From contig JAJEKV010000035.1 in the NCBI GenBank assembly GCA_021234155.1, positions 1,364,001-1,428,000 of the forward strand: a stretch of 64,000 bases of DNA, given 5' to 3'. Both the position numbers and the translations under genes were made by a program. Below, piece after piece: positions 1 to 64,000 of this stretch. Under the pieces are notes generated by a model that saw only the letters and a list, made by a program, of their open reading frames with translations, ran no database searches and was not told the DNA's origin. The DNA comes from Isoetes taiwanensis (Eukaryota; Streptophyta; Lycopodiopsida; Isoetales; Isoetaceae). Each line of letters starts with the position of its first letter. The first letter of the stretch is position 1.

Positions 1-1490
1 CGGGGCGTAAACATACATGTCATTAGCACATACATCAACATCATAGGACCATCACGAAGGATGGTCCTCCACATATCTGCATAGACAAAGATCAAGCACA
101 TCACATAGGAAATCCTACCCAAGGCTCGGACTCAAGGGATGGTGGCGGCTTGGGTCTCGAGTTCATTGCGGGGCGAGAATTCATGGCAATGGATTTGGGT
201 GGCATATGAACATGGCTTAGGGTTGTCCACTCCATCCGCCCCTCCTGTGCACACTTTGCGAGTGGTACGAAAAGTGTCGGGACCGGCCCGTAGCCGCCTG
301 GGATGCATAGCCAAGAGGGCTACTCACGGGCTCATCTTCCCGGTTCGATGGGGCAGGTAGGGATCACTCCCCTCAGAGATCTACATTGACTCAAGGTGGC
401 TAGAGGGCCTTGCCCGTGTATTCGCCCGAACCTTTGGAAGGTGAACACCACCCCACGGGTGTCGAGGCCCATGCCTTTGCACGCTTAGCGGTGGCAAGCC
501 ATTGGACCTAGCCACAAGGGTTCGGTAGGCCTTACACACCGGAGGAACCGTTCATGAGTGGGGACATGATCCTCCTTCTCTGCCCGGTCGGCCCCTTCAC
601 CCACATCCGGTGTGGCTCTTGTGCACAGGCGAATCTACAGGTGTGCTAGAGAGGCTACTCTAGGAGCATCAACTACAAAGCTTTTAGGTCTCTACCCCCT
701 TCCCAATACAAGGAGTTCATAGAGATACATCATCCATATACATCACGGAAGAACTAAAGAACAAGATCTAACCTACAACATAGAGTTAGGTTCTTTAGTT
801 AGAATCTGCTATCTAGAGATCACGGATGGCCAATCTAAATAGGCTAAACCCTCTTTGATTCAATGACTAAAATAGGGTTTAGACTATCTAATTGGCCAAA
901 TACCGATCCTTGAGGGGCTCCCCCGACTGAGCTCGACCATCCTATTTGAAACGCTCGAATCTAGAGAAACTAAGGATGCAACTCTCCTAGTCAGAAGTGC
1001 GGGATGCGGTTTTTGGTGTTGAGGCAGCCAAAGCAGAGTCTGAAAGCCCTAAAATCGAAAATTGGGCTAGTTAGGGTTTCCTACTCTATATAGACAAGGG
1101 GAGTTGGCTAGGGTTTCCAATTATCCCCTTTTGGCATGTGGGATAATTGGAACATGGGCCCACTTGCCTTTAAGGGCTAGGTGGCCAAATGTGCACACAT
1201 GGAAATCTGTGCCCACATTAATGTGTACATTGGAAAATGTGCATATTAATTGCACCTATGGGTGTGGCCCACTTGGCATGAAGTGTCCACTTGGAAATGT
1301 GTGCCCACATTAATGTGTACATTGGAAAATGTGCACATTAATAGTTGCACATATTTCTGGCAAGTTGCCCCCTAGGGCTACTCACTGGCTTAGCACGCTA
1401 AGCGCACCACGCCGGTGAGTGGCGGTAACGGCGTGATTGAGGCAAGACGGCGGTACGCCCGGGGCCGTATATCTTTGTCCGAACGTCACA
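1..1490. repeat. LTR-like repeat, family A, copy 1 (left end cut by window)
   Basis: This non-coding block aligns along its length with 30525-31077 plus 42039-42829. Shared landmarks include CCACTCCATCCGCCCCTCC, GGTCTCTACCCCC and GTTGCCCCCTAGGGC. The right end, GAACGTCACA, mirrors the TGTGACGTCCC that starts copy 2 at 30347, so the complete unit has TG...CA termini with an 8-bp terminal inversion, as LTRs do. About 180 bp of the left end lie outside the window. It abuts DUF7869-type coding sequence at 1491, as if inserted in that gene. A 50-bp stretch (1199-1250) recurs at 1291-1342. No protein-coding content is credible here. The identification as a solo LTR is inference from the termini; no internal region or target duplication is visible. 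Confidence 0.6.
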
Positions 1491-2705
1491 GGGATGGTTT
1501 CCCCTTAGTTGAGAAACAACTGCCAGAGGAGTTATGTGTTCAATTGGACAACTGTTGGAAAGAAAACAAGAATAGATGGATGTTTGGGGCAATGTCATAC
1601 TTGACAGCAGTGGGACTTGTGAAAGTGGAGTTCATGATGGTTGGGCATATGCATGATGATATAGATGCATTCTTCGGAACTTTCTCTACCAAGCTCAAGA
1701 GAGAAAACGTGACTAGTCTCCCTGAACTAATGGATGTGTTTGAGAGCTGCATTGACCCCAACCCAATGGCTTTCTTGATGGATGAGGTTGCAGATTGGAA
1801 ATCGTTTGTCGAGGGATACTTGCTAGATGGTAAGGATCAGTTGACATGACACACAAAGCCACTTCAGTTCAAGTTTTGGGTTAGGGATGGAATACCGATC
1901 ATGCAATATAAGTGGAGACCAGGTGATAAGTTGTGGATGCCTGTACAAGGAATCGAGTTGTGGCAACGGGGTGCAACAGGTGAAGTTCTTATTCCTAAAG
2001 GGCAGCCAAAACCACTACCTCCCTTCAAGACTGTTAAAGACTCTAGCCAACTAGTGAAGGGCATCAAGGATTATATAACGCACTGGGATGATGTTCGAAA
2101 TGGAAAACACACCTCCACTCTGAAGAAAAATCACATGGACTTCCTAATCAATTACTGGGAGAAAGTTATGACATGCTTAGAAACTGAACAACCATGTGGG
2201 GGGAGCTGAGAGACGGGTTCTTACCAGAGTCTAGATGGGAGGGTTCTCAAGGAGCAAGCACCTCTAAAAAAGTTCACTTGGGTTCTAACAATGGTTCCAA
2301 GTGGTTTGTGGGAGGCCTCAAAGCCGAAGTGGTTTGATCTTCCTGAGTGGGATCCCTTTGAGGACATCAAGGAAGGATGCCTGACGATGAGGATTCTCCA
2401 ATATGGTTAGGGGTGGCACTCTCATGGCTGATGGAGAGGAGTTGCGTCCTGGATTCCAAGTTCAATATTGGGAGCCCATTGGAAGACACAAGAAGGGCAA
2501 CTTGAAGGAGCAATACACCATCTGCTGGGAGAAGAAGTGGAGGGCAAATTATGTTGATCCTCAACGGAGGGAATTGGTGGAGTGTATGGTATGGTCATAT
2601 CCAACTTGTCACATTGCAAAGGACAAGACACACAAGATCCCAAAAAGGGAGATGGACAAAGCCATGAGCAACCTCCATGTTATATCATTGTATGAGGGTA
2701 GATAA
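1491..2705 (+). pseudogene. DUF7869-type transposon-associated protein, broken
   Basis: The first part (1491-1846) carries VQLDNCWKENKN and, about 40 residues on, GHMHDDIDAFF. These are the hallmark blocks I associate with the DUF7869 family, which is found in large mobile-element-linked proteins of algae and seed-free plants. A TGA at 1847-1849 interrupts the frame, but the same frame continues at once with HTKPLQFKFW and MQYKWRPGDKLW to 2209. Further readable coding (RPGFQVQYWEP, WRANYVDPQRRE) lies in a different frame at 2403-2705. So this is one gene with at least one nonsense change and one or two frameshifts. The N-terminal part is missing, replaced by the family A repeat. Its biochemical role is unknown; the acidic and His residues could form a DDE-like site, but that is speculation. 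Confidence 0.6.
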
Positions 2706-2985
2706 TATTGAGAAGCGTGAAAACTTTCTCAACTAGTGGTTTGTAAAATTTATGAGGAAAACAATAAACCAAGTTCTTTGTGTGTGATGTGTAATTCTAT
2801 TCAAGCATTCAATTCAGAATTTTTTTTTCTATAGTTTGAGTCCCATTTTCAGTCTGAGTACCAAAATTCGAGATTTGACCCACTTTAATTAATTGCGACT
2901 TTTATATGGTTTTATCTTCGCTTCGCATCTATTGGTTTTAATATCTTGTGTAATGTGTATATTGATGATCTAACAGATGGCAAAT
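2706..2985. other. AT-rich spacer
   Basis: This is T-rich sequence after the DUF7869 remnant. It includes a TCTAACAG just before the ATG at 2979 that could be a splice acceptor. I see no other structure. Confidence 0.4.
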
Positions 2986-5346
2986 AGAAGGAGTGCTCCT
3001 CCCACTTAGTTCTCTGAACTCAAGGTGATGGTTATACTGATGATATCCCTGCTCCTTCTAAGTTTACGCAGTTGCTTCTGTTATGGATCAAGTATTAAGA
3101 GTTCCATCAGTTCATAATTGACCACCATAGGAAGACTATTGCTGCTAGTGAAAGTGTTACCTTTCTAAACACAATCGATGTCAATGGATGGGCTAACTGC
3201 GTTATGTCTATGTCTCGTGCGCAGAAGCCTTTAGATATCATTAAGCAGCTTTCTGGGCAACTAAATGATATGATTGATAGTGATTTTGAGGAATCCAAGC
3301 AATGTTTGCATATTCTTAACCGTTTGGAAAAAGCCATTGCCTTTAATACTCCAAGTGCATCCTCAGTATCATCTGCTTCCAATTTTTGTTCATTAAAGGA
3401 GCTCGCCCCCTCAATGAAGAAGCTGTCCACATTATGAATAAAGAAGATGAGGACGATGAGGTTGAAGTACTCCCTTATGAGAAATTTCGGAAATTTTATC
3501 ATCCTATTGATCCTTCCAGGATTGTTGAGGAGCTGGCAAATGACCATGGCAACAAGATGTGGACAATGTGGTCTCTTAAGCTGCTTGCGCCATTTAGTGT
3601 TGACCTGTTAATGTATTTTAGCGGTGTCAAAGTTAACTTCAGTGATCCTGCACAAGATATTGTCAAAGTGGATTGTATGAATGATGCTTTATATGGGAAT
3701 CGTATCCTACAGGAGGTGACCCTTAACCACATTACCATGAATATGTTTGATGCAGCAGGTGTTCCAGTTCTGTTTATAAGCTATATTTAAGGGGCAAATT
3801 GAATACTGGTGAAAACAGGGGCGATGAGCACTATAAGTTAATGTTGAACTGGCGTCGTCCATACACGCGCAAGCTAATCAGGATGCTTGCAAATGCAGCA
3901 TTTTGTGGTTTGACCATGTTCTCTGGTTTATGGTGCATATCTTGATATTTGTTTTTCTAACTGTGACACCGTTGAAGGACAGTTTGCAGCTTTTATTAAG
4001 TGGATGTGCACTTCTAATACCCAACAAGCGGTTCGGGCACTCATGGTCTTCTATTTCCTTAGGGAAATGATGTTACATGGCGCAGCCCAGTTTACCATTA
4101 ATGCAGAAAATCCGAAGGGCATTCTGGATGTCTATGGTGATTATGAAGGCGCAAGAAACGTTGAAAGAATGATTATGCCTCCTTCTTTCATCACTCAAGC
4201 TCTGAAGGTTAGAAAGCTACTCCTCAAAAGCGTCAATTGAATTTAAATGCACCTATGCAGAGCAATGATAACACACAAGCATTGCAAAGATCCAATAAGC
4301 ACAATTATAGGGGACGTGGACGGGGCTACTCACGTGGTGGCTTCCATAATTCTCCTTTCATTCGAGGGCATGGTACTCCTCATCTTAATAATGGCATTGT
4401 TTTCCATCATGGAAGAACACCCGCCTTCAAATGGAGCATCAGCTTCTTCTACTTCTCCTTTTATGGCTGTGACTCCAAAAAGACTCTTCTCAAATCTGAA
4501 ACATTGATCCTTAACCACATTACCATGAATATGTTTGATACACGCAGGTGTTCCAGTTCTGTTAAGCTATATTTAAAGGGCAAACTGAATACTGGTGAAA
4601 ACAGGGGCGACGAGCACTATAAGTTAATGTGGAACTGGCGTCGTCCATACATTACGTGTTCCTGCACCATCTTGGATGCGCAAGCTAATCAGGATGCTTG
4701 CAAAGGCGGCATTTTGTGGTTTGACCATGTTCTCTGGTTTATGGTGCATCATCTTGATATTTGTTTTTCTAACTGTGACACCGTTGAAGGACAGTTTGCA
4801 GCTTTTATTAAGTGGATGTGCACTCCTAATACCCAACAAGCGGTTCGGGCATTCATGGTCTTCTATTTCCTTAGGGAAATGATGTTACATGGCGCAGCCC
4901 AGTTTGCCATTAATGCAGAAAATTCGAAGGGCATTATGGATGTCTATGGTGATTATGAAGGCGTAAGAAACATTGAAAGAATGATTATGCCTCCTTCGTT
5001 CACCACTCAAGCTCTGAAGGTTAGAAAAGCTACTCCTCAAAAGCGTCAATTGAATTTAAATGCACCTGCGCAGAGCAATGATAACACACAAGCATTGCAA
5101 AGATCCAATAAGCGCAATTATAGGGGACGTGGACAGGGCTACTCACGTGGTGGCTTCCATAATTCTCCTTTCATTCAAGGGCGTGGTACTCCTCATCTTA
5201 ATAATGGCATTGTTTTCCATGATGGAAGAACCTTGCCTTCTAGTACACAACTTGCAAGTGGACCATCAAGTGGAGCATCAGCTTCTTCTACTTCTCCTTT
5301 TATGGTTGTGACTCCAAAGAGACTCTTCTCAAATCTGAAACATTGA
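2979..5346 (+). pseudogene. Gag-like ORF1 of a retroelement, with RGG tail, internally duplicated
   Basis: Coding sequence can be followed in changing frames from an ATG at 2979 (MANRRSAPPT). It runs through FTQLLLLWIKY, WANCVMSMSRAQKPLDIIKQ and an acidic stretch (NKEDEDDEVEVLPYEKF, about 3437-3487) to a basic tail RGRGQGYSRGGFHNSP near 5126-5173. A large alpha-rich body followed by a terminal RG/RGG nucleic-acid-binding tail is typical of gag-like ORF1 proteins. The RT of the same element follows downstream on the same strand. Nearly the last third is present twice in tandem (see repeat at 3717-5345), and only the second copy is open over a long distance (369 codons, 4237-5346). I do not recognise the family, and the ORF1 role is inferred from position and the RGG tail. 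Confidence 0.45.
3717..5345 (+). repeat. Direct tandem duplication, about 0.8 kb unit
   Basis: The segment 3717-4507 (starting TTAACCACATTACCATGAAT) is repeated at 4509-5345 with roughly 95% identity. Small indels differ between copies: copy 1 lacks about 20-30 bp present in copy 2 around 4650-4675. The duplication lies inside the ORF1 coding sequence and carries the RGG tail in each copy, so it is a duplication within the element after insertion or a rearranged element. Confidence 0.85.
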
Positions 5347-5786
5347 TCTTAGTACATTACACAGCATGTCCAGATTTGGGTTGAGTAGTTCATCATATGA
5401 AGACTGGGATCTTGAGGACCTGTTTTAGTTCATGTCTACTTGTTTTATTTCAGTTTGCATCTTTCATTTATGGATTATGTAATGATGTTTATCAGCTGGT
5501 TTTAACAATCTAAGCTCTATCTCTGTACTATCATTATTTTGTCCTTTAAGTTTATTTCTATTTTTTACTACATAAGTGACATGATGCTCATGCACTTGTA
5601 TGCGTTTTATTTTCTCTATTCTAGTTTGCATGTTCTATCTTTTTGGCCTCTGTAATTTCTGTAATTTCAGTTTTGGATAACTCCTAAGGGATATCCACCA
5701 CGCTCATTGCCCCTTGTTGGTGGAATCGCCCCAAATTAATCTCTAATTTCTTCCTTGTTTGGGTCCTTCCAGTTTCCTTGTAATTT
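5347..5786. other. AT-rich inter-ORF region
   Basis: This lies between ORF1 and the RT region of the same element. It is T-rich, with repeated CTGTAATTTC and no open frame of note. It may be the inter-ORF spacer or contain an intron; nothing decisive is visible. Confidence 0.4.
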
Positions 5787-7960
5787 GTGGTCTGCAGATG
5801 TGGTGTTTACATGGAGGAGATGCAAGAGGAATGTGATATACCTTGCCTCAAAACAATTGTATTCAAACATGGCCGAAAAGTGATGCAGAAAGCTGATAAG
5901 GAGAGATCATTTTATATTCATATCCTATATGTTAGTCGCGCTCTGGAACATATCAATTTACGTGGGCTATATCATGATGTCCTTTCACAGTGATGATTTC
6001 AATGATATTCTCTCTCAAGTCATCTTTGGTTGGCGTTATAAGGAGAATATGTCAAATTTGTGGTACTCACCTACGGATACTTTCTGTAAGTTCTCCTGTG
6101 CCAATATTTTAAGCTGTCATTGTACCTCTTTGAAATGTTTATGTCCATTCAACAGAGATTGTGGTCAATTTGGTGTCATGTCTTGACACTAAATTTAGAT
6201 ATTATCCACAATAAACTACTAAAGCAAGAAACTGAGAAAGGACTTAATCACATCCCCTTGTCTAAACCAGGTCTTCATGAGCTAATTTCTGCTATTACAG
6301 CCGGGTGGAATAATCTATGTGCTATTCTTTCCTCACAAGGGCTGACACTTGACTCTGAGCAGTTGGATCGCAGTCGTAGGTTGTTGGAATCTACCATTAG
6401 ATCCAAGCTGAAAAATAAGGTTACTAAAGCTTCTTGTTTGTTGGACTGCAGTAATGCTATGGATGAATTGTGCTGGCTTAAATCCCACTTATACATAGCA
6501 GGCATTGATAAATCAGCCATGATACCATCATTCATTTGTAAACAGTACTTAAGAAATTTGGCCCTTGAGAAACTATCTAGCGATGGTTTCCTTCCATGTT
6601 TGGACTCGAAAAGGAATTGGAAATCAGTAGGTGATTGTGCAACTGAGATTTTAAGTGATTTACTTACACTTTTTCCTACTGTGCACATAGTGAACCTCAA
6701 GTTGCCTTATTTAGTGGCTATTTTTTAAGGCCCACAAAAATACTATGAGGTGGCTTACTAATGCAGTAGGATGTGTGTTTTCGCAAGTTGCTTCTTTCAT
6801 TTCCAAGACTTTGCAGGCTACTGTTCCTTTATTAAGTGAAAAGTTCTACGCATTTGATCAGTCTATTCTCAGGTTCTTAAAAGTTAAAACCAAAAGCTTT
6901 TGAATGGTGGACTCCACTATGGAGGTTGCTCTGAACCTACCGGAGTTCATTCAAAATATATTTGTTGGTGATATTGCGCGATGCCACGAGCTTATTTCTC
7001 TCTTTGGGGTCGATAGCCTTTTTGAGGCTTTATCATGGAGCATCAAACATGCATTTAAACAGGCTAAGTACAGTAATTCCTGTTTGTATGTTAAGTTTGT
7101 TGATAATGGAGATTCTTGCTTTGAATGGAAAAAACGTGAACTACAATCTGATAAGTGGGTGACGGTATCTGCAGCTGACTTACTTGCATGGAATGAATGG
7201 TTATTATCCCATAGCATTGTCAGGCTTGGTGACAGGGTATGGCGACAAGTGAAAGGCATCCCCATGGGCTTCTTCTGTTCACGAATATGGTGCAACCTCT
7301 ATCTATCCTTTTATGAGTTCTAGTTTATTGCCAAGTTATCCCGGTTAGGAAGATCAGATCTACTTTCTTTATTCGCTCACACTAGCCGTTTATTGATGAT
7401 CTATGTTCGTTGAAAAATTCGTACATGTTCAAGTTTTTACGGCCTGGAACTAGAGTGGATCCCATGGATCCGTTTTCTATTTATCCTCTAAATCTTCTAC
7501 AGATTAAACCAGAAATGGAGGACGTGATACATTGGGATGATGAATCATACTGTACCAAAGCACACTTTTTAAGCTTAAGCATACAGATCAAGGACCAAGC
7601 TAGTGGAGTTTTTCTACTCTCCAAATTTGACAAGAAGATCTCTCCCTTTCAGATATGCACAATATATTTGGCTGGCATCCAACAGATCTATTAATGCAGC
7701 GTATAAGGTGGTTCTTTCTCAAGTTTCTCCTTTGTTGTACTATTGCAATGATATGGAGTCTTGCCTTAAAGAAATAGCGTGCATTATTGATGCTTTCTAA
7801 AGAAATGGGTTCAAGAAGGATAGGCTTTTGCGCATCATTGTGAACATGTTGCGGACTAATGAATTCCCTGAGGCCAAATGTGATTCTATTATGCTAAGGA
7901 AACATCTGATTTGTCATATACAAATAGGTATGGGTTCAACCTGGCATTCTTTATTATCTT
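5787..7960 (+). pseudogene. Penelope-like reverse transcriptase, degenerate
   Basis: RT motifs can be read in order across several frames. An N-terminal helical region (6120-6728) includes LDRSRRLLESTIRSKLKNK. Motif A is FVGDIARCHELISLFG (from 6961). Motif B is VKGIPMGFFCSRIWCNLYL (7249-7305). Catalytic motif C is FIDDLCSLKNS (7389-7421). KFDKKISPF and a thumb-like region follow to about 7960. The DI..CxE.I, GIPMG..C and FIDD spacing matches Penelope-like RTs better than LTR or L1-type RTs. Breaks visible include a TAG after YEF (7321-7323), a frameshift between there and FIDD, and TAA at 6726. I see no GIY-YIG endonuclease before 8340. Family placement is from motif recall and needs a tree. 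Confidence 0.55.
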
Positions 7961-8155
7961 TTTCTTAATGGCAATGGCATTATTACATGAAACTAGATAT
8001 CTATTTGTGTTCTAGCAAAGTGATTCTTTGCGAACAGCTTATTTTGGTATTTGTGGAGCAGCTGGCACACACATACTTGTATAGGAGTGGTGCTCAGCGT
8101 ACTCCCGTATACCTATTGGGTTTGTGTGTTGCTGTGGATTGGTGGTGGGCCCCAC

Positions 8156-8187
8156 AGCACACATACACACGCGCGCGCACACGCAAT
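8156..8187. repeat. CA/CG dinucleotide microsatellite
   Basis: A short run of ACACATACACACGCGCGCGC type sequence, a possible Z-DNA-forming tract, lies at the end of the RT remnant. Confidence 0.7.
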
Positions 8188-8382
8188 TCTTTACTTACAA
8201 AATGCAACACCAAAAATATCTTTTCCAATAATTGGTCATTGGGATTATACAGATCTGTTAACCAAAATTTTGGCCTTAAGTATCGTCGAGTAGGCCTTGC
8301 TCAGCTGCTTACTGCCTATATGATCCATTGCCAGTAGCTTTGGATTTTTACATCGTTCAGTGGTGGTACACGATATGATACA

Positions 8383-9183
8383 ATGGCGTGCCTTCAACAC
8401 ATGATGGCAAATGTAAATCTTTTTGTTCGTATATTTCTCTCAGTGGCGGAGGTCATGCATGCAAATCCATCTATTGACATGTGCCTCCGAATTCCAAGTG
8501 CAAACATGCATGATTCACGTAGACGACAGTATAGTGCTCCATCTGCAAATGAGATAGCAATATTGATGCCAGTTGACACTGGCCCAGAAGACAATCTCAG
8601 AGACATTGTGGTACATTCTAAAGAAGGAGGAATCAGGCATATTGACGCACTGTATTCATCATACGATGCTCTGCACTTTGCACTCCTCTTTCCCTATGGA
8701 ACTGATGGATGGCATACAGGGATCCAACAAGTGAACAGTTCAAAGGGCATAACTATCTTGCAATTCTATAAGTATCATCTCCAGGTACGCAGTGGCATAT
8801 TATCACCATTGCATATTGCTGGGAAGACGTGTCATTGAGGCAGAGATAGTGACTGGCCCATGTTGGTGACCTGCTCCTATCACGCATTCCAATTGTGCCT
8901 ATCGATTCAGGTTTTCCATTTCAGTTTGAAAGGGTACAATTCCCTTTGCAGCGGGCCTTTGCCATGACGATAAACAAGTTCCAGTGCCAAAAAATGCATA
9001 AGGTGGGGATATATCTTCCAAAGCCTGTCTTTACACATGGACAATTATAGGTGGCATTCTCAAGCGTACAAAATCGACAAGGAATTCGGGTTGCTATCGA
9101 AGACCCACCGTCCATACCTCAAGAAGGTGCCAATACAGTTTCAAGGTTCACAAGGAACGTGGTTTACACGGATGCTTTGTGAT
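8383..9183 (+). pseudogene. Helitron Rep/helicase remnant with large internal deletion
   Basis: 8383-8780 encodes part of the Helitron-like N-terminal domain. RRRQYSAPSANEIAILMP, DIVVHSKEGG and FALLFPYGTDGWH correspond to the conserved stretch before the Rep nuclease motifs of plant Helitrons. Directly after it, in shifted frames, comes the C-terminal end of the Pif1-type helicase: GRRVIEAEIVTG (about 8820), RIPIVPIDSGFPFQ, FAMTINKFQCQKMHKVGIY and PKPVFTHGQL (8860-9170). The Rep HUH motifs and most helicase motifs are missing, a deletion of several kb. There is a frameshift near 8862 and a TAG after THGQL. The protein would have nicked, unwound and transferred the element by rolling-circle transposition; this copy cannot. 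No CTRR-type 3' hairpin terminus was identified. Confidence 0.8.
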
Positions 9184-9934
9184 GGAGGTAAGTGTCATGT
9201 CTTCGACTAATGTTGTGATGTCCATATATTGCATGTATATATGTTTTTTTTCAAGGGTTCTCATGCTTCTTGGATGTTTATTGATCTTCTGAATGTGTGC
9301 AGATCATGAAGCCCTACACACCCTTTGTACCTCGAGAACTTGGAAATTTTAAACCAAGGGCGATAGTTCTGTACATCGTAGGGATGGTGAGTGTAAGATT
9401 TGTTAGTTCTAACAATAACAATTGCTTATATGCTTCTTAATAGGATATTCTATCATCTTAATTAAGAAGTTCGTCAATGCATGTCTCCTATCTTTTTCTG
9501 AAATCATATTTTATTATTGTAGGGAGTTATGCGATAGTTGATAACACACGCTGGCGTGTTGCTGTATTGGAGTAAAAAAAGTTTCCCTCCAGGTATACAT
9601 GCAGGGGAACTTGCTTCAGGTTAGGAGGCATCACACACATTGGTGTTTGTGATGGGAGATGGTTCAAGGCTTGGCATCGATTCCACATGACGCCGTTGGT
9701 AATTACGAGCTTCCTGAGTTCCTAACAAAGTATAACATTGTTGTTGGTACACCTGAGTCGCGCGTGTGGGACATGGTATCAGAGCATGTTTACACGTTCA
9801 TGTTCGCCACCATAGGCACGATGGGAGGAGCTTCTATACCTATCAGCTTCGCAACTGAGCTTCACATCAAGCCGGAGCCAACGGACGTTCCTAGAGTTCT
9901 TTGGGATAGGTTGTTCATGATGTGGATCCATTGA
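9184..9934 (+). pseudogene. Possible spliced exons downstream of the Helitron remnant
   Basis: After the helicase end there is GGTAAGTG (9187), then a TGTGCAG acceptor before 9301. An exon-like reading there includes YTPFVPRELGNFKPRAIVLY, ending at GTGAGT near 9387, with TATTGTAG before 9522. A separate 91-codon frame at 9659-9934 (ELPEFLTKYNIVVGTPESRVW) is unrecognised. These could be tail exons of the Helitron gene or a captured host fragment. The evidence is splice-site shape and open frames only. Confidence 0.3.
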
Positions 9935-10342
9935 GATTGACATACATAACCTCATTTTGGGTGGATTCATGCTATGATGGATCAGTTTTGGTGTCCCCAT
10001 GTCCTCCCCCAATAGCTTAAAAGTATAGCTTGTATTTGTGGTTTCGAAATGCATTTATAGTTTGAGAAATTGTATAACATTGATTATGTTGACGTATTTT
10101 CCAGTAACCGATGAGTAATTCTAATAATAACCAACCACTTCATTAATGCTGGAGAGAATCTTTTCAAACGTCCAAACGGTGGAAACATGTAGAGGGAGTT
10201 TGTTCCTCATTCTTTTGCTCAGTCATATTTTGGTAACTCTACAGTGTGAAGCACATTTCTAAAAAATGGAGAAGAAAGATATATTTTAGATATGGCAGAT
10301 GAAGAAATCTAGAACATCCAGAATGAAGATCCATTTTTTAGG
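9935..10342. other. Spacer without recognisable features
   Basis: AT-rich sequence between the Helitron remnant and the transposase region. I see no repeat, hairpin or convincing open frame. Confidence 0.4.
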
Positions 10343-10630
10343 GTGAGTTTGAGACTATTGTTGAAAGAAATTCAATATGGGGAATTTTTAGATTGTGGTT
10401 TAGAACATGCAATTATTTCTAGTATCAATCTTGAGAATGTAGATGATGATAAGACAATCGGTCATGATCTTAATATTGTGAACAATATCAAAAAGAATAT
10501 CAAGAAGAGGAAAAAAAAGAGATACAGAGCAAGAACGTCTGAAGAAACAAAGGCAGAGAAAAAGACAAAAAGAAGCTAATGAGGCATTGGTGAAGATTGG
10601 AGGTCAAGATGGATTGGATAAAAGTGATGC

Positions 10631-10890
10631 AAGAAGAAGAAGAAGAAGAAGAAGAAGAAGAAGAAGAAGAAGAAGAAGAAGAAGAAGAAGAAGAAGAAGA
10701 AGAAGAAGAAGAAGAAGAAGAAGAAGAAGAAGAAGAAGAAGAAGAAGAAGAAGAAGAAGAAGAAGAAGAAGAAGAAAGAAGAAGAAGAAGAAGAAGAAGA
10801 AGAAGAAGAAGAAGAAGAAGAAGAAGAAGAAGAAGAAGAAGAAGAAGAAGAAGAAGAAGAAGAAGAAGAAGAAGAAGAAGAAGAAGAAGA
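10631..10890 (+). repeat. (GAA)n microsatellite, about 86 units
   Basis: This is 260 bp of pure AAG/GAA with a single extra A near 10776 that shifts the phase. It sits inside the reading frame of the transposase gene, where it would encode poly-Arg, poly-Lys or poly-Glu depending on frame. Long GAA/TTC tracts form triplex (H-DNA) and silence neighbouring genes in other systems. Confidence 0.98.
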
Positions 10891-11599
10891 TTTTAACGTC
10901 ACGCCACAAGGCAGCATCCTATCGGACATGTGACACTTTACAACACACCCAGATGGGTCCTGCCCCCACCACTTTACATTGCTGAAGTGGGTCAATTCAT
11001 TCTTGAGGCAAATAAAAATAATGAATCTCTAGATTAAACGAGAAATATTGGTTGATGTACTAGAACATAAAGCTATGGAAGAGATTGTTGGGGACCTCTT
11101 GAAGAATCTAGAAGCAAAAACAACCATAATAGATAATATCAGTGATTCAATCCAAATCATGAAGCAATCGACTAGTCTAGATTGTATGGGTGCTAAAAAA
11201 TCTTGTTTAGCAATGGCAATAGGCAATGAACAGAAAATAAGCTACAGAAAAATGGGAAAATCTTTGATGTTCATCCAAGAAATTTGACTGCTGCAAAGAG
11301 AAATAAATTTGAGATAAATTGCAATTCAGGAAAATGGGTGTACTATAGAAGGGAAGAAGATGTGTCCATTTTCCATTCTGTCATTGCTCTTGTACAGGAT
11401 TTTTGGATTTCTAATACTAGGGTCTCTCCAAACACGGGGACTTGAAAGAAATTTCAGAGAAGAGCATGCTACACATTACTTAGAGCAAAGCCAAGCTAGT
11501 TACTACTCTACTATCTATCTACTCTTTCAAGCTTGATTTGATCACAGTTTTCTCTAGATCCTTTGTAACAGATTATAGATTGTGTGTTGTAAATAGTAT

Positions 11600-11960
11600 A
11601 TTATAGTTTTAGATCCACGATGGACTGCATTATGGTTGGAGTAGATTGTGGTTTTGGATTACATTGTGGTTTCAATTCCATTGGCTTGGATTGCATTAGT
11701 TAGATTAGACTGTGGTTCAAGTTATAATGTGATTCGTTGCATTGTGGTTTAAACTTGATTGTGGTTGTGGATTACATTGTGGTTCTAGATTATGGTTTTG
11801 ATTAGATTGTGGTTTTGGATTGGAATGTGGTTTTTGGTTTCAATTTGCTTGTGGTTGTGGTTGTGGATTACATTATGGGTCTAGATTATGGTTCGATGGA
11901 TTGTGGTTTTAGGTTAGATTGTGGTTTTAAGGTTTTTAACGGATATTGTTTTATTTTGTG
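11600..11960 (+). repeat. Degenerate GT-rich minisatellite in a probable intron
   Basis: About 25 imperfect copies of a GATTGTGGTTTT-like unit (variants GGATTACATTGTGGTT) fill the probable intron that ends at 12045. The strand is strongly G/T-biased, which could form G-rich secondary structure. There is no open frame. Confidence 0.75.
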
Positions 11961-13059
11961 GTTTGGAATTTCATTATTATAGTTTGAGGTTCATGTTTGC
12001 AGTTTGGGGTCTAAGATTGATAATCAACTATTGTTTTGTTCTTAGATGCAACTCTATAAAGCTTTCAAAGCAAAACATCTAAATATCAAAGTTGGAGCTT
12101 CAGCTTTTCAAAATTTGAAGCTGTGGTTTGTAGTGAAGCTAGCAGAGTATAACACTTGTTATTGCATACATCATGTCAGGTTACAAATGTTATTGGATGG
12201 TTTAACTAAATTCAGGAAGAAACACTCAAAGTCATGTACTTGTGAGTGCAAGATTTTTACAGACATCAGTGATCTTTGGAAATGGATTGTTTGCCAGAAG
12301 GGTGAGATTGATGAATTCTATAGTAAGGATTGCCTTGACGGTACTTGTAGTGAGTGTGGGATAAAGAAGGTTGCAATCTGCCCCAAGGAATTAGAGAGTG
12401 CGGAGATTGTGAAATGGGAGCACATCGACTATGAACATGGAGATGTGGATAAATGTGAAGAGCCTAAGAAAGTTTTGAAACACCAATACAAAGAGACCAC
12501 ACCAGTAGTGCTAATAAGCAAACTCAAAGACAGGTTGGAAAAATTTCCCCTCCACAATTTTAAATACAAATGGCAAGATAAACAGTTTCGTGAAATGCTC
12601 AAAAATCTCCCTTCAGATGTCATAGTGTCAGTGGTAGATTTTGCAAAAAATTACACACTGAAAGAGAGAACACAGATGCAATCTCAGTATTGGACAAGCA
12701 TACAAGTGACCATTCTTGTTCACATTACTTATCATGTGGCTGAGAATGATGAAGTAGTAAAAGAAAAACATTATTACATATCAGATGACCGTAAACATGA
12801 CATCTTATTCATACTGACGTGCTTTATGTACTTCCAATTATATGGAAGAAGCGAGGAATTTGAGGCTCCGCGTAAGTATTTGAATTTTTTAGATGGTCTT
12901 TTGCATCCTGATTCAAGGCTGCCAAGGCCATTTTATTTTATTGCTATATACAACTACAACTACATCCTTGCACAACCATCATTCTGGGGAAAGGAACGCA
13001 TGTTTTGGCGTTACGCCATTTTCGGCATGAAATCCATCTATAAGCTGAGCTTTCTATAG

Positions 13060-13499
13060 CGCATGCTTTCTTTGGCTCTGTCTGCTATATATCCATGCCT
13101 CATCGACATTTTCTCTGAGCTAAATTCTGTTGGTTCTAGAGTTTCCCTCCCTCCCTCCTCTGAGTCTAGTCACCTGGCATCGGCTCGCCTTAACAACTGT
13201 TGGTCTCTTCTCATTTCACCTAGTGAGGGCTGGATCGACTGTTCTCTTTTATATGTTTGTGGTTGATGGCATCTGCAATTTTTCAGCGTAGCACTTGTCG
13301 CTTCTGGAGGGCACCTAGGGGCAGACCCCCGCGGTCGGGTCTAGACGATTTCTATCTTACTCTCTCTGGGCGTAGCTCTGTGGCTTCCGAGTATTCTCAT
13401 TTGTTGTGTCTTTATCTCTGGAATCTTTTTTTCGTCCTGCTCGCATGTTTTTTTTTTTTTCGGTTGGTATTCTGATGCTTGGCCCGTGAGGGCGTCTAA
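13060..13499. other. Unassigned insert between transposase and ParB-like exon
   Basis: Pyrimidine-rich sequence with CTCCCTCCCTCC and a 13-T run before the next exon. It contains no recognisable protein. It may be an intron, or a short insertion that replaced the transposase C-terminus. Confidence 0.35.
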
Positions 13500-13502
13500 C
13501 CC

Positions 13503-14057
13503 TTTGTCCCTAAAGATGAGTCTGGTGAGAGACCGTTGCAAGTGCGAAAAATTTACTCTGGTCATTTGTCTGCTCTTAAGGAACATATAAGGGATAGACC
13601 AAATGCAGCAACAGCACCGCACATTTGCATTCTTGACCCTTCCCAGTGCACGGACGGGGATTTTTTTGTAAAGGAAGAGGATGAAAGTTACAAGTATTTT
13701 GTTTTAGGGGGCACCCACAACTTTAAGGCGAGAAGGCAGCTTTATAAAGAAACTAAAGAACACTGCTTCTCGAAAATATTTGCATTTGTTTACGTGGGTG
13801 TCACTGACTCTGAAGCCAAGTTGCTTGCTATGAGCCATAATGTGGACAATGAATATCGGATGAGCATGAGCTTCACTGACAAAATCAAGTTTATGCATAA
13901 GGAATATGAACTTTTTAGGTCGGAGCATCAGGGTGATAAAGATATCAAAGATGATCAAAATCTTTACCTGGCTCTTAAAGAGCAGTGTGCTACAGAGTGT
14001 TGCTTAACTTATAACTCCACTGATGCCAATGCTTCTCTGACAACTAATTCCAACTAG
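13503..14057 (+). pseudogene. ParB-like (ParB/sulfiredoxin fold) domain exon
   Basis: The frame is open from upstream of 13503 (VPKDESGERPLQVRKIYSG). It has FFVKEEDESYKYFVLGGTHN, which ends in the G-G-THN-F-A-R motif (YFVLGGTHNFKARRQLY) typical of ParB-like nucleotide-binding domains. KIFAFVYVGVTDSEAKLLAM and SHNVDNEYRM follow, matching the second half of the fold. ParB-like domains bind or hydrolyse CTP or cleave DNA; in phage and plasmid proteins they are often fused to DNA methyltransferases. Here the next exons encode exactly such a methyltransferase. The first exon start is not defined, because an acceptor lies somewhere in 13470-13515. This exon itself shows no internal stop before 14055. 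Confidence 0.6.
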
Positions 14058-14164
14058 CTTTTAGGCGTGGACGTGTAAGATAACTTTCTTCTCCGAGTTT
14101 TTTGACCATGCGTGCATGGCTGTGAAGTTTTCTTACCTTTATTTCTTTCTTCTTCCTTTGTAGG

Positions 14165-14560
14165 TCTGGGAACTTCAAGAATTTTTTTTTTGATATGTTT
14201 GCTGAGGGTACTCTGAAATCCAAAGGCAAGGTGAAGGATTCAAAAAGAAAAAGAACTGAACCTGCAAAACGGAAGGACATGGGTATCATGGCGTTGAGGG
14301 AAATGCAAGGTTTAAAGAATACAGAAAAGGTTTGTGAGGTGCTGCAGAAGGTGGTCAATGGCCAATTTACCTTGGAAGAGATGCAGGGTGAATTCAAAAT
14401 GTAAGTTAAATTCCTGATCCAAAACACTAGCCATTTCTTGTTGGTAGTTTACGTTCTAGAGTTTTTTAAGACTTTCCTTACTTTTTCAGCCAAAAGGATT
14501 GTGCACTCTGTCAGCAACAACTCATGGTCCACCTTAACTGTGGCACTTGGAAAAAAGTAA
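14165..14560 (+). pseudogene. Linker exons between ParB-like and methyltransferase domains
   Basis: TTCCTTTGTAG (acceptor, ending 14164) starts a frame WELQEFFFDMFAEGTLKSKG followed by a basic segment (SKRKRTEPAKRKD) and TEKVCEVLQKVVNGQF, up to a GTAAGT donor at about 14401. The next acceptor CTTTTTCAG (14490) opens KDCALCQQQLMVHLNCGTW and KVKELYPMWPSEEKIN. That frame ends at a TAG which reads as a single change from CAG before YASNFTNWV. The CALC...HLNC pattern could be a small zinc-binding knuckle. Function is unknown; the basic segment may contact DNA. Confidence 0.45.
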
Positions 14561-14787
14561 AAGAATTATACCCTATGTGGCCCTCGGAAGAAAAGATAAA
14601 CTAGTATGCTTCAAATTTCACAAACTGGGTAAAATTTGTTCTTCCCCTACGTATCTTGCTATTGGACTTGTTGTGTTCCTATGCGCGCATAGCACCACAA
14701 GAAGTCTGTTACTGTGGTGCTATGCACGCCATAGGATGTCACTTAGAACTTTTGCTTTCTTGTTCTTACTAACGCTGTGTTCTGTGG

Positions 14788-15604
14788 TATTAGAAAAAGA
14801 AAGACCCCATGCCACCAGGGTTTCTTAACATGGTTAGACTGGCTAAGGAAGAGCGTGCCAAGTTAAAGAAGAAGGAAGAAGCTGAGCAAAGTTTTGTACC
14901 AACAGAATTTGAAAGGTTTGACATGTTTGGCCAGAATTGCTTATACCAGATATATCATGGAAATTGTGTCAGACTTGACCATACATTGAAACCTGGCAAT
15001 TATTTATTGTGCATTGCTGATATTCCTTATGGCTTCAAGCTACCTGATAGTCGAGTAAGATGATTCACCATTTACCTATGCTGAATTTGATTCTTTCTTG
15101 AGATGTTTCGTCAAAAATAACATTGCACCGCTTTGGAGGGTAATTGTTTTTCATTCAAGTAATCAGGCAGGTATGGTGCAAGCTGCAATGAGAGAGCACT
15201 GCAAAGCTGGTTACGAGCCTGCCATTTGGTAAATTATTTCTTTTTCCTATGCGCGCATAGCACACAATAACTCATTGGTTGCAGTTGCAGGTTGAAGACG
15301 AATGTAAGAGGAAATGGCGGTGGTGCAAGGCTTGTGAATGTTTGGGAACAGATGCACATTGGCTACCACAACATTGGTGGGCAGAGAAGCATTTTGCACT
15401 ATAATACTGCTGGAATGGATTTGCGTAATGCGTTATAATTCCCAGCAGTTATTCAAAAATTAACAGACCCAGTACACCAGGGTCATATAGTGAATCCTTA
15501 TCAGAAGCCTCAACAACTTATTAATACCCTTCTGGAGATGTTTTTACCGCCAGGGGACTGGGTCGTCGATGCCTTCTCAAGGTTAGAGACCACATTGGCT
15601 CTTT
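14788..15604 (+). pseudogene. Beta-class DNA amino-methyltransferase (N6-adenine or N4-cytosine), broken
   Basis: After an acceptor GGTATTAG (about 14792) the frame reads KKKDPMPPGFLNMVRLAKEE, a charged coiled stretch, then LYQIYHGNCVRLDHTLKPG and CIADIPYGFKLPDS. IADIPYGF aligns with catalytic motif IV (DPPY; second residue Ile here). A shifted frame continues FTYAEFDSFLRCF and WRVIVFHSSNQAGM to a GTAAAT...TTGCAG intron (15231-15290). It ends with VNPYQKPQQLINTLLEMFLP and GDWVVDAFSRLETTLA, the motif X/I block in which FSGxGT has become FSRLET. Motif IV before motif I is the beta-class order, as in CcrM. Breaks are the frameshift near 15057, TAA at 15437 and the lost SAM-binding glycines. A LINE fragment begins at 15605. 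Confidence 0.65.
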
Positions 15605-15962
15605 TTAGTTTCTCCAACTCATGCCTGTGGTCCTCCTGCTATGCTGGAGTCAGATCCCGGCCCACATATAGGGCAGTCCCCTTCAACTGCAGGATTGCTC
15701 GCTCTTGCACATCCCTGACTGTAAAGATGACTACCAGGAGACGGTCAGGACGCTGGGCCCCATGGCGTGTCGCCCTAACAATGTGTACAGGCACGTGGAA
15801 TGTCATCCGGGCCAGGATCTGTGTCTGGAGTCAGTTGATGAGGTACTCTCCTGCCTCCTCTGTCAAGGCTGCACCACCATGGCTCCTGTGTCTCCACTCC
15901 TGGAACTCTGAGGTGGTCGAGCTCGTAGTGGCTGCTATGGCATTCGCTGCTTGTGCACTTGG
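15605..15962 (-). repeat. LINE ORF1 fragment (RRM region), second copy of 26346-26730
   Basis: TTTCTCCAACTCATGCCTG through to about 15960 repeats 26356-26730 at roughly 85-90% identity in the same orientation. On the minus strand it reads TEEAGEYLIN, QILARMTFHVPVHIVRATRH and GAQRPDR, the RRM-like part of LINE ORF1. It directly abuts the methyltransferase C-terminus. Confidence 0.8.
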
Positions 15963-16823
15963 CAAAGGTGTGTGATTCGCAACTAGAAGGTTGTGAGTTC
16001 AAACCATGTCTTGTGCAACTACCTTTTTGCATCCGTGTGATGACCATATTTTGTACATACGAGTATAATGTTCGTATGATATGAATATCTGTATGGTCGT
16101 CACAGAAGCAATCAATAAATCCTTTATTACGATGAAGGTTGCGTAGCTCTTCTTGCATCGCTTCTCCTGATCTCACTATGCAAAACCCTCGCTAGTGTCT
16201 TTCGACCCACAAGAAGGTCTAACAAGACAAAAAACAAAGAAAATGGAGCCAGATACTCCTTCGATACATGACACAAGGAAGGAGAGCCTTTTCAAGATCG
16301 ATCTCTAGAACAATGTGACAAAGCAGTTGCAAACAGCTGAGAATGCAATCCACCGACCTATCAACATGCTGCTTTATTTATTTTGTGGCGTAACATAGCC
16401 CAATGTCAGAATACCCGCGTTTAGAACCAGCACTTGCAATAGAGTTCTCGCCTTCCATCTGCAAAAATGAAATTGATTGAAATTCCTTGTAGAAATTTTG
16501 TGAAATTCTCCATCTTTCTTCCGGGATTTTTGTTTGGTTAACGTTCTGGGAAGGGGGAAATTTTGGAAAGGGAGGGATAGATTCATTCAAACTGAGTTCG
16601 ATTCGATGCGTCAAGAATTCCGGCGGTGGGTTGTCTATCAGGGGATGTTCTTGCAATCATTGCGGACTTGCCACAAGAAGACAAATTGGAGTCTCGCATT
16701 GTACACCCAAAATGTAGCCCAAAAAAGCACGAATTCATCCTTCAATTTAGTACGATGTACGCACACCCTTTCATGCTATTACCCAGCTGATCAATATACA
16801 TGCCAAATATTGTGGAGAGAGAG
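15963..16823. other. Unassigned interval
   Basis: The start (15965-16005) has GGTTGTGAGTTCAAACC, a weak Pol III B-box-like string. A 92-codon minus frame (16378-16656) ends MEGENSIASAGSKRGYSDIG but has no recognisable family or clear splice sites. Nothing else stands out. Confidence 0.3.
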
Positions 16824-17485
16824 GGCAAACTCAAGTCCAAGAGCTAACGACAAGAACCAAAGCAAATCTCAAGGTATATGAGACAGGCTAAGCCTCACTC
16901 TACTGGCATCATAATCACCACATAATCATTCCATCATAATTTCTTGCACCAATTCATATCATAAACTTAACTTCATTTGAGATTAGAGAAATTGAGATAA
17001 CAAATGAGAGAATCACATAATCATACTCAAAATATGATACTTCAACATAATATTATTCAAGTGACCAAGAAAGATACTCACAACTTCAAGAACTTTGCCC
17101 AGATGTCATCTTCCAAAATTGGGCCTCCTTTCTACACGAATTTTGGCTATCTTATACAAAACTGCACTTGATCCTAGCCATCAGATCTGGGCAAATCTCA
17201 ACCTTAGATCCAAATTCTAACTACCATAAGTTCACTAGATCTTGCCAACTCAACATCAAATCTAGGCCATCTAAAGTCCTTGCAACTACCATGGTCTTCC
17301 AGATTCATGACACATCATCAGAATGTCAACCATTGAAAATATTTCTAAAAGACTTTAATACTCCTTCAAGTCCATAGGTTCCACTTCAGTACATCGTAAA
17401 TGCTTCCTCCACAATATTTGCACTATTTTTACATTTTCTCCAAATTACACCCATATAATTCTAAGCTCATTATGCAAAAATAGTC
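16824..17485. repeat. 660-bp dispersed direct repeat, copy 1
   Basis: This matches 23532-24219 at about 95% identity in the same orientation, starting GGCAAACTCAAG and ending ATTATGCAAAAATA. Copy 2 has about 28 extra bp near the end. AT-rich and non-coding; it could be part of an LTR or UTR of an element not otherwise present. Confidence 0.9.
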
Positions 17486-17955
17486 AACATTACCCCCCAA
17501 GATTATTCATCGTCCCGATGAATTCTTCAAAAATCTTTTCTTTGATCTTCATAAAATAGCATCACAACTTAACAAAAATCCAATGTCAAAATGTCTTCCA
17601 GTCTTTAAAAACATCTATAGAAGTCTTCCAAGGATACTAAAAACTTCTAACATCACCTCATCAACATCAATCATAGGGTGGCAAGTCCCATCCAGGTCAG
17701 TGGCACCCTCGCTCTACTACCTGGTATGGCGCTCTATCCCCTTCACATCACTTCTAAACGAGGTGCACCCTGGACTACCACAGTCGTCGGATCTGTCAAT
17801 CCTATGGCCCAGACTGTATGTTGGAGCTTCTTGACACCTCTCGTTTCGATTATGCTCAATTATGATTGGGGACGCCTATGATTTTAAGATGTCGAATACG
17901 AGTTTGCCTAAGGTTTTGATGGTATATCGAGCCTCTATACGGTTTGGCTTAAGCT
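17486..17955. other. Probable body of a SINE-like element or unassigned
   Basis: Downstream (minus-strand sense) of the Pol III promoter-like head at 17960-18062. It may be the SINE body to about 17640, but no second copy in the window defines its end. No protein is recognisable. Confidence 0.3.
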
Positions 17956-17959
17956 TTTA

Positions 17960-18062
17960 GAATATGAAATACGGGGATTCGAACCTCTACCAAAATAACT
18001 CAATGTCCTAATACGACTACTTTAACCAATCTAACCAGTGAGCTAATGTGACTATCTTTTAT
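17960..18062 (-). repeat. tRNA-derived SINE-like head with Pol III A and B boxes
   Basis: On the minus strand TAGCTCACTGG (18045-18035) fits the A box and GGTTCGAATCC (17985-17975) is a perfect B box, 50 nt after the A box as in tRNA genes. The arms do not form a full tRNA cloverleaf, so a tRNA-derived SINE or tRNA pseudogene is more likely than a working tRNA. Confidence 0.5.
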
Positions 18063-18475
18063 CTTAAATCTATGTTTTTTTTTATAATAACCCATTGAAT
18101 TGTTTTAGGGATATGGTCTATGGTTTCAAGAATTATATCTATATCAAATCCCCCTGGAACCCCCTGTTATTTTGCTACATATACATTTTCCATCACATTT
18201 CATATAGGTCATGGGATGCTGCTGCCTTTCTAGGTCAGCACATCCATTATGCCATCCATAATCACGTAAATAAAAAATAAAACTTGTACAACTTCCTTTG
18301 ATAGCTTGAATTCTTGAAAAAACTTGAAAATTAAATCCAATCAAATTAAAGCATAAGCACTAACCACATAATCTTGATCTTCATAGTATGATGTTTGACT
18401 TGAATAAGAATAAATAGTCTTCGTCATATAACAAAACATAATACTGACTATTGATATGCAACACATAACCAACAC

Positions 18476-18903
18476 ATAACCAACACATAACTACCATTGA
18501 GACCATTGAATCCAACACATTTAAATTAAAATCCCCCTTAAACCCCTTTTGGTTTGGGTGCATATTCACACGGGGGGTGACTCCGGGCAACGAGAGCTGT
18601 TGGATAGGCATATTCACCCCTTATTTCTTAATCTACACCCGTCGTAAAGTTCCTCGTTTGTGGGGTATGCAATTTACAAGATTTGCTATCTTTGTATAAC
18701 AACATTCACAAAATACTATAAGATTTCAAGCGGAATACTATATGGTGTTGATTTAAATGCGTGCAAAATATAAATCACGAGGGCTCTCACGCTGCCCTCA
18801 CGTCACCCGTGTGAATATGCACCCAAACCAAAGGGGGTTTAAGGGGATTTTAATTTAAATGTGTTGGATTCAATGGTCTCAATGGTAGTTATGTGTTGGT
18901 TAT
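18476..18903. mobile_element. Fold-back/MITE-like element with about 105-bp inverted arms
   Basis: 18476-18581 and 18802-18903 are near-perfect reverse complements (ACCAACACATAACTACCATT ... AATGGTAGTTATGTGTTGGT), differing by a few G/C-run indels. The 220-bp centre is unrelated between arms and has no open frame. AACCAACACAT is tandemly repeated just outside the left arm, and GTTATGTGTTGGTTATG recurs near 18984. No clear target duplication is seen. Confidence 0.85.
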
Positions 18904-18921
18904 TATACTAAAAAAAATTTT

Positions 18922-18936
18922 GGGCCCTTCGGGCCC
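18922..18936. repeat. Perfect GGGCCC-TTC-GGGCCC hairpin flanked by A and T runs
   Basis: A 6-bp G/C stem with a 3-nt loop, preceded by AAAAAAATTTT and followed by TAAAAAAAA. It resembles an intrinsic terminator in shape but lies in nuclear plant DNA just outside a fold-back element. Function is unknown. Confidence 0.7.
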
Positions 18937-19764
18937 TAAAAAAAACAAGCAGACGTAAGAATATTAATTAATGTTAATGGTTGTTATGTGTTGGTTATGA
19001 CATAAGAATATATCAATGTTGTACTATAATTACATTTCTAAGGTTTCCAATTGCATCAAATTAGGAAAGGATGGTGGTTGGGCCATATTTAAAACCTCAT
19101 AAAACTTGGATAACCACCATATTCAATACCATATTGCAACGTATGAACATCAGAATTTCAAGTGCAACTATTGTGTAACAAAAGTACCAAGATGATTGCA
19201 TCATTCCACACTAAGAATACTATCCCCAATATGAAGTAATATCGCAAGATATTTGCAATGAGAAACAAATTCTATAATCCACATTCCACGTTAGCAAAAT
19301 GTTAGGTATGGGTTGGAGTTGTTCATATGGAGTCATGAGAAAGGATAACGGACATGACATCTGGATAAAGGACTCGACATCAGTTTCACCACTTTGGTAC
19401 AAATCCAAGGTTAATGCTAGACTACATCTTTTTTTATTAAGAGGAGGGTTATGTGGAGTTCTTTCCTCTACATGCATGCATAAAAGATTTTAAAGCTCAC
19501 CACAAGTTGAAGCATATGCATATATAACTAGCAAAAGTATTCCCGCAGTTTTAAAGCTCACCACAAGTTGAAGCATATGCATATATAACTAGCAAAAGTA
19601 TTCCCACGGGCTTTGATCAACAAATGCACTTGTCTGACCTTCCACAGAAAGATAAATAGGTTGCAGAATCTGTAGAACTTTAAGGTGGATGATTACATAA
19701 TTCTGAAACATGATTTGCAGAAGCAACAATCTTAGTTTCCTATGCAATGCAAAATAAATTGAAC
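18937..19764. other. Unassigned interval with a 63-bp tandem duplication
   Basis: 19486-19548 is repeated head to tail at 19549-19608 (TTTTAAAGCTCACCACAAGT...). The remainder is AT-rich. It would be intron or downstream sequence of the possible minus-strand gene at 19765-20474, but I found no convincing third exon. Confidence 0.5.
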
Positions 19765-20474
19765 CTGCAAATAAATTATGGAACGGCCTTGTCCAAAACC
19801 AACAGATGTGAAGATGCCCTCGTTTGAAGCAACAAATGAATCTGCCAAAATCTGCCGAGCTTGAGAAGTGTTGTCGAAAGTGGTTTGCCAAAGCTCCGCA
19901 CCCCAAGCTATCATCTGGAGTACATTCCAATGCTTTCCCAGTTGGCATCTCTAGACATCAACTCTGAATAATTTCATCAGCTTCATCGTTTCTTACATGT
20001 AAATAAATGAACGGAAACACCCTTCTTCTAGAATAGAATAGATAAGCAATTACAACCACGAAATCCTCTTTCTGCGCCGCATGTAAAACCAAAAAAATAA
20101 AAATACCTTTGTTCTTCTTCTTTAAGCAATTTCAACGGATAAGCAATTACAACCACGGAATCCTCTTCTCTGCGTTCTGTGTAAAACCAAAAGAAAAAAT
20201 ATCTTTGTTCTTTAAGCATTTTAGATGCATAAACTTAATTTGTAAACATCTGGTTTTGAGCCGGATAAAGTAGCCCCGATTTCATACAAAACCATCTTTG
20301 GTCCTTGGCTTGCATGAACATCTAATACAAACGAACGGGGTTTGAAATGCAAGGGGCTAAAAAGGCCGTAGATGGGGATTCACAGGCTAGTAATAATGTG
20401 AGATACACTCTACATAACATTACGCGAGAGAGCCCATCCCCTGTTAGAAAAATGCTATCCCTGTTACTCGCCAT
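19765..20474 (-). CDS. Possible host gene start: two phase-0 exons
   Basis: Exon 1 (20474-20424) is ATG plus 16 codons (MASNRDSIFLTGDGLSR) ending at a GTAATG donor. Exon 2 (19950-19765) follows a GATGTCTAG acceptor. It reads 62 open codons in the matching phase, including MIAWGAELWQTTFDNTSQAR and ASNEGIFTSVGFGQGRSII, and ends CAG before GTTCAA. Both junctions are in phase 0, and codon content looks like real plant coding sequence. I do not recognise the protein and could not find later exons to the left, so it may be a truncated or captured gene piece. A 100-bp tandem duplication lies in the intron. Confidence 0.35.
20040..20222. repeat. Tandem duplication of about 90-100 bp
   Basis: GATAAGCAATTACAACCACG starts both halves (20040 and 20140); the halves diverge by small indels. 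It lies within the putative intron. Confidence 0.85.
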
Positions 20475-21590
20475 GTCTATCCAGAAAAATGCTTCACAAG
20501 CTTCGGAAGGAGGTGTGTTGGGGCCGTATCTGCTCGAGAATATGAGGCGAGAGAAGTCGATTCGAAGAGAGACCATATGCCTCGAACCCTAAAATATGCC
20601 CTTTCGACTCCTGCATGCAAAGGGAGGGTTGTACATATATTTTTCTTGTACATCTCGACAAATACATGGGTGCTAACCATTAAAAAAGAGCAAAAAATCA
20701 ATGCAGCATGTATGCGCACTCTAGAAATACTTATTAGTACACTCCATCAGATACATTCACCAAATCATAGCAAAACCATAGGAAAAAACAGTATAAAAAT
20801 ACAAAAGAAACCCCCTGTTATTATGCTACATATTCATACTTGAAAATCTTCCATCCGAATATAATAATTGAACTTTGAATAACTTGGAGAGAACAAGTAT
20901 CTTCGCCTTTAAACACTTGGGGCAAAATAAATGTAACTTGGTCTTGAATAATACAAATCCACATTGTTGGAAACTATAAGATACATCTTCATAAAACAAA
21001 TAGCTTAAAGAATCCTTCAATACATAGGCAAATAAATAACCTCGAAAATAACATCTTTGTAACACCAGATTGTGCTTAGAAGGACTTGAACCCCAGAGCA
21101 ACCAACTTAAAGTCCAACTTAAAGAGCATAACTAGATTTGCTGCCGCTGCTGCTTTGCAAAGACAAAATTCCTATATATTCATCCCCATTTTGCTCCTTC
21201 TTTCGTTTCCAGATTACTTTAGGCATCACAAAATGGCTACAACATCTCTAGTTGCAGTCGCTTTCTTATTCAAAATAGGTTGGGATATAGCCAAAGCATC
21301 CATTATTAGCATTTAAAATGGGGCATTTGTTCGTGATTGAATCGATGGATTCAATCCATTCTGATTTGCTCTCTTCTCAAAGGCAAGAAAAACAAAAATG
21401 CAAGGAAAATCTTACTTGTTAGAATGGCCTTTTAGATTGATTTGGGCTATGAGCAGCACATATTGAGCAGCATTATGTTGTAATTGATCTTCCCAGGGGT
21501 GCCCTATTAGCTCCTGCACGTTACGACAAAAAACTTTGCCCCAAATGCTTAGACGACCAAAAAAAGATTTGGTCAAAATACAAGTGCTAC
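20475..21590. other. Unassigned interval
   Basis: 20490-20600 could be 5' untranslated sequence of the minus-strand gene. CCCCTGTTATT.TGCTACATAT at 20813-20835 recurs at 18160-18184. On the minus strand, GGGGTTCAAGTCC (about 21079-21091) fits a B box, but I see no A box. No convincing exon was found. Confidence 0.35.
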
Positions 21591-21593
21591 ATA

Positions 21594-21735
21594 AAACGGG
21601 CGTTTTTTTGTTAAGAAAACGGCCGACGAAAATGCCACATAAGCGTTTTTAGCATCACATTTTTTTGAGGGGCGTTTTTGCATTTGAAAACGGCAAAGGG
21701 CAAAAAAGCCGAAAACGGCCGTTTTCGGTAACTAG
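21594..21735. repeat. Cluster of AAACGG/CCGTTT-containing short palindromes
   Basis: Variants of AAAACGGCCGTTTTC occur five or six times in both orientations within 140 bp, ending in GAAAACGGCCGTTTTCGG. It may be a decayed terminal repeat of a DNA transposon. No target duplication was recognised. Confidence 0.5.
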
Positions 21736-22330
21736 CCTATGCAACGAACTCCTTTTTTTTCTTATTTCTTCCACTCCTCTGTGCGTGCGGCCGGCTGTTG
21801 GGGCATGGCAGAAGATCCGGCAGCAGCTCCTCTCTTACCTCTGATTCTTTCTTCCTTGCCCATTTCCTTTTTGGTTTGATTTTTCTCTGTGCAATGGGGG
21901 CGTTAGGGCATGGCAGGAGGCAGATGGATCAGGCAACTCTTGAATATGGCAGAAGGAAGAACTAAGCAAACCGATTTATGAGAATCAGGCGTTTTTTTGT
22001 AGATGGCGAAAGGGTAACGAGAGCTGGGATATGAAATGCCAGGGGACGAAAAGGGACGAGAAAGGACTGGAGGAGATCTGTGCAACAACTCATTTACACA
22101 CTGCTGCATGTACAAACAGAATGAAATTTCCATCATTCACTGTCAAAATCTTCGTCTTCTGTAGTATCCGTTTCTGCACTCTGAAACAATCTGCAAGCCA
22201 GCCATTTTTTTGTTGTGTGATGGAGCTGATCAAATGATTTAATATGCTCTGGAAGGAGATGAATTAAATTGGCAATAATATTGAGTGTAAAAAAAAAAGG
22301 GGGGTGTGGAAACAGAATGGCTATGGGCTA
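21736..22330. other. Unassigned interval
   Basis: Mixed-composition sequence with no recognisable coding or repeat content apart from poly-A/poly-G runs near 22285. Confidence 0.35.
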
Positions 22331-22480
22331 GATAACGTCCTCTGATGAGGCGTTATGGCCCAGGAAAAATGGCCAAGGTGGCCATGTGGCCGAAATGCCT
22401 CGCACGGCCTCGGCATTTCACGGCCACATGGCCACCGAGGCTATTTTGATGGGCCATAACGCCTCATCGAGGACGATATC
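22331..22480. mobile_element. 150-bp near-perfect hairpin (MITE or fold-back)
   Basis: The outer stem GATAACGTCCTC...GAGGCGTTATGGCCCA pairs with TGGGCCATAACGCCTCATCG...GATATC. The inner stem GGTGGCCATGTGGCCG pairs with CGGCCACATGGCCACC. Paired bases cover more than two thirds of the length, with a loop near 22400-22406. Such a structure could be a MITE or yield small RNAs. Confidence 0.85.
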
Positions 22481-22482
22481 AG

Positions 22483-23084
22483 CTTTAACGTCCTTGGCGA
22501 AGCATTTGGCCGCGCATTTAGGCACAACTACGTATGCCAAATATAAGGCTCGTTTTGAACGACAAATCTGGCGCATCTTTGCAGCCACCACGAGCGAAAA
22601 ATAGATTCATAAATCGAAAACAAAAAAGAAACAGAAGAAGGATAGAAGAAGGAAGGAACCGCGATGGCCAGCGGCCGAAACTCCAAAGAAAAGGCGAACC
22701 CAAAAGGATGAGATCGAACCCAAAAGGATAAGATCGAACGCCGGAGTTGAAGAATAGGCGTAGCTGTCGGATTTGGAACCGGATTGAACCGGAAGAATAG
22801 GCGTAGCTGTCGGATTTGGAGCCGTCGCTGTCGGATTTGGAACCGGATTGAAACCCCTTAGAACTTACCTGGAGGCCTGGCTATGGCGGCGATGGTGCAG
22901 GGATTCGACCACGGCTATTCAGCTATGGCGGAGGGGGAAAAAAAAATTCACGTGGCAGCATATGAAATGTTATGGACATAACATCGTGTTATGGACATAA
23001 CAACTTGTTACTGGACATAACACTTTAAGATCGACGGCCGAGATTGAAACCTACAGCTAAATGCTGAGGCCAAGGACGTTAAAG
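22483..23084. mobile_element. Short DNA transposon-like element with 16-bp perfect terminal inverted repeats
   Basis: CTTTAACGTCCTTGGC at 22483-22498 is exactly reversed at 23069-23084, and homology extends to AGCATTT inside. The element adjoins the 150-bp hairpin, which also contains AACGTCCT near its end, so the two may be one composite. Inside are 2.5 tandem copies of GGCGTAGCTGTCGGATTTGG (22749-22852) and three copies of TTATGGACATAAC (22970-23028). It has no transposase, so it is non-autonomous. Confidence 0.7.
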
Positions 23085-23531
23085 TGTTTTGGGAGGGCTG
23101 CAACAGATAGACGTCAGAACATCCGGTTGAATCCTAGGCAGGGCTTGGCAAAAAAAATTCTTATGGAACATATGAAGTAATCTTTGATATTCATTTACGA
23201 AAATACCAGCAACAGCCGTCATAGTATGAATATAGGCAAAGTCTCTTGCATTCCATCTTAGCATTCCATCCAAACTTGCTGGCCAGGCAAAGAAGAATAG
23301 AAGCTTTTTCTTTCCATTTGAATTCTTTTAAAATCTATGGAATGCTTAATTTTATTGGAAATAGGTGGATCCATACCTTTTGTTCTGCTACGAATGCTAT
23401 AAAAAATCTGCACATACATTCTGCTCTGTTGTTGCCATAATTAATGAAGATTATCATCACAATATCATACCAGTAAAATGTTGCTTTCTCGGAATGCCCC
23501 AAAAAAAAATGTTAGCTTGTCAACGCAACCA
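23085..23531. other. Unassigned interval
   Basis: No recognisable coding, repeat or structural feature before the second 660-bp repeat. Confidence 0.35.
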
Positions 23532-24219
23532 AGGCAAACTCAAGAACAAGAGCTAACGATAAGAACCAAAGCAAATCTCAAAGTAGACAGGCTAAGCCTC
23601 ACTCTACTTGCATCATAGATCACTACATAGTCATTCCATCATAAGTTCTTGCACCAATCCATATCATAAACTTAACTTCATTTGAGATTAGAGAAATTGA
23701 GATAACATATGAGAGAATCACATATTCATACTCAAAATATCATACTTCAACATAATATTATTCAACTGATCAAGAAAGATACTCACAACCTCAAGAACTT
23801 TGCTCAGATGTCATCTTCTAAAATTGGACCTTCTTTCTACACGAATTTTGGCTATCTTATACAAAACTGCACTTGATCCTAGCCATCAGATCTGGGCAAA
23901 TCTCAACCTTAGATCCAAATTCTAACTACCATAAGTTCACTAGATCTTGCCAACTCAACATCAAATCTAGGCCATCTAAACTCCTTGCAACTACCATGGT
24001 CTTCCAGATTCATGACACATCATCAGAATGTCAACCATTGAAAATATTTCTTAAGGACTTTAATACTCCTTCAAGTCCATAGGTTCCACTTCGGTACATC
24101 ATAAATGCTTCCTCCACAATATTTGCATTGTTTTAACATTTTTTCCATATTACACCCGTATAATTCTTCATTTATGCATAGATTTCATCAATTTAAGCTC
24201 ATTATGCAAAAATAATCAA
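23532..24219. repeat. 660-bp dispersed direct repeat, copy 2
   Basis: This is the partner of 16824-17485 in the same orientation, about 95% identical. Its right end lies only about 20 bp from the truncated LINE at 24243, whereas copy 1 is followed by unrelated sequence. Confidence 0.9.
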
Positions 24220-24242
24220 GAAGAAACACACAACACATCCCT

Positions 24243-26023
24243 GGCGGACCCTAATACTGCTCTCGAATGGTTGGCCCGCTGGTTGCAGCCAGTCGGTGCA
24301 TGTCTCATATAACCTGTACACCGCAATCTGTAGTTCGGCAGGGACGTCTAGCTGCTGCAATCTTGCCACAGCTTTTCCCGAGGCACAGTGTCAAAAGCCT
24401 TGGCGAAGTCCATGAAGCAGCAATACAGATCTTGCCGATGGTTCCTATTGTCCTCAACCAGAGTCTGCAGCGTGAAGATACGGTCTATAGCTGAGTGCCT
24501 CGACCTAAATCCTGCCTGTATGAGTGCCCGCACTCTCGCTGCCTCTGCCCATCCTATCAACTGCCGCTCAAGAATCCCGGCGAGGAGCTTTGCAAACACT
24601 GAGCTGATCATGATGGTCCGGTAATTGGCCGGGCAATGTGGGTCTCCTGCCTTGTAGATTGGGACAACCCTGCTAGCGGTCCATTGTGGAGAAAAACCTT
24701 CCCACAATGCCTTTTTGAACATGTCGGTCAGTACCGGTGCCATGGATGGTCCTGCCCACTTGAGTAACTCTGCCTGCATGCCATCAAGTTCGGGTGCTTT
24801 TATGCCACCCGTGCACCCTCAGGGTTGTAGAGCTATTGTAGGTATTGCCCCCACTGGTCTGGAGTGATGTTTCCTGTGGGCAGCACTAACCTCCTGAGGA
24901 CTCTCTGCCAGAAGGTCATGGGATGACGTTCCAGGAGGAAGAACATTTCCTGTTGATGGGCCACAATGTACGTGGCCTTTCTAGCCTTAAGGAAAGTGCG
25001 GTATCGCTTGACTATATCGAAGCGTATATTATACTTGGTGGAGCCAGCATTTGCATTTTTTGCACTCGATGTTGAACCACTAATTACGCGAAAAGGCTGT
25101 AGCTCTCGAGGTTTGTCGGGGGCGACTTCTCCCAAAATGCCTCTTTGCAGTATCCCCGAGGGCATCAATGAGCCTGCCTGCATGCTGCTCCAGCGTTGAG
25201 GATTGTGAGATGTTGGCCAGATCCTCCGTAAGCATCTGGGAGTAAGTAGGAGCGCGCTCATAGTTCAGTCTGAGCTGGGGCATACGAGGTGTTTGATAGG
25301 CGTCTGGAGCAACCTGCCAAGCCAGTTGCAAGTAGAGCGGCAGGTAGTTTGAGTCCACCTCCTCATCCCTACCAGCTGTTCCCCCTCGAAAATGTTGGAG
25401 GAGATGCATGTCCTACTCGGCCACCAAAACATAGTCTACCACGCTAGACTCAGCTCCCTAGTTTTCCTGCCTGCAAGTGTGCTGGTTGGAGGACGGCCAC
25501 TGTGCTAGTCCATTGCAAATCACTAGGTCAAAGATGTTGCAGAGCAGCAACAGCTGCCTCCCATAGCGCGAGACTTGAATGCCAACTGATGCCTGTGGCT
25601 GAGCTCCTTCTGAAGCGCTCAGCTGCAACACATCATCTATGAGAGGGTCAAATCTCATCGGTTGTTCCGTGCCAGTGCAGGCATTGAAGCTTGTGCTGTT
25701 GTATGTCATCGTACAGATCAACATAGGGCTCCAACCTATCCACATCCGGATGGTTGTGATAGACGTTGCTCTCGGCATGTGGGAAGTAGCAGGCCACCAC
25801 AAGGCTACCACTGCTGCACGCGCACCCATAGGTACCTGTTATATTTATCTGTCTTGCACAGGAAAACTGACTGTGCCAGGGCTGTCTGGTAGTACCAGGA
25901 GACCCCTCCGTGCCCCCGCTTTCCTGTGCATTCATTGAAGACGGAGTAGTGATGATATCCTAACAAGTCAGGTAGTTTATGTCCAGCATGCTCCCATGTT
26001 TCCATGAGGAAGATGAGGTCCAT
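24243..26023 (-). pseudogene. LINE ORF2 N-terminal part: endonuclease and start of RT, truncated
   Basis: Read from 26023 leftward, an APE-type endonuclease begins with MDLIFLMETWEHAGHKLP and GYHHYSVFNE...GHGGVSWYY. Then come ACYFPHAESNVYHNH in a shifted frame and a linker with NYLPLYLQLAW. RT then starts at NYRTIMISSVFAKLL, AGFRSRHSAIDRIFTLQTLV and LYCCFMDFAKAFDTVPREKL, which is motif A (catalytic Asp in FMDFAKAFD). Coding stops at about 24245 just after SIRVRQGCV, inside motif B. Motif C (YADD) is absent here but is present in the separate piece at 28452-29691. Several frameshifts are present. These proteins nick DNA and reverse-transcribe the LINE RNA at the target; this copy cannot. Confidence 0.85.
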
Positions 26024-26399
26024 ATCGACGGCAACTGAGTTGAGACTGTCTCACTTCTGCCATGGAAAGCCCCGACAAATCCAAGAGACCATGTGCAGGT
26101 ACAATACAATCCCTATTTGCTGCAAGGGCTGTTGCTGTAGGTTTGGCGGTGGCAGCACAAGGGATGGTGGTGGAGGTGGAGGCGGTATGTGGCATGTTGG
26201 CAGTGGCAGGTAAGGCCATTGTAGCAGGATGTGCAGCTGGAGTCGCGGCAGAAGGGCCTCGAGAGAATGAGGTGCCTGCATCAGCATTTGGTGGCCTGAA
26301 GATCTGCATCCTCTCCCGGACTAGCCTGCTGCGCCTCCTTGTTTGCGGGCACTCTTGACTTTCTCCAACTCATGCCTGCTGTGTCGGAGTCAGATCCCG

Positions 26400-27803
26400 G
26401 TCCACATACAGGGCAGTCCCCTTCAACTGCCTACCTTGGCACAGGATGGCTGCTCGCTCTTGCGCGTCCCTGACTGTGAAGATGGCTATCCGGGGAGATG
26501 ACTACCCGAGGACGGTCAGGGTACTGGGCCCCATGGCGTATCACCCTAACAATGTGTACAGGTGTGTGGAATGTCATCCGGACCAGGATCTGTGTCTGGA
26601 GTCGGTTGATGAGGTGCTTTCCTGCCTCCTCTGTCAAACCGCGCACCACCACATTGTGGCTTCTGCATCTCCGCTCCCGGAAATCTGAGGTGGTCGGGCC
26701 CGCGGTGGCTATTGCGGCCTTCGCTGTTTGTGATGTGCAGGGTGTGGTTTGTGGCCTGTGGTGGGGTGGGGTGGTGGTGGCATGGGGCAGCTTGGTGATG
26801 CAGCGGTGGGCCGCCCTAGTTGGCATCTTGCAGGCTGTCGGGTATATGGATCTGTCATGTTCCATGATGTGGCCTCTTTTCTCTGTAGTCAGGAGCTCAG
26901 CTCCTACTGGAATTGTTGCTGCATTGCCAATTCATGTGTGCATTGCCACAATTGTTCATGGGCTTCCGCATGAAGGCCCTTGCCTTGCTGGACGACGGTT
27001 GCCCGAAGCTCCTGCAACTCCTGGTCTCGCGCCTCGGCCTTCCTCTGAAGCGCTCTCAACTCTAACTGACTCGCCTCAAAGGCAGTCTGCACGCATCGCA
27101 TGGTGGTGATGACCTCCGCAACTTCTGATTGGAGGCAAGAGTTGGTTTCTCTTGTCTCCTGATCAGCACGCTGCCTATCTTGTGCCATGGTCTCTATGAT
27201 GGTGGAGAGGGAGTCCACCATCATAGATCTTGCTTCTGCTATTGTCTTTTAAAGTGTGCCAAATGGATGTCGTCTTCCAGTTGTTGTGTATGGATCTCAA
27301 TCTTTGCAATCCACTGCCTCTTTGTTGCCAGTTATCTTCTGAGAACATGGGGCGTCGAGGACTGGTTCTCTTCTGCCAAGTTTGCAATTCGGGTCCTGTT
27401 GCATGCGATTCCTGCCTCCAGTTTTTCCAAGGCCGTCGTCTGTGCCTGGTCTGCCATTAGATCTGAACAATGATCAATCTCCTCTCGGGTCAAACTTGTT
27501 GATTGGGCCTTTGCCCATGCCTCTCACTCCTCATAGAAGTGGCCTCTCCCTTGTTCTTGCCGTCTGGTCGGAGCCGTTTGCATGGGGGACCATCCGCTTG
27601 ATTCTCCTGGGTGGGTTTGTCATGTCTGAGATCGGTAGCTTGGGGATATGCATGGGCAGCAGCTGGGGGCTGGGCCTGGACCTGGGCCTGGGTTTGGGCT
27701 GTGGCTTGAGGGGTGCCTCCATCCAGGTGGGGGTTTGGGTAGTGGGGTACATAAGTGGCCATTGTTGATTGGAGTCCACAAGGTCAAGATGCGAAGCACA
27801 CAA
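26400..27803 (-). pseudogene. LINE ORF1 (coiled coil plus RRM-like domain)
   Basis: From 27803 leftward there is a Pro/Gln-rich N-terminus (PPAAAHAYPQATDLRHDKP). A heptad-rich helix follows (27224-26904: ETNSCLQSEVAEVITTMR, LELRALQRKAEARDQELQEL). Then comes an RRM-like block (about 26700-26500: RRCRSHNVVVRGLTEEAGKH, FHTPVHIVRVIRHGAQYP). This order is that of L1-type ORF1 proteins, which trimerise through the coiled coil and bind the LINE RNA. The frames change between blocks, so it is broken. ORF2 follows immediately on the same strand. The RRM part is duplicated at 15605-15962. Confidence 0.75.
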
Positions 27804-28156
27804 GGTTTAGGGACTCAAAGATTAAAAAGGAAGCATAAAGATTAAAAGCGCACCAGGAGTATTTAGGGATTCAAAGATTAAAAGGAAAATATAAAAATGC
27901 CCTACTGGTTTTTTTTTTTGGGGGAGGTTCAAACCTATGAGTGGGAGGTTCAATTTTGGTTATTGCCGGAATTCTTTTGGAATGGGAAGGAGTTGGAAGG
28001 TGGGCTATTCGAGCTCTTGGCTTTGAGTCTAGAGAGAGAATGTAACTTGAGGACTTAGAACCAAAACCGATTGAAACACACCACACGCATTTTGGTACTG
28101 CCAATCTACACACAATCAAAAGCGCGGTCGGAGTCGTCTTTGACCAAAACCCTAGA
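27804..28156. other. LINE upstream flank with tandem GCGCGGTCGG motif
   Basis: AAGCGCGGTCGG.GTCG.CTTTGACCAAAACCCTAGAGAGAGA occurs here (28120) and again at 28244-28290. There is a G9/T12 run at 27909. It could be the 5' UTR of the minus-strand LINE. Confidence 0.4.
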
Positions 28157-28245
28157 GAGAGAGAGAGTATGTGGCTAAAGTACCCCAGGGAGAGGGAAAA
28201 TAAGGATGATGGCTAGAGGGCCCAAAGGAGACAAACTGTGACAAA
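28157..28245. repeat. 88-bp direct repeat flanking a LINE piece, copy 1
   Basis: Starts TGTGGCTAAAGTACCCCAGG. Partner 29692-29780 (TGTGGCTAAAATACCCCAGG). Both contain GCTAGAGGGCCCAAAGGAGACAAA (with a short insertion in the second). They bracket the LINE RT C-terminal piece. Confidence 0.85.
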
Positions 28246-28287
28246 AAAGCGCGGTCGGGGTCGCCTTTGACCAAAACCCTAGAGAGA

Positions 28288-28322
28288 GAATAGAATAGAA
28301 TAGAATAGAATGGAATGGAATG
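28288..28322. repeat. (AATAG)n microsatellite
   Basis: Four to five units of GAATA followed by GGAAT variants. Confidence 0.9.
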
Positions 28323-28378
28323 ATTTTTATCGTCCACTAAGACCAATTGGCCTATGGGACCCAGAAGGAGCGCATCAA

Positions 28379-28451
28379 ACTTATTACTGTCTGGGTTAAA
28401 AAAACCCCCGCCCTAGAGGGTTTTCGAGGGAAAAACCGTGGCAGTAATAAG
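28379..28451. repeat. Imperfect hairpin at the 3' end of the LINE piece
   Basis: CTTATTACTG...GGGTT pairs with AACC...CAGTAATAAG, and a second internal pairing (AAACCCCCGCCC / GAGGGTTTT) lies in the loop. It sits immediately beyond the last LINE coding on the minus strand and could be a 3' UTR stem-loop recognised by the RT. Confidence 0.5.
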
Positions 28452-29691
28452 AATAATGTCAAACTGTACAAGTATACATCATCATGAAATAAATGTATAT
28501 ATACATGTCAAGTGTGTGCCTGAGGACATAGTTGATCTCGCATATCCATGACCTCCTCAAGGTATGATCCCAGCACCCGTACGGAAGCCGTACTCAATAT
28601 CACATATAGCGGCTGCCAAGCCTGACCGACTCGGCATAACACGTCCGGATAGATTCATCCTCAATGACTCCCATTTGGCAGCATTGACAAAGCCTGTCCT
28701 GGCGTGGCTCAAAAATCCATCTGCATGTCTCAATTCGAAGATGGTGTGCCCCTGTGCGAATGGAGGCAATGAGTCTGCGCATTTTCATAGGCAAGTGGGT
28801 ACGCAGGTAGCATTGCGGGCCTCGTTCCAATGTGGGATTTATGTGGTGCTGGTAGTGTGTTGTCTTGACCTGTTCAAGGGCATTGGCATCCCAAAGCTTG
28901 CTGAGGAAGCAAGCGTCAAGATATTGCCTCAAGCTATGGCAATCTGCCTCTGTTTGCACATGTATGCATCTGTGCTCCTGCACATTCCATCTAGCCAACC
29001 ATTGAGCTCTCTTTTTCCTCCAGCAGGCCTTGAGGTGCTGCGGCCCCATTGCCATGATATAAGCTAGGTTAGGGAGACGAGCATCATCCATAATGACCAC
29101 CTTATGAAAATAGACAATGTGACGATCAAGGGCCGCCCTCTGAAGAGGCAAGAATCCTGTCTCCTACAGCAGAATTTGATATGGGACTGTGGACTTCACC
29201 CCTAGTGCTCGTACCAAGAAGGTGTTTTGCACCTGCTCTAAGTCATTCCAGGTAGCAAAGGATACTACTGGGCCCCATACTTCAATCATAAACGGACAGG
29301 CTCCACTAAGACCTTAAACAGGTGTGACTGATTGGCCCAATCATACAACTCTGCTCTATGACTATTGTTTTGCATTGCATATAGTGCCTTCCAGCTCGCC
29401 GTCACTCGTAGCCATATGGATATATCACAGTGCATAGTAGAAGGAAACTCCACTACCAAATATTTGTATGTGGGTGCTACTTCCACATTCTGCCCTCGGT
29501 AACTGAAGGAGGGGATCCTCGGCTGACGTGAAGATGATATGAGAACCACCTTAGTCTTGGCCAAGTTGACGTGTATATCAGTCGCTTGGCAGAATGTGTC
29601 CAAGGCATCAAGATGGCGTTGCATGTCTGCTGGTGTGTAAGCTAGGAGGTCCACATCATCAGCATATATTAACTGCCTGATGATCTGGTGC
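28452..29691 (-). pseudogene. LINE ORF2 C-terminal part: RT from YADD to the zinc-knuckle end
   Basis: Begins at about 29691 with IIRQLIYADDVDLLAYTPAD (motif C, YADD at 29666-29655). VNLAKTKVVLISSSRQP and NVEVAPTYKYLVVEFPSTM (RT thumb) follow. The C-terminus (29151-28600) has HRCIHVQTEADCHSLRQYL, LIASIRTGAHHLRIETCRW and LCQCCQMGVIEDE, the Cys/His knuckle common at LINE ORF2 ends. Frameshifts occur between blocks. It is the complement of the truncated ORF2 at 24243-26023, which stops shortly before YADD, but lies upstream of it in the sense direction. So the two are either two separately truncated copies or one element permuted by rearrangement. Confidence 0.85.
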
Positions 29692-29780
29692 AGAGAGAGT
29701 GTGGCTAAAATACCCCAGGGAGAGGAAAAATATGCAAGAACGATCGCTAGAGGGCCCAAAGGAGACAAATTGTGCCAGGA
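29692..29780. repeat. 88-bp direct repeat flanking a LINE piece, copy 2
   Basis: Partner of 28157-28245; abuts the 5' truncation point of the LINE piece. Confidence 0.85.
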
Positions 29781-29884
29781 GGAAGGATGGAACAAGGAAG
29801 AGAGGATTGTGCAACAACTGTGAGAGCCGATTCTAGAGAGAGAAAGCGTGCTAGAGAGAGAAGGAGCAAGGTGCCTTCTATCAC

Positions 29885-30136
29885 TCATATGGAGGAAACG
29901 ATCTTATGCAGAGCAATAATGGGGCCTTTAGTTTGACATTTTACGAGTTCAGCAACAATCTCGGATATGGGTTGCAGCAATAATGTAAGCATCGGTATTC
30001 CTGTCTGGGTTGCCCAGTAGAAATGTGCTGCCAAAGAAACATCCGCCCTATTGCTTGGCAAAATTAGTTCAGAGTTTATACTTTTGAACTCGGGCTTTAA
30101 TCTGGGAATCTTCAACTAATGTATCTTCTGCAGAGT
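29885..30136 (-). pseudogene. Exon-like fragment, unidentified
   Basis: After a CTCTGCAG acceptor-like string (ending about 30130 on the minus strand) a frame of about 76 codons reads LKIPRLKPEFKSINSELILP, AAHFYWATQTGIPMLTLLLQ and GPIIALHKIVSSI, ending in TGA. One TAG lies three codons after the acceptor. It looks like a genuine terminal exon of a conserved protein, but I cannot name it. It sits between a LINE piece and a family A repeat, so it may be a captured or stranded exon. Confidence 0.3.
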
Positions 30137-30346
30137 TGAACGAGTCTGGCAACTGAATAATGTATAACAATGAATGCCAAGTGATATGGCAAAGCTTTAT
30201 TTTCCTTCTGATGTTATACTTCCATGGCAGAGCCTTGCAAGTCCCTCTATACTGATGAGCAGAAAAAACTCTTCAACTGGAGAACAAGGGATCTATACTG
30301 CAACTATTGAACATAACAGGTTGATTTTCTATCTCAACATAATAGG

Positions 30347-31077
30347 TGTGACGTCCCTACTGTGATATCTGGGTCGCGACCGTGATACAAACAGGGAGTT
30401 CATCCCCCATACCAGCTCCATACCGTCATGTGGGGCCCTCCACGTATCACCGCAACCTTGATGAGTTCGATTGGGAAGAATGAAGGGTCATTTACCCCTG
30501 TCTTTCCTCGGGGCCTACCTAGTCGCGGAAGCGTAAACATACATGTCAAGATACAACATCAACATCACATAACCATCTCGAAGGATGGCTCATCACATAT
30601 ATGCATAGACAAAGATCAGTACATCACATGGGGAATCCTACCCAAGGCTCAGACTCAAAGGGATGACTGACGGCTTGGGTCTCCAGAGTTCATTGCAGAT
30701 AGAATTCATGGCAATGGATTTGGCTGGCATGAGAACATGGCTTAGGGTAGTCCACTCCATCCGCCCCTCCTGTGCACACTTTGCAGAGTAGGCTGAAAAG
30801 TGTTGGGACCTGACTGTAGCCCGCCGGATGCATAGCCAAAGGGACTATTCCTGGGTTGCATCTCCCCAGTTCCGATGGGACAGGTAGGGATCACTCCCTC
30901 CAGAGATCTACATGCTGACTCAAGGTGACTAGAGGGCCACCGCCCTTATTCGACTTGAACCCAATGGAGAGTGACGCATCACTCCACGGGTGTCGAGCCC
31001 ATGCCTTACCCACACTCAGTGGCAAGCCATTAGACCTAGTCCACAGTGATCCCCGGTAGACTTTACACACCAGGGGG
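30347..31077. repeat. LTR-like repeat, family A, copy 2, left part
   Basis: Starts TGTGACGTCCC and is interrupted at 31077 by the Ty3/Gypsy element; it resumes at 42039. Left and right parts join to a sequence collinear with 1-1490 (CACACCAGGGGG|ATCGTTCAAG against CACACCGGAGGAACCGTTCATG), which proves the insertion. No target duplication is seen around the whole repeat (ATAGG before, TTCTC after). Confidence 0.8.
31073..31077. other. Target-site duplication GGGGG, left
   Basis: Five Gs precede the LTR start TGTTGAAGG and recur as 42034-42038 after the LTR end GGCAGCA. The low complexity of the 5-mer tempers the call, but the empty-site comparison with copy 1 supports it. Confidence 0.7.
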
Positions 31078-33554
31078 TGTTGAAGGTATTCCTGGCAAAA
31101 CCTTCAACCTCAGTGGTTTAGAACCTCCAGGTTGCTTAAGGCAACCACTCTGAGTGCAAAAGTTCCAGAAAGAATCACAAAAGATCACTAGGAGTGTGTT
31201 TCCCTGAAGAGAAAAAAGTCTGCCTCACAAAATCTCTTGCAGAATGTGATCTATGGGGCTATGGGTGTGGATATCACTCCTTGATGTTCTCAACACTTGT
31301 CACTAACAGACTGCAAAAGCTCAATGAGGTCAGAGTAGGCTAGGTGGGCGAGATTCAAATCACTGACCCAGTCAATTTTTGGTCAATATCCCTGACAGAG
31401 AGCTGATATTTGGAACTCGATATTGGTGATGAATTTTTTGGGACTATCAACTCTATCTTTCTCAGATTTGTCTGCACACCAGGGGCCAACTATTCTTTCT
31501 GACCAGAAAGGATCCAATTTTTTCTTTTGATAATTCTTAGCCTAAGACTGTAAGAAGAAAATGTTCTTGAAAGATAATGTTTTGTAAGGGTCAACCCGCG
31601 ACGTGTATCTAATCTTTGTCTACTTCCACATACTTTGTTGACGGATTGAAGTTCAAACAGTGGCTCTCCCATGCTCCATACCATTTGTGCAATACCTCAT
31701 GTTCTAACAATGCCAACTTTCCATTGCAAATGGATTTGGCTCTTGCACTTTCTAAGGGTTTGTGATACGTGTAGACAAAAACAAAACTAACAATGTGCAC
31801 GGGCACTAGATACTCACGCTATGACAATAAAGCTATGATAATTTTTGCTTTTTTGAAAAGATCACAAAGCAACTCAAACAAACTGCTGCAAAGGTCGGAT
31901 TTTCAATTGAATCAGTCACTCAGAAGATACAATATAACATCCCAAGCTCGGGGTCTTGGGCACAGGATCAAATAGGTGCACATAAAAAATCCGGAGAATT
32001 AAGTCAATAATCCGGATCAAAGGTAAACATAGGAGGTGAGGATCAAGCTCAAGGTTGTCAAGCCGGTCCTTCTTCAAAGCCAAGAAATCTTCTTTGCCTT
32101 CAAGCCCTCAAAACTCTTTCTGCGAAAAATCCCCTTTTGTAGAATGTACTGTTCCGTTGAAATCTTCATTATTTCTTTCAATTCTTCTGTCTTTTAGCCC
32201 GCACTAAGCATTCATGGCATTAATCATAATGATTCGGCAGGTTTAGGTGCTGAATTAATGGTTTGTTAGGTCGCCTCGAAGCGGATCTTGGCATTTTCCA
32301 GGTTTTAGTTTTCGCGGTTCAAGAGAAATATCCCACGTGCCCAATTCAATTTAGCGTGACAAAGTATATAAGGCCCAAAAATTGATTTCTTCGATTATTG
32401 CGTGCAGTGTCCACGTGGGATTGGTACCTCCCCGCCCCCCACCGGATACTCCACGCCGGGGGATTGGCTTGGAAGAGAAATTAGGCTAGGGGGGTAGATA
32501 GGAAAAATTTTTGCACCCCTTACACCCTATGGCACGATTCCCTAGAACACATATACCATGCCTAAAATAAGGCCTTTTCTCAAAATTCTTTTTTTTGTAG
32601 GGGAATCTTTTTTTTGTGCCCTATAATATTTCGGGGTTTTTTTCACCATAGAGCTCTTTGGAGTTTGGAAAAAATTTGGGGAGTGGATGAAGTGGCATTT
32701 GAAAACATGGCATGGCTAGGTAGTATGACATGGCCAATGGGAATGATGACGTGTCAGCCCACTTGAATTTGAAAATTCTCTCTAGTCAAAATTTTAGAAT
32801 GATGTGGAGATGATGTGTGTGAATGAATGATGAGGTGTCAAAAGTGATGTGGCAACAATGATATTTTGAAATGAATTTTGATTTGAATGAGAGTTTGAGA
32901 TGAAAAGGATGAAATGGTGATGGGTGTGATGTGTGTAGTAAGGTGTAGGGGGACTTGGCACATCTAGTGCTCATTAGGAAGCCAAAAATTTTGTGCAGCA
33001 TCTTTGAAGCATCTTTGAGGCATATTTGAATTTTTAGCATTTCCCTTTAGGGATTTTGCAAGCCTCTCTACATTTTGCTCAAGTTGCATGGAATGTTGAC
33101 TTCATAAGCAAAGTTATGACTAAGTCAAGTCTCTCTTGAACTAGTGGATGATGAAGCAAGTGGGTGTTTTATGAAGGTGTATTTTGACTAGAAAGAACTT
33201 TCAAGGTCAAGTTTGACTTTGGGAGGTGTATGAGGAAGGAGTCAAGGTTCAATGCTATTTGGGATGGTGGAGTGGATGAGGATGGAAATAAAAAAATGCC
33301 AAAGATGCCAAGCTCATAAATGATTACATACCATGGAATGCTCTTCAAGGGGTCTTCTTTCTCTTCTTCTCTACACTTCCTATGCTTGTTTGACCTTTTG
33401 CATCTCTTGAGTGACTTGAGTCAGTTGTCCTTCCTTTGCTCTTCAAACTTGAGTGTATGCTAGTAAAGCATAATATCTTGCAAATTGAACCAAACTGATA
33501 GGATTAGTGCTAATATATGCTTGGCTCTTACATTCGCCATAGCATGGCAAAGCA
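31078..33554 (-). repeat. 3' LTR (left), about 2.48 kb
   Basis: Aligns with 39551-42033 throughout. Starts TGTTGAAGG and ends GGCAAAGCA in plus orientation (sense reading starts TGCT and ends CAACA). A TATATAAGG/CCTTATATAC string near 32365 could be the promoter TATA in the sense direction. Both LTRs end in an inverted GCCATAGCATGGC palindrome. Confidence 0.9.
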
Positions 33555-34260
33555 TTATGCCAAACAAAAAAGAGAAGGGCTGGTCTTCCAGCCCCTTTTG
33601 ACTAGTCGCTTGATGACTCTTGACATGTTCTCCACCCGGTTGCCAATATGAGAATATGGTTGGCAACTCAATGACCTGCATATGGATTGGAAGGTGATAG
33701 ATTTTATATTATGAACGTGCATATGATGCTACTTTTAGATGAACCTGCATGGAAAATAAATCTCTTTAGTTATGAGAAGCTGCAGGATGGTGGTATGACA
33801 GCAGCTTGGGAAATTTATTGGCAATGTAGGAGGAGTTTCTGATGCAATGAGGTCAACTCTTGATCAGATGACAGATGGAGATAAACATGGGAATGCACCT
33901 GCATGTGAAGATAAAGCTTGTTAGTATAAGTGAGTTCTTTGGTGTGGAGGCAATGTCGACAACTCGGATGATGGAGATCAATGTAGTGCAATGGAAGAGA
34001 TGTGTGACAGACATGCTCAGATGCACCTGCATGGAACTATGATCATTAGTATCAATTCACTCCTTCAGTTGATCACAATCTGCATAGCAACACTTATAAA
34101 TTCATTAACACACAAATAATAACCCTAAAGCAGAACTAAATTTACTAAGACAGCCTAATCGATCTAGTTTTAACCATATATATTAACTATACCTAGCTAC
34201 ATCTTACCACGTAGATTTCGGTTGAGCGAGCAAGGGCAACATGTTGTTGCCAATACCTTT
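33555..34260 (-). other. 3' untranslated internal region, with displaced polypurine tract candidate
   Basis: Sense-strand sequence between the integrase end and the 3' LTR. No purine tract abuts the LTR. The best candidate, CAAAAGGGG (sense; 33600-33592), lies about 40 bp away, next to the palindrome GGCTGGTCTTCCAGCC. Either the LTR boundary is longer in this copy or the tract is offset. The rest shows no coding. Confidence 0.4.
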
Positions 34261-34264
34261 TTAG

Positions 34265-35306
34265 GTGCACAATGTTGATAGGGTTCATCAATTCTCCGCC
34301 ATCAAAGAATATCCTTCACCTAATATGAATCCTTGCCATTTGTCCCTATTACTTCAAATGGTCCTTCCCAAAGATTTTCGAATTTTGTTGCCATATCTTC
34401 CCTTGCTTTGTTCCACTTTAACACTAACTCTCCTTCTTTCAAGACTCCCAGAATTTATGTCTTTGCTTTGAAGGCTGCAATATCCTTGGCCTTTTTCCTT
34501 ATTATTGCATTCTCGACCTCATATCTATGCTCCTCAAGCTGCATCAATCTCACAAATCTGTCTTTTAGAGCATTATCCATTTCCAAATTTATCGATAGGC
34601 GGTCGAGTGATGGAAGCTCTAATTCTATAGGCAATCGATTCTATCCCATACACCAAACTGAAAGGGGTGTGCTTTGTAGCCACTTTGATGGTAGTTCCAG
34701 TATGCCCAAAGTGCATCATGAAGTTTCAAATGCCAATCCTTTCTTGAAACACCGATGGTCTTCTTCAGATTGACTTGAGAGTCTTATTGGTTGACTCCGC
34801 CTCGCCATTTCCCGAGGGTAATAGGATGAACTCTTGGTGTGTTTGACTTTCAAGGTGGCTAGAAGTAATGCAATTGTATGGTTGATGAATTGGCTGCCTC
34901 TATCGTAAAACAATTTTGAAAGGGATACCAAACCGCACAGATATTTTCATGTAGAAACCTTGCAATTAGCTTGGGCATTGGCTTCTCTCAAAGGAATTGC
35001 CTCTGCCCATTTGGTAAAGTAATCAGTGGCAACTAATATAAACTGGTGCTGAGCTGAGGAAGGTGGGTCTATGGGGCCTATAAAATCCAGTCCCCACATT
35101 TGAAAAGGTCCAGGGGAAATTATGGCAGTCAGGGCAGCTGGTTGCAAGGTTCTTTTGCCAAAAATCTGGCATTTGTGGCAGCATTTTATAGCTTCATAAC
35201 AATCCTTAAAGAGAGTAGGCCAAAAGTATCCCGACCTTAAAAATCTTTTTCTTTGTTGTGTTCGCTGCAAAGTGTCCTCCACAAACTCCCTCATGACACG
35301 CCTCAA
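34265..35306 (-). pseudogene. Integrase region of the Ty3/Gypsy polyprotein
   Basis: The zinc-binding N-terminus spans the junction with the RT frame (CHEGVCGGHF... and CYEAIKCCHKCQIFG). The catalytic core shows GLDFIGPIDPP (first Asp, about 35085), DYFTKWAEAIPLREA, then after a frameshift DRGSQFINHT (second Asp, about 34895). PSGNGEAESTNKT in another frame (about 34810) carries the Glu. Farther on, FSLVYGIESIAY-like sequence (about 34660) starts the C-terminal part. It would insert the cDNA into the genome. At least two frameshifts separate the three acidic residues. Confidence 0.8.
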
Positions 35307-37000
35307 TTATCATTCTAGCCTCTTCCTTATCCACACATCTCAGCAAGACTCCTGCCTTGTCAACTTTGCATAGGATCCCCTCAATTAGACTGAACTTCTT
35401 GCATTTGTCCCTAAATCTCCTTTCTTGACTGACACTCAAGTTCTTAGGTAACTCATTGCTTTCCAAATAGTTTCTGATGTCAAATTGCCAATCAATGTTT
35501 TCTGCATCAACAGAGATCAAGTTTGTTAGATTGTCATCAACACACAAACCATCTTGATCTTCATGCTCAAACAACACAAGTGGAAGGTAGGAGCTGGGAT
35601 TCTCGATCAACTTTACCACCTTTACAGTAATATCATAAGCTTGGATCTTACAAGCCCACCTGCACAATTTGGCCTTTGGCTGCTTTTTTGCAAATAGGAG
35701 TGAGAAAGGATTTTGCCTCATGAGCACTTGCACCTGATTGTTTTGCAGAAGATGTCCTTGCCTTTCTATCAAAAACATCAGGGCTGCTGCACTCTTCTCC
35801 AACCTGGGATATCTAATCTCAGTATCAGACCACATTTTGCTTGCAAAAGTAATCACATGATCCCCTTGTAACAGTGCCACACCAATTGCTTTCTTTGTCA
35901 CACTGATGTAAGCTTTGAAGGGCTTCTCTAGATCAGGAGGTTTTAGCAGGATAGATTTGCAGATGGCATCAATGATTTTGTCAAAAGAATTTTGGCATTG
36001 CTCATCCCAATCTACTAGGATGTGTTTGCTTTCACTTTTGGAGAACTTCCCAACCTTTGTGAGGCTGGAGATTGGGCTTATGGTGTGGGAAAAATGAGGG
36101 ACATACATTCTCAAGAAGCTGGTCATCCCTATGAAGCTCTTAACCTGTTTGTGGGTTTTTGGAGGTGTCAATCTCCTTAGGGCTTCAATCTTATTGTCAA
36201 ATATTTGAATTCCTGCTGTAGATACTACATGCCCAAGCAATTCCCCTTTTGATGATAAAAAAACACACTTTTTGAGGTTCAAACTCACTCCCCCCTTTCT
36301 ACACAAGTCAAACAACATGGTTAGCATATCAAAATGTCTTTCCAGAGAAGTTCCCAAACAAAGATCATCCAAAAATACACGAAAAATGTTAGCTGGCATT
36401 TCTTTAAAAATAGCATCCATGGCTCTTTGGAATGTTGCAGAAGCATTCATCAATCCAAATGGCATTCTTTTCATGGCAAATGTTCCCCAAGGTGTGATAA
36501 ATGAAGTTTTTGGCTGATCACCTTCCTTGATGCTTATCTGATTAAAACCTGAAAAGCCATCTAAGAATGAGTAAATTTCTTTACCTGCTACAGCATGCAA
36601 CACCTCTTCCAGAAATGGCAAAGGGGGTAACAATCTTTGACAGAGCTTTGTTTAAATCTCTATAGTCTATGCAGATCCTAATGGCCTTGTTTTTCTTTTC
36701 AACAGGAACAATGCAAGATAGCCACTCAGGGTTCACAATTTCAGTAATCACACCTGCATCTTTCATTTTGTATAATTCTTCCTTGATTAGACCTAATAGA
36801 GAAGCATTGATTCTTCTTAGCTTTTGTATGACAGGTTTCATACCTCCCTTTATTTTAATTTCAAATTCACAAATGTTTTTGTCAATTCCCACCAGCTCAT
36901 CATAATCCCAAGCAAAGACATCCTTCCAATCATCAAAAAATTTGGTAACCAAAGCATTATCCTCTTCTCTGAACAAATCTCCAACATATAACACCCTATC
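35206..37000 (-). pseudogene. Reverse transcriptase and RNase H of the Ty3/Gypsy polyprotein
   Basis: The upstream part (to 36581) has WKDVFAWDYDEL, MKPVIQKLRRIN and KAIRICIDYRDLNKA (RT motif 1-2). A frameshift near 36600 leads into the 475-codon frame with YSFLDGFSGFNQISI (motif A), MPFGLMNASATFQRAMD (motif B) and RVFLDDLCLGTS (motif C, F-L-D-D). The connection and tethered RNase H region (VDWDEQCQNSFDKI, FASKMWSDTEIRYP) lack some of the usual acidic residues. That is typical when a second RNase H is present elsewhere. It copies element RNA into DNA. Confidence 0.9.
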
Positions 37001-37149
37001 TAGACCCTTCTTATTGACCTTGACTTCCCTTACCTGCTTGTCTTCACTTGCATTGATTACCAGGATGGGGTATAGCTGTTGCAGATCTCTTCTCTCAAGT
37101 TCCTCCTCTTGAATTGCTCCCAAACCAAATGTTCCAATAGCACACTTCG

Positions 37150-37570
37150 CGACAACGAAGTGCTTCACCATTACGCTCCCTTGGAACATGGCGAGTTCCT
37201 GTGTATCAAAATCCTTCGGTTCAAAGATGGCTTGACTTTTGAGCTGCAACATGTCCTCATTCTTGGCCACGATATTCTCTCGATATTTGCCTGCCAGACG
37301 AAGTGAGAGTCTCCAAAGATGATCACATTCCCTGATGTTTAGATTTTTGCCTCTTGAAGACCGCAATCAATGCCTTATATTACGCCATATTAGAAGTGAC
37401 ATTAGGATAAATTCTTCCTACTTTAGCCAGCAATCTGTTTGAGGCGTCCTTGAGAATAGCAGCAGAAGATGCCACATTAAGCCTTTTGGAAACACCACCA
37501 TCAAACCATAAATAAGCAAAATTGCTCAACCTGGTTGAAGCCAACTCCTTTGAGATTTTTATGCTAGACT
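37150..37570 (-). pseudogene. Additional RNase H-like domain located between protease and RT
   Basis: At the end of the gag-protease frame there is AYLWFDGGVSKRLNVASSA (first Asp, about 37510). Then, after a stop at 37378, YKALIAVFK (the AEYKALI helix, with the Glu lost) follows. In a third frame IIFGDSHFVWQAN (about 37320) is the second catalytic Asp block. The spacing D...E...D and the GDS motif match the archaeal-type RNase H seen in Tat-lineage elements. In the order I expect, that domain follows RT and its own RNase H, whereas here it precedes RT. It is broken by one stop and frameshifts. Confidence 0.6.
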
Positions 37571-39548
37571 CCAACTCTACTGTATCCAGTTCAAATTCTC
37601 CACATGGATGTGATATCAACATTTCTTCTTCAATGAAATTCATGCTTTCAAACTCTCCTAACTTATTATACAATGTTACCTTTTTCTTGCCATTTGAGAT
37701 GGTACATTCTCTTTTTGACCACACGTGCCTAGCATCTCTCGTAGAAAGCCACCTTCGCCCAAAAAGTAAGTCATAAATATCTGATTTGTCCCCTATTCCT
37801 TCAAAAGCAACCACCACAAAGTTAGCTGCAACCATTATTCCTTCAACATCAATAGGCACATTGCTAACTATTCCCACTGGATTGATTTTAGAATTAGAGA
37901 AAGATTTCAAGATCATTGGAGCCTTCTTGTCTATTTCTAGACCACACAGTCTCATGACATGGTGTGGCATCACGTTCAAGGGTGATCCTCCATCTAGCAG
38001 AACTTTGGTTAATATTTTCCCTTCCATTTTAGCAACACAGGTGAAAGCTCCAGGATCATTATCTTCCTGGGTGAGCATGTGCTCATCAATGTGATTTGTC
38101 AGGGCAAACTCATCTTCCTTAGTAAGATTGAGCACCTTTCTTCTGTAAGAAGGGGCTATCTTGAGCAGGGTCAGCAAATCTACACAGATTTTAGAATTCT
38201 TCAATAAATATTCAAAATCCTCACAGTCTTTTTCCTTCTTGACAAATTTTTGAGCAGGAGGAGGAGGCACAGCCACTGCTTGCTCAGCATCTTTATGTTT
38301 CAAAATCTCAACTTCTTCAGTTGCTGGTTCTTTCTCTTTGGCATTATTCATCCTTCTGGTGTGGACAGCCATAATCTCCTCTTGCTCTTCAACTTCCTGC
38401 ACAAACCTTATAGATGCACTTGGTTCACCAATTTTAGATTTTTCTTGTCTGGCAAAATATTCCTTGACACTGCATCTATCCTCGTAATGTCCTACAGCCT
38501 TACAAAATTCACATACAGGGCATTCTTTACCAAAATGACCTCTTTTTCCACACTTAGTGCATGGCCTATACCAGCAATAATCAGAAGAATGAGTATCTCT
38601 AAAGCAGTGCACACATGGGGGGTAAGTTTTCTTTTCAAATTTTGAATTCTTCAACTCTTGCAGTTGTTTAGTTACCTCAACCAAAGCCTCAGATACCTTG
38701 GTGATCTCTGCTCTTACATCTGCTGCAGGAGCCTCATCATCTTCCACCTTAACCTTTTTCTTTTCCTTTTGGATAGCATAGACAGGTACAGGTGCTGATC
38801 CCATACACTCCTGCTCATAATCTGGAAAAAAAGGATCACTTGGTGAGTGCATTTCATCTGGTAAGTATGATATCATATCAGCAATTTCAGTAGCTTTGGT
38901 GAAAGCCTTGTGTATTGTATCAAATCCCTCCTGTTTTTGAATCTTCAAAAGCTTTCTGTGTATTCTTGGTCTGCTGCTCAATCCCCTGATAAAAGAAGCC
39001 ACTAGATGCAATGTATGGTTAGGAACATGATTGATTTGGCATTTGACAAGATAGTGATTGAATCTTTCGACATACTGCTGCACACTTTCACCATGTTTGA
39101 TGCGAAAAGTTTGCAACTCAAATATTAAATCTTGAGGGTCCAAGACTCTTCCAAACCTTGCTAGAAACTTTTTTACCAGTTCTTCCCAAGAATTGGTGCC
39201 TAAACCTATAACATATTCTAACCAAGCCCTTACCTCATCATTCTTGAAACATTTCTTAAACTCAGAAAACTTACAGCCTTTTTTGTGACCATATTCTTGA
39301 TAATATTCTTCAAAGGTCTTGAGGAAATTGTTGGCATTCATGCTCGGATCAAAAACAGGGACTGGAGTAGGCACATTTAACTCGAAGTATTGATAAGGCA
39401 TGCCTGCAGTTACTTGTATGGTGACCGTAGGTGTAGCAGTAGCTTCCTGATTATCCTGTGTCTCAGTAGGCTCAGATGTCTCATTAACTCTTCTTGGTGC
39501 CATGCATGAGTCCAGATTCCAGGAAGATGATCTCGGTAGAACCTCCAA
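37380..39548 (-). CDS. Gag-protease polyprotein with three zinc knuckles
   Basis: A single open frame of 722 codons; the likely start is the ATG at 39503 (MAPRRVNETS), because the upstream codons overlap the primer-binding site. Residues 85-210 form the gag core (ARFGRVLDPQDLIFELQTFR). Residues 312-360 hold three consecutive Cys/His knuckles: CVHCFRDTHSSDYC, CTKCGKRGHFGKEC and CEFCKAVGHYEDRC. The retropepsin motif is VLLDGGSPLNV at about 519 (DGG instead of the usual DTG/DSG), with LLFGRRWLS near 595. The tail enters the RNase H-like domain. Gag packages RNA into particles and the protease cleaves the polyprotein. This is the best-preserved frame of the element. Confidence 0.9.
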   Translation of the reverse strand: MEVLPRSSSWNLDSCMAPRRVNETSEPTETQDNQEATATPTVTIQVTAGMPYQYFELNVPTPVPVFDPSMNANNFLKTFEEYYQEYGHKKGCKFSEFKKCFKNDEVRAWLEYVIGLGTNSWEELVKKFLARFGRVLDPQDLIFELQTFRIKHGESVQQYVERFNHYLVKCQINHVPNHTLHLVASFIRGLSSRPRIHRKLLKIQKQEGFDTIHKAFTKATEIADMISYLPDEMHSPSDPFFPDYEQECMGSAPVPVYAIQKEKKKVKVEDDEAPAADVRAEITKVSEALVEVTKQLQELKNSKFEKKTYPPCVHCFRDTHSSDYCWYRPCTKCGKRGHFGKECPVCEFCKAVGHYEDRCSVKEYFARQEKSKIGEPSASIRFVQEVEEQEEIMAVHTRRMNNAKEKEPATEEVEILKHKDAEQAVAVPPPPAQKFVKKEKDCEDFEYLLKNSKICVDLLTLLKIAPSYRRKVLNLTKEDEFALTNHIDEHMLTQEDNDPGAFTCVAKMEGKILTKVLLDGGSPLNVMPHHVMRLCGLEIDKKAPMILKSFSNSKINPVGIVSNVPIDVEGIMVAANFVVVAFEGIGDKSDIYDLLFGRRWLSTRDARHVWSKRECTISNGKKKVTLYNKLGEFESMNFIEEEMLISHPCGEFELDTVELESSIKISKELASTRLSNFAYLWFDGGVSKRLNVASSAAILKDASNRLLAKVGRIYPNVTSNMA
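39529..39547 (-). promoter_or_regulatory. Primer-binding site, complementary to a tRNA-Gln 3' end
   Basis: Sense-strand TGGAGGTTCTACCGAGATC begins 3 nt inside the 5' LTR. From memory, tRNA-Gln genes end CTCGGTRGAACCT plus CCA, giving an almost exact complement. The alternative is another tRNA ending in ACCTCCA. Confidence 0.6.
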
Positions 39549-39550
39549 AA

Positions 39551-42033
39551 TGTTGAAGGTATTCCTGGCAAAACCTTCAACCTCAGTGGTTTAGAACCTC
39601 CAGGTTGCTTAAGGCAACCACTCTGAGTGCAAAAGTTCCAGAAAGAATCACAAAAGATCACTAGGAGTGTGTTTCCCGAAGAGAAAAAGTCCGCCCTCCA
39701 CAAAATCTCTTTGAGAATGTGATCTATGGGGCTATGGGTGTGGATATCACTCCTTGATGTTCTCAACACTTGTCACTAACAGACTGCAAAAAGCTCAATG
39801 AGGTCGAGTAGGCTAGGTGGGCTTAGATTCAAAAATCGACCAGTCAATTTTTGGTCAATATCCCTGACAGAGAGCTGATATTTGGAACTCGATATTGGTG
39901 ATGAATTTTTTGGGACTATCAACTCTATCTTTCTCAGATTTGTCTGCACACCAGGGGCCAACTATTCTTTTTGACCAGAAAGGATCCAATTTTTTTCTTT
40001 TGATAATTCTTAGCCTAAGACTGTAAGAAGAAAAAGTTCTTGAAAGATAATGTTTTGTAAGGGTCAACTGCACGTGTATCTAATGCTGTCTACTTCCATA
40101 TACTTTGTTGACAGGATTGAAGTTCAAACAGTGGCTCTCCCATGCTCCATACCTGTTGTGCAATACCTCATGTTCTAACAATGCCAACTTTCCATTGCAA
40201 TGCAGGGATTTGGCTCTTGCACTTTCTAAGGGTTTGTGATACAGGTAGACAAAACACAGCTAACAATGTGCACGGGCACTAGATACTCACGCTATGACAA
40301 TAAAGCTATGATAATTTTTGCTTTTTTGAAAAGATCACAAAGCAACTCAAACAAACTGCTGCAAAGGTCGGATTTTCAATTGAATCAGTCACTCAGAAGA
40401 TACAATATAACATCCCAAGCTCGGGGTCTTGGGCACAGGATCAAATAGGTGCACATAAAAAATTCGGAGAATTAAGTCAATAATCCGGATCAAAGGTAAA
40501 CATAGGAGGTCAGGATCAAGCTCAAGGTTGTCAAGCCGGTCCTTCTTCAAAGCCAAGAAATCTTCTTTGCCTTCAAGCCCTCAAAACTCTTCTGTGCGAA
40601 AAATCCCCTTTTGTAGAATGTCTTTGTTCCGTTGAAATCTTCATCATTTCTTTCAATTCTTACGTCTTTTTAGCCCGCGACTAAGCATTCATGGCATTAA
40701 TCATAATGATTCGGCAGGTTTAGGTGCTGAATTAATGGTTTGTTAGGTCGCCTCGAACGGATCTTGGCATTTTCCAGGTTTAGGTTTCTGGCAGTTCGAA
40801 GAGAAATATCCCACAGGCCCAATTCAATTTAGCAGACAAAGTATATAAGGCCCAAAAAATTGATTTCTTCTGATTATTGCGTGAAGTGTCCACGTGGGAT
40901 TCGGTACCTCCCAGCCCCACACACTGGGATACTCCACTTGTGGGGGATTGGCTTGGAAGAGAAATTAGGTGGGGGTAGATAGGAAAATTTTTGCACCCCT
41001 TACACCCTATGGCACGATTCCCTAGAACACATATACCATGCCTAAAATAAGGCCTTTTCTCAAAATTTTTTTTTCTAGGGAAATTTTTTTGTGCCCTATA
41101 ATATTCTCGGGTCTTTTTTCACCATAGAGCTCTTTGGAGTTTGGAAAAAATTTGGGGAGTGGATGAAGTGGCATTTGAAAAACATGGCATGGCTAGGTAG
41201 TATGACATGGCCAATGGGAATGATGACGTGTCAGCCCACTTGAATTTGAAAATTCTCTCTAGTCAAAATTTTTAGAATGATGTGGAGATGATGTGTGTGA
41301 ATGATGAGGTGTCAAAAGTGATGTGGCAACAATGATATTTTGAAATGAATTTTGATTTGAATGAGAGTTTGAGATGAAAAGGATGAAATGGTGATGGGTG
41401 TGATGTGTGTAGTAAGGTGTAGAGGGACTTGGCACATCTAGTGCTCATTAGGAAGCCAAAAATTTTGTGCAGCATCTTTGAAGCATCTTTGAGGCATATT
41501 TGAATTTTTAGCATTTCCCTTAGGGATTTTGCAAGCCTCTCTACATTTTGCTCAAGTTGCATGGAATGTTGACTTCATAAGCAAAGTTATGACTAAGTCA
41601 AGTCTCTCTTGAACTAGTGGATGATGAAGCAAGTGGGTGTTTTATGAAGGTGTATTTTGACTAAAAAGAACTTTCAAGGTCAAGTTTGACTTTGGGAGGT
41701 GTATGAGGAAGGAGTCAAGGTTCAATGCTATTTGGGATGGTGGAGTGGATGAGGATGGAAATAAAAAAAATGCCAAAGATGCCAAGCTCATAAATGATTA
41801 CATACCATGGAATGCTCTTCAAGGGGTCTTCTTTCTCTTCTTCTCTACACTTCCTATGCTTGTTTGACCTTTTGCATCTCTTGAGTGACTTGAGTCAATT
41901 GTCCTTCCTTTGCTCTTCAAACTTGAGTGTATGCTAGTAAAGCATTCTCCTAATATCTTGCAAATTGAACCAAACTGATAGGATTAGTGCTAATATATGC
42001 TTGGCTCTTACATGCTGCCATAGCATGGCAGCA
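39551..42033 (-). repeat. 5' LTR (right), about 2.48 kb
   Basis: Partner of 31078-33554. Ends TAGCATGGCAGCA in plus orientation, directly followed by the GGGGG duplication. A TATATAAGG string at 40842-40850 is a possible promoter (sense CCTTATATA). Differences from the left LTR cluster at CAG/CTG and CG positions. Confidence 0.9.
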
Positions 42034-42038
42034 GGGGG
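42034..42038. other. Target-site duplication GGGGG, right
   Basis: Right partner of 31073-31077. Confidence 0.7.
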
Positions 42039-42829
42039 ATCGTTCAAGAGTCAGAACACGAACCTCCTTCTGAGCCAGTCTGGCCCCTTCACCCACAACC
42101 AGGTGTGGTTCTTGTACACAGGCCGAATACTAGTAATGCACTAAAGGGACTAGCTAGGAGCATCAACTACTAAGCTGTAGGTCTCTACCCCCTTTCCCAA
42201 TACAATTGAGTCCACAGAGATCATCCATACATCCGTATCATCACAGAATTAAAGAATAATATCTAATCTATATCATAGAAGTTATGTTCTTTAGTTAGGG
42301 CTCGCTATCTAGGGTTCTATGTGGCTGTTATGGGCAATTCAATAGGCTAAAATGCTAACTCTATGCCCGGAAGGCGGATTAGGCTATTGGATTGACGAAA
42401 TACCTGGTCCTCGGCTTGCTTCTCTTGATCTGAATGCGTCCATGTCATTGTCTTGCTTGGGGATGCGGTCGGAAATGGAATCTGACGAGCTAGAGTTCTC
42501 AGGCAGATCTTGGTAGTCGGGATTGACTCTTTGGGCGCGTGAAACGGAGCTCGGAATGACTGTGGACGAAAAAGGGAAAGTTAGGGTTTGGTTGCCTTGC
42601 ATAGGCTATCAGTTAGGGTTAGGGTTTTCCATGACCCTTGGTATGCCCACTTAATGGTTAGAGGTCTAAAGTGCGCACATTGATAAATGTGTGCACACTT
42701 GCAAGTTGCCCCCTAGGGCACTACTTGCTTGGCTATACGTCGGCGTACACGTCACTTGGAATGGCGTGTACGTGTGACGGTGCAGTACGGTATACGTCTT
42801 GAGACCATATATCGTAATGGAACGTCACA
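42039..42829. repeat. LTR-like repeat, family A, copy 2, right part
   Basis: Continues the family A repeat after the Ty3/Gypsy insertion (GGTCTCTACCCCC..., GTTGCCCCCTAGGGC) and ends GGAACGTCACA. It is followed by TTCTCCCCAACTTAAAATGA, which could be internal sequence of an LTR element or host DNA. Confidence 0.8.
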
Positions 42830-45106
42830 TTCTCCCCAACTTAAAATGATGCTGTCCGCAGCATCGTGGTTCTCCCCACCTTGGGATCTTCTTAACCTGC
42901 AATCAACTTGATGCATACAATTTATTATTATTATACTTACACAATTATTAGAATTACTCTAAGGTAATGTTTAAGACATTACTGTACTATTTCATTATTC
43001 AATTAACTTATCACTTCATACTTAATCAACGCCAGGTAATTACTAACCTTACTTAATACAACATTTAAGTTTATCAAAGTTTATCAATTTCATACAAAAT
43101 TTACACTTCCAAGGTACTCTTCATCCCTTGCAACACGTTTTAACAAAATTCTGTTGCAAGTCTTTGCACCTTGAAATCCTGCATTAATTTTACAATATCT
43201 ATAATTACATATTTACTAGCTTACACAAGATTTAAGCGATTAGTTCAATGGTAGAAATCACAACTACTCTAGAACTATCTATACAAGTGCTCGTGGTGCG
43301 GCTCCCCGCCGGTTCTTCGTTCTCATTGGCCTCCTGGATTCACACCACGCTAGAATATTAATGTAAAGTTGGTTATAAGGGAACCACCCCATCTATCTAC
43401 ATGAAAGCATGACTAATCTCCCGGCGTAGGAAGAGGATGCTTCTTCCATCGTGGCCGTGGAGACAGCGCCCTATAATGCCTATATGACGCTCATGCCTAC
43501 ACCTTTAGTTGCCTGAGACGTGGAGGATAGGGTCCTTCCCGTATTTGGGTGTGAAGGATAGGGTCCTCCCTGTAGGCATTGACTAGAGGTGCTTTCCTAT
43601 CAATGCATTCCTGAATGACCTCTTATCTCTCGAGGTCGTCTACTTCCGTGGGACGGAAGTAGACTTTTTAATCTACCTTCCACTCATCCAAGCAGAATCG
43701 CGGTCATGCCTGCATTGACATTATACCACGTCCTAGAGATCACCGTAGTGGTCCCATCATCGGTAATTACGCATGCAACCCATACCTGGCGTAGGTTGCA
43801 TGCGTAGATTAATCTTAACTACACATGAAATTAATCTAAACACAAATCGACATGCCTGAGCCGATTTTTGCTGGCTCCTTTAATGCATGTGATTAACATA
43901 ATTACCCTAAGGTAATATTTATGAATTAACATTATCATAGTACTAGTAACGGTGCCCAGCGTTGCTGGACATAATTTGAAAATGCTAGAAACTTGTGCAT
44001 TTGTGTAGAGTAGCTTCTGGGCCCTTGGATCATTTTGGGAACTGTAGAGTAGCTTCTGGGGAAACTTGTGAGTTTGAACAGAGAGCAGAAACCTGTGACA
44101 TTTGGATTGCTTGTAGAAGACTTGCATATTATGATTGTAATGTCGTTGGATGTGCCTGTAGATTTGAGTTTGAACAAAGAGACCTTTGAACTGCTTGTAG
44201 AAAACCTGCTTATTATGATTGTTTGGTCACATCCCATGATGTAGCATCATGTAACGTTATCTCTTTATAACATTGTCCAAAAGAGTTTGCCTTTATGTAT
44301 CTCAGATTAAATGGGATGTGTTGAAGTATGATTATTCAACATTTTTGGGGGGTTGAAAGCTTTGGTATGCATTCTTCGGCTTTTTTGAGCTCAAGCTATT
44401 TTCAAATTCAGCAATAGTAGAAGCCTAATTGCTATGTACCCAATAAATGAAGGTATCAAATGATGGTAAAAGCCATGTGTGAATAACAAAAGAAACCTAG
44501 AGAACCACTGGCAGCAATGGATGTGGTAATCCAAGGTGTATCAAGTATTCTATTGGTTTGAAGTAGCAATTTTGATTGATTTTAAAAACATGACTTCGAA
44601 GTATGATTTAAGCCACTTTACCCTCGGCCATCGAGGGCAACCCTCCGTGCACAGCACCTTGTTTTTACTTTGCCTAATTCTTTTCTCCTGTGATATCCTT
44701 CATGAAGTTGGCTCTAATTTGTCCATTTTGGCTGAAGGTGCTTATTTATACATTAGATATGGCATACGTTAGATACGACATACCTGTATGAATCTAGAAA
44801 AGTAGACTTAAAGTCTGGACAGGTAGAGCAGTACCAATAATGATGTTCAATGTGTAAGTTTCACTAATTTAGCACGGAATTAAATTATTTCTATTGTTAT
44901 GCAAGACTGGCCACTGAAAGATTAACAAACACATCATGTAGCACTATTTAGATATGCAACACTTGTTTGACGTCTTGATGCTTGCTGAAACATGACTTTG
45001 AGTAAAGGGCCATGTCAATGTTATTAGAAAATTTGAAGGGAGCTCACAATTTGGTCCTCGACCTTGTGGAAGATGAACCGAGAAAATATCCCTTTTGAGA
45101 TATCAA
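42830..45106. other. AT-rich spacer with a short tandem duplication
   Basis: No coding is recognised. TGTAGAGTAGCTTCTGGG occurs at 44006 and 44043, and GAGTTTGAACA.AGAG...TTGCTTGTAGAA.AC.TGC.TATTATGATTGT occurs at 44068-44137 and 44165-44222. 45000-45106 belongs to a repeat also found at 46430-46530. Confidence 0.5.
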
Positions 45107-46990
45107 CATCCCAAGTTTCGCAATTCTTATATTTTTAAAGGTATATGCTTTTGTTGGCTTCTGTGCCTTTAAGCCAATCTTACGAATGATATGCGTGTTT
45201 GTGCATAATGAAATATGAAGTTTATAATGTATGTTCCAATTTACCAACATGATAAATGGAATGGAACCATATATGCAAATGGAATGTTGAGATGTTTGAA
45301 TTTCATTCTTGTGGATGTTCCTAAATTTGCGTTTGCCTACACAAAGCATGTTTTTAGCAGATATGAGGTTATTGGTTATGGTTTTCTCGGTATCGTGTTT
45401 GATTAAGGTGGTGTTTTTGCAGGCAGTCAAACCACAAATGTGACTTGAAAGTTATAACTTGTTTGAATTTGACAGGTTAATGTTACATGGTTAATGCATT
45501 CTTACCATATCGTATTCATTCATCCTCTTATCCATGAAGACTCCTTAAGTTTATGAAATTCGAGAAGTAGTGACGACAGCAGCAAGGGCATCAAACCTAC
45601 ACGTATTTGGGAACAGATGACCAATGGATGGGCAGATGTTTGTTCTAGAGAGTCATGTAACAACAAAAAAAAGTTCGACATGCATTGAGTATTGAGGAAG
45701 GCGGGATCATGTTGTGTCTAAAAGAAAATGTAATAGTTCTAAGAGATGCTAAACTGTAAGCGCAAAGGTGGGATTATGTTGTGCCTGATAAAAAAGCGAA
45801 TGGAAAATTATTTCACAAACCAATGACGTGCATGTAGGCTATGCCTGCGGTAACGATATGTTTTAATGGTTTAATGGTTAAAAGTTGAAATATTGGTTTC
45901 AACGTATGGTTGTTCCCCCCAGGTTGAGTCTATTGCACAAACGTTTTGGGTTACCTAGGTACACAAACCATAGTAGCTGACGTGTTGCCTTAGGGTTATT
46001 TGAAATAATGTCTAATGCCTTTGAAAAAAGTGATGATCTATAAACTAGGTACTGGAACCCAGTGGAATAGGCAGTGGAAGTTGTTCTGTTAGCATTAGCT
46101 ACTGTTGTTTGGGCAGACAATCATAGAGAAGGAATGAAGAGTAATTCTGATCAGAGGAGTTTGGGGTGGATAAAATTATAGTGAAGATTCAAGTGTCTCA
46201 ATTTGGAGGTGCAGATTGAGTCCCATCTATGGTCAGCCTTACATCATGTGCGGATAGAAGGATTTGTCTGAGTAAGAGTTCTCTGAAGAACTTCTGAAAA
46301 TAATAAATCTCAACCAATCGAGTTCCCTTTGTTGTAAAAGAACCCTCACAGGTTAGGCTTCATTTCTTGCAAATTAGCAGGCGAAGCCAGCACCCTGTGC
46401 AGTCATAGTAGTCGAACTCAAATGTGATTCTGAGTAAAGGGCCATGTCAATGTTGAATAGAAATTCTGAAGGGGGCCGGGGCTCACAGTTTGGTCCACGA
46501 ACTTGTGGAAGATGAAATCGAGAAAATATCCCCTTTGAGGTGCCAATATCGCAAGTTTGGCAATTCTTATATTTTTAAAGGCATATGGCATTGTTGGGTT
46601 GTGCACATATGAAATAATCTTACGAATAATATGTGTGTTTGTGCATGATGAAATAGGAAGTTTATAATGTGTGTTTCAATTTTGTATGCAAATCAAAGGT
46701 TGAGATGTTTGAAACTCACTCGTTTGGTATTCCTAAATTTGCATTCGTCTACACAAAGCACATGCACATTTTCTGCACGTATGACCATTATTGGTTATGG
46801 CTTTCTTGGTATTGTGTCTGACTAAGGTGGCATTTTTGCATGCAGTCAAAAAACAAATGTGACTTGAAAGTTATAACTTGTTTGAATTTGGCAAGTTCAT
46901 GTTACATGGTTAACACATTCTTACCATATTATATTCATTCATCCTCTTATAAGTTTATGAAATTCTTGAAGCAGTGACGACAGTAGCCAG
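45000..46990. repeat. Older internal direct repeat within the duplicated unit
   Basis: 45000-45560 (GAGTAAAGGGCCATGTCAATG ... TTACATGGTTAATGCATTCT) matches 46430-46950 at perhaps 80%. AT-rich; the 63-codon frame at 45215-45406 is open only in one repeat and looks accidental. The equivalent pair is present in copy 2 (55953-56400 and 57190-57700). Confidence 0.75.
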
Positions 46991-47104
46991 GGCACCAAAC
47001 CAGAAACGTATGGCCAATGGATGGGTAGATGATTGTGCTAGAGAGGCATGTAACAACGAAAAAAAGTTTTACATGCATTGAGTATTGAGGAAGGCGGCAC
47101 CATG

Positions 47105-47230
47105 TTGTATAGGGGAATGGAGGTTGGGATCCATTCCCTGTTTTGCAGGTGGGGTCCCGCGACCGGCATTAGCCGGGAGCGGGTCACCTGCAAAACTGGG
47201 AATGGAGGACCAATCTCCATTCCCCTACAA
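47105..47230. repeat. 125-bp hairpin upstream of gene A, copy 1
   Basis: Arms 47105-47151 and 47185-47230 are about 90% complementary (GGGGAATGGAGGTTGG ... CCAATCTCCATTCCCC; TTTTGCAGGTG ... CACCTGCAAAA). It could be a MITE with TTGTA ends or a regulatory stem. Confidence 0.85.
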
Positions 47231-47553
47231 AATAGAAATGGGGGAGCTATATTTTTTAGATCTCTCGCAAATCCAATGCTCTGCCTCTTGCGCGAAGAAC
47301 AGATGAGATCCATTAGAGTTTTTTTGGGATCACTTATTGTCCCAACCTCGATGCCAGCATGGAAATCGCGCGGCCAATGAGAATTTGGGGGGAAGTACGG
47401 GGCTTTTCTTCATCCATGCCCGCCTTCCCATGCCGGTGTCGTCAAGGTACGGGTTCGACATTATCCTTACCTACCTTGCCCGGAGGTTCGGTGGTAGGGA
47501 AGCAATAATTACAAATTATTCATACTGAATTACCGCCCAAATGTTGGGGTGTC

Positions 47554-47561
47554 TATAAGTA
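47554..47561 (+). promoter_or_regulatory. TATA box (TATAAGTA) of gene A, copy 1
   Basis: GGGGTGTCTATAAGTACCCC is preserved in copy 2 and is followed 25-35 bp later by a pyrimidine-rich CTCTTCTTTTCGC, a plausible start site. Gene A's ATG is 100 bp downstream. Confidence 0.5.
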
Positions 47562-47661
47562 CCCCCCCAACGGCTCTTCTTTTCGCGCCTCTCCATCCAG
47601 GTTTGCTAATGCTTTCAATGATTCAGACTGTTTGATCTAATTAATTTGCGGTTCATTTCGG

Positions 47662-48870
47662 ATGGCGATTACCTGGGTCACGGTGAGAACGATTTGCTAC
47701 CGCTTCAATATATTTCTTGGGAGCTTCATTACAATCCGACCGCCACTCAGAGGTCCTCACCGGGTGATCAAAGGCAGGAGAAATGTTATTTCATGTCATT
47801 GGAAGGCTATTGTTGTCGGGTTCGAGGTGAGAGGGGAAGTATATATCAAGGTGAGATACCTATACACACCGACAGACATGAGAAAAGAAAAGATAAGATC
47901 TCTAACGTAATTTCCCGAAGCCGTGCTAATTGTGAGTTTCATTATATCCGTGCTAATCCGTCATTCATTATATTTTGAAGAAATCAACTAATTGGGTTTC
48001 TGGTATCTCAAGGCTCTGTATTTCCGATGTGCTGGACCTGGAACCATCGAGTTCTATCACAAGCATCTTCCGTGCTTTCTATTATGATATTGGATCCTTG
48101 CTTTTTGAAAGTCAAACAGAAGTGCAGCTGCGGGAAAGGGGGATTTGGTTCTTAAAATATGAATCCTCGGAAAGGCAAAATTGTGGACTTACCATTGCCC
48201 CCATTATCACAAGCTTAGTTCCGCCCAATGAATTCGGTTCTCTGTTTCTTGCCAAGCTGAAATTGTCACAGAAATTTTTAGTGCTTTGAAGGAGAAAGGT
48301 GGAGTCCAGAGACACGTGAAAGTAAATATGCCCATCGATATGTTTATTACGTTGTTTAAGAATGTCGAGAATGTCAAGAAGACTTCAAAATGTTTTATCG
48401 TAAGTGATTGTCGGTTGTTTTCGGATGACATTTTATGTGATGAATGGTCATCCCGCCCGCATGAAGGAGTTGAGAAGGTACAAAGGTGATAAAGAAAGAA
48501 AGCGTTCAAATCAGGTATTGTATTCGAAAGCAAACAGTTTACATTACCTTCAAATACAGAAGATGGAGGGAAGTAAAAGAAGGGAGCAGATGGACGTGGG
48601 TTCCAGTGGAACAAGACGATGCTGATGGTACCCATTCTGCGGTCATTGACATTGCTATCTTCAAAAGTGGTCAATTGTTTAAAACCTTAAAAGTCGAAGA
48701 AGCATGGTCTTTATTTGATGTAAGAATTATTTTGGAATCAGAATGTGACTTAAACGTCTTCCATTTTTTGGTGGATGGTGTCAAGGTAGGAAAACGTAGG
48801 GAAGAGTTGTATACAACAAAGCTCAGATGCCTCTGTTTGTACTTTCTTTAAGTGAAAACAGCTTAAACAA
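47662..48870 (+). pseudogene. Gene A, copy 1: unidentified protein of about 400 codons
   Basis: The likely start is ATG 47662 (MAITWVTVRT), the first ATG opening a long frame after the TATA box; a short upstream ORF precedes it. Readable blocks in order, in shifting frames, are NVISCHWKAIVVGFEVRGEV, LYTPTDMRKEK, ERGIWFLKYESSERQNCGLT, EIFSALKEKGGVQRHVKVNM and then AVIDIAIFKSGQLFKTLKVE and FHFLVDGVKVGKRREEL. The C-terminal LFDVRIILE...FHFLVDGVKV stretch has the strand pattern of a ubiquitin-like fold, a weak guess only. Both copies break at different sites, yet block sequences are identical, so the reading frame may be intact in reality. I know no family. Confidence 0.4.
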
Positions 48871-48929
48871 ATAAATAACAATGGTGTTCTTGGGTTCAAA
48901 TCCCGGTGTTGTTTGCCAATAACTTTTAT

Positions 48930-49145
48930 AACCGCGGGCCACCGCACCGCGAAACATGTGGAGTTCGTGTAGTCGTGTTGTGTAGTTTCGCACCGTGGCC
49001 ACGGTGTAGTATGTTTTGTAGTTAACTTAATTTTGGCCTTCTTTTCGGCAAAATATCGCACCGTGGCCACGGTGTGAATAACGTATTGTTGTCTTTGGCG
49101 TTTATATTTTTTTCCTCAAGACCGTAGGGTTACGGTGCGGCGACA
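48930..49145. repeat. Palindrome cluster upstream of gene B, copy 1
   Basis: Four variants of a palindrome whose full form is TTTCGCACCGTGGCCACGGTGCGAAA. Clean ones are at 48986-49006 and 49056-49077; degraded ones are near 48932 and 49118. They lie between the end of gene A and the start of gene B. Confidence 0.85.
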
Positions 49146-49258
49146 TATTTCTCATCAGGACACTTAAGACATTTTAGTTTCGCGCCGTGAACTCGCAGGC
49201 ACTTACTTTTAGGCGATCAGGTTTTTTATTGCACTAAAGGAGGCGCTACAATTCCGCA

Positions 49259-50782
49259 ATGTCAAACGGCAGGTCAAAGAAAGCTTGGGAACAGTTCCAG
49301 GCATGGTATGACCAGATCGCCGAAGGAAAAGCAGTATCATTTGTCACACCCGGATGAGTTCGCTCAACAACGAAAACCCCAGTAGACGCCACGTAGTCTA
49401 CAATAACTTCTGCCTAACGGTAGATATAATCTCTGAGGCTAACAAACACATTGACGTGTATGGTCAGTACATTCAGAGCTTCATGGCCGTGGTAGAAACT
49501 GAAGCGCGTCCTTCTCCCTCGACTGGGAAGATTGTATTGAGTCTAAAGTCCTTTCTGAAGCTTTTTCCCAAAGATGACCATGATAAGGTTCGAAGGTCGT
49601 TCAAAAGACTGCCAGCCGACTTATGTGAGAAGGATGGGAAGGATAATTTATATCCAATTGACATCATGTTTGCTACTTACATGATATATACGGTTCCACC
49701 AACAGATAGGGAAGAACAACAGGTGAAGGCTATTGCAGAAACCTCGGTCCACCGTAGAGGAGGTATTTGATGCGGAGAAAGAGTAGGAACTGGTGGAAAA
49801 GCTCGACGAGGACGAGGATGAAGACGTAGACGAGCATGAAGAGAATCTTGATAGATGGGGTGTCACGGAAGCCTTGCCAGTTAACATAGGAAGGAAGGAC
49901 TATCTTCTTCTCCACGATATATCTTCCATTACTGGTTTGAGGGAAGATGAGGTCCTTGGACAAATCTATGCTTTCGTTGTTGGTCTAGACATTGACTTCA
50001 AGCCGGAAGTGCCTAGGGAGCTGCACGATCTCTTAACCTATGATGGAACTTCAATAGCTCCTGAGAATGCTTTTGATAGAGTTCTGGAGATGGCAGAAAT
50101 GGGCTTGAAGGAAGTCTCAGAAGTAAAGTTCGAGGCGAGTTCATCAGAAGCTAAAAAAGATAGTGCAAAACAAGTATCAAAGAGCGAATCAAGCTCTTCA
50201 AGGTCGTCCATCAACATTTCTACCAAAGGGGTTATTGCATCTGATGAAGTGGAGGTAAGCTACCATAAGTTTGCTTATTTTGTTAAGTGCCTAAGAACGA
50301 ATGTTTATTCTTGTGAGGAGATTTTTGTGGGCGATTTTTGCGCCGGACATGACAGAGTTACCCTTGGCGAGAGAAAAGTATCGCCCACTATATGGGCTAC
50401 CGATTATAAGGAGAGGTCATTGTGTTCCATTCTAAGTACAGCCCATATGGACCAGAAGGGGTCTTGAAACTCAAGGCCCTCTCGTTGATTGGTAATCATA
50501 TCCCATTATCTGCCAATTCTGATCGAGTAGTGGCTGTTAGGAGAGATATCGCCATGCATATTTTTGGTGGCTTTAGTATGTATTCTATGGCTGCGGTGAG
50601 AGGCTGCATTGGCCTTGTCCGGCGTGGATAAGGCTACAATTCGGGACTGACTTGGGAAGAGAGGGAGCCTCAGATTCCTCGCCTTATATGTACCTTTGGA
50701 TCTTTGGTGCCAGGAGGAATCCGAATTGGAAGAAGTCGAAGTGTCCGATGACCTACATGTTTCTAAGAAAATGAAGTTGTAA
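49259..50782 (+). pseudogene. Gene B, copy 1: unidentified protein of about 507 codons
   Basis: Start ATG 49259 (MSNGRSKKAWEQFQAWYDQI); the end TAA at 50780-50782 (KKMKL) is shared with copy 2. The order is an N-terminal helical part (IISEANKHIDVYGQYIQSF), KIVLSLKSFLKLFPK, LYPIDIMFATYMIYTVPPTD, an acidic linker (49775-49850, DEDEDEDVDEHEE), NIGRKDYLLLHDISSITGLR, a Ser-rich stretch (50160-50220) and a C-terminal part best read in copy 2. In copy 1 the frame is broken near 49360, 49770 and 50370-50640. A compact two-lobe protein with acidic and Ser-rich linkers could be structural or nucleic-acid-associated, but nothing I know matches. Confidence 0.4.
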
Positions 50783-50884
50783 CCATTGTCAATTAATGCA
50801 AAGACTTGTTTGAAATCTCCATTCTTGTTATATCGAACATAAACTCCAGTTTCATTTTAATTTGTTTTACGCTTCTATTTTACT

Positions 50885-51145
50885 TGCACCGCGGGCCACG
50901 CGGCGAAAACCGTGGTTGTTCGGTGGTTAGCACAACTAACCAATATTCGCACCGCGGGGTGGCCGGTTGGTGGGCACAAAGGTGCAAAATGACTATTCCA
51001 CATTCTGTGGGAAGGTCTCTTTCGCACCGTCGCCACGGTGCGAAAATGACTATTCCACATTCTGTGGGAAGGTCTATTTCGCACTGTCGCCACGGTGCGA
51101 AAATAGCGCCCAACGTTTTTGAGTGTGCAATTTTCGCGACCGTGA
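50885..51145. repeat. Palindrome cluster downstream of gene B, copy 1
   Basis: Contains TTTCGCACCGTCGCCACGGTGCGAAA (51020-51045) and a near-identical one at 51077-51102. These are part of a 57-bp tandem unit that also holds TTCCACATTCTGTGGGAA, itself a hairpin. Degraded versions are near 50886, 50947 and 51128. Together with the upstream cluster it brackets gene B. Confidence 0.9.
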
Positions 51146-51360
51146 CTACACAATAATCGCGGGTTTAATGCTTATCTGAATTTAGAATCTACATGTAAGG
51201 AAAATGGCCAAGAGCTTTCCAAATTGAAAATGTGCGGTAAATAGACGGATCACATGTATCACTTATGGTTACATACTTATAACTCATATAAGAGGCATAG
51301 CATATACTTAGAACTCATATAAGAGGTATAGCATACATGAATCACGAAGTTCATTCGATC
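51146..51360. other. Spacer between gene B and the minus-strand gene
   Basis: Contains a near-tandem CTTATAACTCATATAAGAGGCATAGCATA (51279 and 51310). No coding. Confidence 0.5.
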
Positions 51361-51369
51361 GTCGGGATC

Positions 51370-52640
51370 ATCATGAGCGGTAGTTGAGTGATGCGATTAA
51401 TCTCATAGACGCGACGCTCTGGAACCCCAAAGGTGGATAACAACACGATAAAACCCTCCAGAAGAACGATTTCGACCCTCTGCTACTCCTTCCAGCCAGG
51501 GATCAAGGGGGATACCCCTCTGAGAACATCTATAAAGATCATTACATGTCATAGTGCAAGTAATGGAGTCCATATCTTCGGGACGAGGAGGCAAGGTAGA
51601 CCCCTGTAATAAGAATAACCGGCCGAGACATAGCAAATGGATGCCTTACGCATTGAGTGGAGCCCGTACTTATATCGAGCGAAATTATTGACATGCCTTC
51701 AGAAGACATTATTGGTTATACATACGAGCATAATGTACAAAATACACATGTATATAATGTACGTATATAGCATATATACCTTCTGAGTATTGATTTAGGG
51801 GGACTCTTCTGAGTCATTGTCACCAGGCACCCCAGTGATCTTTTCTATCATGTACATTTAATGCTCTCTATTCCATATTAGATGGATGATAACATCGAAG
51901 GGATCAGGATAATAGCGAGGATTGAGAGCGGCAGTGGTCATCCAGTCTTCCATGGGTATTTCTCGCTCGCGACACTGCTTGAAGTTTTCGTGATTCATCT
52001 TGCAGGTAATGGAATCACGTTCAGGACCAGAATGAGACCACATGGCTAGACGGAGGCCAATGTTGCTGCACTCGGCAATTTGATGTATATTTATACCCAC
52101 CAAAATTATTGATGGTATATACCCACCAAAATTATTGATGGTATATACATAGAAATTATTGGATCATATACATACTTGTATGGTACTCGTATGCTACATG
52201 AGCTACAATGATCTTGGTGAATGCGTGAGAAATAGTGTCAAACTTGATCCATGGCTGCAATCCAAAGCGTAAATATAATGTGCATTATATAGCATATATA
52301 CCGATTTCTTTTAAATAGGCATCTATGCCTTCATTGTCTTTAATACGCTTCTTGTTTCTGGCGTTGCTCTTTGCCTCACTGTCTGCTCCTTTCTGCATGC
52401 TCATTATTTGCTCATCGCTCTACTAGTTGTTCCTTATGCGCTCCACTAGTTTCTTGCAAATGGTAACTTTGCAACAACATCCTCATTGGGCTGATCGGAA
52501 TACCGCAAGCATCGGTAAATACGTGCACTTTTGATGATTTTTTGCAACTTTTGGGAGCATCGATGGCGTCACGGTCCAACCACAGAGCTTGCAAGGCAGC
52601 TGATCAACTTCATTAATCGATCGCTATACTCGTCATCTCC
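51370..52640 (-). pseudogene. Spliced minus-strand gene with possible C2HC zinc finger, copy 1
   Basis: From the right, PCKLCGWTVTPSMLPKVAKN followed by HQKC (about 52595-52530) gives C-x2-C-x15-H-x3-C, reminiscent of a BED-type finger. Then come a KEQLVERM segment and a basic exon (RNKKRIKDNEGIDAYLK) ending at GTATATAT (about 52294). The next exon after TTGGATTGCAG reads PWIKFDTISHAFTKIIVAHV and ends at GTATGT (about 52170). Two related terminal exons follow: ERDSITCKMNHENFKQCRER...DVIIHLIW (52070-51858) and EDMDSITCTMTCNDLYRC...YRVVIHLW (51604-51403). Introns have plant-like borders. Phases agree better in copy 2. The start codon is unresolved. Confidence 0.35.
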
Positions 52641-52645
52641 CTCCA

Positions 52646-52849
52646 TTGGAGGAGATCAATTCGAGTCAAGCAAGGTTCACTCTAAGTGCTTTGGGACTTC
52701 TTGAACCCCCCTCAGATTTAGAAGATAGGCTAGAACAGTTGAAGGACATGCTTTTCCATGGTTTCATGGCCTACTCTCTGGATCAGTATGTTTCTCTGGT
52801 CATTCCTACTAGTGAGAAGAATAGGATTTATATCCTCATTGAACTTTAA
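52646..52849 (+). CDS. 67-codon ORF, identical in both copies, copy 1
   Basis: MEEINSSQARFTLSALGLLE ... DQYVSLVIPTSEKNRIYILI, stop TAA, is identical to 63410-63613, while neighbouring sequence differs by indels. The start codon overlaps the start region of the minus-strand gene, so the pair would be divergent. No family is recognised; it could be an exon of a larger gene. Confidence 0.3.
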   Translation: MEEINSSQARFTLSALGLLEPPSDLEDRLEQLKDMLFHGFMAYSLDQYVSLVIPTSEKNRIYILIEL

Positions 52850-53215
52850 GACTTCCATTACAAATCTTTTTTGTGGATATTGGTAAGCTCCTATTCCGTT
52901 CCTTGACTTCAACATCCGTGCCCGAAAGTGGGATACAATTCCTTGGGATACACGTGACCTATGGCTACATAGCACACAGCACATAATACGTACATATCAC
53001 AGGTAAAGATACTCCATTGGAATATGTGTATAAAGTGGTATAAAGATTTTCATAGAAATTAAGTATATAAGCAAGTGATTTTCGTGTAATTAAGTAACAT
53101 CCTTATCTTATCATGTATTATCTTGGCAATCTTACACTTTTAGTGTAATTGAATGATATCTTCTACCATTTTCCTTGTATTTTTCATGTGATTGTTCTAT
53201 TTGTGGTCATATTAA

Positions 53216-53797
53216 ACCGTAGCTACCGGTCTTGAAATCGCTTCGATTATAAATTATTGAAGGGCCTATTTCGTGCACCGTGGCTACGATCTGAAAATAC
53301 ATAGATTCCGTTTTGTTACCACCACCGAATGGTATAATACTTTCAAAGCATTATTGGTATTATTCTTCATCATTCTTGGTATTATACTTCAACAGTATTA
53401 GTATTATACTTCAACATTATTGGATTCATAGCTATAAATTCTTTCAGCTTGCTTTCACTTCTGACCTTTGTTCCATGTTTTCACCTTGCTTTCACTTCTT
53501 GGTCTTCCTTGTTCCTTGCTACTTGATCTTGATGCTTGTTCTTCGCTACTTCATCTTGTTCCTTGCTCTTGATCTTGCTACTTCATCTTGTTCCTTGCTC
53601 CATGATCTTCCTTGTTTTTTGATCTTCTTGCTCCTTGATCGTCCTTGATCCTTGCTTCTTGCTACTTGATCTTGATGCTCCTTGCTACATGATCTTCGTG
53701 CTCCTTGTTCTTTGCTACTTGATCTTCGTTCTCAAATGCACATCAGAATTACTTGAAATATTATTGTAATAGCCAAGCAGACCTTGATTACCCTTAC
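53216..53797. repeat. Single palindrome remnant and CTTGATCTT minisatellite
   Basis: TTTCGTGCACCGTGGCTACGATCTGAAA at about 53259-53287 is a degraded palindrome. 53440-53735 is a pyrimidine-rich array of CTTGCTACTTGATCTTGATG-like units (period about 20-30 bp, imperfect). ACAGTATTAGTATTATACTTCAACATTATTGG lies just before it. No coding. Confidence 0.75.
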
Positions 53798-54075
53798 AGG
53801 CAAAATGAATAAGCCCCGATGGAGAATGAAATTCAGGATGTCTTCTGGTGATCGGATCGATGGGATACAGTTCCCCACGCGCCCAGAGATCAATATTCAT
53901 TGCACCAGAAGCTCGAAGAGCATTCTCATCGACCTGTTCCTTCCGATTATATTGATTTTTGTAGGGCAAGCAGTTCTTGGGCACCTCCACCGGGAATTGG
54001 CCTTTCGGTTTTACGTATTCAAAAAGAATTACTCATTATCATTGCGAAATTAATAGAACAGTTACCTCTCGCCAT
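53798..54075 (-). CDS. Possible host gene start: two exons with a 64-bp intron
   Basis: Exon 1 (54075-54066) is ATGGCGAGAG before GTAACT. Exon 2 (54001-53798) follows CCGAAAG and continues the frame for 68 codons: MARGQFPVEVPKNCLPYKNQ, then VDENALRASGAMNIDLWARG, ELYPIDPITRRHPEFHSPSG and a donor GTAAGGG. About 170 bp of 5'-UTR-like sequence precedes it. The clean splice, phase and codon use suggest a real gene start. I do not recognise it. The next exon is not evident before the pyrimidine array, so it may be cut by the duplication boundary. It could also be the true 5' part of the spliced minus-strand gene farther left. Confidence 0.4.
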
Positions 54076-55952
54076 AGATCGAATTCGTGAGTCGGCGTGA
54101 TCGCTTTCCGAGCTCCACGGTCCGGCTGACCAAATTGATGCAATTCTTCGCCAAAATCTGAAGGAAAACTAGAGAATTCCTTCGGATTTGGGCGAGGATT
54201 GACATCAAAACTAAATTCGAAATTCCCTCCAAAGCTTTGGCGCCCAATTGAGGCATTCTTGAGGTGTCCCGCTCGAAGCTACTCTTTGTAGCTTCAGTTC
54301 GGTGGGAAGGTGGGGGGAGGAGGGATTTAGGCGTAATGAGTAAAGCAACAAGTAATAATGACGTTTACGTGTTCGGGTTGCTCGGGGCTAAGGTTAGGTT
54401 AAGGTTCGTGGGGGCTTTTTGCCCATACCTGCAAGTTCGGGTACCAACTAAAATCCAAATTTGGGAAGGGCTTACAAGGGCGTTAATAGACTCCACCAAA
54501 CCTCTAATGCGATGCTTCTGCCTCTTGCTGCTTGCAAAGAACAGATCAAGTTTCTATTCCAACCTGTTGCGTAGCTATTCATATATTGCTTTCATGAAGA
54601 GAGTAACCTCTTGCCTTTACCTTATTGTTTTCGCGAAGCTTTACATGCAAGAACTTCGAATCGAAGCAAAGCCAAGAAGTTTTGCTTCTAAGATCTCAAA
54701 AGCGTAACCAAAGAACTCGGCGAGCCAAGAAGTTTTTGCCAATAACTCGAAAGCGAGCTACTTGGCCGAAGAACTATGGTGCCATAACCCTAGAGCCGAG
54801 CTCCCAGCAGAGCGGGCGCCATAACCCTAAAGAAACCCTAAACGAAACCTAAGCAGCCGATCACTCAGCATAGGGCTACCCAACTTCCATTCCGCTTCAT
54901 AGGGAATTGCCACGTGGCGTCACACTATTGCACCCCAGCAAAAAATAGCAACCCTATTTCTATTTTGTATATCATAGAAAATGTGAATAGTTATAAGAGA
55001 CGTTAGAAATTGGGCTCAGGGATAAAAGCCCAAGTGGGAAAAACGCAAGAAAAGCCAGGCCATATCTGGAAACGAAGGAGAGCTTGGAGCTTTAAAATCA
55101 CATCCAGGCAAAGAATCAAAATTCGAAGGGCTAGCAACAAAAATTGTGAGTTACAGGGGCGGTTGCTCAAGGATTTGTCTGGACAAATATAACAGGGGGT
55201 AATAAATACATACCAGCAAATCAAACTCTAAAATTGAAGCCAAAAATTAAACCCAACCAAAGAATTACCTCGTTTAGACATAGGATTTGACAAATGCCAG
55301 ACATGTTTTGTATCAGAGGCATATGTGCAGATGAAAAAGGAAAAAACAAATTAGTACAATACCCAGTAGGAAGGAGTTCCGAAATAAACAGAAACTGGAT
55401 TGGATCTGCTCTGACCGAAACCATTCGTAGAGCTTGATTCTTTCCAAACATATGCATTTTGATGGATTCCACCGACCGAGCAGACTTAATTTTCAAAATA
55501 TGATCCACATTGACAACAAGCTTCCTTTCGAAGCAAAGGATTGTGCTCAAAATTGTCTTTGAAACAGAAACATCAAACATGCAAGGCCACTACTGCAGAG
55601 ATCAAAGCTACACGGAGCCCAGCTCCAGTTTTCGCAGCAAATTCTTCAATGGGTCCTCCTTATTTGAGCTCCAATTTAGCCCCTTGAATGTAAAGGCCTC
55701 TGCCCCCTTCCATATTTCCTATCTTCTGCCCATAACCAGAAATCACTAGAATTCTAAAAACTAGAAATCACTGTAATTTCGTGCCCGAAAATAGATATAG
55801 ATATCTATAATTCCAAAAAGTCAGCTAGTAATTTTATATACAAGAAATTTATCGCGGCGGCCGAACATTTCTCTTCTCCAACCCGCTGCAAAAAAAGTTT
55901 TGTGCTAAGTTGAATAGATCTCAATTTTGGACATCCTTGAGATGCGAAAGAT
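54076..55952. other. Interval between duplication copies
   Basis: 54076-54260 is the probable 5' flank of the minus-strand gene. A telo-box-like AAACCCTAA lies near 54833 among several AACCCTA strings (54786-54842). A 119-codon minus frame (55580-55221) includes LVVNVDHILKIKSARSVESI but has no known family. Nothing links this spacer to the duplicated unit. Confidence 0.4.
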
Positions 55953-57861
55953 CCCAAGTTTCGCAATTCTTATATTTTTAAAGGTATATGCTTTTGTTGG
56001 CTTCTGTGCCTTTAAGCCAATCTTACGAATGATATGCGTGTTTGTGCATAATGAAATATGAAGTTTATAATGTATGTTCCAATTTACCAACATGATAAAT
56101 GGAATGGAACCATATATGCAAATGGAATGTTGAGATGTTTGAATTTCATTCTTGTGGATGTTCCTAAATTTGCGTTTGCCTACACAAAGCATGTTTTTAG
56201 CAGATATGAGGTTATTGGTTATGGTTTTCTCGGTATCGTGTTTGATTAAGGTGGTGTTTTTGCAGGCAGTCAAACCACAAATGTGACTTGAAAGTTATAA
56301 CTTGTTTGAATTTGGCAAGTTAATGTTACATGGTTAACGCATTGTTACCATATCGTATTCATTCATCCTCTTATCCATGAAGACTCCTTAAGTTTATGAA
56401 ATTCTTGAAGCAGTGACGATAACAGCCAAGGCATCAAACCTACACGTACAGATGGCCAATGGATGGGCAGATGTTTATGCTAGAGAGTCATGTAACAATA
56501 AAAAAAAAGTTCCACATGCATTGAGTATTGAGGAAGGCGGGATCATGTTGTGTCTAAAAGAAAATGTAATAGTTCTATGAGATGCTAAACTGTAAGCGCA
56601 AAGGTGGGATTACGTTGTGCCTGATAAAAAAGCGAATGGAAAATTATTTCACAAACCAATGATGTGATTTTGCATGTATGCTATGCTTGCGGTAACGATA
56701 TGTTTTAATGGTTAAAAGTTGAAATATTCGTTTCAAAGTATGGTTGTTCCCCCAGGTTGAGTCTATTGCACAAACGTTTTGGGTTACCTAGGTGCACAAA
56801 CCATAATAGCTGACGTGTTGCCTTAGGATTATTTGAAATAATGTCTAATGCCTTTGAAAAAAGGTGATGATCCATAAACTGAGTACTGGAATCCAGTGGA
56901 ATAGGCAGTGGAAGTTGTTCTGTTAGCATTAGCTACTGCTGATTGGGCAGACAATCATAGAGAAGGAATGAAGAGTAATTCTAGTTAGAGGAGTTTGGGG
57001 TGGATAAAATTATAGTGAAGATTCAAGTGTCTCAATTTGGAGGTGCAGATTGAGCCCCATCTACGGTAAGCCTTACATCATGTGCGGATAGAAGGATTTG
57101 TCTGAGTAAGAGTTCTCTGAAGAACTTCTGAAAATAATAAATCTCATCCAACTAGTTCCCTTGGTTGTAAATGAACCCTCTCGAACTCAAATGTGACTCT
57201 GAGCAAAGGGCCTGTCAATGTTGAATAGAAATTCTGAAGGAGGCTCACAGTTTGGTCCACGAACTTTTGGAAGATGAAATCGAGAAAATATCCCCTTTGA
57301 GGTGCCAATATTTGACAATTCTTATATTTTTAAACTCATATGCCTTTGTTTGGTTGTGCACATATGAAATAATTTTACGAATAATATGTGTGTTTGTGCA
57401 CGATGAAATTGGAAGTTTATAATGTGTGTTCCAATTTTGTACGCAAATCGAAGGTTGAGATGTTTGACACTCACTCTTTTGGTGTTCCTAAATTTGCGTT
57501 CGTCGACACAAAGCACATGCACATTTTCTGCGCGTGTGAGCATTATTGATTATGGCTTTCTTGGTATGGTCCTTGACTAAGGTGCCGTTTTTGCATGCAG
57601 TCAAAAAACAAATGTGACTTGAAAGTTATAACTTGTTTGAATTTGGCAAGTTCATGTTACATGGTTAATACATTCTTACCATATTATATTCATTCATCCT
57701 CTTATAAGTTTATGAAATTCTTGAAGCAAAGGACGACAAGAGCTGGGCACCAAACCGTAAAACATTATGGCCAATGGATGGGTAGATGATTGTGCTAGAG
57801 AGGCATGTAACAACGAAAAAAAGTTTTACATGCATTGAGTATTGAGGAAGGCGGCACCATG

Positions 57862-57987
57862 TTGTATAGGGGAATGGAGGTTGGGACTCCATTCCTGTTT
57901 TCAGTGGGGTCCCCATGACCAGGCATTAGCCGAGCGGTCACTCGAACAAAACTGGGAATGGAGGACCAATCTCCATTCCCCCTACAA
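57862..57987. repeat. 125-bp hairpin upstream of gene A, copy 2
   Basis: Same arms as 47105-47230 (GGGGAATGGAGG ... CTCCATTCCCC). The loop differs by several CG/CAG-type indels. Confidence 0.85.
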
Positions 57988-58300
57988 AATAGAAATGGGG
58001 AGCTATATTTTTTAGATCTCTCGCAAATCCAATGCTCTGCCTCTTGCGCGAAGAACAGATGAGATCCATTAGAGTTTTTTTGGGATCACTTATTGTCCCA
58101 ACCTCGATGCCAAGATGGAAATCGCGCTACCAATGAGAAATTGGGAAGTAGGCTTTTCTTCATCCATGCACGCCTTCCCATGCCGTGTCGTCAAGGTACG
58201 TGTTCGACATTATCCTTACCTACCGCCTCGGAGGTTGGGGTGGAAGGGAAGCAATAATTACAAATTATTCCATACGAATTACCCCAAATGTTGGGGTGTC

Positions 58301-58308
58301 TATAAGTA
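58301..58308 (+). promoter_or_regulatory. TATA box (TATAAGTA) of gene A, copy 2
   Basis: Same context as 47554-47561, followed by the same pyrimidine-rich start region. Confidence 0.5.
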
Positions 58309-58404
58309 CCCCCAACGGCTCTTCTTTTCGCCTCTCCATCGGGTTTGCTAATGCTTTCAATGATTCGCATTTGTTTGATCTAATTAATTTGCGGTTCATT
58401 TCGG

Positions 58405-59623
58405 ATGGCGATTACCTCATCCACGGTGAGAACGATTTCGGCTGCTTCAATATATTTCTTGGGAGCTTCATTACAATCCGACCGCCACTTTCGGAGGTCC
58501 TCACCGGTGATCAAAGGCGGGAGAAATGTTATTTCATGTCATTGGAAGGCTATTGTTGTCGGGTTCGAGGTGAGAGGGGAAGTATATATCAAGGTGAGAT
58601 ACCTATACACACCGACAGACATGAGAAAAGAAAAGATAAGATCTCGACGTAATTTCCCTGAGCTTCGTGCTAATTGTGAGTTTCATTATATCTGTGCTAA
58701 TCCGTCATTCATTATATTTTGAAGAAATCAACTAATTGGGTTTTACGGTATCTCAAGGCTCTGTATTTCCGATGTCTTTGGACACTCGAACCATCGAAGT
58801 TCTATCACAAGCATCTTCCGTGCTTTCTATTATGATATTGGATCCTTGCTTTTTGAAAGTCAAAAGCGAAGTGCAGGGAAAGGGGATTTGGTTCTTAAAA
58901 TATGAATCCTCGGAAAGGCAAAATTGTGGACTTACCATTGCCCCCATTATCACAAATTTTAGTTCACGCCCAATGAATTCGGTTCTCGTTTCTTGCCAAG
59001 CTGAAATTGTCACAGGAAATTTTTAGTGCTTTGAAGGAGAAAGGTGGAGTCTGTAGACACGTGAAAGTAAATATGCCCATCGATATGTTTATTACGTTGT
59101 TTAAGAATGTCGAGAATGTCAAGAAGACTTCAAAAATGTTTACATGTAAGTGATTGTCGATTGTTTACGGATGACATTTTATGTGATGAATGGTCATCCC
59201 GTCTGCGCATGAAGGAGTTGAGAAGGTACAGTCAGTGAGGATAAAGAAAGAAAGCGTTCAAATCGGTATTGTATTCGAAAGCAAAGCGGTTTACATTACC
59301 TTCAAATACGGAAGATGGAGGGAAGTAAAAGAAGGGAGCAGATGGGCGTGATGGGTTTCAAAGTGGAACAAGGCGATGCCGATGGTACCCATTCTGCGGT
59401 CATTGACATTGCTATCTTCAAAAGTGGTCAATTGTTTAAAACCTTAAAAGTCGAAGAAGCATGGTCTTTATTTGATGTAAGAATTATTTTGGAATCAGAA
59501 TGTGACTTAAACGTCTTCCATTTTTTGGTGGATGGTGTCAAGGTAGGAAAACGTGGGGAAGAGTTGTATACAACAAAGCTCTGTATGCCTCCTGCTGTAC
59601 TTTCTTTAAGTGAAAACAGTTAA
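58405..59623 (+). pseudogene. Gene A, copy 2
   Basis: Starts at ATG 58405 (MAITSSTVRT). The first frame is open for 105 codons (NVISCHWKAIVVGFEVRGEV, NCEFHYICANPSFIIF). It then moves to other frames (GIWFLKYESSERQNCGLTIA) and ends in a 102-codon frame (59315-59623) whose last residues PPAVLSLSENS give a natural stop missing from copy 1. Breaks fall at positions different from copy 1, which argues that the ancestral frame was continuous. The family is unknown. Confidence 0.4.
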
Positions 59624-59684
59624 ACAAATAAATAACAATGGTGTTATTCGGGTTCAAATCCGGTGTTGTTTGCCAATAACTTTA

Positions 59685-59896
59685 ATATGCACCGCGGGCC
59701 ACCGTCGCGAAACATGTGGAGTTCGTGCGGTAGTATTGTTGTAGTTTCGCGACCGCGGGCCGCGGTGTAGTATGTTTTGTAGTTAACTTAATTTTGGCCT
59801 TCTTTTTCGCCAAAATATCGCGACCGTGGGCTACGGTGTGAATAACATTGTTGTCTTTGGCGTTTATATTTGTTTCGCACCGTGGCCACGGTGCGA
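59685..59896. repeat. Palindrome cluster upstream of gene B, copy 2
   Basis: The best copy is TTTCGCACCGTGGCCACGGTGCGA at 59873-59896. Others near 59691, 59735 and 59817 read CGCGACCG instead of CGCACCG. The same four positions are occupied as in copy 1, but the degraded ones differ, so all four were probably perfect originally. Confidence 0.9.
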
Positions 59897-60011
59897 CATA
59901 TTTCTCATCAGGACACTTAAGACATTTTAGTTTCGCGCCGTGAACTCACAGGCACTTACTTTTAGGCAATCAGGTTTTTTATTGCACTAAAGGAGGCACT
60001 ACAATTCCGCA

Positions 60012-61537
60012 ATGTCAAACGGCAGGTCAGAGAAAGCTTGGGAACGGTTCGGGCATGGTATGACCAGATCGTCGAAGGAAGAAAGAGTATCTACCGTCAC
60101 ACCCGGATGAGTTCGCCAACGACACGAAAACCTGTGAGACGCATGCGTAGTCTACAATAACTTCGCCTAACGGTAGATATAATCTCTGAGGCTAACAAAC
60201 ACATTGACGTGTATGGTCAGTACATTCAGAGCTTCATGGCCGTGGCAGAAACTGAAGCGCGTCCTTCTCCCTCGACTGGAAAGATTGTATTGAGTCTAAA
60301 GTCCTTTCTGAAGCTTTTTCCCAAAGGTGACCAGGATAAGGTTCGAAGGTCGTTCAAGAGACTGCCAGCCGACTTATGTGAGAAGGATGGGAAGGATAAT
60401 TTATATCCAATTGACATCATGTTTGCTACTTACATGATATATACGGTTCCACCAACAGATAGGGGAAGAACAACGGTGAAGGCTATTGCTGAGAACCTCG
60501 ATCCACTGTAGAGGAGGTATTTGATGCGAGAGAAAGAGTAGGAACCGGTGGAAAAGCTCGGCGAGGACGAGGATGAAGACGTGACGCGAGCATGAAGAGA
60601 ATCTTGATAGATGGGGTGTCCGGAAGCCTTGCCGGTTAACATAGGAAGGAAGGACTATCTTCTTCTCCACGATATATCTTCCATTACTGGTTTGAGGGAA
60701 GATGAGGTCCTTGGACAAATCTATGCTTTCGTTGTTGGTCTAGACATTGACTTCAAGCCGGAAGTGCCTAGGGAGCTGCACGATCTCTTAACCTATGATG
60801 GAACTTCAATAGCTCCCGAGAATGCTTTTGATAGAGTTCGGAGATGGCGTAAAATGGGCTTGAAGGAAGTCTCGAGAAGTAAAGTTCGAGGCGAAGTTCA
60901 TCGAAGCTAAAAAGATAGTGCAAAACAAGTATCAAAGAGCGAATCAAGCTCTTCAAGGTCGTCCATCAACATTTCTACCAAAGGGGTTATTGCATCTGAT
61001 GAAGTGGAGGTAAGCTACCATAAGTTTGCTTATTTTGTTAAGTGCCTAAGAACGAATGTTTATTGCGCAGGAGATTTTTGTGGACGATTTTTGCGCCAGA
61101 CATGACAGAGTTACCCTTGGCAGAGATGCAAGTATCGCCCACTATATGGGCTACCGTTATAAGGGAGAGGTCATTGTGTTCCATTCTAAGTACAGCCCAT
61201 ATGGACCAGAAGGGGTCTTGAAACTCAAGGCCCTCTCGTTGATTGGTAATCATATCCCATTATCTGCCAATTCTGATCGAGTAGTGGCTGTTAGGAGAGA
61301 TATCGCCATGCATATTTTTGGTGGCTTTAGTATGTATTCTATGGCTGCCAGTAGAGCTGCATTGGCCTTGTCCGGCGTGGATAAGGCTACAATTCGGCCC
61401 GACTTGGGAAGAGAGGGAGCCTCCGGATTCCTCGCCCTTATGTACCTATTTGGATCTGGTCCGTGCAGGAGGAATCCAATTGGAAGAAGTCGAAGTGTCC
61501 GGATGACCTACATGTTTCTAAGAAAATGAAGTTGTAA
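60012..61537 (+). pseudogene. Gene B, copy 2
   Basis: Start ATG 60012 (MSNGRSEKAWE) and stop TAA 61535-61537. The middle (60209-60511, 60611-60840) matches copy 1. The C-terminal part is open here (61056-61470): FCARHDRVTLGRDASIAHYM, GEVIVFHSKYSPYGPEGVLK, ALSLIGNHIPLSANSDRVVA, AMHIFGGFSMYSMAASRAAL, DLGREGASGFLALMYLFGSG. Combining the copies indicates one protein of roughly 500 residues. I compared it mentally with plant viral coat and nucleocapsid proteins and with transposon proteins and found no match I would defend. Confidence 0.4.
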
Positions 61538-61639
61538 CCATTGTCAATTAATGCAAAGACTTGTTTGAAATCTCCATTCTTGTTATATCGAACATAAACC
61601 CGGTTTCATTTTAATTTGTTTTACGCTTCTATTTTACTT

Positions 61640-61885
61640 GCACCGCGGGCCCCGCGCGGCGAAAACCGTGGTTATGCGGTTATTAACTAACCAATATTCG
61701 CGACCGCGGGTTTTGGTGGGCACATTGCCGGGGTCGACTATTCCACATTCTGTGGGAAGGTCTCTTTCGCACCGTCGCCACGGTGCGAAAATGACTATTC
61801 CACATTCTGTGGGAAGGTCTATTTTGTATCGCCGCCACGGTCGCGAAAAATAGCGCCCAACGTTTTTGGGTGTGCAATTTCGCGA
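61640..61885. repeat. Palindrome cluster downstream of gene B, copy 2
   Basis: The perfect-arm TTTCGCACCGTCGCCACGGTGCGAAA is at 61765-61790. The second tandem copy is degraded (61822-61849, TGTATCGCCGCCACGGTCGCG). TTCCACATTCTGTGGGAA repeats are as in copy 1. Confidence 0.9.
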
Positions 61886-62094
61886 CCGTGACTACACACA
61901 CACCGGGTTTAATGCTTATCTGAATTTAGAATCTACATGTAAGGAAAATGGCCAAGAGCTTTCCAAATTGAAAATGTGCGGTAAATAGACGGATCACATG
62001 TATCACTTATGGTTACATACTTATAACTCATATAAGAGGCATAGCATATACTTAGAACTCATATAAGAGGTATAGCATACATGAATGCAGAAGT

Positions 62095-63375
62095 TCATTC
62101 GCGATCGGGATCATCATGAGCAGGTAGTTGAGTGATGCGATTAATCTCATAGACGCGACGCTCTGGAACCCTCCAAAGGTGGATAACAACACGATAAAAC
62201 CCTCCAGAAGAACGATTTCGACCCTCTGCTACTCCTTCCAGCCAGGGATCAAGGGGGATACCCCTCTGAGAACATCTATAAAGATCATTACATGTCATAG
62301 TGCAAGTAATGGAGTCCATATCTTCGGGACGAGGAGGCAAGGTAGACCCCCTGTAATAAGAATAACCAGGCCGAGACATAGCAAATGGATGCCTTCTGCA
62401 TTGAGTGGAGCCGTACTTATATCGAACGAAATTATTGACATGCACTTTGTAAAAAGCATTATTGGTTATACATACGATGAGCATAATGTACAAAATACAC
62501 ATGTATATAATGTAACGATATAGCATATATACCTTCCGAGTATTGATTTAGGGGGACTCTTCTGAGTCATTGTCACCAGGCACCCCAGTGATCTTTTCTA
62601 TCATGTACATTTAATGCTCTCTATTCCATATTAGATGGATGATAACATCGAAGGGATCAGGATAATAGCGAGGATTGAGAGGCGTTGGTCATCCGGTCTT
62701 CCATGGGTATTTCTCGCTCGCGACATCGCTTGAAGTTTTCGTGATTCATCTTGCGTGTAATGGAATCACGCTCGGGACCGAATGAGACCACATGGCTAGG
62801 CGGAGGCCAATGTTGCTGCACTCGGCAATTTGATGTATATTTATACCCACCAAAATTATTGATGGTATATACCCACCAAAATTATTGATGGTATATACAT
62901 AGAAATTATTGGATCATATACATACTTGTATGGTACTCGTATGCTACATGAGCTACAATGATCTTGGTGAATGCGTGAGAAATAGTGTCAAACTTGATCC
63001 ATGGCTGCAATCCAAAGCGTAAATATAATGTACGTATATAGCATATATACCTGATTTCTTTTTAAATAGGCATCTATGCCTTCATTGTCTTTGTCTGCTT
63101 CTTGTTTACAGTTGCTGTTTTCTTTGCCTCACTTGCGCTTCCTTCTACGCATGCTCATTGGTGGCCGCATGCGCTCTACTAGTTGTTCCTTGTCTGCTCC
63201 ACTAGTTTCTTGCAAATGGTAACTTTGCAACAACATCCTCATTGGGCTGATCCGGAATACCTGCAAGCATGCGACAGAAATACGTGCACTTTTGATGATT
63301 TTTTTTTGCAACTTTTGGGAGCATCGATGGCGTCACGGTCCAACCACAGAGCTTGCAAGGCAGCTGATCAACTTC
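62095..63375 (-). pseudogene. Spliced minus-strand gene, copy 2
   Basis: Same organisation as copy 1. The finger-like segment (about 63360-63290) has one extra Lys. The exon ending CAG before GTATATAT (about 63052) reads AYLKRNQ and joins in phase to PWIKFDTISHAFTKIIVAHV; copy 1 lacks one A and reads CGG. The last exon is open to AHDDPDRE (62098). The two related terminal exons, about 370 bp apart, look like an exon duplication or alternative last exons. Confidence 0.4.
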
Positions 63376-63409
63376 ATTAATCGATCGCTATACTCGTCAT
63401 CTCCCTCCA

Positions 63410-63613
63410 TTGGAGGAGATCAATTCGAGTCAAGCAAGGTTCACTCTAAGTGCTTTGGGACTTCTTGAACCCCCCTCAGATTTAGAAGATAGGCTAGAAC
63501 AGTTGAAGGACATGCTTTTCCATGGTTTCATGGCCTACTCTCTGGATCAGTATGTTTCTCTGGTCATTCCTACTAGTGAGAAGAATAGGATTTATATCCT
63601 CATTGAACTTTAA
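63410..63613 (+). CDS. 67-codon ORF, copy 2
   Basis: Identical at protein level to 52646-52849. Immediately upstream are CTCCCTCCATTGGAGG and the divergent minus-strand gene. Confidence 0.3.
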   Translation: MEEINSSQARFTLSALGLLEPPSDLEDRLEQLKDMLFHGFMAYSLDQYVSLVIPTSEKNRIYILIEL

Positions 63614-63977
63614 GACTTCCATTACAAATCTTTTGTGGATATTGGTAAGCTCCTATTCCGTTCCCTTGACTTCAACATCCTGTGCCCCGAGTGGGATACA
63701 ATTCCTTGGGATACACGTGACCTATGGCTACATAGCACACAGCACATAATACGTACATATCACAGGTAAAGATACTCCATTGGAATATGTGTATAAAGTG
63801 GTATAAAGATTTTCATAGAAATTAAGTATATAAGCAAGTGATTTTCGTGTAATTAAGTAACATCCTTATCTTATCATGTATTATCTTGGCAATCTTACAC
63901 TTTTAGTGTAATTGAATGATATCTTCTACCATTTTCCTTGTATTTTTTCATGTGATTGTTCTATTTGTGGTCATATT

Positions 63978-64000
63978 CGGCACCGTAGCCACGGTGCGAA
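63978..64000. repeat. Palindrome copy at the window end
   Basis: CACCGTAGCCACGGTG core (63981-63996) with flanking TCGG and CGAA. The corresponding place in copy 1 (about 53207) is badly altered (ACCGTAGCTACCGGT). More copies may follow outside the window. Confidence 0.75.

Follow-up and report, generated by a model that had tools for sequence, protein, structure and literature searches.

The segment at 13504-15600 of the window (the whole 64-kb stretch of Isoetes taiwanensis DNA analysed here) is a dead fragment of an accessory gene of a TIR DNA transposon. We consider it likely that the putative enzyme encoded by this gene recognises the transposon from which it comes and probably methylates adenine there. 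The segment holds ParB-like/beta-class amino-methyltransferase exons on the + strand, for which an earlier note, made from the letters of the sequence, had given the limits 13503-15604; the similarity of the relatives to the window copy begins at 13504 and ends at 15600.

The gene fragment and the protein it encodes

All motifs quoted in the earlier note are present on the + strand at nearly the same coordinates: YFVLGGTHNFKARRQLY is found in the ORF 13500-14054, IADIPYGF at about 15013-15036, and both QKPQQLINTLLEMF and GDWVVDAF in the ORF that runs from 15439 on. The GT-AG introns that it described between the exons are confirmed (Table 1), and where they were compared with relatives their positions agree; the last intron has a position common to the families compared and a sequence that differs between them. 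A working gene at this locus is, however, not what we find. The window copy is a dead pseudogene fragment, truncated at both ends: the frame of its ParB exon closes early, with a stop at 14055, a frameshift and in-frame stops follow further downstream, and motif I is damaged. The gene parts that should lie before 13504 and beyond 15600 are missing. Scanning the 64-kb window for tRNAs, and against Rfam at its gathering threshold, gave no matches.

The fragment is bounded on both sides by pieces of other repeats. At the left junction, 14 other strong places match the left side only, together with 3 short weak matches; one left-flank copy extends 18 bases beyond the junction, and both sides are covered only by the window itself (40 scored of 491 candidates). 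At the right junction 6 other places match the right side only, and again the window alone covers both sides (40 scored of 333 candidates). The right-hand piece is called LINE-like only because a reverse-transcriptase ORF (24351-24818) lies near its second copy. The left-flank repeat picks up again at 16012-16104 in one of the three copies compared (L208); the methyltransferase fragment and the right-hand repeat piece may therefore be nested in the left-flank repeat.

Table 1 Features of the gene fragment and its flanks, in window positions
Feature	Position	Strand	Remarks
Left-flank piece of a different repeat family (X)	13125..13508	+	86-88% to L207-L209; abuts the left junction
Exon, probable ParB-like domain	13504..14074	+	Open frame 13500-14054; open relatives continue to the splice site at 14075
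Intron, GT-AG	14075..14163	+	Same position in L177; holds the palindrome at 14108
Transposon palindrome, core ATGCGTGCAT	14108..14117		In the first intron of the window fragment
Linker exon, rich in basic residues (KSKGKVKDSKRKRTEPAKRK)	14164..14400	+	Possible nuclear signal, by eye
Intron, GT-AG	14401..14489	+	Same position in L177
Cys-containing exon with CALCQQQLMVHLNC stretch	14490..14628	+	In-frame stop of the window copy at 14602; 3' limit by eye
Presumed intron, GT-AG	14629..14793	+	Limits by eye; palindrome at 14681
Transposon palindrome, core ATGCGCGCAT	14681..14690		In the presumed intron 14629..14793
Methyltransferase exon, motif IV variant ADIPYGF	14794..15228	+	Frameshift of the window copy near 15050-15060
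Intron, GT-AG	15229..15290	+	Contains the palindrome at 15249; position shared by families A1, A2, B and C (1-2 copies of each)
Transposon palindrome, core ATGCGCGCAT	15249..15258		In the intron 15229..15290
Methyltransferase exon, motif X and start of motif I	15291..15600	+	In-frame stop at 15436; motif I altered; C-terminus cut off
Right junction, piece of another repeat	15601..15955		Second copy at window 26348-26732; 76.5% over 396 columns

The assignment of the second half of the protein to the beta-class amino-methyltransferases is firm, as judged by profile matches. The read-through protein of the window matches Pfam N6_N4_Mtase (PF01555) at 4e-6 (27.3 bits, cut-off 26.7) and the DNA methyltransferase family PHROG_67 at 4e-11, its match to CcrM being weak (0.008). 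A single window exon alone scores 25.3 bits against PF01555, slightly below the cut-off, and a spliced relative 63.6 bits. A profile made from four families of relatives (see below) matches CcrM (PDB 6pbd) at 8e-14, with the same permuted order of motifs, in agreement with the CcrM-like order proposed in the earlier note. The same profile matches MboIIA at 7e-9 and RsrI at 8e-9, both adenine enzymes, while the N4C enzyme PvuII comes last of ten, at 0.006. By these comparisons, the methyltransferase is most like adenine enzymes.

The catalytic motif IV of beta-class enzymes is (D/N/S)PP(Y/F). Compared with this canonical form, motif IV reads DIPY here and is stop-free in 33 of 35 alignment rows (three places are listed twice, and shorter rows are excluded); the phage protein P0009, annotated as adenine-specific, shares DIPY. 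In four relatives the SAM motif I, which has the form FxGxG and is located on the C-terminal side of motif IV, reads AFSGSGTT, and it is present in most alignment rows. In the window copy FxGxG is absent: GDWVVDAF, which the earlier note had read as motif X/I, is there, and the glycine part of motif I is spoiled.

At the thresholds applied, searches of IMG/VR and of phages brought up no relatives. A permissive tblastn (E up to 10) yields 43 phage records, with 19.5-26.6% identity and mostly annotated as DNA methylases among the 30 matches listed, and 30 plasmid records, 12 of which are annotated methyltransferases, the rest being unannotated or other. RNase HII adjoins 3 of the 5 plasmid genes inspected, an arrangement like that of CcrM. 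The prokaryotic class of the enzyme would be explained by contamination or by a recent bacterial or phage insertion, a reading that is hardly credible in view of GT-AG introns whose positions are shared, of over 200 matches spread across many contigs, and of the lack of a close relative in the phage, plasmid and IMG/VR searches. SAM_LFY (LEAFY-type) has four matches in the same genome and none in 14 control genomes, and the LEAFY-like exons of this genome fit a land plant. Together with the PF01555 and CcrM matches and the shared introns, these four matches uphold the proposal that a prokaryotic-type enzyme occurs, with introns, in a plant.

The N-terminal exon is probably ParB-like. For the fusion of ParB with a beta-class methylase put forward in the earlier note, the methyltransferase half is established by the CcrM match, and the ParB half is probable but weak, the match to TIGR03764 being sub-threshold; the profile searches proposed as a check likewise matched the methyltransferase and gave no Pfam or PDB match for ParB. 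At E values up to 10 the ParB family TIGR03764 is the sole NCBIfam match of the window exon (0.006), and it is matched by 5 of 7 copies, the best at 4.5e-4, far under the family's own cut-off; one of the seven copies matches a radical-SAM family at 0.029 (NCBIfam). By eye, the order of elements is strand-helix-strand-strand-helix-strand-helix with GGxH, which fits ParB/sulfiredoxin.

That the exon is instead an unrelated non-ParB domain, leaving the methyltransferase as the only part of known kind, seems unlikely to us, and several results nevertheless lean that way. Pfam ParB_N is not matched by any of the seven copies, the query protein P0001 alone shows no ParB in Pfam, PHROGs or the PDB, and a PDB search with the ParB-like exon gave no ParB match. 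The unrelated Pfam family IgA0_D2 is equally strong (5 of 7 copies, best 4.9e-4). The alignment to phage ParB domains (hhalign) scores 15.5, a value that column-shuffled controls also reach (mean 12.9, maximum 21.4), in a test that is underpowered because the methyltransferase positive control also failed in companion runs, and the AlphaFold single-sequence model of the exon (pLDDT 38) is too poor for a fold search. Against a non-ParB domain stand the TIGR03764 matches, the order of strands and helices with GGxH, and the ParB-methyltransferase fusions reported in other transposons (PMC12477816).

Within the probable ParB-like assignment, the aligned copies carry Ser, Asn or Thr after the GG motif. 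An arginine at this position is typical of the ParB/sulfiredoxin fold. Its replacement bears on a further alternative, in which the N-terminal domain is a nuclease: the protein would nick or cleave DNA, with the element shielded by the methyltransferase half in the manner of restriction-modification. This is improbable given that replacement and the weakness of the ParB assignment itself, even though Bce_0392, a ParB-methylase of Bacillus cereus, is described as having a ParB domain that nicks nonspecifically, and ParB-like nucleases as occurring in several conflict systems (PMC5512222).

The transposon and its families

Genome matches bear out the claim of the earlier note that the gene is carried by repeats. 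In the assembly holding the window (1.66 Gb, 1,110 contigs), the methyltransferase piece has at least 216 matches (150 scored of 3,418 first-look candidates) and the query protein P0001 at least 151 (150 scored of 2,647 candidates), counts which are lower bounds and refer to candidates, not to proven copies. The order ParB, linker, Cys exon, methyltransferase is kept in 29 of the 30 best-scoring loci. Open relatives, the existence of which the note had left conditional, are found: 58 of the 62 matches listed at 49-52% identity with the P0001 query are stop-free in the matched part (hand count), and among the matches listed for the methyltransferase query at least 8 places combine a stop-free match with an open frame of at least 400 residues.

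Comparison of copies delimits complete elements on contigs C1018 and C1038 (c18 and c38), 8,782 and about 8,950 bp long, respectively. They end in inverted repeats of about 31-34 bp (AACAAGGTGACGGTGCAAACGCACTAATGAC, beginning AACAAGGTGACGG) and are flanked by 4-bp target duplications (TSDs; ATCA and TATA); a third copy (C1078) is without its right end. In all 10 further TIR pairs, which were picked for an exact TIR match at both ends, the two 4-bp flanks agree, and the TIR pattern occurs (up to 3 mismatches) 216 times in forward and 230 times in reverse orientation, whereas its reversed control occurs in neither. The ends of family B carry a related TIR, and the pattern at which the match between two family-C copies breaks off has 54 and 35 occurrences (up to 2 mismatches; 0 and 0 in the control). 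TIRs and TSDs of fixed length are thus present in complete copies, and the window fragment has neither end. Judged by these relatives, the window fragment is derived from a high-copy TIR DNA transposon and is not a host gene. A functional host gene, i.e. a domesticated plant 6mA/4mC methyltransferase, would agree with the introns and with the long-term purifying selection described below; it is very improbable in view of a window copy that is truncated and frameshifted, of complete copies that lie between TIRs with target duplications, and of a gene that is repeated.

The methyltransferase shares one element with a gene whose product matches DUF7869 (5.6e-41). In 5 of 6 long loci this gene is found on the strand opposite to the ParB exon, at a distance of 3.6-4.9 kb; at L180, a family-C copy, no DUF7869 was found within the 9 kb examined. 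From its place between the TIRs, the DUF7869 protein is the presumed transposase. The papers searched here do not mention DUF7869. A TSD of 4 bp is described for Sola2 elements (PMC3627910), and a TSD of this length is present in all 10 pairs and in both complete elements. On such features we would not file the element as Sola: the likeness lies in the TSD length, and the element's gene matches DUF7869. The earlier note mentions neither the TIR DNA transposon context nor the DUF7869 gene.

Four diverged families retain the protein, namely A1 (which includes the window), A2, B and C. Across families, the ParB-like exon has a pS of 0.76-0.87 and a pN of 0.07-0.36 (7 copies), and the methyltransferase exons a pS of 0.74-0.93 and a pN of 0.07-0.32 (8 stop-free copies); the copies sampled have open frames, which lowers pN between close copies and should not create the cross-family pattern. 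Because the synonymous difference is near saturation and the nonsynonymous difference low across the four families, the protein was under selection, and on this measure the ParB-methyltransferase protein is under long-term purifying selection.

Palindromes and their candidate readers

The palindrome of family A has the core ATGCGCGCAT. Three family-A elements hold 23-24 cores ATGCG(N2)CAT each (24 in either of the two complete ones, the third being the copy without a right end) and a family-B stretch holds 10, while 12.2 kb of flank contain no palindrome cores and base-shuffled controls yield 0.05-0.2. Gaps of less than 60 bp are exactly 41 bp in 11 of 12 cases in c18 and in 11 of 14 in c38. 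About half of the family-A cores stand in such 41-bp arrays, which Tandem Repeats Finder also shows, and the remainder are more widely spread. In family C, the copy L181 carries another palindrome (GTATTCCGGAATAC) at 19 sites, with 9 of 11 close gaps measuring 39-43 bp; only 3 palindromes are present in the family-C copy L180, and likewise 3 in the shorter stretch L215. The 14-mer CTATGCGCGCATAG has 1,551 genome sites versus 0 for its reversed control.

Palindromes are also kept by non-autonomous elements of 2.5-3.0 kb. In the five examined neither the DUF7869 nor the methyltransferase gene was found, and all five keep 5-8 family-A palindromes each. These elements share only about 220-340 bp per end with c18, and 28 of their 32 palindromes fall outside the shared parts; the five are not all independent, since the sites of L213 and L214 nearly coincide and the two may be close relatives. 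This distribution is what a cis-acting site read by a protein of the element should look like, the candidate readers being the ParB-methyltransferase and the DUF7869 protein.

CACTA/Spm elements have subterminal transposase sites. By analogy, the palindrome arrays may be sites of the DUF7869 transposase, with the ParB-methyltransferase acting elsewhere, e.g. on host DNA, and we regard this as a serious possibility, though short of probable. It fits the non-autonomous elements, which have TIRs and palindromes without either gene found, as a need in cis for transposition would have it. On the other hand, most sites of c18 are far from the ends (at 2321-4783 and 6417-7749 of 8782) and some are in introns of the methyltransferase gene, unlike subterminal sites.

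Under the reading that we prefer, of an enzyme that modifies its own transposon, the intron-bearing ParB-methyltransferase transcript would be spliced and the protein would enter the nucleus through its basic linker. Its ParB-like or target-recognition part would recognise the element it comes from, probably at the palindromes, and the putative enzyme would methylate adenine at that element. The mark might help transposition, protect the DNA or counter host silencing; as to its purpose, we can offer a guess. A more specific version is speculative and rather doubtful: the ParB-like adenine methyltransferase would coevolve with a family-specific palindrome (about 24 per family-A element, in arrays with a spacing near four helical turns); within the nucleus it would bind, and mark with 6mA, only its own elements and its non-autonomous ones, as a bacterial partition or modification system co-opted by a transposon.

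Relation to known systems and significance

The closest parallel is found in a brown alga. The Ectocarpus element Sola1-1_Ec32 is described as having an accessory protein with ParB-like and N4C/N6A methyltransferase domains, coded opposite the transposase (PMC12477816, which cites Iyer et al. 2011 and the Bostrychia genome paper). Both systems place a ParB-like (here probable) and a methyltransferase domain in one protein, opposite the (here presumed) transposase in a DNA transposon. They differ in that Sola1-1_Ec32 belongs to Ectocarpus and measures 21.5 kb, whereas the present element belongs to a plant, measures 8.8-8.95 kb and is linked to DUF7869. The plant element also has a high copy number and four selected families, and palindrome arrays are not mentioned for Sola1-1_Ec32 in the parts of PMC12477816 used here.

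Among bacterial enzymes, CcrM is like the plant methyltransferase not only in motif order: the profile alignment spans nearly the whole catalytic domain. The two differ in that identity, measured with four CcrM-like plasmid proteins, is about 25-28%, and in that the plant protein has DIPY as motif IV, is preceded by a basic linker and a probable ParB-like domain, and is encoded with introns. In the phage fusions P0010 and P0011, which have a PF01555 match and a near-cut-off ParB_N match, as well as in Bce_0392 (PMC5512222), the ParB domain precedes the methyltransferase as it would here. The methyltransferases of the phage fusions are, however, less similar to the plant enzyme than are the CcrM-like proteins or the stand-alone enzyme of phage FP_Mushu, and their ParB parts do not align significantly with the plant exon in the underpowered test given above. 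The N4CMT of bdelloid rotifers, described as a host gene that arose by domestication, has a chromodomain and shows 4mC activity (PMC8885841), is likewise a prokaryotic PF01555 methyltransferase that bears introns in a eukaryotic host; the plant gene, known here from sequence, differs in being transposon-borne and in having the probable ParB-like domain.

Among the matches listed by our literature search, none reports such a gene in a land plant, nor palindrome arrays alongside it. ParB-methyltransferase proteins of transposons are already known from algae; within those matches, the occurrence in a land plant and the palindrome arrays appear to be new.

The occurrence of real, enzyme-made 6mA in land plants is described as contested (PMC12695648). 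A multi-copy, long-selected methyltransferase of bacterial type with many open copies is a candidate source of 6mA in land plants, and the element copies together with the palindrome provide a list of loci and a candidate recognition word for it. The transposon may mark its own DNA; if it does, this would support the view, as proposed for algal elements, that transposons carry their own epigenetic writer.

Mobile-element pieces and repeats around the fragment

Features of the window other than the methyltransferase fragment
Feature	Position	Strand	Details
Second, different DUF7869 gene piece	1394-1846	+	profile match 1.4e-30
Open frame	6904-7320	+	no Pfam match
Open frame	8338-9047	+	no Pfam match
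Long purine trinucleotide tract	10572-10944		
337-aa open frame	12046-13056	+	contains ...VVDFAKNYTLK...
Ty3-type LTR retrotransposon	31778-42000	minus	gag 2.7e-10, RT 2.9e-20, RNase H
Large direct duplication	45105-63947		spacing ~10.75-10.84 kb; blocks 91-100% identical

The DUF7869 piece is 38-41% alike to the DUF7869 matches seen in the methyltransferase-bearing elements, the TIR transposons from which the fragment derives. The Ty3-type element carries direct repeats ~8,473 bp apart that are 97-99% alike. The two shorter open frames, for which a Pfam search returned zero matches, look like reverse-transcriptase and Helitron-helicase pieces. The purine tract translates into long Glu, Arg or Lys runs, depending on the frame.

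The open frame upstream of the methyltransferase fragment

The 337-aa frame lies upstream of the fragment. Zero matches were obtained for it in Pfam and NCBIfam, and no counterpart was found in the six long loci, the relatives of the methyltransferase gene that were read at length.

Relatives of the methyltransferase gene

In the relative L177, a 113-bp tandem unit, each copy with two palindromes (short words repeated within the methyltransferase elements), is found at 6685-7029 of that locus, in the stretch that separates the Cys exon from the first of the methyltransferase exons. Family C, as seen in L180, L181 and the genome matches of the query P0001 at 49-52% identity, looks the most intact group; its open frames, among the matches listed, reach 587 residues.
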